DNA of 32,004 nt. Origin: Chloroflexi bacterium ADurb.Bin180 (GTDB lineage: Bacteria > Chloroflexota > Anaerolineae > UBA2200). The position numbers and the translations under genes were made by a program. Every line of letters begins with the position of its first letter. The stretch's first letter is position 1. Location of the stretch: positions 1 through 32,004 of the forward strand of contig MWCV01000029.1 in assembly GCA_002070215.1 (NCBI GenBank). The letters run 5' to 3'. This document shows, piece by piece, positions 1 through 32,004 of this stretch. The notes under the pieces were generated by a model that saw nothing but the letters and a program-made list of their open reading frames with translations, made no database searches and was not told the origin of the DNA.

Positions 1-84
1 CGCCGATGTATCTGATCCATTGATCCCTCCCATAAGAACTGGAGGAATCTACCACAAATCGTGGGCGGCAAGGCCCCGGCGGCA

Positions 85-141
85 GTTCACTTTTCAATCC
101 AAAATGGTTCACTTTTGAACTGTAAACAGTTCACTTTTCAA
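85..141. repeat. Three 13-bp direct repeats at 22-bp spacing (possible IS21-type element end)
   Basis: GTTCACTTTTCAA occurs at 85-97 and 129-141, with a one-base variant (GTTCACTTTTGAA) at 107-119. The start-to-start distance is exactly 22 bp both times. Repeated GTTCACTTTT-like blocks are typical of the multiply repeated ends of IS21-family elements, so this may be the end of an element whose istAB genes lie left of the window. An operator array for the promoter at 170 is the alternative. No transposase is visible inside the window. Confidence 0.5.
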
Positions 142-169
142 CTTTGGATGACATCGCGTACAGCTGCGC

Positions 170-198
170 TTGACAAATCCTCGACACCGTGCTAATAT
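170..198 (+). promoter_or_regulatory. Sigma70-type promoter of cassette 1
   Basis: TTGACA at 170-175 and TAATAT at 193-198 are separated by 17 bp, predicting transcription from about 205. It lies upstream of the riboswitch-like leader at 378 and of the first ferredoxin gene. The region between about 205 and 377 has no gene that I can support. It holds a short hairpin (AGGCCTG/CAGGCCT, about 317-334) of unknown role. Confidence 0.6.
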
Positions 199-377
199 GG
201 TGGCTGTAAGTATATACATTCGCCCCATGGATCGATCGGTCCGCTGCTTCGCTGGTTGTTGACATCGGGTGCGGGATTTGATACCGCCCGCGGTAGTTGA
301 CACGTAGCAACCTGGAGGCCTGTCCTCAGGCCTTGGTGTAGCATTTGACAACTCGCGCGCTGTGAAAGGACTTCACA

Positions 378-465
378 GCCTCCGATCTCTCTTGTCCCCC
401 AGGGATTTGGGAGACGATAGGGTGTGGGGAGCAATCCCTGCGCCTGCCGCGCTTGCAAAGGAGGC
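378..465 (+). promoter_or_regulatory. Riboswitch-like aptamer A, Moco/Tuco motif candidate
   Basis: An 88-nt element is closed by GCCTCC (378-383) and GGAGGC (460-465). Inside is a stem UCUCUUG/UGGGAGA extended by UCCC/GGGA, then a long stem capped by a GCAA (GNRA) tetraloop, then a conserved 3' segment ending GCAAAGGAG. The leader at 6842-6929 and the minus-strand leader at 21013-21124 share this architecture with compensatory changes. The GNRA-capped stem, and its position before a pterin-cofactor enzyme, fit the molybdenum/tungsten cofactor riboswitch class. That class name comes from memory and context and was not computed. Confidence 0.6.
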
Positions 466-510
466 ATCGCCGGTGGTCTGAGGACCGCCAGTCGGTGGCT
501 CCTCTTTTTT
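459..510 (+). terminator. Intrinsic terminator overlapping aptamer A
   Basis: The 5' arm begins with the aptamer's own 3' P1 strand. AGGAG (459-463) pairs with CTCCT (499-503), 465-469 pairs with 493-497, and a 7-bp hairpin (472-478/483-489, loop TGAG) sits on top. Six T follow (505-510). P1 and the terminator cannot form together, so ligand-stabilised P1 should permit readthrough into the ferredoxin-AOR genes (predicted ON switch). Between 511 and 657 I see only an untranslated leader. Confidence 0.65.
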
Positions 511-657
511 CCCCTCCGACGACCGCGATGCGCACTAGTAATGTACCGAAAGGGGGTGGTTTACCAGCAAGCGAGGCTCAGGTAACACCGGTTCGTCTCA
601 CTTTTCTGCTTTCGAGCTGGCTCGAGACAGGGAAGGATCTCAAGAGGAGAAGAGAGG

Positions 658-1518
658 ATGTCTGATCGAATAACCGAGAAGCTACAGCGGTTGCAGGAGC
701 AGATGCTCGCGGGCACAGTCTCGCGGCGCGATTTCCTGCGCTACGCCACGATGATGGGCGTGACCGTGGGAGCCGCAGAGGCTCTGGCTTCCTGCGCCCC
801 CAAGCCTGCGCCTACGGCAGTGCCTCCAACCAAAGTTCCGCCCACCGCAGCTCCGCCAACAGCCGTTGCACCGACTGCTGTGGCGCCGACTGCCCCGCCC
901 CCGGCTGCGGAGAAAAAGCCGCTGGCCGGCCACATGATTCGTTACAATCCCCAGTTGTGCACTGGCTGCTCGGTCTGTGCGTTTGCCTGTGCCGACAAGT
1001 GGATGACCAAGTACTTCCCCGAAGAGGCCAAGGATACCATCAATCTCGAGTTCTCCCGCATCCGCCCTATGCGCTTTCAGTGGGTGGATATCCTCCAGAA
1101 TTGCCAGTACTGCACATTGATGGAGTGGGCCGAGGGCTCGAACAAGGCGCCGTGCCAGCAGGTTTGCCCTCAGGAAGCCATCCAGGTCGTTCCCGAGGGT
1201 CAGGGTGAACCGACCTTTACCGGCTATGGCTACATGACGGTGGACCGCGATCTGTGCACCGGTCTTGACCTGTGCGGGCGCTGCCTCGAGATCTGCGAGG
1301 ACCAGTTCGGCAGTGGTATCTCGTTTGACCCGATTGAGAAAAAGGCCCAGATCTGCTCGCGTTGCGGCGGTCTGCCGGCCTGTGTGGATGCCTGCCCCGA
1401 GCCAGGTGCCCTCATGTTTGCCCCGCTGCAGACCAATGGTCGCTACTGGGCGAATACCCCCTCGGCGATGGCAGAGATGCTGTTCATGAAGATCTACCAG
1501 AAGAGGAGGACGGTGTGA
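658..1518 (+). CDS. Tat-exported lipoprotein ferredoxin with four [4Fe-4S] clusters (AOR partner 1)
   Basis: This 286-aa iron-sulfur protein is of the DmsB/NrfC/YdhY type and probably carries electrons to or from the AOR encoded next. Seen: a twin-arginine motif S22-R23-R24-D25-F26-L27, a hydrophobic stretch, a lipobox L-A-S-C46, and a Pro/Thr/Ala spacer at about 51-82. Sixteen cluster cysteines follow in four sets: 101/104/107/111, 149/152/166/170, 200/206/209/213 and 233/236/242/246. The start is ATG after a GAGGAGAAGAGAGG purine-rich ribosome site. Its TGA overlaps the next ATG by one base, implying translational coupling. Inferred location is the outer face of the cytoplasmic membrane, lipid anchored. 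Its paralogue is at 7122-7979, where even the ribosome-site region is nearly the same. Confidence 0.85.
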   Translation: MSDRITEKLQRLQEQMLAGTVSRRDFLRYATMMGVTVGAAEALASCAPKPAPTAVPPTKVPPTAAPPTAVAPTAVAPTAPPPAAEKKPLAGHMIRYNPQLCTGCSVCAFACADKWMTKYFPEEAKDTINLEFSRIRPMRFQWVDILQNCQYCTLMEWAEGSNKAPCQQVCPQEAIQVVPEGQGEPTFTGYGYMTVDRDLCTGLDLCGRCLEICEDQFGSGISFDPIEKKAQICSRCGGLPACVDACPEPGALMFAPLQTNGRYWANTPSAMAEMLFMKIYQKRRTV

Positions 1519-3548
1519 TGGCGGAGTTGAAGGGTTACTGGCACAAGATCCTGCGGATCGACCTGTCAAAAGGTACGATCGATACGGTTGTTCCGCCAGA
1601 GGACGTCCTGCGCAAGTACATCGGCGGCTTGACCCTGGGCACGTACTATCTGCTCAAGGAAGGGATCATCGACCCCAAGATCAAACCGTTCGATCCTGAG
1701 AACCTGTGGCAGTTGCTGCTGGGCCCGATGAATGGCTACGGCCCGAACGCGCGGTCCTGCATCGTCACCAAGAGCCCCTACAACTTTTTCGGTTCGGCAA
1801 CTTCAGGCGGCCAGGCTGCGGCCAATCTCAAGTTCGCCGGCTGGGATGGCATCCAGATTGTTGGCAAGGCCAGCAAGCCGGTGTACATCGAGATCATCGA
1901 TGACAATGTCGCGATCAAGGACGCCTCACACGTGTGGGGCAAGGACGCTGAAGAGTCGGAGATGGAGCTGGTGCGCGGCGTGCTCGCGCCCATCGAAAAG
2001 CGCGGCCCGCTGGTGAGCGAAGCGGACATGACGCCTGAATGGGCCGCCATGCGACCGCCCAAGGGCAAGGGCATCGGCCAAAAGCGGCTGGCTTCGGCAT
2101 GGGTAATCGGCACTGGTGGCGAGAATCGCGTCTGGTATTCTAACGTGATTACCGAAGGCGCGCGGGCTCACGGCCGACATGGCACAGGAGCCATTCTCGG
2201 CTCCAAGAACTGCAAAGGCATCGTGGTCCGCGGCACCAAAGGGCAGAAGCTCGCCGATAAGGCTACCTTCCAGAAGCTGCTCAAAGAAATCCAAGATGGC
2301 ATGATGACCAACTATGGCAACCGCTCCTTCGGCACTGCCCGTATCGGCAACCGCACGGCCAACATCGAAGACGCGTTTCCGATTCGGAACTGGCAGTGGG
2401 GCTGCTGGTCAGACCCGACCAACGTCAAAGCGCTGGATGGTCCGTTCATGGATTCCGTGTCGTTCGTCAAGCAGATTGCTTGCCCCGGCTGCGTGATGCA
2501 CTGCATGTACCTGTCGGAAGTGACGAGCAAGGACCCGCTGATGAACGGCACCATCACGGACATGCCGGACTGGGAAGCCATGGGCCAGGTTGGCGGTATG
2601 CTCGGCTACCTGGAACTCGAAGGCAGGACCCCGGAGGATCCTCATGGCGGCGATCACTGGGACATGGCCGAGGCGCTGGCCAAGACGCAGTTTAGCACCT
2701 TCCTGCACGACAACTATGGCCTCGACTATATCGAAGGTGGCTGCAACCTGGCCCTCGTGGCCGAGTTGTACCAGCGCGGTTACATCACCGCGGCCGACCT
2801 GGATGGCATTGCACCCAAGTGGGGCGATGTGCATGCTTTTGATGCCCTGCTGAAAAAGATCGTGCGCCGCGAAGGCATCGGCGACATAATGGCCAACGGC
2901 ACCTGGGAAACGGCCCGGTATTTTGCCGAAAAGACCGGCAAGCCGGAGATCATGAGGTACTCGCAGACCACGCACCGCTACGGCCAACCGGCTCACGGCG
3001 TTCGCGGCATCGACAAAGATGCACTGGAGTACGTGTCGGTAGAGCGCCCGAACGTGCACACGGACGGCGGCGGCGCTGGCTTCCTCAAGGGCGACTATGC
3101 GGCGGCAGCGGCCGACCAGAACGCCAAGTCGGTCGTGGACTCGCTGGTGTACTGCTCCTTTGCCCGCGGTCACTGGACTGGCAAGACGGCGGCGATCCTC
3201 AACGCGGCTACCGGCTGGGACATGAAGGAAGAGGAGCTGGGCCCCGTTGGCGCGCGGTTCTATGCCATGGCCCGCACGTTCAACCTCTACACTCAGGGCA
3301 TCAAGGATCCCAGGAAGGAATGGGACAATCTGATGACCGACCGCTGGTTCGAGGATCCTCTGCCGAACGGCCCCGCCAAGGGCGGTATTGCCTACGGTGG
3401 AGACAAGAACAAGCTCTTGAACCAGGCCCTGCCTGCGTACTGGAAGGCCCGCGGCTGGACCGAGGACAAGGGCGTGCCTACCGCCGATACGCTCAAGGCG
3501 CTGGGCATCGATGACTTCTGCGAACAGTACTCTGGAGCGTTGCGCTAG
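1518..3548 (+). CDS. Aldehyde:ferredoxin oxidoreductase family enzyme 1 (tungstopterin)
   Basis: This 676-aa enzyme has an AOR N-terminal domain (about 5-210) followed by the AOR C-terminal domains. Family members bind a bis-pterin tungsten (or molybdenum) cofactor and one [4Fe-4S] cluster, and oxidise or reduce aldehydes or related acyl groups. Cluster ligands visible are C322-x2-C325-x3-C329 and C546 in DSLVYC. The cofactor-binding stretch GARAHGRHGTGAILGSKN (214-231) is typical. I chose ATG 1518, which overlaps the ferredoxin stop; an upstream in-frame extension to 1362 would run through the ferredoxin gene. There is no signal peptide, so export would require riding with the Tat ferredoxin. 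The substrate cannot be told from sequence. BamB- and YdhV-like roles are alternatives within the family. Confidence 0.85.
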   Translation: MAELKGYWHKILRIDLSKGTIDTVVPPEDVLRKYIGGLTLGTYYLLKEGIIDPKIKPFDPENLWQLLLGPMNGYGPNARSCIVTKSPYNFFGSATSGGQAAANLKFAGWDGIQIVGKASKPVYIEIIDDNVAIKDASHVWGKDAEESEMELVRGVLAPIEKRGPLVSEADMTPEWAAMRPPKGKGIGQKRLASAWVIGTGGENRVWYSNVITEGARAHGRHGTGAILGSKNCKGIVVRGTKGQKLADKATFQKLLKEIQDGMMTNYGNRSFGTARIGNRTANIEDAFPIRNWQWGCWSDPTNVKALDGPFMDSVSFVKQIACPGCVMHCMYLSEVTSKDPLMNGTITDMPDWEAMGQVGGMLGYLELEGRTPEDPHGGDHWDMAEALAKTQFSTFLHDNYGLDYIEGGCNLALVAELYQRGYITAADLDGIAPKWGDVHAFDALLKKIVRREGIGDIMANGTWETARYFAEKTGKPEIMRYSQTTHRYGQPAHGVRGIDKDALEYVSVERPNVHTDGGGAGFLKGDYAAAAADQNAKSVVDSLVYCSFARGHWTGKTAAILNAATGWDMKEEELGPVGARFYAMARTFNLYTQGIKDPRKEWDNLMTDRWFEDPLPNGPAKGGIAYGGDKNKLLNQALPAYWKARGWTEDKGVPTADTLKALGIDDFCEQYSGALR

Positions 3549-3622
3549 CCGGTTCGCTATGGGCGGGGAGGCGCGAGCTCTCCCCGCAGCTACGGCAGAG
3601 CGCTGAGGCCCGAAGCAGCATC

Positions 3623-3668
3623 AAGGCCCCAACCTGATGTTCCTGATCGGGTTGGGGCCTTTGGTTTG
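3623..3668 (+). terminator. Intrinsic terminator after AOR 1
   Basis: AAGGCCCCAACC (3623-3634) pairs with GGTTGGGGCCTT (3650-3661), followed by TTGGTTTGG. It separates the ferredoxin-AOR unit from the ThiF-membrane protein-Rdh unit. The rest of 3549-3777 contains only a possible -10 (TAGAAT, 3705-3710) with a weak -35. Confidence 0.75.
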
Positions 3669-3704
3669 GCGTTGATGTCAGTTTGCAGGATGGTTAAGGT
3701 ACGG

Positions 3705-3710
3705 TAGAAT
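3705..3710 (+). promoter_or_regulatory. Possible -10 element for the ThiF operon
   Basis: TAGAAT lies about 68 bp before the preferred ThiF start, downstream of a terminator, where a promoter is needed. No good -35 is seen at the right distance (TTGCAG at 3683-3688 is poor), so this is tentative. Confidence 0.3.
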
Positions 3711-3777
3711 CGAAAGGAATGGCCTGGGCCTCGACGGCACGTCGTCGGCAAAGGATGTGAAGGGAGGACTGGCGCCG

Positions 3778-4680
3778 GTGAGCTACGAAGACCTCTTTGG
3801 ACGGAACCTTGGCATCTACAGTGTCGAGGAGCAGGAACGCATCAGGAACTCAAAGATGGCGATCATCGGCTGTGGCGGCATCGGGGGCGTGATTGCTCTG
3901 GTCCTGGCGCGGAGTGGGGTGGAGCATTTTGCTCTGGTGGAGAAGGACTGCTACGAGAGGTCCAATATGAACCGGCAGATAGTGTGCTTCTACGACACTA
4001 TCGGGCGCAACAAGGCCGAGTGCGTACGGGATGAGATCCTGCGCATCAACCCACAGGCTGACGTCAAGGTGGATTGCCGGGCCCTCACGGAACACGATAT
4101 CCCGCACCTGGCGGAGATGGGCGACGTGATTCTTCCAGTGATGGATGAGTGGCCGCTCAGCCTGACCTGCCTGGAACAAGTGCGCCAGGTCAAGCCGACG
4201 GTGATGGCTTACCCTGTGGGCGCCTTGGGCCGCGTGTCAGTCTTTACGGCCCAGAGCCCGACAGTGGCCGATTGTCTGGTGATGCCGGCTGGGTTTGGCT
4301 ATCAGCAGCTGGAGGACTATACACATCGTCCCGAGGCTCGCCGGCTGCTGATGTACTATCAGACCGAAGGCGGATGGCGCGAGGATTGGTTTAATGAATG
4401 GACCGAAGGCAGAAAGCCCCACGCTCAAATCGCGCCTATTGTGTGGATTACCTCTTGTCTTGCGGCAATGGAGGCGCTCAAGTTGGTGTCCGGCCGCTGG
4501 AAACCGGTTATCGCGCCCTACTACTGGCACATAACGCCAGAGAGCGCCAGCGTGCGCCGGTTCGGGCTGAGACGGAAGCTTGCCTCGCGGCTGTCGCGTC
4601 ACGAGTGGATGCTGAAGAGACTGTCAACATTGTCGCGCAACAAGACCCTGGTGCGCTGGTTCACCCGACTGATTGACTGA
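3778..4680 (+). CDS. ThiF/MoeB/HesA-family adenylyltransferase (E1-like)
   Basis: About 300 aa. Family members adenylate the C-terminal glycine of a small ubiquitin-like sulfur carrier (ThiS, MoaD) as a first step of thiazole or molybdopterin synthesis, or of related chemistry. Seen: the nucleotide-binding glycine motif GCGGIGG and the acidic/arginine ATP site VEKDCYERSNMNRQ. A C-terminal basic tail ends in WFTRLID. GTG 3778 is preferred because GGGAGG at 3762-3767 is 10 nt before it; GTG 3757 would put the ribosome site inside the gene. It is followed after 15 bp by the membrane protein, so they are co-transcribed. In this setting it may help make the pterin dithiolene for AOR, but no MoaD-like carrier is in the window. 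Cassette 2 lacks a copy. Confidence 0.75.
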   Translation: MSYEDLFGRNLGIYSVEEQERIRNSKMAIIGCGGIGGVIALVLARSGVEHFALVEKDCYERSNMNRQIVCFYDTIGRNKAECVRDEILRINPQADVKVDCRALTEHDIPHLAEMGDVILPVMDEWPLSLTCLEQVRQVKPTVMAYPVGALGRVSVFTAQSPTVADCLVMPAGFGYQQLEDYTHRPEARRLLMYYQTEGGWREDWFNEWTEGRKPHAQIAPIVWITSCLAAMEALKLVSGRWKPVIAPYYWHITPESASVRRFGLRRKLASRLSRHEWMLKRLSTLSRNKTLVRWFTRLID

Positions 4681-4695
4681 GCGGAGGAAAGCGGA

Positions 4696-5202
4696 GTGAA
4701 AGGCAAGCTGGTCTTACCCAACATTCTGGGGCTGGCCGCCGCGGGGATGATGGTTCTTGGCTATCGAGCACCATGGTGGATACTCCGCATGGAAGGATTG
4801 AAGGATGAGAGCTATGTCTTTCCCAACATCATTCGCGGGCCGGTGACAGAGGCGATTGGCTACAGACGCACGCCCCAGATGCAGTACATGGTGGCGGCGC
4901 TGTTCATCTGCATGGGGCTGTGTGTGCTGGGGAGCTTTCTTCCTCGGCGGAAAGCCCGTGTGGCCCTGGTCCTGTCGAGTATCCTCGGATCGCTGGTGCT
5001 GTGGCGTTTCTGGGTGAGGATCGCTGATCTGGCCTCGCGCTTTGAGATGCCGGTTGAGGGCCAGGGTGTGCTGCGCTATTCTGGGTTTGACGTGATGCGT
5101 GTCTGGTCGCGGGTGGGTGACGGGTTGTATCTCATGCTGGGGGGTTGCGGCCTGGCCCTCTTCGCGGCCCTCTTCCATCGCTGGCTGAGGCGGCCGGCCT
5201 GA
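4696..5202 (+). CDS. Small polytopic membrane protein paired with Rdh 1
   Basis: 168 aa with about four hydrophobic segments (roughly 7-24, 66-84, 88-106, 144-162). No known domain is recognised. It is a clear paralogue of the protein at 10162-10701: both carry PW(W)-x-L, FP-x-IIRGP-x-T, a G-Y-(R/K)-(R/K)-T-x-QM motif, and matching hydrophobic patterns. Each copy lies immediately 5' of an Rdh-like gene, the position and presumed job of a membrane anchor such as RdhB. However, it is larger and not recognisably RdhB. GTG start with GGAGG 8 nt upstream. Function as an anchor or quinone-side partner is inference from position only. Confidence 0.7.
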   Translation: MKGKLVLPNILGLAAAGMMVLGYRAPWWILRMEGLKDESYVFPNIIRGPVTEAIGYRRTPQMQYMVAALFICMGLCVLGSFLPRRKARVALVLSSILGSLVLWRFWVRIADLASRFEMPVEGQGVLRYSGFDVMRVWSRVGDGLYLMLGGCGLALFAALFHRWLRRPA

Positions 5203-5253
5203 TCTCTCTCTGGTGCTTGAACCCAATCTCTTTCCAGGAGTTATACCCACATT

Positions 5254-6723
5254 TTGCCCAAGCTGACCAATGAGCTCACCTCCCTCCAGCGCCTGCTGCG
5301 CGAGGGCACACTATCGCGGCGCGACTTTGTGCGTCGGCTGCTCATTCTTGGCGTTTCCGCCGGATCAGCGGAGCTGCTGGCGTCCTGTGCGCCCGCGCAG
5401 CAAGCGCCCGTTTCTCCTGCGACGCCAACGCACCCGCCGCTGCATTCGTCTTACGGTCCCACGCCGACTGACACGCCGTTGTCGGCGGGAGGCAATCTGG
5501 CGCTGGGCGCCACCCCTCCGGCGTACCCAACCTATACACCGGCACCGGAGAGCGCCTACCCTTCTCCCACCGCGACGCCGGTGATGTGGGAAGCGGGCCT
5601 GTGGATGTGTCCGCTGTGCAAGGGGAGGTTTGGGGCCGAGGGTGAGCTGGTCGAGCACCTGCTGAGTGCTCATGTGAGCAAGGTGCCCGGGGTGCGGGTG
5701 GTCGAAGAGCCGACATACCGGCGCTATCTGAATGAAGAGATAGCGCGGTTTGACCAGAGGAACATCATTTTTGCGCGGATGATGTGGGACCGGGAGTACA
5801 TTGCCAGGGCAGGGAGCCAGGCGCAGCGGCAGTGGCGTGAGAGTGGAGAGGAGCTGGCGCAAGGGCGGGCGGTGCGGACAGGTGCGATTTGGGTAGATGA
5901 CAGTGTGGGGAGTCTGGCGCCACAGTACGGCGGGTTTTCTGGCCATGTGCGAGGGTTTGGGGGATTGTACGATTGGGATGATGCGGTAGCGCCTCAGAAG
6001 TCACCCATAGGGACGCCAGAGGAGATGACGGTACGGGTGAAGGAAGCGGCGCGGTATTACGGGGCGGATCTGGTGGGGGTGACGGAGATCAACCCGTTGT
6101 GGGTGTACTCGCACTATTATGATCGGGAGACGGGGGCGTACGGGGAGAACGAGACAGGGTACAAGTACGCGATCATGATTGGGATTGAGATGGACTTTGG
6201 CGGGATCAGGCAGTCACCGGGATGGGGGGCGAGTGCGGCGACGGCGCTGGCGTACTCGGAGATGGGCGAGGTAGTGGCGAAGCTGGCCAAGTACATCAGG
6301 ACGCTGGGGTACGAGGCAGTGCCATCGGGGAACGACACGACGCAGAACATACCGTTGGCGATAGATGCTGGGTTGGGGGAGCTGGGGCGGCTGGGGCTAT
6401 TGCTGACTCCGGAGTACGGGGCGCGGCAGAGGTTATGCAAGGTACTGACGAATCTGCCACTGGTGGCAGACAAGCCGATAGAGTTTGGGATGCAGCGGTT
6501 CTGCGAGACGTGTATGGCGTGTGCGCATGCGTGTCCGGCGAAGGCGATACCGAAGGGGGAGCGGAGTCTGGAGCGGACGTCGATATCGAACCGACCGGGG
6601 ATCAAGCGGTGGCACGTGAATGTAGAGAACTGTTATCTATTCTGGAGGCAGAACGGCGGGGTGGACTGCTCGAACTGTGTAGCGGCGTGTCCGTGGAGCC
6701 AGCAGAACCGTCCCTGGCTGTGA
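5254..6723 (+). CDS. Reductive-dehalogenase-like Tat lipoprotein 1 with C2H2 zinc-finger motif
   Basis: 489 aa. Order: coiled n-region, Tat motif S21-R22-R23-D24-F25, lipobox L-A-S-C45, Pro/Thr/Ala linker (46-110), then C119-x2-C122-x12-H135-x4-H140, a classical C2H2 spacing with F and L at the usual core positions. Next comes an RdhA-type catalytic domain with IEMDFGGIRQSPG (311-323) and DAGLGELGRLGLLLTPEYGA (371-390). Two [4Fe-4S] sites close the protein: C417/C420/C423/C427 and C460/C472/C475/C479. RdhA enzymes use a corrinoid to remove halogens; whether this one does is unproven. The start appears to be TTG 5254 (AGGAG 13 nt upstream, rather far). Bases 5563-6721 are nearly identical to 11036-12194, and codon use changes abruptly there (GGG, AGG, ATA, GTA frequent). 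Confidence 0.8.
   Translation: MPKLTNELTSLQRLLREGTLSRRDFVRRLLILGVSAGSAELLASCAPAQQAPVSPATPTHPPLHSSYGPTPTDTPLSAGGNLALGATPPAYPTYTPAPESAYPSPTATPVMWEAGLWMCPLCKGRFGAEGELVEHLLSAHVSKVPGVRVVEEPTYRRYLNEEIARFDQRNIIFARMMWDREYIARAGSQAQRQWRESGEELAQGRAVRTGAIWVDDSVGSLAPQYGGFSGHVRGFGGLYDWDDAVAPQKSPIGTPEEMTVRVKEAARYYGADLVGVTEINPLWVYSHYYDRETGAYGENETGYKYAIMIGIEMDFGGIRQSPGWGASAATALAYSEMGEVVAKLAKYIRTLGYEAVPSGNDTTQNIPLAIDAGLGELGRLGLLLTPEYGARQRLCKVLTNLPLVADKPIEFGMQRFCETCMACAHACPAKAIPKGERSLERTSISNRPGIKRWHVNVENCYLFWRQNGGVDCSNCVAACPWSQQNRPWL
5563..6721 (+). repeat. Long direct repeat, copy 1 (catalytic part of Rdh 1)
   Basis: 1,159 bp matching 11036-12194 at constant offset 5,473. I found three differences: 5601 G/A (silent), 6628 A/G (Asn to Asp) and 6648 G/A (silent). 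All are near the ends, leaving 1,026 bp with no difference seen. Sequence diverges at once on both flanks. Confidence 0.9.
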
Positions 6724-6758
6724 TGCCCCAGGCCGTCTGGCAAGCGCGACAGCGGCAC

Positions 6759-6787
6759 TTGACAAGTGCCGCGCAAGTTCCTATACT
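6759..6787 (+). promoter_or_regulatory. Sigma70-type promoter of cassette 2
   Basis: TTGACA (6759-6764) and TATACT (6782-6787) are spaced 17 bp apart, giving a start near 6794, about 48 nt before the second riboswitch-like aptamer. Confidence 0.75.
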
Positions 6788-6841
6788 CTGGATAGCGATA
6801 CGATAGAGCGTCTCTAAGAGAGACGAGTCGTGGCGGTAGCG

Positions 6842-6929
6842 GCCTCCGATCCCTTGATTCCCCCGGGGAACCAAGGGACGATAAGGTGCGGAGAGCAATC
6901 TCTACGCCCGCCGTGTTTGCAAAGGAGGC
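6842..6929 (+). promoter_or_regulatory. Riboswitch-like aptamer B, Moco/Tuco motif candidate
   Basis: Also 88 nt, closed by GCCTCC (6842-6847) and GGAGGC (6924-6929). The second stem is CCCUUG/CAAGGG plus UUCCC/GGGAA, different bases from leader A but the same pairing. The third stem is again capped by GCAA (6894-6897). The sequences GACGATA and TTTGCAAAGGAG are conserved. Covariation between the leaders is the main support for a structured RNA. Confidence 0.6.
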
Positions 6930-6972
6930 AGTTCTCCCTCGTGCCAATATGAGGGGAGCTGTTCTCCTTTTT
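6922..6972 (+). terminator. Intrinsic terminator overlapping aptamer B
   Basis: The P1 3' strand AAGGAG (6922-6927) pairs with CTCCTT (6964-6969). An inner stem CTCCCTC (6934-6940) pairs with GAGGGGAG (6951-6958), and T runs follow. As in leader A, closing P1 would block the terminator (predicted ON switch). Bases 6973-7121 are untranslated leader ending in GAGGAGAAGAGAGG. Confidence 0.6.
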
Positions 6973-7121
6973 GTTTTCTGGCACTTTGGCCGAGGGCCTT
7001 GATCCTGACTGAAGGGAGGTGGGAAACAGAAACTGTCGGCGGAGTCCCATTCTCGGTAACCCGAGAGTCCACTCGTTTTGATAGCTCGAGACCGGAGAGG
7101 AATTCGAGAGGAGAAGAGAGG

Positions 7122-7979
7122 ATGTCACAACTTCACGAAAGGCTGTCCGAACTGCAGGAAAAGCTTCGCCTGGGGCAGATCACCAGACGCGATTTCCTGC
7201 GCTATGCGACCTTGCTTGGCGTTTCGGTTGGTGCGGCAGAGGCTCTGGCGGCTTGCGCCCCCAAGCCCGGGCCCACGGCCGTTCCGCCGACGAAGGTTCC
7301 CCCGACCAAGGTGCCGCCAACAGCAGTAGCTCCTAGCGAGCCGGCACCGACTGCCCCGCCGCCAGTGGCGGAGAAGCAGGCACTGCCGGGCCATACCCTG
7401 CTGGTCGACCCGACCAAGTGCACCGGCTGCTTGAACTGCGCCGTTGCCTGCTCTGAAAAGTGGCTGGCGGAGTATTTCCCCAACGAGGCCAAGCACCTGA
7501 TGAGCCTGGAGTTCTCCCGCATTCGTCCGATGCGGTTCCAGCTGGTGGATGTGGTCAACGTATGCTACGACTGCCGTCTCTACCAGTGGGCGGAGGGCAG
7601 CTCAAAGGCGCCGTGCGAGCAGGTCTGTCCGCAGGCCGCTCTGACGGTGGTGCCGGTTGGCGAGGGCAAGCCCGGATTCACAGGCAACGGCTACCTGAAT
7701 GTGGACCGCGACCTGTGCACGGGCCTCGACCTGTGCGGACGCTGCCTCGAGATCTGCGAGGATCAGTTTGGCAGCGGCATTTCCTTTGACCCGATTGAGA
7801 AGAAGGCGCAGATCTGCTCTCGCTGCGGCGGTCTGCCTGCCTGTGTGGAGGCCTGCCCCGAGCCGCTCGCCCTGCAGTTCTATCCGTTGATGACGAACGG
7901 CCGCATGTTTGCGCAGACCCCCGCTGACCTGGCCGAAAGCCTGTATAACAAGATCTACGACAAGTTTGGGAGGGTATAA
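7122..7979 (+). CDS. Tat-exported lipoprotein ferredoxin with four [4Fe-4S] clusters (AOR partner 2)
   Basis: 285 aa, paralogue of the protein at 658-1518. It has a Tat motif T21-R22-R23-D24-F25-L26, lipobox L-A-A-C45 and a Pro/Thr spacer with repeated VPPTK units (46-82). Cluster cysteines are at 100/103/106/110, 148/151/165/169, 199/205/208/212 and 232/235/241/245. The stretch around the third and fourth clusters (about 194-247) is almost residue-for-residue the same in both paralogues, whereas the first half has diverged. This suggests a conserved docking surface. ATG 7122 has the same purine-rich ribosome site as paralogue 1; upstream in-frame sequence back to 6999 is leader. The TAA is directly followed by the AOR ATG (TAAATG). 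Inferred to be membrane-anchored on the outside. Confidence 0.85.
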   Translation: MSQLHERLSELQEKLRLGQITRRDFLRYATLLGVSVGAAEALAACAPKPGPTAVPPTKVPPTKVPPTAVAPSEPAPTAPPPVAEKQALPGHTLLVDPTKCTGCLNCAVACSEKWLAEYFPNEAKHLMSLEFSRIRPMRFQLVDVVNVCYDCRLYQWAEGSSKAPCEQVCPQAALTVVPVGEGKPGFTGNGYLNVDRDLCTGLDLCGRCLEICEDQFGSGISFDPIEKKAQICSRCGGLPACVEACPEPLALQFYPLMTNGRMFAQTPADLAESLYNKIYDKFGRV

Positions 7980-10016
7980 ATGGCCGAGATGTTTGGATAC
8001 GCTGGCAAGATTGCCCGGGTGGACCTCACCGCTGGCACCGTCACGGTCATTGAGCCCCCGGTCGACGTTCTGAAGAAATTCCTGGGCGGAGCAGCGCTCG
8101 GAATGTACTACATGGTCAAGGAAGGGCTGTCGGACCCCGCCATCGGCGCTTTCCACGAGAAGAACATGATCCAGTTCTTGCTGGGACCCACCAATGGCTT
8201 TGGCCCCAACGCCCGGTCGACGATTGTTACCAAGTCGGCCTACAATTTTAACTGCATCACCACCTCCGGCGGTCGCGCGGCGGCGGAGCTCAGATTTGCT
8301 GGCTGGGACGGCATCCAGGTTGTTGGCAAGGCCAAGACCCCGGTCTACCTCGAGGTCATCGACGACAAGATTACCATCAAGGACGCGACTCACCTGTGGG
8401 GCAAGGACAGCGAAGAGACCGAGAAGGAACTGCTAGCCTCGATTCAGGCCCCGCTGGAAAAGCGCGAGACGATCGTGACTGCTGGCGACATGACCCCGGA
8501 ATGGGCAGCAGTGCGCCCGCCGGGAGGAAAAGGCATCGGCGCCAAGAGGCTCGGCGCGGCCTGGGTTATCGGCCGAGGCGGCGAGAACCGCGTCTGGTAT
8601 GCCTGCGTTACCACAGAAGCCGCTCGAGCCCACGGACGTTACGGTGCGGGTGCCATCATGGGTGACAAAAAGCTGAAGGGCATTGTCATTCGCGGCACCA
8701 AGGGCCAGAAGATCTATGACAAGGCCAAGTTCCTGAAGATCCTCTACGACATCCAGGCTTCGGAGGCCAAGGACGCGTTCTGGAGACTGTATGGCACCGC
8801 TGGCATCGGCCAGTCCGAGTCCAACGTCCAGAGCGGCTATCCGATCCGTAACTGGCAGTGGTGCTCCTGGAACGATCCGGATGTGGTCAAGTCGCAGGAT
8901 GGCCCGTTTATGGACAACACCAGCTTCAAGAAGCCGCTGTCGTGCCCAAACTGCAACTTGCACTGCATGTTCAGCAGCGAAATCACGAGCAGCGACCCAA
9001 TGATGAACGGTGTCTTGTCCGACATGCCTGACTGGGAAGCCATGGGCATGGTCGGCGGCAACCTGGGCTACATGGAGAAGGCGGGCAAGACGCCTGAGGA
9101 TCCACAGCAGCTTACCCAGGCTGAGCGGCGTGAAGTGCTGGCCAAGATTCAGTACACCACCTTCCTCCACGACAACTACAGTCTGGACTATATCGAGGGC
9201 GGCAACAACCTCGCCCTGGTCCAGGAGCTGTACCAGCGCAAGCTGATCACCGAAGCGGACCTGGATGGCATCAAGCCCGTGTGGGGCGATGTACACGCCA
9301 TCGACGCCCTGGTGAAAAAGATCATCCTGCGTGAGGGAGTTGGCGACCATCTGGCCAACGGCACCCTGGAGACGGCCAAGTACTTTGCTCAGAAGAAGAA
9401 CAACCCCGAGATACTCAAGTACGCCTGCACTACCCACGGTTACGGGCAGCCGGCGCACGGCGTACGCAGCCATGCCGACCAGAACGACCTCGAGTACGTC
9501 ACCGTCAACCGCGCTACGGAGCATACCAGCAACGGAGCCGCAGGGTTCTCCAAGCTGGACTATGCTGCCGGTGTCGCCGGGCAGGACGTCAAGTGCTCTC
9601 AGGACTCGCTGGTGCACTGCATCTTTGCCGCCGGTCACTGGGCTGGCAAGACTGCGGACATGATCCAAGCTCTCACGGGCTGGACTGACTACACTGAGGA
9701 AGACCTGTTCACGCTCGGTGCCCGCGAATACGCCCTGTGCCGCATCTTTGACCTCACCACCCGCGGCGTGAAGGATCCCAAGAAGGAATGGGATATGATG
9801 AACTACCAGCACCGCTGGTACGAGCCGCTGCCGAACGGGCCGTTCAAGGGCTCCGTCGCGGCGTCCGGGACTCCGGAGAAGCTCTTTAATGAGCAGCTCC
9901 CGGCTTACTGGAAGGCCAGAGGCTGGACCGATGATAAGGGTGTTCCCACGGCTGCCAAGCTGAAGGAACTCGGCATCGATGATATTGCCGAGGCCCTTGC
10001 GGCAAAGCTGCGCTAG
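7980..10016 (+). CDS. Aldehyde:ferredoxin oxidoreductase family enzyme 2 (tungstopterin)
   Basis: 678 aa, same length and domain order as the first AOR and clearly paralogous throughout (shared GWDGIQ-VGKA, MTPEWAA-RPP, WVIG-GGENRVWY). Cluster ligands C322/C325/C329 (SCPNCNLHC) and C548 (DSLVHC) are present, as is the pterin-contact stretch AARAHGRYGAGAIMGDKK. There is no signal peptide; Tat export with the coupled ferredoxin is inference. Divergence between the two enzymes spread over the whole length suggests an old duplication with different substrates, in contrast with the very recent identity of the Rdh genes. A terminator follows. Confidence 0.85.
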   Translation: MAEMFGYAGKIARVDLTAGTVTVIEPPVDVLKKFLGGAALGMYYMVKEGLSDPAIGAFHEKNMIQFLLGPTNGFGPNARSTIVTKSAYNFNCITTSGGRAAAELRFAGWDGIQVVGKAKTPVYLEVIDDKITIKDATHLWGKDSEETEKELLASIQAPLEKRETIVTAGDMTPEWAAVRPPGGKGIGAKRLGAAWVIGRGGENRVWYACVTTEAARAHGRYGAGAIMGDKKLKGIVIRGTKGQKIYDKAKFLKILYDIQASEAKDAFWRLYGTAGIGQSESNVQSGYPIRNWQWCSWNDPDVVKSQDGPFMDNTSFKKPLSCPNCNLHCMFSSEITSSDPMMNGVLSDMPDWEAMGMVGGNLGYMEKAGKTPEDPQQLTQAERREVLAKIQYTTFLHDNYSLDYIEGGNNLALVQELYQRKLITEADLDGIKPVWGDVHAIDALVKKIILREGVGDHLANGTLETAKYFAQKKNNPEILKYACTTHGYGQPAHGVRSHADQNDLEYVTVNRATEHTSNGAAGFSKLDYAAGVAGQDVKCSQDSLVHCIFAAGHWAGKTADMIQALTGWTDYTEEDLFTLGAREYALCRIFDLTTRGVKDPKKEWDMMNYQHRWYEPLPNGPFKGSVAASGTPEKLFNEQLPAYWKARGWTDDKGVPTAAKLKELGIDDIAEALAAKLR

Positions 10017-10050
10017 CAGCGGCTAGAGCCGCGGTTCGAGTTGTACTTGG

Positions 10051-10093
10051 AAGGCCCCGGCCCTGGGATACTTGACCAGGCCGGGGCCTTTCG
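10051..10093 (+). terminator. Intrinsic terminator after AOR 2
   Basis: AAGGCCCCGGCC with CTGG (10051-10066) pairs with CCAGGCCGGGGCCTT (10077-10091), followed by TTCG. It is placed as in cassette 1, ending the ferredoxin-AOR unit. Confidence 0.7.
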
Positions 10094-10113
10094 TCTACGC
10101 CATGACGAGGCTG

Positions 10114-10122
10114 TGCTATAAT
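10114..10122 (+). promoter_or_regulatory. Extended -10 promoter for membrane protein-Rdh 2
   Basis: TGCTATAAT gives a consensus -10 (10117-10122) with the extended TGn element. No clear -35 is seen, which extended -10 promoters can tolerate. It lies just after the terminator and 40 bp before the membrane-protein start. Confidence 0.5.
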
Positions 10123-10161
10123 GCGAGCAAATCCAATCCTGATTTCGGCAGAGGAGGGAGC

Positions 10162-10701
10162 GTGAAATCCAAGACACTCCCCAATTTCGTCGCCATTCTG
10201 GGCGCCATTCTGATTGCGGTCTCACTGGCCTACCCCTGGTGGAGCCTCGAGATCGAGATCATTGGCAAGACCAACATCTTTCCCTACATCATTCGCGGCC
10301 CTGCCACGCAGCTCCTGGGCTACAAGAAGACGGCGCAGATGCCGCTACTGACCGGCATTATCATCGCCTGCGTCGTGCTGGCGCTGCTGGGCAGCTTACT
10401 CGGAAAACGCCTGGGGCGGGTGGTGCTGCTGGTGGCTGGTGCCCTGTCCGGGCTGGCGGCGTGGCGCTTTTATGCTCGAGCACTGGACATCGCTGGCCGC
10501 TATCAAATGAAGTCAGTGAACGGCCACACCATCGCCAAAGTGGGGGCCTTTTCGCCACTGCACGTGGCCGCGCGGCTGGAGAGAGGCTACTACCTGAATA
10601 TTGCTGGCGGTGTGGTCTGCCTGGTGGCGTTCCTGCTGCACGGGTTCTTCCGTCGATCCAAGCCCAAGCCGGCGCCAGAAGGACCAGTTGCACCCGAATG
10701 A
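10162..10701 (+). CDS. Small polytopic membrane protein paired with Rdh 2
   Basis: About 179 aa from GTG 10162 (GTG AAA TCC), which has GAGGAGGGAG a few bases upstream; a longer in-frame form from 10072 would overlap the terminator and promoter. Around four membrane segments are expected, with a Lys/Pro-rich tail. It shares with the 4696-5202 protein the sequence LPN near the start, YPWW/APWW, FP-x-IIRGP, GY-x-x-TAQMP or TPQMQ, and the closing hydrophobic segment. The Rdh 2 gene starts about 31 bp after its stop. Conserved pairing of this family with Rdh-like genes suggests it holds the lipoprotein or passes electrons to it. No domain is recognised. Confidence 0.7.
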   Translation: MKSKTLPNFVAILGAILIAVSLAYPWWSLEIEIIGKTNIFPYIIRGPATQLLGYKKTAQMPLLTGIIIACVVLALLGSLLGKRLGRVVLLVAGALSGLAAWRFYARALDIAGRYQMKSVNGHTIAKVGAFSPLHVAARLERGYYLNIAGGVVCLVAFLLHGFFRRSKPKPAPEGPVAPE

Positions 10702-10732
10702 CGACCAGGACCCGGCAAACCCGAGGCCAGAC

Positions 10733-12196
10733 GTGGCGCGGCTAGACGGAGCGTCTGGTGAACTCGTGCTGTCGCGCCGCGGTTTTGTGCGCCTGGCGGC
10801 CCGTCTTGGGTTGCTGGCCGGCGCGGGCCTGGGCCTGTCGTCGTGCGTGCCGCCTGGACTCCAACCCCTGGATTCGAGCGCCTCTGGCCTGGGGCCAGAA
10901 TCGACCCCCACGCAGCATCATCACGGATACCCGGCCTTTGTTGGCAACGAGAGCCGCGAGGTAATTCGCCACGGCGGAGCACCGCAGGTCAAGACGCTGC
11001 CAACCTATGCGCCACCCCCGGGGAAAACCTCTGCCTCTCCCACCGCGACGCCGGTGATGTGGGAAGCGGGCCTATGGATGTGTCCGCTGTGCAAGGGGAG
11101 GTTTGGGGCCGAGGGTGAGCTGGTCGAGCACCTGCTGAGTGCTCATGTGAGCAAGGTGCCCGGGGTGCGGGTGGTCGAAGAGCCGACATACCGGCGCTAT
11201 CTGAATGAAGAGATAGCGCGGTTTGACCAGAGGAACATCATTTTTGCGCGGATGATGTGGGACCGGGAGTACATTGCCAGGGCAGGGAGCCAGGCGCAGC
11301 GGCAGTGGCGTGAGAGTGGAGAGGAGCTGGCGCAAGGGCGGGCGGTGCGGACAGGTGCGATTTGGGTAGATGACAGTGTGGGGAGTCTGGCGCCACAGTA
11401 CGGCGGGTTTTCTGGCCATGTGCGAGGGTTTGGGGGATTGTACGATTGGGATGATGCGGTAGCGCCTCAGAAGTCACCCATAGGGACGCCAGAGGAGATG
11501 ACGGTACGGGTGAAGGAAGCGGCGCGGTATTACGGGGCGGATCTGGTGGGGGTGACGGAGATCAACCCGTTGTGGGTGTACTCGCACTATTATGATCGGG
11601 AGACGGGGGCGTACGGGGAGAACGAGACAGGGTACAAGTACGCGATCATGATTGGGATTGAGATGGACTTTGGCGGGATCAGGCAGTCACCGGGATGGGG
11701 GGCGAGTGCGGCGACGGCGCTGGCGTACTCGGAGATGGGCGAGGTAGTGGCGAAGCTGGCCAAGTACATCAGGACGCTGGGGTACGAGGCAGTGCCATCG
11801 GGGAACGACACGACGCAGAACATACCGTTGGCGATAGATGCTGGGTTGGGGGAGCTGGGGCGGCTGGGGCTATTGCTGACTCCGGAGTACGGGGCGCGGC
11901 AGAGGTTATGCAAGGTACTGACGAATCTGCCACTGGTGGCAGACAAGCCGATAGAGTTTGGGATGCAGCGGTTCTGCGAGACGTGTATGGCGTGTGCGCA
12001 TGCGTGTCCGGCGAAGGCGATACCGAAGGGGGAGCGGAGTCTGGAGCGGACGTCGATATCGAACCGACCGGGGATCAAGCGGTGGCACGTGAATGTAGAG
12101 GACTGTTATCTATTCTGGAGACAGAACGGCGGGGTGGACTGCTCGAACTGTGTAGCGGCGTGTCCGTGGAGCCAGCAGAACCGTCCCTGGCTGTAA
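10733..12196 (+). CDS. Reductive-dehalogenase-like Tat lipoprotein 2 with C2H2 zinc-finger motif
   Basis: 487 aa from GTG 10733 (GAGG six bases upstream); a longer reading to 10601 would run through the membrane-protein gene. The N-terminus is unrelated in detail to Rdh 1 but has the same design: SRRGFV Tat motif, hydrophobic stretch, lipobox L-S-S-C, then a Ser/Pro/His linker. From SPTATPVMWEAG to the end it differs from Rdh 1 by one residue (Asp for Asn in the second cluster loop). It therefore carries the same C2H2 pattern, RdhA-type core and two [4Fe-4S] sites. Codon use switches from host-like (CGC, GGC) to GGG/AGG/ATA-rich at the same point. It ends in TAA where copy 1 has TGA, and identity stops there. 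Confidence 0.8.
   Translation: MARLDGASGELVLSRRGFVRLAARLGLLAGAGLGLSSCVPPGLQPLDSSASGLGPESTPTQHHHGYPAFVGNESREVIRHGGAPQVKTLPTYAPPPGKTSASPTATPVMWEAGLWMCPLCKGRFGAEGELVEHLLSAHVSKVPGVRVVEEPTYRRYLNEEIARFDQRNIIFARMMWDREYIARAGSQAQRQWRESGEELAQGRAVRTGAIWVDDSVGSLAPQYGGFSGHVRGFGGLYDWDDAVAPQKSPIGTPEEMTVRVKEAARYYGADLVGVTEINPLWVYSHYYDRETGAYGENETGYKYAIMIGIEMDFGGIRQSPGWGASAATALAYSEMGEVVAKLAKYIRTLGYEAVPSGNDTTQNIPLAIDAGLGELGRLGLLLTPEYGARQRLCKVLTNLPLVADKPIEFGMQRFCETCMACAHACPAKAIPKGERSLERTSISNRPGIKRWHVNVEDCYLFWRQNGGVDCSNCVAACPWSQQNRPWL
11036..12194 (+). repeat. Long direct repeat, copy 2 (catalytic part of Rdh 2)
   Basis: Partner of 5563-6721. Differences lie at 11074, 12101 and 12121. Such repeats also make this locus prone to deletion of the 5.5 kb between them, or to assembly error. 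Confidence 0.9.
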
Positions 12197-12207
12197 AGCC
12201 AGATGGT

Positions 12208-12235
12208 TTGACAGCGTCCCCCTATTGACTATACT
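12208..12235 (+). promoter_or_regulatory. Promoter of the NapHG-tatA-tatB unit
   Basis: TTGACA (12208-12213) and TATACT (12230-12235) are separated by 16 bp, just after the Rdh 2 stop and about 60 bp before the next gene. Confidence 0.7.
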
Positions 12236-12300
12236 TACGGCGTTTTGCGGGATCGGGGGCTGCCCGATCCAGAATTCAACTGCGTTCTAGGAGGCTGGAG

Positions 12301-13785
12301 TTGACTGCAGAAGAGGTCAAGGAGAAAGAGAAGGAGGCGAAACGCCTCCAGCGTGAGCAGTGGAAGAAGATCAAGCAGCGCTGGAACCTGGTGAAGTATT
12401 TCCGCCAGCTCGTCCAATTTGCGCTGCTGGCGCTCTTCCTCTATCTGGTATGGTCTACAACCAAGGCCGGCGTCGATGCACTGCCGATCAACCTGTTCAG
12501 CCGGTTCAATCCGCTGTTCGCGGCGGTCGGCATGATCGGCGGCAAGACCTTTATTACCAACATGATTCCTGGCCTCGTCACCATCGTGGCCACACTGTTG
12601 TTTGGCCGGTTCTGGTGCGGCTGGATCTGCCCGCTGGGCACGGTGCTCGATCAGTACGGCCCGCGCGTCACCGAGAAGATACCGAACTGGTTCCGCAACA
12701 TCAAGTATATTCTGTTGTTCGCGTTCCTCTTTGCCGCGGTGATGGGCAGCCTGGCGCTGATGTGGCTGGATCCGATCACCATCTTTGTTCGGCCACTTGC
12801 CGGCGCCATCTTCCCGGCCATTCTGCAAAAGACAGCTCCGATTGCGCCGATGAAGGGGCTGCAGTCGGCCGTGGTGGCTCAGTTGCCGGTTCGACCGCAG
12901 GTGTTCCCGCTGTTGGCCATTCCTTTGATCATCGTATTGCTGCTCAATATCTTTGCCCGTCGCTTCTGGTGCCGCTATCTGTGCCCGCTCGGTGCGTGGG
13001 TGGCGCTGTTGAGCAAATTCTCGCTCTTCAAGCGCTTCCGTTCCGACGCCTGCATCAAGTGCAAGCAGTGCGTCAAGGCTTGCCCGATGAACACCATCGA
13101 CGGGGCGGAGTTCCACAGTGACCCCGGTGAATGTCTTCAGTGCGTGAGCTGTCACGGCACCTGCCCGGTGGCGGCCATCAGTATCAAGCCGCAGACCAAG
13201 CCCGGTTTTGGTCACAGCTATGATCCCAATCGCCGGCAGATGCTCGCGTCGCTGGCCGTTGGCGTTGGTGGGGCCGTTCTGCTCAAGCAGACCCAGAAAG
13301 CGAATGAATACCAGTATCTGATCCGTCCGCCGGGCGCAAAGGAAGACGATTTCCTGGCCAAGTGCGTGCGCTGCGGGCAGTGCGTTAAGGTCTGCCCGAA
13401 CAATGCGCTTCAACTGACGGTAAAGGGCGGCATTGGTTCGATGCTCACGCCAGTGCTTGTTCCGCGTACAGGCAACTGCGACTGGGACTGCAACTCGTGT
13501 GGAAAAGTCTGCCCGACGCAGGCCATCCCCAAGTTGCCGCTCGAAGAGAAGCGCCTGGCCAAGATGGGCACAGCAGTGGTCAACACGGATACCTGCATCC
13601 GCTGCTTCATCTGCATCATCGAGTGCCCGAACAAGTCGTTGGTTCAGGGAACCATACAGGGCCTTCGCGGCAAGTATCCGCTGGTCGATGCCACCAAGTG
13701 CACCGGCTGCGGTTTGTGCGAGTTCGTTTGTCCGGTCGTGGGCGAGTCCGCCATTCGCGTTGTGGCACCGCCCAAGTCCGCTTAG
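12301..13785 (+). CDS. NapH-NapG-type fused iron-sulfur membrane protein
   Basis: 494 aa from TTG 12301 with AGGAGG six bases upstream. Residues 1-300 look like NapH/NosR-C: about four to five membrane segments, two CX3CP motifs (C106/C110 and C224/C228), and two ferredoxin clusters (C251/254/257/261 and C278/281/284/288). Then comes D-P-N-R311-R312-Q-M-L plus a hydrophobic stretch, an internal Tat-like signal. The rest is NapG/MauM-like (IRPPGA, then clusters at C355/358/361/365, C393/397/400/404, C432/435/438/442 and C467/470/473/477). NapGH passes quinol electrons to exported reductases. Here the natural customers are the AOR ferredoxins or the Rdh proteins, which is inference. No NapA is present. 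Confidence 0.8.
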   Translation: MTAEEVKEKEKEAKRLQREQWKKIKQRWNLVKYFRQLVQFALLALFLYLVWSTTKAGVDALPINLFSRFNPLFAAVGMIGGKTFITNMIPGLVTIVATLLFGRFWCGWICPLGTVLDQYGPRVTEKIPNWFRNIKYILLFAFLFAAVMGSLALMWLDPITIFVRPLAGAIFPAILQKTAPIAPMKGLQSAVVAQLPVRPQVFPLLAIPLIIVLLLNIFARRFWCRYLCPLGAWVALLSKFSLFKRFRSDACIKCKQCVKACPMNTIDGAEFHSDPGECLQCVSCHGTCPVAAISIKPQTKPGFGHSYDPNRRQMLASLAVGVGGAVLLKQTQKANEYQYLIRPPGAKEDDFLAKCVRCGQCVKVCPNNALQLTVKGGIGSMLTPVLVPRTGNCDWDCNSCGKVCPTQAIPKLPLEEKRLAKMGTAVVNTDTCIRCFICIIECPNKSLVQGTIQGLRGKYPLVDATKCTGCGLCEFVCPVVGESAIRVVAPPKSA

Positions 13786-13794
13786 CGTCATGCG

Positions 13795-13827
13795 GGTGCG
13801 GCGCGCACTCGAATGCGCGCCGTGCCC
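13795..13827 (+). other. Strong intercistronic hairpin
   Basis: GGTGCGGCGCGCA pairs with TGCGCGCCGTGCC around a CTCGAA loop in the 63-bp gap before tatA. With no T tract it is unlikely to be an efficient terminator. It may stabilise or delimit the upstream message. Confidence 0.5.
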
Positions 13828-13848
13828 CTCTGAGAAAGGAAGAATGGT

Positions 13849-14034
13849 ATGCCTCGTCTGGGTGTGCCGGAGCTGTTGATCATTCTGGTGATCGTGATTC
13901 TGGTTTTTGGTGTGGGCAAGCTGCCCGAAGTTGGTTCCTCTCTCGGGAAGGCGATCCGTGGTTTCCGCGAAGAGACCGAGGTCAAGCCGGCTGAGAAGAA
14001 GACGGAAGACAACAAAGAAGTCAAGAAAGACTAG
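13849..14034 (+). CDS. tatA: TatA-type twin-arginine translocase subunit
   Basis: 61 aa. TatA forms the pore part of the Tat system, which exports folded proteins. Seen: N-terminal membrane helix (about 6-22), FG-x-x-KLPE hinge (FGVGKLPE), amphipathic helix with G-x-x-L-GKAIRGFREE, and a short charged tail (PAEKKTEDNKEVKKD). Start ATG with AAGGA eight bases upstream. Five proteins encoded just before it carry Tat motifs, so its placement fits dedicated export of this locus. No tatC is in the window. Confidence 0.9.
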   Translation: MPRLGVPELLIILVIVILVFGVGKLPEVGSSLGKAIRGFREETEVKPAEKKTEDNKEVKKD

Positions 14035-14152
14035 GCTTGTTGCGCGCCGCCGGCTGCCCCCTGGGAGCAATGCTTACAGGGAGGAAGACGCCCAGTCTGC
14101 CCCGCCATTCTACGAGCTGCCCTGCGGGGTCCGCCGGCGTGGAGGATGTAGG

Positions 14153-14692
14153 ATGAACTTTCTGAACATCGGCCCGGGGGAGATGATCTTTATCCTGGCC
14201 CTGGCGCTGCTGATCTTCGGTCCCAAGCGCCTGCCCGAGTTGGCGCGAGACCTGGGCAAGGCCGTGCGCAGTTTTCAGCAGGCCTCTCAGCAGATCACGA
14301 GTGAGTTAACCAAAGAAATGAGCGAAGCGTCCAAGACACTCGACCAGGCTTCAGACTCTGTGTCGGGCGCCCTGAGCGAGGTGGCCAATACCACCGCTGC
14401 CGAATTGTCGCAGGCCGCTGCCGCCGCGAGTGGCGAGCTGCACAAAGCCACCGGCGCCATCAATACCGAGCTGCAGCAAGCGGCGGCGGCTGCCTCGGCC
14501 CCACAATCTCTCACCCAGGCCGCCGTTGAGCCGGCGGTTGCGGGGATTGCTGACCTGCCTCCTAACGATGCGGTTCAGCCACAACGGCCGCCTTCTGACG
14601 CGGCCCCTGCCGAGCCAGAGCCGCTGACTCATCAGACCGAGGACGGCACCGCTGCCTCTGAACCCGTCGAAGGATCTACGTACGTGATCTAG
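14153..14692 (+). CDS. tatB: TatB-like twin-arginine translocase subunit
   Basis: 179 aa from ATG 14153 (GGAGG upstream; the longer in-frame reading from 13907 crosses tatA). It opens with NFLNIGPGEMIFILALALLI, an N-terminal helix, then FGPKRLPELARDLGKAVRSF. A long Ala/Ser/Gln-rich, probably coiled amphipathic region (about 45-120) and a Pro-rich acidic tail follow. The acidic residue in the membrane-entry segment and the long cytoplasmic helix favour TatB over TatA, though Chloroflexota often have TatA-like proteins only. TatB would receive the precursor with TatC. Confidence 0.75.
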   Translation: MNFLNIGPGEMIFILALALLIFGPKRLPELARDLGKAVRSFQQASQQITSELTKEMSEASKTLDQASDSVSGALSEVANTTAAELSQAAAAASGELHKATGAINTELQQAAAAASAPQSLTQAAVEPAVAGIADLPPNDAVQPQRPPSDAAPAEPEPLTHQTEDGTAASEPVEGSTYVI

Positions 14693-14704
14693 TCAGGAGG
14701 ACAT

Positions 14705-15613
14705 GTGGCAGAGTGGTCCAGTCGCGTTCAGAATGCGCTTGCTGCCCTGCCTCGCTCTCCTGCCGGTGCTGATGCGCCCGAAGCCGCCGGCCTCTCTGGA
14801 CCAGAGTGGACCCTGCTGGTCTACTGCTTCCTCAGCGAACCACCCTTCACGCTGGATGAGCTTCGGCTCTGGCTGCCTTATACCTCTCTTGCTTTGATCG
14901 AGCAGTGGTTCAAGGAGATCCTGGCCACGCTCAACGTGCAACGCGTCACTGGCGGCGAGTTCATCGTGACTGACAAAGGCGCCAACCTGGTGAAGGACTG
15001 GTGCCGTCGCGGGAGAGGACTCCTGGCTCAGCAGCATCCTCTTCCCGAGGCGGCCCTCAGGAAGCTCGCCACAGCCCTGGAGCAGGTGGTGACGGCCGCG
15101 CTCGAGAAGCCAACTGCGAAGACTGTGCGCCTGGCTGGCAGCAGGCGCCTGGCGTTTGAGCCTCTGGCCTCATCTATGGCGCGCATTGACCAGGCACTGA
15201 CCGACCTCTATCACTTTCGCGACGATTGCCACAGCGCGGCCTGGAGTGCTGCGGGGCTGGACGGCCCGGAGGCGGAGGTGCTTACCCTGCTGTGGCGCCG
15301 GGAAGTGCGAGATGTCCATTCGCTGGCGGCGTTGTTGGGCGAGCCGCGTGGGCTTGATGCTGAGCAAGTGGCTCGCACTGCCCAGAGACTTGCCAGCAAG
15401 GCGCTTGTGTCAATTGAGGGGGATCAGGCGGAAGTGACCGCTGCGGGCCGCGCCTTGCGCGAGGGAATTGAGGCGGCTACCGACCGTCACTACATGCCCC
15501 CGTGGACCGTGCTGCCGCCACCTCAACTTCAGGCCCTGGGTGAGCTACTCACCCAGTTCACGCGGGCACTGTCCAGGGACCGACAGGCCGAGAGCCTGCC
15601 CCACTCTGAATGA
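14705..15613 (+). CDS. Hypothetical protein, possible winged-helix N-terminus and SCO6745/SalK-like C-terminus
   Basis: 302 aa from GTG 14705 (AGGAGG four bases upstream), 12 bp after tatB. The N-terminal 100 residues read like a winged-helix module (FTLDELRLWLPYTSLALIEQ, then EFIVTDKGANLV). From memory, the second half (RDDCHSAAWSAAGLDGPEAE, later VTAAGRALREGIEAATDRHY) resembles the C-terminal half of SCO6745-like proteins. No catalytic motif is recognised. It could be co-transcribed with tatAB. Function is unknown; a DNA-binding role is only a possibility. Confidence 0.5.
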   Translation: MAEWSSRVQNALAALPRSPAGADAPEAAGLSGPEWTLLVYCFLSEPPFTLDELRLWLPYTSLALIEQWFKEILATLNVQRVTGGEFIVTDKGANLVKDWCRRGRGLLAQQHPLPEAALRKLATALEQVVTAALEKPTAKTVRLAGSRRLAFEPLASSMARIDQALTDLYHFRDDCHSAAWSAAGLDGPEAEVLTLLWRREVRDVHSLAALLGEPRGLDAEQVARTAQRLASKALVSIEGDQAEVTAAGRALREGIEAATDRHYMPPWTVLPPPQLQALGELLTQFTRALSRDRQAESLPHSE

Positions 15614-15651
15614 TCCCCGGGCGGATTTTCCCCCAACAAGAGGAGGCGCTC

Positions 15652-16431
15652 ATGACGAACGGCCCGGCTCTCTGCCCGCATGCCTTCGATTTGCCTGGAG
15701 GACCGACAGGGGCGTTGCTCATCCACGGACTCACCGGTTCTCCTCCGGAGATGAGGCCCCTGGGTGATTATCTGGCCGCGCACGGCGTGTCGGTGAGCGC
15801 CCCATTGCTGCCTGGCCACGGCACCTGCCCTGAGGATCTGGAACACACCTCCTGGGAGGACTGGTACCAGCATGTGGAGGCCAGCTATGAGGAGAGGGCG
15901 GCTGGCCACGAGAGCGTGTTTGTGGTGGGCTTTTCGCTGGGTGCGCTACTCGCGGTGCACCTGGCCGCTCGCCATCGAGTCGCCGGGGTGGCGGCTCTGT
16001 CTCCTGGCCTGCAAGTGCGCGACTGGAAGGTGCCGTTCGTCCGCTATCTGAAGGCGGTCATTCGGTTCGTGCCAAAGGACCTTGACCCGAACCATTCGGA
16101 CCTGGCGGACAAGAGCGCCTTTGCGCTCTTCTGGCAGTACCCCTGTTGGCCTACCGAATCGGTGCACCAGTTGGTGCGGTTGCAGCAAGTGGTGCGGGGC
16201 GAGCTGCGGCAGATCATGGCCCCGGCGTTCGTTGCTTACTCGACGGGCGATACGTCGATTCACCCGCAGAGCGGACCCACCCTGTTTCGCGAGCTTGCCT
16301 CAGCAGACAAGGTCGAGCTCGTGCTGCACAAGTCGGGCCATGGCATCCTGGTCGACGCCGAGAAAGCGACGCTGTTCGACGCGCTGCTGGGCTGGATTAC
16401 AGCGCACGCTTGGCCCGGACGGCGAGGCTAG
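15652..16431 (+). CDS. Alpha/beta hydrolase, carboxylesterase/monoacylglycerol-lipase type
   Basis: 259 aa from ATG 15652 (AGGAGG five bases before; a longer reading from 15610 has no ribosome site). Seen: HGLTGSP oxyanion loop, nucleophile elbow G-F-S-L-G, acid in GDTSIHP and base in SGHGI. The arrangement is that of Est30-like carboxylesterases that act on short acyl esters. It is cytoplasmic, with no signal peptide. Its stop overlaps the convergent stop of the AbrB-type gene by four bases. Confidence 0.8.
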   Translation: MTNGPALCPHAFDLPGGPTGALLIHGLTGSPPEMRPLGDYLAAHGVSVSAPLLPGHGTCPEDLEHTSWEDWYQHVEASYEERAAGHESVFVVGFSLGALLAVHLAARHRVAGVAALSPGLQVRDWKVPFVRYLKAVIRFVPKDLDPNHSDLADKSAFALFWQYPCWPTESVHQLVRLQQVVRGELRQIMAPAFVAYSTGDTSIHPQSGPTLFRELASADKVELVLHKSGHGILVDAEKATLFDALLGWITAHAWPGRRG

Positions 16432-16781
16432 GCCTCTTCGGTCCCGGGCAGCATGAAGGTGACGATTACCTCGACGCCGTCGGCATCCTGGGGAGGCGGT
16501 TCAGCCAGGTCGAACTGGCCATCGCGGAAGTTGCCCCTCAGGCTCACGAGTCTGGCCAGCTGCGGCTCGGGGCCCTTGCCCGGGCCTGGTTCAGAAGCCG
16601 GCTTTCCACCCCATTTGCTCCAGGCCTGAGTAGTGCGCTTGGGGCGCACGATGAGCGCATCCCTCTCCACTGAGAGTTCGACCTCATCGGTCAGTCCCAC
16701 TTGCTCCAGCACTGGCTTGGGAATGCGGATGCCCCTGGAATTGCCTACTTTGACTACACGCGCCTTGAGCTGGGTTGCCAT
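16428..16781 (-). CDS. AbrB/MazE-type DNA-binding protein without visible toxin
   Basis: 117 aa. The first 45 residues are a swapped-hairpin AbrB fold: KVGNSRGIRIPKPVLEQVG, then VELSVERDALIVRP. Such proteins are transition-state regulators or antitoxins. The tail (about 50-117) is longer than in usual MazE antitoxins and matches nothing I know. GAGGAGG precedes the start, and a near-consensus promoter lies 30-60 bp upstream. No toxin gene is adjacent: downstream is a convergent hydrolase and upstream a methyltransferase. A solitary regulator is therefore more likely than a toxin-antitoxin pair. Confidence 0.75.
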   Translation of the reverse strand: MATQLKARVVKVGNSRGIRIPKPVLEQVGLTDEVELSVERDALIVRPKRTTQAWSKWGGKPASEPGPGKGPEPQLARLVSLRGNFRDGQFDLAEPPPQDADGVEVIVTFMLPGTEEA

Positions 16782-16813
16782 TGCTCAGCACCTCCTCGTT
16801 GGGATGTGTTCAC

Positions 16814-16842
16814 ATTGTAGCGACCCTGGTGTTCGGCGTCAA
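16814..16842 (-). promoter_or_regulatory. Promoter of the AbrB-type gene
   Basis: On the minus strand TTGACG (16842-16837) and TACAAT (16819-16814) are 17 bp apart, and the gene starts at 16781. The remaining stretch 16843-17086 is GC-rich with short hairpins and no gene I can support. Confidence 0.65.
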
Positions 16843-17086
16843 GCCGGGTGATGCTCCCGATGAGCAGCCGGTCACGCTCGTCGTGCCCGAGGTCTGGTGC
16901 TGGTTAAGCAAGTGAGGCAGCGTCCCGGAGAGCGACCTGGTGTCGCCCGCGGAACGCCGCCTCATCCTCCGTGCAGATACGCGGCCGCTCTTGAGCGTCC
17001 CCGACCGGCGGCCGAGCGCGGCCGGGTGGGTCACATCACTCCGCAGCCGCGGGCTGGCTGGCGGGGCCGGCACAGGGCCGCGGTGC

Positions 17087-17932
17087 TCAGGCTACGTCCC
17101 AGTAGACCAGCGCCGAACGCACTCCCCGCGGCCAGACGTACTGATTGCCATCGAATGTCAGCCGTTCCTTGAGCAGGCCCTGCAGCCACGGATCGTGCTC
17201 AGTGTTCTCCAGCAGGCCGAAACGGCGTTTGGTCTCTTTGAGCGCGTCTTCGAGGCTCGGGCTCGTCCAGGGCTCCCAGAGGCCAGAGTCTTCCATCAGG
17301 ACGTTGGCGTAGATGCCCATCTCCAGGAGCACGTTGTAGGCGACCTGAAAGTTCGTGCTGTCATAATCGTGTCCCCAGACGCGCCGGGCAATCTGCGCGG
17401 CTAGACCGTCACGAGTAGGCGCACGCAAGCCCAGGAAGCACGTCTTGCAAGTGACAGAGACCATGCGCGAGACAAAGGCCGGCAGGTCCGATGAAGCGTA
17501 CATGGCATGAAAGCACAGCGAGGCGTCGTGCTTCTCGACCTGGGCATCAGGCCACGGCGCGTGCACCACGTGTACGTTCTTGAGACCCGCTGCAGCCGCG
17601 TTCTCCTTCAGCACTTCCAGCATCGACTCGGAAGGATCCACGGCGGTCACGGACCTGGCGTGCTGAGCCATAAGCAGGGTCCAGGCCCCGGGACCGGCGC
17701 CGATATCGATGGCCGTGGAGCCAGGGTGAGAATCGAGCCAGTTGACCACAAAGGTGCGGCTGGAATCGGGTTTTTCCCAGCGCCGCAGGACGTGCTCATA
17801 GTAGCCGCGGGCCTTGTCGCGCCAGGCGTCCGGGTCGCGGTGCGGGTCCAACCCTTGTTCCTTGTTCCAGTGCTTGGCGTGGGTCTCGGCGAGTTCCCGC
17901 CAGAGGCTGGCATAGTTGGTGACTGTCTGCAA
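17087..17932 (-). CDS. SAM-dependent class I methyltransferase in the ABC importer operon
   Basis: 281 aa. Motif I AIDIGAGPGAW (about 74-84), followed by TAVDPSESMLE, marks a Rossmann-fold SAM methyltransferase. Later motifs are HVVHAPWPD and DASLCFHAMYAS. It starts 30 bp after the ATPase stop, so it is the fourth gene of the riboswitch-controlled operon. The substrate is unknown. No partner in tungstate or molybdate import is established for it, so co-regulation is the main clue. Relatives are often annotated simply as class I SAM methyltransferases. Confidence 0.75.
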   Translation of the reverse strand: MQTVTNYASLWRELAETHAKHWNKEQGLDPHRDPDAWRDKARGYYEHVLRRWEKPDSSRTFVVNWLDSHPGSTAIDIGAGPGAWTLLMAQHARSVTAVDPSESMLEVLKENAAAAGLKNVHVVHAPWPDAQVEKHDASLCFHAMYASSDLPAFVSRMVSVTCKTCFLGLRAPTRDGLAAQIARRVWGHDYDSTNFQVAYNVLLEMGIYANVLMEDSGLWEPWTSPSLEDALKETKRRFGLLENTEHDPWLQGLLKERLTFDGNQYVWPRGVRSALVYWDVA

Positions 17933-17962
17933 GATGAATACCTCCCAATGAGATCGGCGAAT

Positions 17963-18742
17963 CTAGTGGGTAACCACCAAGGGCCGGTTGTGAACGGTGA
18001 TTACTTCCACATCGACGCCGTAGGTAGCGCTCAGATGCTCAGCCGTGAGGGTGTCAGCGATAGGCCCGGCGGCAAGAATCCTGCCGCCGCGCATGAGAAT
18101 GACCTCGTCGCAGATGGCCGCGGCCGAGTTGGGGTCGTTGGTCGTGAAGACGACGGTATGGGCTCCGTCCGCCAGGCGGCGCATCAACTGCAGGACGCGC
18201 CGGCGGTTGCCTATGTCCAGATGAGACGTGGGCTCGTCGAGAAGGAACATCGCCGGGCGCTGCGCGAGGGCGCGTGCGATAGTGGCGAGCTGCTTTTCGC
18301 CCCCGCTCAGAGAGGGGACCGTACGGGCACGGAACCCCGCCATGCCGGCCTCGGCCATCGACTGCTCGACCACTGTCAGGTCCTCGTCCGAGGGAAGCTG
18401 CAGCAGGCCCAGGTGCGGAGCTCGCCCGAGCAACACATACTCGGCGACGGTAATGTCAAAGACGACCTGTTCCTGCTGTGGAACCAGCCCCAGCGTGTGG
18501 CTCAGCTCCTTGCGCGTATAGTCCCGAGCAGGGCGGCCTTCGAGAAGCACTTCGCCACTGGTGGGCTGCAGCAGGCCGAGGATGAGGTGCAGCAGGGTTG
18601 TCTTGCCAGACCCGTTCGGACCCAGGAGGGCCGTGACTTTGCCTGCCGGCACCTCCGCTTCAAGTCCGTTCAACACGTGAGCTCTCTCGGGCTCGTAGCC
18701 AAAGACCGCGTTCCGCAGCGATATAGCTGGCCGCGCGCTCAT
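17963..18742 (-). CDS. ABC importer ATPase (BtuD/FecE/MolC class), H-loop His replaced by Asn
   Basis: 259 aa cytoplasmic ATPase that powers uptake through the adjacent permease. Walker A GPNGSGKTT (41-49), Q-loop Q89-Q90, signature LSGGEKQ (145-151) and Walker B MFLLDEPTSHLD (165-176) are intact. Where family members have the switch histidine (TTHD), this protein reads T-T-N202-D-P. The start overlaps the permease stop by four bases. The class also includes iron-siderophore and B12 importers. The Moco-type leader of the operon favours molybdate or tungstate (MolC-like). Confidence 0.85.
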   Translation of the reverse strand: MSARPAISLRNAVFGYEPERAHVLNGLEAEVPAGKVTALLGPNGSGKTTLLHLILGLLQPTSGEVLLEGRPARDYTRKELSHTLGLVPQQEQVVFDITVAEYVLLGRAPHLGLLQLPSDEDLTVVEQSMAEAGMAGFRARTVPSLSGGEKQLATIARALAQRPAMFLLDEPTSHLDIGNRRRVLQLMRRLADGAHTVVFTTNDPNSAAAICDEVILMRGGRILAAGPIADTLTAEHLSATYGVDVEVITVHNRPLVVTH

Positions 18743-19761
18743 CGCTGTACTCCAACGCGTCGGTGCGTGAGCATCGTCAGGAAGAAAGCCGCGCCAACAA
18801 ACGAGGTGAGTATTCCCAGCGGGATCTCACCGGTGAGCACCGTGCGGGCGACGTCGTCACACCAGAGCACAAAGAGGCTGCCCAGAAGCATTGAACCGGG
18901 CACCACATGCCTGGCGTCGGAGCCGAGCAGCCGTCGGGCAATGTGCGGAATGATCAACCCCACCCAGCCTACCTGGCCGCACTTGGAGACAAGAGCCGCA
19001 GCGGAGGCTGTGGCAGCGAGGAGGAGGACGAATCGCTCTCTGCCGGGAGTGGCGCCGAGAGAAAAGGCCGTCTCGTCGCGCATCGAAAGCAGGTTGAGCC
19101 GCCAGCGCATCAGATAGATTACGGTGAGGCTGGGGATCACCACCGGCAGGATTTGCAGCAGGTCGCGCCAGGTGATTGCCCAGAGCCCGCCGAGCATCCA
19201 GAAGGTGATGTCCGGGAGCTGGCGGACCGGGTCGGCCATGTACTTGAGCACCCCGGTGGCCGAGGTGTAGAGCGCCGACACAGCGATGCCGGCCAGCACC
19301 AACCGCAGCGTCCAGTCTCCAAAGCGCACCTGTCGCGCGAGAAAGGCGCTGCCGAGCAAACCGAGCATGGCAAAGCCCGCAGCACACAGTTGAATGGTGG
19401 CAGAGCGGCCGCCAAGCAACACGATCGCGACCGATGCGCCAAACGCAGCGCCAGGAGAGACGCCAAGGAATCCCGAGTCGACCAGCGGGTTGCGGAACAC
19501 CAACTGAAACACCGTCCCTGAGGCCGATAGCACAATGCCGAGAAGAAAGGCGGTGAGAATCCTGGGCACACGGAGATTCAGCACCAGGCTGCGCGCCATG
19601 AGATCGTTGACCAGTGCCGCCGGCGAGGTGAAATACGGCGTCGGGTAGCGGCCCATGAAGAAGGAGATGGCAAGGGTCACCACGACCAGGGCCATCAACA
19701 GCCATGTGAGGCGGATGGAGGTCAAGCTGCTCCCGGGCACAGTGCCTTGTTTAGTGGACAT
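18739..19761 (-). CDS. ABC importer permease, FecCD/BtuC/MolB class
   Basis: 340 aa, about ten membrane helices as usual for the FecCD family. Recognisable stretches are LRVPRILTAFLLGIVLSASG, then NPLVDSGFLGVSPGAAFGAS, and GLIIPHIARRLLGSDARHV near the C-terminal coupling helix. Its ATG lies 11 bp inside the end of the binding-protein gene, so translation is coupled. As a type II importer it forms a homodimer in the membrane. Substrate is inferred from regulation only. Confidence 0.85.
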   Translation of the reverse strand: MSTKQGTVPGSSLTSIRLTWLLMALVVVTLAISFFMGRYPTPYFTSPAALVNDLMARSLVLNLRVPRILTAFLLGIVLSASGTVFQLVFRNPLVDSGFLGVSPGAAFGASVAIVLLGGRSATIQLCAAGFAMLGLLGSAFLARQVRFGDWTLRLVLAGIAVSALYTSATGVLKYMADPVRQLPDITFWMLGGLWAITWRDLLQILPVVIPSLTVIYLMRWRLNLLSMRDETAFSLGATPGRERFVLLLAATASAAALVSKCGQVGWVGLIIPHIARRLLGSDARHVVPGSMLLGSLFVLWCDDVARTVLTGEIPLGILTSFVGAAFFLTMLTHRRVGVQR

Positions 19762-20896
19762 CCATCTGCACCACGGGCATGATATGTTCGTCCACCGCGG
19801 CTTTGTCCATGCCGAAGAGGCCGAAGAGCTGGTAGATCTCGGCGTTCATGTCGATGTCGCTGAAGCGCTCCGGGTACATACGGGTGGCCAGCCAGTTGAC
19901 GCCGAGGATCCAGCGGGGGTCAGCATTGTCCCACCCATAGAGATCCGCCGGGAAGGCGTATAGCTCGTTGTTCTGCACCGCTTTGAGCTTGCTCCACAGC
20001 GGGTCTTCCTTCAGCCGGGCCACGATGGTCCTGGCGTTCATTGTGTAGGTGATCACCAAGAAGATCTTGTCGGGATTCCACAGCGCGACCTGTTCGAGGT
20101 TGGTCACCGTCCAGCCATCGGTCTGGGTAGCTTGCTCCAACCACAAGGGATGTCCGCCGGCGAGTTGCACCTCGATCGTCTGCATCCAGCTCCTGGCGGG
20201 GACTTTGACCGCCAGCGATCCGCCGCGATCGGTGTACTCGAGCAGGAGGACGCGAGGCTTCTGATCTTCGCTGATGTCGGCAGTGCGCTGCTTGATTCGC
20301 TCCAGCCGTTCCTGGTAATAGGACACGACGTGCTCTGCACGTTGCGGCTCACCGAGCACCTTGCCCATGTTGGTCACATCCTGGTAGAACTGCTCGGGGG
20401 TCTCCAGCGCCAGATACAGAGACGGAATCTTGACCTCAGCCAGCGTTTTGGACAAGCCGTCGACGAGAAAGCCCTTCATCAAGACCAGGTCCGGCTTGAG
20501 CGCTGCGATCTGCTCGGCGTTCGGGCCCGCGGCGAGAATCGACTTGCGGCTCCAGTTGGGGTCGACATAAGGCAGGAAGTCATCCGGGGTTGGCCCCTTC
20601 TGTTCGAGTCCAACCAGCTTGTCCCAGGCAGAGGGGAACAGGTACAACAGATGAAGGCCCATATAAGGAGCTCTTCCTACGAGCACCACGCGAGAAGGTG
20701 GGCCTTTGAGCTCAACGGTTTGGCCTGCGGCGTCCACAAGGGTGATTGGCATCTGAGTGGGCGCCACGGTAGGACTGACCTCTGGAGGCAGCGAAGGGGG
20801 TGTGGAGGTCGGAGGCAGAGAGGGAGCGCAGGCTGCAGCGATGCTGGCAATCAGAACACAGAGCGTCAGAGCAAAGCGAATCCTGAGTGGGTTCAA
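19751..20896 (-). CDS. ABC importer substrate-binding lipoprotein (BtuF/MolA class)
   Basis: 381 aa from TTG 20896 with AGGAGG five bases upstream. A longer in-frame reading to 21055 would run into the riboswitch region and is rejected. Signal peptide with lipobox A-A-A-C-A-P, Pro/Thr/Ser linker, then a class III binding-protein fold (ITLVDAAGQTVELKGPPSRV opening, then PNAEQIAALKPDLVLMKG). It captures the substrate outside and delivers it to the permease. Default annotation would be iron or cobalamin. In Haemophilus the same fold (MolA) binds molybdate and tungstate, which suits the AOR enzymes here. Confidence 0.8.
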   Translation of the reverse strand: MNPLRIRFALTLCVLIASIAAACAPSLPPTSTPPSLPPEVSPTVAPTQMPITLVDAAGQTVELKGPPSRVVLVGRAPYMGLHLLYLFPSAWDKLVGLEQKGPTPDDFLPYVDPNWSRKSILAAGPNAEQIAALKPDLVLMKGFLVDGLSKTLAEVKIPSLYLALETPEQFYQDVTNMGKVLGEPQRAEHVVSYYQERLERIKQRTADISEDQKPRVLLLEYTDRGGSLAVKVPARSWMQTIEVQLAGGHPLWLEQATQTDGWTVTNLEQVALWNPDKIFLVITYTMNARTIVARLKEDPLWSKLKAVQNNELYAFPADLYGWDNADPRWILGVNWLATRMYPERFSDIDMNAEIYQLFGLFGMDKAAVDEHIMPVVQMDVH

Positions 20897-20922
20897 TGAG
20901 ACCTCCTGGAATCCGGATACAC

Positions 20923-20954
20923 AAAAAAGCAGCCTTCCGGTGAAGGAGGCTGCC
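20923..20954 (-). terminator. Intrinsic terminator of riboswitch C expression platform
   Basis: On the minus strand GCAGCC (20953-20948) pairs with GGCTGC (20934-20929), with inner TTC/GAA pairs and a six-T tract (20928-20923), 27 bp before the start codon. A copy of the 3' arm (GAAGGCT) occurs upstream at 21008-21002. The aptamer strand AAGGAG (21021-21016) can also pair with CTCCTT (20948-20943). Both are candidate antiterminators, so aptamer closure should favour termination (predicted OFF switch). Confidence 0.6.
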
Positions 20955-21012
20955 AGGCAACTAGCCCGCCGGCTCCCCGCCTGCACTATTGACGGTCGTG
21001 GAGCCTTCGGGT

Positions 21013-21124
21013 CATCTCCTTTCCGAATGCGGGAGGCAAGGCCGTTTCCAGCCATGCCCTACCGGCGCCCCGCCATCGGCGGACAAGGTTCGTCGCCGCC
21101 ATTAGGACGGGGCACTCGGAGATG
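21013..21124 (-). promoter_or_regulatory. Riboswitch-like aptamer C before the ABC importer, Moco/Tuco motif candidate
   Basis: On the minus strand P1 is CATCTCC (21124-21118) with GGAGATG (21019-21013). The second stem is longer (GCCCCG/CGGGGC, then GGCGG/CCGCC). The third is about 10 bp capped by GAAA, again a GNRA loop. The 3' segment CCCGCATTCGGAAAGGAG aligns with GCCGCGCTTGCAAAGGAG of leader A. CTCCGA after P1 is shared by all three. This is the element that links importer and enzymes to one ligand. Confidence 0.6.
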
Positions 21125-21152
21125 TTGATCAGGTTAGGAAAGAACCGGAGCT

Positions 21153-21181
21153 ATCGTACCACAGCAAGCGGCTGATGTCAA
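21153..21181 (-). promoter_or_regulatory. Promoter of the ABC importer operon
   Basis: TTGACA (21181-21176) and TACGAT (21158-21153) are spaced 17 bp apart on the minus strand. The predicted start near 21146 leaves about 22 nt before aptamer C. Confidence 0.7.
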
Positions 21182-21197
21182 TTGTCCGTACCGATGG

Positions 21198-22139
21198 CTA
21201 CAACTGGCCCGGAATCCAGCGGAGCATGGTCTGCGTGGCGGCTTTGAATGACTTGAGCCAGAACCTGGCTGCGGCAGTGTTCATAGTCTCAAAGTCAACC
21301 GCACAGCGCTCGTAGCCGCTGTTCCGGGCTGCCTCGATGGCACTGCTCAACAGCGCCCCAGCGACGCCCTGGCCCCGGTTGCGGTCCGCAACGTAGGTCA
21401 TGACAATGCTGGCCGTCTTGTCGTCACGCAGGATGAGCGACGCATCCGGATTGCCTGTGCTGACACCCATGCAGCCCACTACCTTGCCGGAGCAGGCCTA
21501 TTGCCACAAAACGTTGCCTGGCGCGCGGAGCCACTGGGCATAGTCGTAGGGTTCGTTCTGCCAGGAAATGGGCGGGGACGTCAGGTGGCGCTTCAGGAGA
21601 TCGGCAAAAGCAGTCACGGTGCCCACATCGGTCATGGTGGCCGCGCGGATTTTGACCGAGGACGGCCTGGCCTCGACGGGTGACACGTCGCGCACGGCAT
21701 TGATGGTGGCCATCCCAAAGCCCATCCAATGCCAGGCAGCGGTGGTGGCCGCATCAAGTGCCATCAAACTGACGGCATGAAGTCGGCAACCGCTCGCGGC
21801 CCATTGAATGGCAAGCCTGGCGTACATCTCCTCATACACACGGCCGGGTTCCACATAGGTTGCCCCATTGGCCCACTCCGGGCTGTACGCAGTGCGTTGG
21901 CCGAGAAAGGAAGGAATGATCATGGCCATCATAAAGCCGACCAGCTTGCCATCCCTGATGGCGGCGACGGCAGGCCCGGCCGGCAACAGGTCGCGCAGGA
22001 GGGGCGCGATCTCGCTCAGCCGCTCCCATCGCGCTGGAAGCATAGGCAGTGGCTGCTTCAGGGCACGGTAACGCGACTGAACCAACAATGCAGCGTCCTG
22101 AAGGTGCTGCTCCTTCAAAGGTACAATGTCGAGCGCCAT
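21198..22139 (-). pseudogene. Tandem GNAT acetyltransferase interrupted by an in-frame TAG
   Basis: Residues 1-213 begin with a GNAT-like domain (GKLVGFMMAMIIP region, then the start of a second domain VKIRAATMTDVG) and stop at ...NVLWQ-TAG (21500-21498). The same frame continues without shift: GKVVGCMGVSTGN, then the acetyl-CoA loop RNRGQGVAGALL and a normal C-terminus to 21198. Together they form one two-domain protein of about 312 aa cut by a single amber codon. GTG 21479 could reinitiate a 93-aa piece, but no ribosome site is evident. AAGGAG precedes the first ATG. Alternatives are sequencing error or readthrough. The acceptor substrate is unknown. Confidence 0.7.
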
Positions 22140-22254
22140 TATCGCGACTCCTTGAAAGCAGAATCACAACTGCCGCGCCGGAGGAACCACGGCTCGTCAC
22201 TTCTCAAGACGGAGGAAGGGCTGCGGAGATTCTAGTCAGGGTTCCACATCGTGG

Positions 22255-23295
22255 CTAGAAAACCAACTTGGCCAGCTTCAACGCGCCCTGGGCCCACGCG
22301 ACTCGGTGAGTGACCCCGGTCGTGGCAGAAAGCCTACCACGGTTGGCCACGTACCAGTCATAGTTGCGAAGCAACGAATCGCGGTTGGAGTACAGTGGCC
22401 GAAAGCCGAGGAACTGCTTCGCCCTGTCGATGGAGACGAAGGACTCTTTGCCCACCTGCTCATAGATCCACTTGTAGAGCGGCGACACGCCCAGCCGCTC
22501 CAGGGTTCTCAGGGCCATGATGGCCGGTCCCTCGGGGATGGACACCACACGCTTCCCATGCCCGGCATGGTCGAGCACTGCTTGGAAATCGGTGCGAGGG
22601 GTGCCAAAGTCCTCTGCACCGACGTTGAAGGTGTCATTGGCCTGCGCGCTGGGCAGGGTGGAGCAGAGCCAGATGGCCTGGCACAGGTCCTCGACGTCGA
22701 GGTACTGGTAGCGGTTGTTGCCACTGCCCAGGATGGGAAAGTTGTGCCCTTCGTAGGCCCATTCGTACAGCATCGCAAACACGCCCATTCGTTCCGGACC
22801 GAGAAACGACTTGGGGCGCACTATGGGAAGGCAAAGGCCATTGGCGCGGAACTGGGTGCAGACGGCTTCGGCCAGAACCTTGGCGGTGCCGTAGGGTCCC
22901 ACGCCATGCACTGGGTCGCTCTCCAGGAGAGGATGGTGGTCCGGGATGCCGTAGACGGCAGTCGATGAAACATGCACCACCCGCTCCACTCTGCTGCTGG
23001 CCGCCTGCTCCAGTACGTTCCGCGTGCCATCGACCTCGGTAGAGTGGATGTCAGCGGCGCTGTACAGCGGGAGAGCGGCCGCAGTGTGCACGACTACGTC
23101 GACACCCTCCATCGCCGCGGCGACATCGTCGCGTTGCCTGACGTCACCCTGAATCCCTCGGATGCGCGGCAAGAGGTCGGGGTAGTCTAGAACCGCGATG
23201 TCGAGGATGGTTACCTGTTGGTCGCGCGCCAACAGGTAACGGATGAGGTTCACGCCGAGCACTCCGGCACCGCCAGTGATCAGAAACCTGCTCAA
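22255..23295 (-). CDS. NAD-dependent epimerase/dehydratase (extended SDR)
   Basis: 346 aa from TTG 23295 with GGGAGG six bases upstream. Rossmann motif [11 protein letters not shown] (8-18), SST and Y-G-T-A-K catalytic residues, and [20 protein letters not shown] characterise the extended short-chain dehydrogenase family acting on nucleotide sugars or sterol-like substrates. The C-terminal region is longer and less typical. It is a single gene with its own promoter; the preceding gap 22140-22254 shows no gene. Substrate not determinable. Confidence 0.8.
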
Positions 23296-23322
23296 GTGCC
23301 GCCTCCCTTCGATAGGTGCGCT

Positions 23323-23351
23323 ATTCTAGCCGTGGTTGTCGCCGTGGTCAA
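23323..23351 (-). promoter_or_regulatory. Promoter of the epimerase gene
   Basis: TTGACC (23351-23346) and TAGAAT (23328-23323) are 17 bp apart on the minus strand, 28 bp before the start codon. Confidence 0.6.
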
Positions 23352-23374
23352 CGGCCCCCTGGCTGCCGGCACGC

Positions 23375-23403
23375 TTGGCACGGACGCAGAGGTATGGTAC
23401 CAT
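23375..23403 (+). promoter_or_regulatory. Possible promoter of the 58-aa membrane protein
   Basis: TTGGCA (23375-23380) and TACCAT (23398-23403) are spaced 17 bp apart, just before a GGAGGA ribosome site. The two hexamers are imperfect. Confidence 0.4.
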
Positions 23404-23423
23404 TGCGGGCAAATGGAGGACCC

Positions 23424-23600
23424 GTGAGGAGTACTGCAACGAGGATAGGGATCGCGCTCATCCTGATCGCGATGGTATGGTTCGGCTCGAGCATAGTGCG
23501 CGCCGGGGCGCTGCTGCTGCGTGCCAACGTGGGCATCTATGAGGCGCTGATCGTCGCCGTCATCGGTGTGTTCGTTTTGCTGAGTTCGCGCCGGAAATGA
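23424..23600 (+). CDS. Small membrane protein, 58 aa, unknown
   Basis: GTG start with GGAGGA (23415-23420) three bases before. Two hydrophobic segments (about 8-30 and 38-53) are separated by LLLRANVGIYE, with a basic end SSRRK. No family is recognised. It is the only plus-strand gene between 16431 and the window end and has its own possible promoter. It is followed by a hairpin shared with the convergent protease gene. Confidence 0.55.
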   Translation: MRSTATRIGIALILIAMVWFGSSIVRAGALLLRANVGIYEALIVAVIGVFVLLSSRRK

Positions 23601-23605
23601 ACAGA

Positions 23606-23625
23606 ACGCGGGGACTATCCCGCGT
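23606..23625. terminator. Hairpin between convergent genes
   Basis: ACGCGGG (23606-23612) and CCCGCGT (23619-23625) form a perfect 7-bp stem between the small membrane protein and the protease gene. The T run is poor, so efficiency is uncertain. It may serve both strands. Confidence 0.4.
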
Positions 23626-23644
23626 CCTGCCCCCTTCGTTTCTT

Positions 23645-24655
23645 CTAGCTCGGTCTGGTTGCGCCGATGTCCGCGCCGCAGGAGGCGCAGAACCGAGCCG
23701 CCTCGCTGATCTTGGCCCCACAGGCCGGGCAGAACCGCTCGGCATTCGCCTGTGGCGTGCCCTGTTGCGGTGGAGTCTGCCTGTCCGGACTTGGTTCGTG
23801 CAGTCGGGCATAGTCGCCGCGCAGAATGCGCTGATACCCATCGGAATCAGCCCACTTGGCAATCTCGGCCACGCGCACCACCGGGTAGGGATGCGACTGC
23901 TGCAGAAGGACCGCCAGCTTGATCACTTTGTTCAGCACCGACGTGTCGTCGAGCTCCTCATAATCCTGTGCCTGGCGCTTTACTTCGTCGAGGTTGAACT
24001 CGGCGGGCAGGTCCGAAGACCAACCGGCAAGCTTGGCCAGCATACTCGAGACGGCAGGCTCATTCTGGGTGGCCAGCAGAGCGGCCCTGTCGGAGGAGAA
24101 CTCGGCCTTGCGGTACCATTCGAGCAGCGCGAGTTGAATGCCCATCGAGGCGAACTGGGCGATGCCCGGGAGGAGCTTGTCCAGTACCGCCGACCCGAAC
24201 ATGGTGAGAAAGCTGACCATGGTGGTGTACAACATGTGCTGGCATTTGACGTGCCCCATCTCATGGGCAATGACGCCAAGCAGTTCGTCTTCATCCATCA
24301 GCTCGATCAGCCCGGTGGTCACGACGATAAAGTAATCACTGATGCCCATCGCGTAGGCATTGATTTCGGGCGATGTGCGCAGGTAAAGCGTCGGCAGCTC
24401 GCGCAGGTCGAGCACGTGAGCCATGCGCTCATAGTCCCTGTACAGAGTGGGGAATTGCCTGGCCGACACGCGCAGACTGCTTGAGGTCTGCATCACGCGG
24501 ATGAACTTTTCCGACCATATTTCGGAGAACTTGGCCGTGACCTGGGGCAGCAGCGGCACTTTCTCCAGCGCGGCCATGGCCTGCTTGTCCAGCGGGTGCT
24601 GGAAAGCAGTGTGAGAAAGCCCCGGAAAGTCCTGGAGATCCTCTCGTAGCGGCAT
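23645..24655 (-). CDS. M48-family zinc metalloprotease with C-terminal double zinc ribbon
   Basis: 336 aa. The catalytic motif H-E-M-G-H is followed downstream by the third-ligand helix region (FSSDRAALLA), as in M48 (HtpX/Ste24/Oma1-like) proteases. Only weak hydrophobic segments surround the site, so it looks largely soluble or peripheral. The last 30 residues hold two CxxC knuckles (FCPACGAKI and FCASCGADI), a zinc ribbon added after a Pro/Gln linker. The next upstream gene encodes another zinc-ribbon membrane protein 27 bp away, suggesting joint action. The role is probably turnover of membrane or misfolded proteins. Confidence 0.8.
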   Translation of the reverse strand: MPLREDLQDFPGLSHTAFQHPLDKQAMAALEKVPLLPQVTAKFSEIWSEKFIRVMQTSSSLRVSARQFPTLYRDYERMAHVLDLRELPTLYLRTSPEINAYAMGISDYFIVVTTGLIELMDEDELLGVIAHEMGHVKCQHMLYTTMVSFLTMFGSAVLDKLLPGIAQFASMGIQLALLEWYRKAEFSSDRAALLATQNEPAVSSMLAKLAGWSSDLPAEFNLDEVKRQAQDYEELDDTSVLNKVIKLAVLLQQSHPYPVVRVAEIAKWADSDGYQRILRGDYARLHEPSPDRQTPPQQGTPQANAERFCPACGAKISEAARFCASCGADIGATRPS

Positions 24656-24682
24656 CTTTTGCCTCCTGTGTGCGTCCGAGTG

Positions 24683-25261
24683 CTAGACGGGCACCTTGCG
24701 GAATGCCCTCTTCGTGGGTGTCACAAAGGCCTGCCAAAGGGCAATGGCCCAGAACAGCAAAGACGTGGGTGATGCTTTGATGCCTTCGACGACGAGCCCC
24801 ATCATGATCGACGGGGACAGGAACAGCGGGATCCCGGTGTAGCCTTGTTCGGTCAGGTGTTTGACCGCGAAATGCCGCACGATCAGGTACTCGCTGAAGA
24901 GCAGCGCCACCAGAGTAATCAGCACCGCCATGATTTGCAGAACGCGACGTCTCTTCCGGCCGGCACCGAACATGACCGCCGTCCCGATTAGCCAGCCGAT
25001 GGCGATGGCTACGATCCCCAGCTCGTAATTGGTGATGACCACAACCGCGTACCACAGGACGCACCCGACCACGGCGGCAAGCAGACCCAGCAGAAGGGCC
25101 TGCGGTACCCTGGGCGCGCGGCTCTCCTCTTCGAACGTAGCCTCTGCTTTCTCCGCACAGCCCGCGCAAAGGTGGACAGCCGGCGCTTTCTTGTCTGCTG
25201 ATGGAACCAGAAAGCCCTGCCCTGGCTGCAATTCGGTTCCACAATTCGAGCACGTAGCCAT
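24683..25261 (-). CDS. Zinc-ribbon membrane protein, unknown
   Basis: 192 aa. N-terminal CSNCG (4-8) and CAGC knuckles flank a loop, followed by an acidic linker and about four membrane helices (roughly 52-75, 82-98, 106-124, 150-172). The C-terminus is basic. No named family is recognised. It is the first gene of a two-gene unit with the M48 protease and could anchor or regulate it. Confidence 0.6.
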   Translation of the reverse strand: MATCSNCGTELQPGQGFLVPSADKKAPAVHLCAGCAEKAEATFEEESRAPRVPQALLLGLLAAVVGCVLWYAVVVITNYELGIVAIAIGWLIGTAVMFGAGRKRRRVLQIMAVLITLVALLFSEYLIVRHFAVKHLTEQGYTGIPLFLSPSIMMGLVVEGIKASPTSLLFWAIALWQAFVTPTKRAFRKVPV

Positions 25262-25297
25262 GATGTCTATCCCCTGACCGGTTCTGTTGTGGTGCGG

Positions 25298-27097
25298 TTA
25301 GTCCACGGTCACCGTCTTGCTGAGATTCCGAGGAAAGTCCGGATCGATGCCTCTGGCCACGCTCAAGTGGTAGGCGATGAGCTGCGCAGGAATGGTGAGC
25401 ACGATTGGCGCCAGCAGTGGATCCGCTGCGGGTACGGGCAGAAAGTCCTGCACATTGGGACGCAGCATGGGGTGGTCGGCTGCCACAGCGATGGCGTAAC
25501 CCCCGCGTGTGGTCACCTCGTTGACATGATTGACCATCATGGCCTCGTCGCCAGGCGCGGTGAAGAAGAGCACCGGGTAGCCCTCGTGCACTGCGGCGAG
25601 GGGGCCGTGTTTGAATTCGCTGGAGAACATCCCTTCGCAGTGCGTGTAGGTGATTTCCTTGAGTTTGAGAGCCGCCTCGAGGGCAATGGCATGGGTCGTA
25701 CCATAGCCCAGACAGTGGAATGCCGGCCAGTTCAAGAGGTAATCCACCACGCGCTGGGCTGGCTCATCTGTTGCCTCTGCTGCCTGCTGCAGAATGTCCG
25801 GAAGCGCGGCCATCTCGTGGGCGTCGCCTCCGGCGAGCCGGTGCGCGAGGTAGAGGAACAGCACACATTCGTTGACAAAGGTCTTGGTGGCGGGCACGCT
25901 GATCTCGTAGCCGCAGGCGAGCGGAAGATAGACATCGCAGGCATGAGCCAGACTGGAGCCCAGGACGTTCAGCACCCCGAGAACCCTGCCGCCCCTAGCG
26001 CGCATGACCTTGACGGCGTTGAGGATGTCCTTGGTTTCTCCGCTCTGGCTGACAAAGACGGCGGTGTCGCGGGGACCGACGCAGTTGGCATACTGCTCGA
26101 TGAACTGCGGCCCAAGACAGGCCACGGCGGCGTGCCCGGCGATCTGGTTCAAGTAGTAGGAGGCCAGAAGGCACGCGTGGTAGCTGGTACCGCTGCCCAC
26201 CAGGTAGAGGGGGCGTTCTCCCGTTGCCCGGAGCGCGTCCACAAATCGGCCGAGGTGTGGCGTGGAGCCGAGCAGATGCAGCAATTCCCGGGCTACAGTT
26301 GGCTCCTCGTGGATCTCCTTGAGCATAAAGTGGGGGTAGCCGCCCTTCTCCGCGACCTCGAGCGGGCCCTCGTATGTCTCTTCACCGCGGGCGATGGGTG
26401 CGCCTGTGGCGACGTCGAAGAGCTCTACCTTGTCCGGTGAGAGCTTGACAATCTCGCCATCCTGGATGCGGACGATGTGACGGGTCAATGGGAGGATGCT
26501 GGGCAGGTCAGACGATAAACAGGTAAACCCATCGCCGCGGCCGGCGACAAGGCCAGAGCCCTTCTTGATGGCATAGAGGGCGTGCTGGTCGCGGTGGGTG
26601 ATGACAAAGGCATAGTCGCCCTCCAGGTCGACGTAGGCCGAGCGAATGGCGGCCAGCATGTCGCCGCCGTTGCGGTCAAAGTGGCGCTCGACGGCGTGAA
26701 TGCAGGTCTCACCGTCGTTGGTGCCGCGCAGGATCATGCCCTCGCTCAGGAACAGCTCGCGCAACTGGACGTTGTTGACCACGTTGCCGTTGTGCGCACC
26801 GACCATATCGCCGTCAGAGTCAAGGTGCGGCTGCGCATTCGCTTGCGAGGGAGCACCGAAGGTAGCCCAGCGCAACTGGGCAATTCCGCGCGAGCCGTGC
26901 ATCTCACCAAAGTGCAGCCTCGCACTGACATCGTCGATGCGCCCCGTGTCCTTCCGGAGGTCGATCTGCCCCGAGGACCACACCGTGGCACAGCCTACCG
27001 AGTCATAGCCGCGGTAAGCGAGCCGCCGGGCTGCTTCTACAAGGATCGGACCAAGGTTCTGCTCGTCAGTGGTTATGACGCCAAAGATACCGCACAT
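25298..27097 (-). CDS. glmS: Glutamine--fructose-6-phosphate aminotransferase (isomerizing)
   Basis: 599 aa, the usual length. It makes glucosamine-6-phosphate from fructose-6-phosphate and glutamine, the first step to UDP-GlcNAc. The N-terminal glutaminase domain starts MCGIFGVI with Cys2 as nucleophile after Met removal, and RLAYRGYDSVG follows. Two SIS domains carry GSGTSYHA and SQSGETKD. The C-terminus DPDFPRNLSKTVTVD is characteristic. Its AGGAG ribosome site is 11 nt before ATG. No glmS ribozyme core was seen in the leader. Confidence 0.95.
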   Translation of the reverse strand: MCGIFGVITTDEQNLGPILVEAARRLAYRGYDSVGCATVWSSGQIDLRKDTGRIDDVSARLHFGEMHGSRGIAQLRWATFGAPSQANAQPHLDSDGDMVGAHNGNVVNNVQLRELFLSEGMILRGTNDGETCIHAVERHFDRNGGDMLAAIRSAYVDLEGDYAFVITHRDQHALYAIKKGSGLVAGRGDGFTCLSSDLPSILPLTRHIVRIQDGEIVKLSPDKVELFDVATGAPIARGEETYEGPLEVAEKGGYPHFMLKEIHEEPTVARELLHLLGSTPHLGRFVDALRATGERPLYLVGSGTSYHACLLASYYLNQIAGHAAVACLGPQFIEQYANCVGPRDTAVFVSQSGETKDILNAVKVMRARGGRVLGVLNVLGSSLAHACDVYLPLACGYEISVPATKTFVNECVLFLYLAHRLAGGDAHEMAALPDILQQAAEATDEPAQRVVDYLLNWPAFHCLGYGTTHAIALEAALKLKEITYTHCEGMFSSEFKHGPLAAVHEGYPVLFFTAPGDEAMMVNHVNEVTTRGGYAIAVAADHPMLRPNVQDFLPVPAADPLLAPIVLTIPAQLIAYHLSVARGIDPDFPRNLSKTVTVD

Positions 27098-27136
27098 AGA
27101 CCGTGCATCTCCTGTCTCTGCGATTGCACCAATTGC

Positions 27137-27165
27137 ATTCTACGCCATTGCCGTTTCGACACCAA
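27137..27165 (-). promoter_or_regulatory. Promoter candidate for glmS
   Basis: TTGGTG (27165-27160) and TAGAAT (27142-27137) are 17 bp apart on the minus strand. The rest of 27166-27358 holds no gene that I can support. Confidence 0.5.
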
Positions 27166-27358
27166 AAGGCGATGGCCGGCCAAGGCAGCACCCAGTGGCA
27201 GGTCAGCGCAGCGCAAGACGCAGAGCCGCGCCATCGAGCGCATACAAACCCGGCACAGGACTGGGCGGAGAATGCCAGCCGGCTCGAGACGAGGCTTCGG
27301 CGGCAGGCCGCACTTGCCCTGAACATAACTCATGCTCGCTGGTGGCCCAGCTCATCAG

Positions 27359-27748
27359 TCATCCCGGGTTGACCCGGCGGGCGAGAAGGTACCACAGGCC
27401 CAGATGCAGGCTGGCGGCAAGCACGACTATGGCCCAGAAGCCGGGTTTCAGAGTCTTGTGTCGGAACAGAACCATACCGAGGCAGACTCCAGCAAAGCCA
27501 CCCAACAGGCAGAGGCTATAGAACACTGCTTCTGGAATGCGGGGCAGGCTCTGCCGGGCGGCGAACTTGTCCCAGCCCATCAACGGCAGCGAGATGAGGC
27601 TCATACTAAGCCACCACAGAAAGAGCCGGTTGCCGCCGCCAAAGGTGGCGAGCAGCGCGAAAAGACCGGCGTGAGCGACAAGGGCTGGAGCGAGGTAAGT
27701 GAGGACGGTGGTCTGCCTCCGGGTGCTATGCGGCGAACGATTGGTCAT
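27359..27748 (-). CDS. DUF1294-family membrane protein
   Basis: 129 aa from ATG 27748 with AGGAG seven bases before; the longer reading to 27934 crosses the rplL terminator region. Seen: several short membrane helices and the family hallmarks M-G-W-D-K-F-A-A, RIPE, LLGGFAG and LFRHKTLKPGFW. Function is unknown. Some relatives are fused to cold-shock domains. It follows the ribosomal block after a terminator, and between them (27749-27929) I see no gene. Confidence 0.8.
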   Translation of the reverse strand: MTNRSPHSTRRQTTVLTYLAPALVAHAGLFALLATFGGGNRLFLWWLSMSLISLPLMGWDKFAARQSLPRIPEAVFYSLCLLGGFAGVCLGMVLFRHKTLKPGFWAIVVLAASLHLGLWYLLARRVNPG

Positions 27749-27929
27749 GTGCGGGCTCCTGCGCGTTGAGGGGACTGGGCCGCTCCTTCTGCAGGGCGGC
27801 TCTGACTGAGCATACTCAGACGCGGCGGCGGTGCCAAATGCGCCCCGTGTCTGCCCGGGGAATGGCGCGACCAGATCCCATCTGGGGGGGAGTGGTGCAC
27901 GCACAGGTGACGGGGCACAGGCGAGCAAA

Positions 27930-27974
27930 CACAACAGGCCCCTGGAGAGAGATGCGTTTCACTCCAGAGGCCTG
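27930..27974 (-). terminator. Terminator of the rplJL unit
   Basis: On the minus strand CAGGCCTCTGGAG (27974-27962) pairs with CTCCAGGGGCCTG (27947-27935), followed by TTGTGTTTG. It sits 25 bp after the rplL stop. Confidence 0.75.
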
Positions 27975-27998
27975 CGGGCTTGCCTTGCGGAGGGGTTG

Positions 27999-28388
27999 TT
28001 ACTTGATCTCGACTACCGCGCCGGCCTCGATCAGCTTGGCCTTGGCAGAGGCGGCTTCTTCCTTGGTGGCGCCCTTCTTGACGCTGGTGGGGGCGCTCTC
28101 AACCATATCCTTGGACTCCTTGAGGCCAAGGTTGGTGAGCTCGCGGATCACCTTGATGACCTTGATCTTTTCCGGGCCAACTTCTTTCAGCACGATCTCG
28201 AACTCGTGCTGCTCTTCGGCGGCCTCGGCTGCGGGGGCAGCGCCAGCGGCTGCGGGGGCAGCGGCGGCGGCTACAGCCACGGGGGCAGCAGCGGTCACAC
28301 CCCAGCGCTCTTCGAGCGCCTTCTTGAGCTCGACCAGCTCGAGCACGCTCATCTTTTCAATTGCTTCGATGATTTCCTGGGAATTCAT
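27999..28388 (-). CDS. rplL: 50S ribosomal protein L7/L12
   Basis: 129 aa from ATG 28388 (AAGGAG ten bases upstream). N-terminal dimer domain ([20 protein letters not shown]), Ala/Pro/Val-rich hinge (about 33-58), and C-terminal factor-binding domain ([20 protein letters not shown], then [11 protein letters not shown]). It forms the stalk on L10 that recruits translation factors. Last gene of the unit. Confidence 0.95.
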
Positions 28389-28474
28389 TGGTCTAGTTCT
28401 CCTTGAGATCGGTTCTGCCGCGAAGGCGCCCGTTGCCGGGTGATGGATTTCCTCGCGGTGTTTGGTCCAACTGG

Positions 28475-29008
28475 CTAGGCGGTGGCCTCGCCCAGTTGAT
28501 CGGCGCGCGCCTGCAGCACATAGATGATGCCGCGGAGCGCTCCATCCAGCACGCCAACAAAGCCCGACAAGGGCGAGACGATGTTGCCGATGGCCTGAGC
28601 ACGCAGCACGTCCGTGGCGGGCAGGCTGGGTAGCATCTGCACATCGGCCTTGCTGATCAGACGGTCGCCCATCCATCCGCCGCGGATCTTGAAGGCCTCG
28701 TTCTCTCGCGCAAAATCGAGCATGGTGCGCACTGGCTGAGCCATGTCACCAAAGGCCACTCCCAGTGCACTGGGCCCCTCGAGCAAGTGCTCCGGCTGGA
28801 AGGAGCCAAGCTCCTCTAGCGTCTTGAGCACGAGGGTGTTCTTGGTGACCAGGAATCTGCTGTTGAGTGGCCGCAGCCTGTTGCGCAGCTGTGCCAACTT
28901 GGGGGCAGTGAGCCCTCGATATTCGGCAACGACTACCACGCTGCTGCGAGCGAGAATGTCCTTCAGTTCCTGAATGGTTTCTTGCTTCTTGTCCTTACTG
29001 ACTGGCAA
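28475..29008 (-). CDS. rplJ: 50S ribosomal protein L10
   Basis: 177 aa from TTG 29008, with GAGGTG seven bases upstream. Family features: [37 protein letters not shown], then FLVTKNTL. It binds 23S rRNA and holds L7/L12 dimers through its C-terminal helix. It has its own promoter and attenuator-bearing leader, consistent with autogenous control by L10-L12. Confidence 0.95.
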
Positions 29009-29045
29009 TGGTTTTCACCTCCCTTATTGCGATTGACCAACAAAA

Positions 29046-29081
29046 ATGGGGTCTCTGCGCCAGCTCACGCAAAGACCCCAT
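29046..29081 (-). terminator. Attenuator in the rplJ leader
   Basis: ATGGGGTCTTTGCG (29081-29068) pairs with CGCAGAGACCCCAT (29059-29046), followed by TTTTTG on the minus strand, 38 bp before the rplJ start. The 85 nt between the promoter start and this hairpin probably hold the L10-binding leader fold. The rest of 29009-29261 has no gene. Confidence 0.75.
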
Positions 29082-29172
29082 CATACCGACTGGAGTACTC
29101 ATCGTTTGCCTCGGCAGGCGGTCCATTAAGCGCCTCAGCGGCGCACCTGCTGTCTCTGGCGACCAGATAGCT

Positions 29173-29200
29173 ATTGTACGGCACCCGGCCAGCTTGTCAA
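29173..29200 (-). promoter_or_regulatory. Promoter of rplJL
   Basis: TTGACA (29200-29195) and TACAAT (29178-29173) are 16 bp apart on the minus strand, with transcription expected near 29166, inside the rplA-rplJ gap. Confidence 0.75.
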
Positions 29201-29261
29201 GTTCGCCTGGTGCTCTGAATTGTTTGACCCGGCTTGGGCTGCCGGCTGCCTATCAGCGCGA

Positions 29262-29975
29262 CTAGGCGGCCTTGAGCTCCAGCGACTGGTTGACGTCGAC
29301 CCGGATTCCCGGTCCCATCGAAGGGGCCATGGTGATCTTCTTAATGTAGATGCCTTTGACCGAACTCGGCTTGGCACGCGAGATGGCTTCCATCAGCGCG
29401 CTCAAGTTGGCCATCAGTTGCTCGGGGGTGAATTGCACCTTCCCGACGGGAACGTGGATGCTGCCCATCTTGTCCAACCGGTACTCGACTCGTCCCTGGC
29501 GAGCCTCGCGGATCACCCGCGGCAGCTCTTCAGGGGCCACAACGGTGTTCGTCTTGGGGTTGGGCATGAGTCCGCGAGGGCCGAGGACCTTGCCCAGGCG
29601 GCCGACCTTACCCATCATGCTCGGAGTGGCCATCGCCACGTCGAACTCGAGCCAGCCTCCCTGTACCTTGGCCACAAGGTCGTCGCCACCAACCACATCC
29701 GCTCCGGCCTCCTGGGCCAGGCGCGCTCCGTCGCCCTCGGCAAAGACGGCGATGCGGACGACCTTGCCGGAGCCGCTGGGCAGAAGGACCGTTCCACGAA
29801 TCTGCTGATCGGCCTTCCGCGAGTCCAGGTTCATCCTCAGGTGCAGGTCAACGCTGGCGTTGAACTGGGCGATGTTGAGCTTGCCAACCAACGCGCACGC
29901 CTCCTGCGGTGTGTAGATCTTGTCGTGATCTACGAGCTTGACAACTTCGTTGTACTTCTTGCCACGCTTTCGCAT
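29262..29975 (-). CDS. rplA: 50S ribosomal protein L1
   Basis: 237 aa from ATG 29975 (AGGAGG four bases upstream; the longer reading to 30095 overlaps rplK). Typical start RKRGKKYNEV, domain II with GADVVGGDDLVAKVQGGW, and the LGPRGLMPNPKTNTV signature. It forms the L1 stalk at the E site. Confidence 0.95.
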   Translation of the reverse strand: MRKRGKKYNEVVKLVDHDKIYTPQEACALVGKLNIAQFNASVDLHLRMNLDSRKADQQIRGTVLLPSGSGKVVRIAVFAEGDGARLAQEAGADVVGGDDLVAKVQGGWLEFDVAMATPSMMGKVGRLGKVLGPRGLMPNPKTNTVVAPEELPRVIREARQGRVEYRLDKMGSIHVPVGKVQFTPEQLMANLSALMEAISRAKPSSVKGIYIKKITMAPSMGPGIRVDVNQSLELKAA

Positions 29976-30015
29976 ACTGCCTCCTATGTGGTATTGGCGG
30001 GCAAAGCCCTCCCAC

Positions 30016-30444
30016 CTACTCGCCGGTGATCTCCACACCCATACTGCGAGCAGTGCCTTCAACGATCTTGACCGCGCCATCGAGATCAATGGCATTCAGG
30101 TCAGCCATCTTGAGCTTGGCGATGTCGCGCAACTGCTGCCGCGTGATCTTGCCTACCTTTGACTTTTTGGAGTCAGCCGAGCCTTTCTCGATTCCGGCGG
30201 CCTTCTTGAGCAGGTCATAGGCTGGCGGCGTCTTGGTCACAAAGGTGAAGGAGCGGTCGGCAAATATCGTGATCTCGACCGGGATGACCGTGCCGGTCTG
30301 GTTTGCCGTTCTGGCGTTGTACTCCTTGACGAACTGCATGATGTTGACGCCGTGCTGGCCCAGAGCGGGGCCAACGGGCGGGGCCGGATTGGCCTTGCCA
30401 GCTTCGATCTGCAGTTTGACGATTGCCTTTACTTGCTTTGCCAC
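30016..30444 (-). CDS. rplK: 50S ribosomal protein L11
   Basis: 142 aa from GTG 30444 with GGAGG four bases before. [20 protein letters not shown] and the [17 protein letters not shown] motif are diagnostic. The C-terminal RNA-binding domain ends [12 protein letters not shown]. It forms the GTPase-associated centre. Confidence 0.95.
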
Positions 30445-30523
30445 GGGTCCTCCAAGTGCTGCAAACTGGACAATGAATCTCAAGCCATGCCGCATGCTGG
30501 CGGTCAGGCTGAACTATCTGGCG

Positions 30524-31177
30524 CTACTGCCGCTGTACCTGTAAAAAGTCGAGTTCAACCGGCGTTTCGCGACCAAAGAACGAGACCAGGACGGTCACCT
30601 TGCCCTTGTCGAGGTTCAGTTCCTCTACGATACCGACAAAGTCGGCAAACGGGCCGTCGACGATGCGCACCGACTGCCCCTCGCGGAAACTGATCTTGAT
30701 CCTGGGCGCCTCGGCTTCCATTCGCTGCCGGATCTTGCTTACTTCGTCCGGGTGCAGCGGGGCTGGTTGAGTACCAGCACTGACAAACCCGGTGACGCCA
30801 GGGGTGTTGCGCACAACGTACCAGGACTCTTCATCCAGGATCATGTTCACGAGGATGTAGCCAGGGAAGACGCGCTTCTTGGTGCGACGCCGGTGGCCTT
30901 CCTTGATCTCGATTTCTTCCTCTGTGGGCACAACGACCTCAAAGATCTTGTTCTGCATGTTCATGGACTCGATGCGGTTCTGCAGGTTCTTCATGACCTT
31001 GTTTTCGTAGCCAGAATAGCTGTGGACTACGTACCAGGCCCTGCCGTCCTGCACCTGCACCTGATCCGACGCAGCCAGTTCAGCGAGATCCGCCTCGTCA
31101 GGCGTGCCTTCGGGGAGGGGAAGGTCTCGCTTGTCTTTATCTAGTTCTTCCACAGGGTGCTCAGTCTCTGGATTCAT
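30524..31177 (-). CDS. nusG: Transcription termination/antitermination factor NusG
   Basis: 217 aa from ATG 31177 (GTG 31180 is an equal alternative; the ribosome site is weak). An acidic 45-residue N-terminal extension precedes the NGN domain (WYVVHSYSGYENKV, then RVFPGYILVNM). The KOW domain has VRIVDGPFADFVGIVEELN. It travels with RNA polymerase and couples it to ribosomes or Rho. The acidic extension is longer than in E. coli NusG. Confidence 0.93.
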   Translation of the reverse strand: MNPETEHPVEELDKDKRDLPLPEGTPDEADLAELAASDQVQVQDGRAWYVVHSYSGYENKVMKNLQNRIESMNMQNKIFEVVVPTEEEIEIKEGHRRRTKKRVFPGYILVNMILDEESWYVVRNTPGVTGFVSAGTQPAPLHPDEVSKIRQRMEAEAPRIKISFREGQSVRIVDGPFADFVGIVEELNLDKGKVTVLVSFFGRETPVELDFLQVQRQ

Positions 31178-31204
31178 CACCGCTCACTTGTCTCTGCAGG
31201 CGCT

Positions 31205-31420
31205 TTACTTGCTCGTGCCCAGGCTGATGATGGCCTGCATCAGCCGTGCAAAGCCCCAGTCCAGCAAAGCCATAAAGATGCTCATCAGCACGAGTACCAC
31301 CAGCACGATTGCGCTGAGCCGGAAGACTTCCTGACGCGATGGCCAGGTGACTTTGCGCACTTCGGCGCGCACTTCGCGGAAATAGCGGGTGAGTCGATTG
31401 TCTTTCAGTGTCTCGGTCAT
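31205..31420 (-). CDS. secE: Preprotein translocase subunit SecE
   Basis: 71 aa with a single membrane helix (about 36-56), preceded by the conserved YFREVRAEVRKVTWPSRQEV motif. It clamps the two halves of SecY. Standard position before nusG. Confidence 0.93.
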   Translation of the reverse strand: MTETLKDNRLTRYFREVRAEVRKVTWPSRQEVFRLSAIVLVVLVLMSIFMALLDWGFARLMQAIISLGTSK

Positions 31421-31550
31421 CGCTTCTTCCCCTCACACAAGGAGAGCCCAGGACCAGCCGCTGTCAGAACGGCGCTCTGAAGGGCCGCTGCCTGTCAGCT
31501 CGTGGCCCTTCGCCGTGCGGCTTGGCCCTGAGTCTCTCTTCGCTCCACAA

Positions 31551-31623
31551 CAGGCCAGGCAGGACTTGAACCCGCGACCTGCGGTTTTGGAGACCGCTGC
31601 TCTACCAGTTGAGCTACTGGCCT
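31551..31623 (-). tRNA. tRNA-Trp (anticodon CCA)
   Basis: 73 nt on the minus strand. Acceptor AGGCCAG/CTGGCCT, D-arm GCTC/GAGC, anticodon stem GCGGT/ACCGC with loop CTCCAAA (CCA anticodon), T-arm GCGGG/CCTGC with TTCAAGT, discriminator G. The CCA end is not encoded. It lies between rpmG and secE, as in many bacteria. Confidence 0.95.
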
Positions 31624-31645
31624 ACACTTGCTCTGCTGCCTGCTG

Positions 31646-31810
31646 CTACTTGGCCTCACGATGGAGGGTGTGTTTCTTGCACCGGCAGCAGTACTTCTTG
31701 AACTCGATACGACCCTGGTCGTTCTTACGGCTCTTCTCGGTGGTATAGTTGCGTTCCTTGCACTCGGTGCAAGCCATCGTCACCACCACACGGTTTTCCT
31801 TCTTTGCCAT
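31646..31810 (-). CDS. rpmG: 50S ribosomal protein L33
   Basis: 54 aa from ATG 31810 (a longer reading adds six unlikely residues). The two CxxC pairs (CTEC and CCRC) make this the zinc-binding form. [11 protein letters not shown] and [17 protein letters not shown] are typical. Confidence 0.93.
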
Positions 31811-31842
31811 TTCGGTCCATCCCCACAAGATGAGCGGTATCG

Positions 31843-31868
31843 TTGAGAGGGGAGAAGCCCCTCTCAGC
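31843..31868 (-). terminator. Hairpin after tuf
   Basis: CTGAGAGGGG pairs with CCCCTCTCAA around a short CTTCT loop, 16 bp after the tuf stop on the minus strand. The T run is weak, so readthrough into rpmG is possible. Confidence 0.5.
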
Positions 31869-31883
31869 GAGGTGCGCTCGTTA

Positions 31884-32004
31884 CTATTCGATGATCTTGG
31901 TTACCACGCCCGAAGCCACGGTGCGCCCACCCTCGCGGATGGCAAAGCGCGAACCCTGCTCCAGAGCCACGGGCACGATCAGCTCGACACGCATCTGGAT
32001 GTTG
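31884..32004 (-). CDS. tuf: Elongation factor Tu, C-terminal fragment (continues beyond window)
   Basis: The last 39 codons are visible: [20 protein letters not shown], then [16 protein letters not shown] and a TAG stop. This is the EF-Tu domain III end. The 5' part lies right of the window. The tuf-rpmG-tRNA-secE-nusG order is conserved widely in bacteria. Confidence 0.93.

Follow-up and report, generated by a model that had tools for sequence, protein, structure and literature searches.

C2H2 zinc fingers are known mainly from intracellular nucleic-acid-binding proteins. What, then, might such a module do on an enzyme that is predicted to be exported and held at the membrane by a lipid anchor? 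This question is raised by a 32,004-nucleotide stretch of DNA from a Chloroflexi bacterium (the window), in which two reductive-dehalogenase homologues (RDH1 and RDH2) each carry a C2H2 pattern between a lipoprotein linker and the catalytic domain (Table 1). The original prediction, which singled out the pattern, knew of no RdhA with such a module and proposed that it serves structure, metal sensing or partner docking rather than DNA binding. In keeping with the first point, the open-access literature, which omits most subscription papers, yielded no description of a reductive dehalogenase (RDH) with a zinc finger; it likewise yielded none of a gene cluster joining an RDH to a tungsten oxidoreductase of the aldehyde ferredoxin oxidoreductase (AOR) family, and nothing relevant on a periplasmic C2H2 finger.

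Table 1. Features of the window (all on the + strand), in order of position.
Feature	Position	Details
Fd1, Tat-lipoprotein multi-[4Fe-4S] ferredoxin (WorS-like)	658–1518	
AOR1, aldehyde ferredoxin oxidoreductase family (WorL-like)	1521–3548	no signal peptide
ThiF/MoeB-family protein	3757–4680	
TM168 membrane protein	4696–5202	~4 TM; PWW and GPxxExxGYxR motifs; conserved in cluster
RDH1, Tat/lipobox reductive-dehalogenase homologue with finger	5254–6723	ORF, 489 aa, TTG start
RDH1 twin-arginine motif SRRDFVRR and lipobox LASC	5314–5388	lipidated Cys45; sequence, scan
RDH1 Pro/Thr/Ser-rich linker, lipobox to finger	5389–5598	sequence
Duplicated or homogenised tract	5561–6721	versus 11034–12194, 4 mismatches
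C2H2 finger 1	5608–5673	CPLCKGRFGAEGELVEHLLSAH, residues 119–140 of RDH1
Equivalents of PceA Tyr246 (6253–6255), Asn272 (6331–6333), Arg305 (6430–6432)	6253–6432	profile alignment to 4uqu
Two [4Fe-4S] cysteine motifs	6502–6690	CETCMACAHACP (6502–6537); C-x11-C-x2-C-x3-CP (6631–6690)
Fd2, second Tat-lipoprotein ferredoxin	7116–7979	
AOR2, second AOR-family protein	7980–10016	
Second TM168-like membrane protein	10072–10701	start uncertain
RDH2	10733–12196	own Tat/lipobox and linker; start uncertain, GTG 10733 assumed
C2H2 finger 2	11081–11146	same residues as finger 1
NapH/NapG-like membrane polyferredoxin	12301–13785	conserved downstream
TatA-family protein	14147–14692	downstream in L047 and L040 too

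The Finger and Its Duplicate in the Window

The translation of finger 1 reads exactly C-x2-C-x3-F-x5-L-x2-H-x4-H at the very position originally predicted, with C119, C122, H135 and H140 as ligands and F126 and L132 as core residues. The TTG start assigned to RDH1 has a counterpart in a sister-genus gene (L034), which begins at the same offset with an ATG. The exact pattern, whose expected frequency is ~1.4e-7 per protein, arose in 0 of 20,000 shuffles of the RDH1 protein, and a looser version in 4 of 20,000.

RDH2 had been cited as a second instance. The pattern is indeed present there, and finger and catalytic domain are nearly identical to those of RDH1, while the N-termini (signal and linker) differ; yet the shared tract, 99.7% identical in DNA, is the product of a recent duplication or gene conversion. 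RDH2 therefore adds no independent evidence and is discarded as support. The tract spans two otherwise diverged gene clusters. Three contigs of a sister genome (C4, C11 and C33) all end within this one gene, a sign that its copies may have been homogenised in that genome as well; apparent stand-alone finger proteins in that genome (G001 C4 and C11) were rejected as cut-off copies, both lying at contig ends that adjoin this gene.

Conservation in Bacteria and Archaea

A scan covering 84,980 species genomes was combined with searches of relatives. Independent support for the finger comes from the sequences of two paralogues in the same genome (L003 and L004; 60 and 58% identity, with fingers CPACLQRFATQDELMQHILTGH and CPVCLLQFDRRDDMLRHIEEAH) and from relatives in bacteria and archaea: full-length finger-bearing proteins are found in several Anaerolineae, one Peptococcaceae MAG (L050), Methanocellales (L056, L058 and L059) and archaeon SCG-AAA382B04 (L061). 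The Peptococcaceae protein is near-identical in kind to that of an Anaerolinea MAG (L060), and mis-binning or transfer is possible; both have two fingers in tandem.

All four ligands are intact in 18 of 21 proteins, the two window copies being counted as one. The exceptions are a first copy in L051 (last His to Tyr), L058 (second Cys to Gly) and a second copy in L061 (second Cys to Glu); the metal site thus appears dispensable in some copies. Each of these paralogues shares its genome with an intact copy. Across a 17-row alignment the four ligand columns hold C, C, H and H in 17, 15, 17 and 16 rows, respectively, the core aromatic is Phe in 15 and an aromatic residue stands two before the first Cys in 16, while most non-ligand columns diverge widely; the net charge is negative in 14 of the 17 fingers.

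Two other matches were set aside. One (L160) resembles an HNH-type sequence by eye, and a weak match in a Methanocellaceae MAG was attributed to ordinary small archaeal finger proteins: two tiny ORFs (L208:1474-1740) encode stand-alone finger-like peptides, 32 and 37 residues long, MAEEMKELKCPMCGATFKNKEEMAEHAKTHKK and MAETQEKAKFKCKFCGMTFVSKDEYEKHLNGHDK. At L055:7641-9173 a finger RDH is interrupted by an in-frame stop between finger and catalytic domain, reflecting a broken gene or a sequencing error. Plasmid records yielded nothing beyond ordinary RDHs, at <60% identity.

Predicted Fold

The finger is predicted to adopt the classical beta-beta-alpha fold. AlphaFold2 models a 61-residue segment as two short strands and a helix (21–32) with a pLDDT of ~86 over the finger; a full 387-residue model (pLDDT 88) has the same elements, with a finger pLDDT of only 65–76. 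Fold searches return BCL11A over 29 columns at 1.1 Å and Miz-1 ZF12 over 31 residues at 1.8 Å (Z 3.1), with Foldseek E-values of 0.2 and higher, a weakness to be expected of such a short chain. With a profile of the segment as query, classical C2H2 proteins are retrieved from the PDB (2i13 at 1e-22, spanning six fingers; 7mc1 at 3e-13), and zf-C2H2_4 is matched by 16 of 17 members, at E-values up to 0.1, and zf-C2H2 by 13. We infer that the finger binds zinc. The RDH finger shares ligand spacing, hydrophobic core positions and fold with classical fingers of these two families, but is single or double, mostly acidic and placed on a predicted exported lipoprotein enzyme.

The window's 22-residue segment alone scores 17.3 bits, under the Pfam gathering cut-off of 27, as might be expected of a chance pattern within the linker. 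The shuffles, the ligands kept in 18 of 21 proteins, the predicted fold and the confinement to a single clade (see below) leave that explanation a negligible probability, and it was rejected. Neither finding that the original prediction named as refuting it, ligands not conserved among homologues or placed far apart in the predicted structure, was borne out: ligand conservation and predicted fold mark the C2H2-type module between linker and catalytic domain as genuine.

The Catalytic Domain

The two window proteins match TIGR02486 at 210.6 (RDH1) and 210.2 bits, above the cut-off of 160.35. Profile alignment to PceA of Sulfurospirillum multivorans (4uqu, E 5e-90) shows Tyr246, Asn272 and Arg305, the active-site catalytic residues of PceA, to be conserved; the Asn and Arg columns are invariant, and the Tyr column nearly so, among aligned homologues. 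The modeled catalytic fold matches PceA crystal structures (Foldseek, 4ur3, E 2.9e-26). Together with the two [4Fe-4S] motifs, these matches identify RDH-family enzymes whose corrinoid cofactor and dehalogenation activity are putative.

Compared with RdhA proteins such as PceA (4uqu, 4ur3) and the tetrachloroethene RDH captured in a complex (8q4h), the finger RDHs have the same catalytic fold, equivalents of the three catalytic residues, both [4Fe-4S] motifs and a Tat signal. They differ in the N-terminal part, where a lipobox anchor and the finger are found, and in their gene neighbors, an AOR-family oxidoreductase and a ferredoxin, with no RdhB recognized. Putative RDases with three N-terminal transmembrane helices and no Tat motif have been described (PMC6797604), in a paper that mentions neither zinc nor lipoproteins; there too the catalytic domain is fused to its own membrane attachment instead of relying on RdhB, but the finger RDH is a Tat lipoprotein with a finger.

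Origin and Export

In a tree of the catalytic domain without the finger (92 rows, built by a quick method, with some long branches elsewhere), the 22 finger rows fall on one side of a branch (SH-aLRT 95), requiring one change. The finger thus appears to have been acquired in a single event, between the lipid anchor and the catalytic domain. A Tat-type signal is present in nearly all finger proteins and is followed in most by a lipobox; a few carry RQ, RK or RREV variants, L057 lacks the lipobox and the second copy in L061 lacks the twin arginine. Most of the nearest finger-less relatives have only a few residues ahead of the catalytic domain and no visible signal, and look cytoplasmic; the finger therefore came with, or after, the exported form.

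The Gene Cluster and a Finger on a Second Protein

The genes of the window are arranged in the order Fd1, AOR1, ThiF, 4-TM, RDH1, Fd2, AOR2, 4-TM, RDH2, NapH-like and TatA, and the order Fd-AOR-ThiF-TM-RDH-NapH recurs in L047, L040, L051, L060, L053, L055 and L117; L061 has the same genes, rearranged. An AOR gene lies near 12 of 15 finger loci as against 5 of 63 finger-less loci, and AOR together with ThiF near 8–9 of 15 as against none of 63. No such cluster is found within ~8 kb of the finger RDHs of L048 and L056, or within the 3.8 kb examined around the organism's own L003.

The cluster resembles Class V tungsten-containing oxidoreductases, e.g., E. coli YdhV/YdhY and CsWOR41, in that a large subunit of the AOR family is paired with a small subunit that is a Tat-signal ferredoxin, alongside membrane-associated electron-transfer genes (reviewed in PMC13328260, where neither dehalogenases nor Chloroflexi are mentioned). 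It differs in adding the RDH, ThiF and the 4-TM protein. AOR1 might belong to WOR clade 41; its best NCBIfam match, PRK09849, is sub-threshold (169.5 bits, far under the 868-bit cut-off). The TM168 family, to which the 4-TM genes 5' of the RDHs belong, has no Pfam or NCBIfam match and is a possible stand-in for RdhB. A FecCD/BtuCDF-type ABC importer (ATPase, permease and binding protein) is encoded near this corrinoid-enzyme cluster, at 17963–21055 on the − strand; its substrate could be corrinoid or haem.

In L061, the Tat-lipoprotein ferredoxin of the archaeal AOR/RDH cluster (L061:5101-5949, − strand) carries a C2H2 finger of its own, GVSGCLDDNGEDGEPTTQFACPYCDKTFSTESDLKTHIDENHMGEE, directly behind the lipobox. 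It is an exception, as nearly all cluster ferredoxins have none. In a finger-profile search of 13 finger-bearing genomes, E-values below 1e-6 were reached only by these RDHs and the L061 ferredoxin. That two subunits of a single system carry the finger, in every case after the anchor, argues for a role in assembly or positioning.

What Does the Finger Do?

Among the roles first proposed, structure and docking are favored by the evidence, and nothing speaks for sensing. The reading that we hold modestly probable is that the finger is a small, rigid protein–protein docking module outside the membrane that positions the tethered, exported RDH. Because the Tat pathway exports folded proteins, the metal would already be loaded in the cytoplasm, ahead of export. 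Outside the membrane, the finger would dock the tethered RDH, with the ferredoxin/tungsten-oxidoreductase or the 4-TM protein as the likeliest partners, and so let electrons reach the corrinoid site. Docking is supported by the ligands, which persist amid drift at most of the remaining finger positions, by the predicted fold with its profile and structural matches, the tandem fingers of L050 and L060, the mostly negative net charge, the single origin, the restriction of strong finger-profile hits to these RDHs and the L061 ferredoxin, and the association with AOR and ThiF. Against it stand the ligand losses in three paralogues, the reduced confidence of the finger in the full model, the lack of a finger on almost all cluster ferredoxins and the finger RDHs of L048, L056 and L003, which have no nearby cluster, so that docking in cis to the cluster complex cannot be general.

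Some of the same observations would fit a humbler part, a zinc-stabilized mini-domain that caps or spaces the long lipoprotein linker as a folded, protease-resistant unit and has no specific partner. The finger always sits between a disordered-looking linker, whose sequence varies freely, and the catalytic domain, its model confidence is below that of the latter, and tandem fingers and ligand losses in three paralogues are tolerated; the single origin, the near-invariant aromatic residue two positions ahead of the first Cys and persistence across bacteria–archaea distances suggest more than a spacer, but a purely structural role could keep these features too, and the spacer is judged a real, if doubtful, possibility. 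That a Tat chaperone or proofreading factor reads the finger in the cytoplasm and lets only folded, metal-loaded RDH through is unlikely. The finger adjoins Tat signals, in L061 on two different Tat substrates, and the window, L047 and L040 each have a TatA gene a short way downstream, but in the window protein the finger comes at least 70 residues after the signal peptide, other Tat ferredoxins in these clusters have none and the analysis identified no chaperone gene. A metal or redox sensor switching the enzyme can be imagined on the general ground that metals and oxidants can act on Cys/His sites; with neither a regulatory partner nor covariation with a regulator seen, and with three ligand-loss paralogues that would have lost the switch, such a sensor is very improbable. 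Still less is to be expected of binding to DNA or RNA, despite the sequence-profile and fold matches to DNA-binding C2H2 proteins, since a protein with a Tat signal and lipobox is expected outside the cytoplasm, most proteins have one finger and the charge is mostly negative: a single, mostly acidic finger outside the cytoplasm is unlikely to meet nucleic acid, in agreement with the non-DNA role originally proposed.

Implications

On the docking reading, a broader and more tentative proposal can be framed: the finger-bearing RDH may possibly belong, as a subunit, to an as yet undescribed exported electron-transfer complex in which a Tat-exported tungsten oxidoreductase is coupled to a corrinoid enzyme and a eukaryote-like extracytoplasmic C2H2 finger serves as a docking module common to bacteria and archaea. 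A module of mainly intracellular, nucleic-acid-binding proteins is now found on a predicted exported enzyme family and is kept across bacteria and archaea, where it marks a recognizable RDH subfamily. The accompanying genes make a candidate respiratory complex joining an AOR-family oxidoreductase to a corrinoid enzyme, and the finger RDHs give a handle on how RDHs without RdhB may be anchored and supplied with electrons.

Follow-up and report, generated by a model that had tools for sequence, protein, structure and literature searches.

Two tandem units with reductive dehalogenase genes

The window analysed here is a stretch of 32,004 nucleotides that makes up the entire contig C29 of a 170-contig, 3.13 Mb draft genome of Chloroflexi bacterium ADurb.Bin180, and it contains no N. 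Two units follow one another on its forward strand. Each is organised in the order Mo/W-cofactor riboswitch, FeS protein with a Tat signal, aldehyde:ferredoxin oxidoreductase (AOR), membrane protein and rdh, with a gene for a ThiF-like protein lying after the AOR gene in unit A only. One such unit is found in the relatives G005, G002 and G034, whereas two in tandem are found in the genus of the window genome. This genus includes UBA2200 (G001; public records DCVA01...), to which several features listed below are related.

368-479, +: Mo/W-cofactor riboswitch (RF01055) before unit A; Rfam gathering-level match
658-1518, +: FeS protein A with Tat signal; Pfam Fer4_7, TIGR01409
1518-3548, +: AOR A; Pfam AFOR_N/AFOR_C; orthologous to the AOR of UBA2200 contig L007; open frame from 1362, start set by alignment with AOR B
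3757-4680, +: ThiF/MoeB-like E1 protein, only in unit A; Pfam ThiF
4696-5202, +: membrane protein partner A; orthologous to a gene of UBA2200 L007; no family match
5254-5562, +: diverged N-terminus of rdh copy A; Tat/lipoprotein-type signal (RRDF, LLASC) and Pro/Thr linker
5563-6721, +: catalytic block, copy A; 99.7% identical to 11036-12194; TIGR02486 RDH above cutoff
6832-6943, +: Mo/W-cofactor riboswitch (RF01055) before unit B; Rfam
7119-7979, +: FeS protein B with Tat signal; Pfam and TIGR matches; orthologous to a gene of UBA2200 contig C41; open frame from 6999
7980-10016, +: AOR B; Pfam match; 90% amino acid identity to the AOR of UBA2200 C41
10162-10701, +: membrane protein partner B; open frame from 10072; orthology tree with UBA2200
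10733-11035, +: N-terminus of rdh copy B; Tat/lipoprotein-type signal (RRGF, LSSC), different linker, start codon uncertain
11036-12194, +: catalytic block, copy B; 99.7% identical to 5563-6721; TIGR02486
12301-13785, +: NapG/NapH-like membrane polyferredoxin, after unit B; profile matches; also downstream in single-copy relatives

The products of the two rdh genes score 210.6 and 209.9 bits with TIGR02486 (RdhA), above the curated cutoff of 160.35. Both carry a twin-arginine motif near the N-terminus (SRRDF in copy A, SRRGF in copy B) and two FeS-cluster motifs, corresponding to the Fer4_16/Fer4_7 double cluster. Tyr, Asn and Arg residues aligning with Y246, N272 and R305 of PceA, which we take to be active-site residues of that enzyme, are all kept. 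Judged from their sequences, both copies are predicted reductive dehalogenase catalytic subunits. The match to PceA of Sulfurospirillum (4uqu) and to 8q4h extends over the core and the FeS-cluster region. The Rdh proteins of the window differ from these two in their N-terminus, which is of lipoprotein type, in a long Pro/Thr linker, and in a C2H2-like CxxC...H where the block begins. This motif, CPLC...HLLSAH (CxxC...H...H), opens the block at about 5596-5675 of an exported dehalogenase and is nearly invariant in relatives. Structure prediction on 12 sequences was tried for placing the domain boundary and was set aside, the mean pLDDT of 48 being too poor. The membrane protein encoded upstream of each rdh gene matches no RdhB model.

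Other features of the window concern export and cofactor supply. The FeS and Rdh proteins begin with a similar Tat N-terminal segment (658-800, 7119-7260, 5254-5390 and 10733-10870), as if one export module were used, and a TatA-like protein (13907-14692) adjoins this cluster of Tat-exported redox proteins. A third Mo/W-cofactor riboswitch (21000-21133, minus strand) lies upstream of a periplasmic-binding-protein/FecCD/ABC transporter set (17963-21055, minus strand), which is perhaps a molybdate or tungstate importer.

The repeated catalytic block and its edges

The segments 5563-6721 and 11036-12194 are direct copies of 1,159 bp, with a spacing of 5.5 kb. Their direct alignment shows three mismatches (99.7% identity). 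The first, G/A at 5601/11074 (offset 38), is silent in a Leu codon; the second, A/G at 6628/12101 (offset 1065), changes Asn to Asp; the third, G/A at 6648/12121 (offset 1085), is silent in an Arg codon. The 1,026 bp between the first two contain no difference, and all three sites are at most about 95 nt from a block edge. On the left, identity starts at 5563 and does not extend further leftward. On the right, it stops at the stop codon (TGA versus TAA). The flanks are unalignable between the copies, with the riboswitch downstream of copy A and the leader of the polyferredoxin downstream of copy B, and the linkers show 50% identity with gaps. Because the copies can be aligned no further than the hinge on one side and the stop codon on the other, tracts ending there call for no special element. 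The remainder of the units is far more diverged, with nucleotide identities of 66% (AOR), 70% (FeS protein) and 50% (membrane partner and rdh N-terminus). Thus, direct alignment reproduces what the initial annotation had described, namely near-identical blocks with three differing sites close to their edges and a clean interior, limited by the linker and the stop codon within otherwise diverged units. A scan of 1.58 Mb (half) of the source genome turned up no second repeat longer than 300 bp at an identity of 95% or more.

Since members of the family share a conserved enzyme core, it may be asked whether purifying selection alone could keep both catalytic domains identical. The two blocks differ at 2 of 291 synonymous sites, as compared with about 0.56 differences per site between the AOR and FeS paralogs next to them, so that chance and purifying selection are excluded as sources of the identity. 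Orthologous blocks of the window and UBA2200, two sister species, show about 0.41 differences per synonymous site, which refutes purifying selection alone and leaves it with practically no probability.

A second possibility concerns the assembly. Elsewhere in the source genome, contigs break off in repeats of about 200-240 nt, so that this draft looks short-read-built, as does that of UBA2200; the contig nevertheless crosses an exact repeat of 1,026 nt. A tandem repeat forms a simple graph loop, and an assembler may traverse it with a single consensus; differences would then survive only close to the unique flanks. The probability that all three mismatches would fall within 95 nt of an edge by chance is about 0.004, by simple arithmetic. 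Edge-only mismatches are therefore also what a collapsed repeat would show, and this weighs against an exchange between genes. In such a case, one consensus block would have been written twice, or one copy would not exist. This explanation is nonetheless very unlikely: each copy has its own variants near both edges, the order A then B is the same in UBA2200, and a remnant in that genome shows that an rdh gene belongs at position B. Moreover, graphs collapse only sequences that are already near-identical, so that concerted evolution would remain. The perfect identity of the interior may in part be an assembly consensus, but the near-identity of the two blocks is secure, and concerted evolution is independent of the perfect interior identity.

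Descent of the block and of its neighbours

UBA2200 contig L007 is collinear with positions 348-5623 of the window and ends just inside the block. Contig C41 of UBA2200, once reversed, starts 27 nt before the stop codon of rdh A and continues with the riboswitch, FeS protein B, AOR B, membrane partner B, an rdh B pseudogene and, later, the polyferredoxin. In the trees of the AOR, the FeS protein and the membrane partner, A genes group with A genes and B genes with B genes across species with high support, and grouping of the two window copies is rejected (p-AU of 3.6e-22, 5.9e-67 and 1.0e-38, respectively). In contrast, the block tree unites the two window copies (support 100/99) and rejects the pairing of window copy A with UBA2200 (p-AU 8.6e-4). 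Between window copies A and B, dS reaches about 1.0 in AOR and FeS but only 0.007 in the block; between the window and UBA2200, it is 0.59 in the block and 0.68-0.85 in AOR and FeS. The A-A and B-B pairing of the neighbour genes indicates that the tandem duplication is older than the split from UBA2200. As the block is younger than this split, gene conversion fits and a recent duplication of the whole unit is excluded. From the ratio of 0.007 to 0.59, the last exchange would have occurred at about 1% of the interspecies divergence, if the assembly is exact.

In UBA2200, rdh B is a pseudogene (L052 reverse complement, about 4025-4236): a deletion has joined its start and first codons to the last 51. 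This remnant sits at the syntenic B position; an rdh gene was therefore ancestrally present there and available for conversion. The initial annotation had considered either recent gene conversion or the insertion of one module twice. The first reading is sustained by neighbour genes that follow orthology and a block that follows paralogy, whereas the second is disfavoured by the remnant at locus B. The remnant clusters with the block of UBA2200 itself (91/99, 180 nt), and both have QN changed to KS near the C-terminus; it differs from this block at 14 of 36 synonymous sites, which implies that an exchange, if any, is old. Furthermore, UBA2200 contigs L007 and L008, whose rdh N-termini differ, both terminate in the same 25 nt of the block, immediately after the hinge; L006 starts inside the block, and C41 starts at the 3′ edge of the block. 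Such breaks at the two edges of a single block are typical of a repeat. Hence, UBA2200 appears to carry traces of the same process. Relatives with diverged genes and no conversion tract had been named as evidence against the reading. UBA2200, the one close relative, allows only a partial comparison, because its B copy is deleted; it shows, between its locus A and a third locus, a repeat signature resembling that of the window. As this is the one other species with the duplication, and its copies are incompletely assembled, recurrence through time would rest on 51 codons and on contig ends, which weighs against the conversion reading. Another tandem pair of related rdh genes, in G078 (L073 6015-14109), is independent, with a diverged AOR in one unit; the two genes are 73% identical and show no recent homogenisation.

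The third locus, C, links UBA2200 to another contig of the window genome. The N-terminus on L008 and the rdh of C83 are reciprocal best matches (score 276, next 193). In C83, the domain downstream of this N-terminus is only 58% identical to the block. In UBA2200, what follows the C-type N-terminus, with the hinge at the same place, is a block of A type, whose initial 57 nt can be read before the contig stops. L006 was dismissed as the certain 3′ half of this locus, its AOR being only 29% identical to that of C83 and the pairing resting on exclusion. A YfhO-like upstream gene was likewise discarded as a marker, as G000 C50 matches better; because this gene is not locus-specific, the orthology of locus C rests on the rdh N-terminus. 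A different possibility is that the catalytic domain serves as a ready-made cassette, copies of which are placed behind foreign N-termini, from A to B in the window and from A to C in UBA2200. The A-type block start behind a C-type N-terminus, where the C83 counterpart has a different domain, agrees with such a domain replacement, and so does the common position of the hinge at A/B here and at C in UBA2200. However, locus B had its own rdh and locus C shows just the first 57 nt of the block. In addition, a repeat scan at the block edges found no insertion element, terminal repeats or inverted ends, and no recombinase was found among the annotated neighbour genes. A cassette thus has little probability. 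Locus C also weighs against gene conversion, because domains of about 58% protein identity are rarely reached by its ordinary form, as an A to C transfer in UBA2200 would demand. Searches of a plasmid collection, of 396 genomes from the class and of 400 from the phylum found no foreign donor closer to the block than UBA2200; the best plasmid match was 39.8%.

Altogether, domain-limited concerted evolution by gene conversion between the two rdh catalytic blocks is the explanation that we regard as highly probable. The unit, with its riboswitch and its genes for FeS protein, AOR, membrane partner and rdh, was duplicated in tandem before the split from UBA2200. All of it except the rdh catalytic domain has since diverged along orthologous lines, whereas the two copies of that domain in the window are near-identical. 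The direct copies would recombine by the ordinary homologous (RecA-type) route, one catalytic domain being overwritten non-reciprocally by the other, and conversion tracts would stop where homology runs out, at the Pro/Thr hinge on one side and the stop codon on the other. The block evidence is compatible with either copy as donor. As a result, one dehalogenase core would stand behind two Tat/lipoprotein N-termini and would be fed by two FeS/AOR/membrane-partner sets under Mo/W-cofactor riboswitches.

The closest precedent is found in Methanococcales and Methanomicrobiales, where mtrA-1 and mtrA-2 are ancient paralogs with different membrane-anchor parts and a shared catalytic domain that is homogenised within species (92-99.7%), while orthologs differ (PMC4632066). 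There too, gene conversion is limited to a domain, the duplication is older, and the protein is a corrinoid protein. However, the mtrA case spans many genomes and a very long time, whereas the present one involves two draft genomes and a dehalogenase, with duplicated partner gene sets and an unusual codon usage seen in the block alone. Long-lasting concerted evolution has been described for 26 prokaryotic genes over long time spans; there, within-species paralogs are closer than orthologs, as in the window, and the process is recurrent (PMC6053082). In Dehalococcoides, close rdh paralogs occur in recombining regions, and whole genes move on islands at tRNA/tmRNA sites (PMC2764846); in the window, sharing is confined to the catalytic domain, and its surroundings showed no signs of an island. 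A search of literature available without subscription returned no paper combining "reductive dehalogenase" and "gene conversion". The locus would thus represent a known kind of process, as in mtrA-1/mtrA-2, in a new enzyme family. It offers a natural case in which the dehalogenase core is constant while the export/anchor part and the redox partners vary, so that the role of these parts becomes testable. It also calls for caution, as whole operons can end up misplaced in rdhA trees that rely on the catalytic domain.

Codon usage of the block

At the 197 fourfold sites of the block, the frequency of G is 0.73 and that of C is 0.09. Over 1,136 ORFs of the genome, G minus C at such sites has a mean of -0.02 (sd 0.12), corresponding to a z of 5.4 for the block, and the two rdh genes rank first and second. 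Runs of at least three G amount to 38 per kb in the block, whereas the 1,136 ORFs average 15.9 and reach at most 34.4. Unlike those of the neighbours, the codons of the block strongly favour a final G (GGG for 29 of 40 Gly, GCG for 31 of 39 Ala); ATA is also used for 7 of 18 Ile. The support interval of the best composition change point is 5572-6010 in copy A and 11045-11327 in copy B, which places the start of the bias at or soon after the hinge. An overlapping gene was rejected as an explanation for the unusual third positions, since all other frames of the block contain stops in both the window and UBA2200.

The bias is common to the UBA2200 block (L006 2-862) and the B remnant, and it is absent from single-unit relatives and from other paralogs. 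It could stem from selection, from a strand-biased process tied to conversion or from an old acquisition. Linking it to recombination is speculation. In one such scheme, the block would be a recombination-prone module copied repeatedly behind different N-termini at one hinge, whose G-rich coding strand, kept in both species, would promote exchange through R-loops or G-quadruplexes, like the G4 near Neisseria pilE, or would be the footprint of strand-biased conversion; this is unlikely. Whatever its source, interspecies fourfold differences in the block are mostly A/G with few C/G, unlike those in neighbour genes, so that the bias is being kept.
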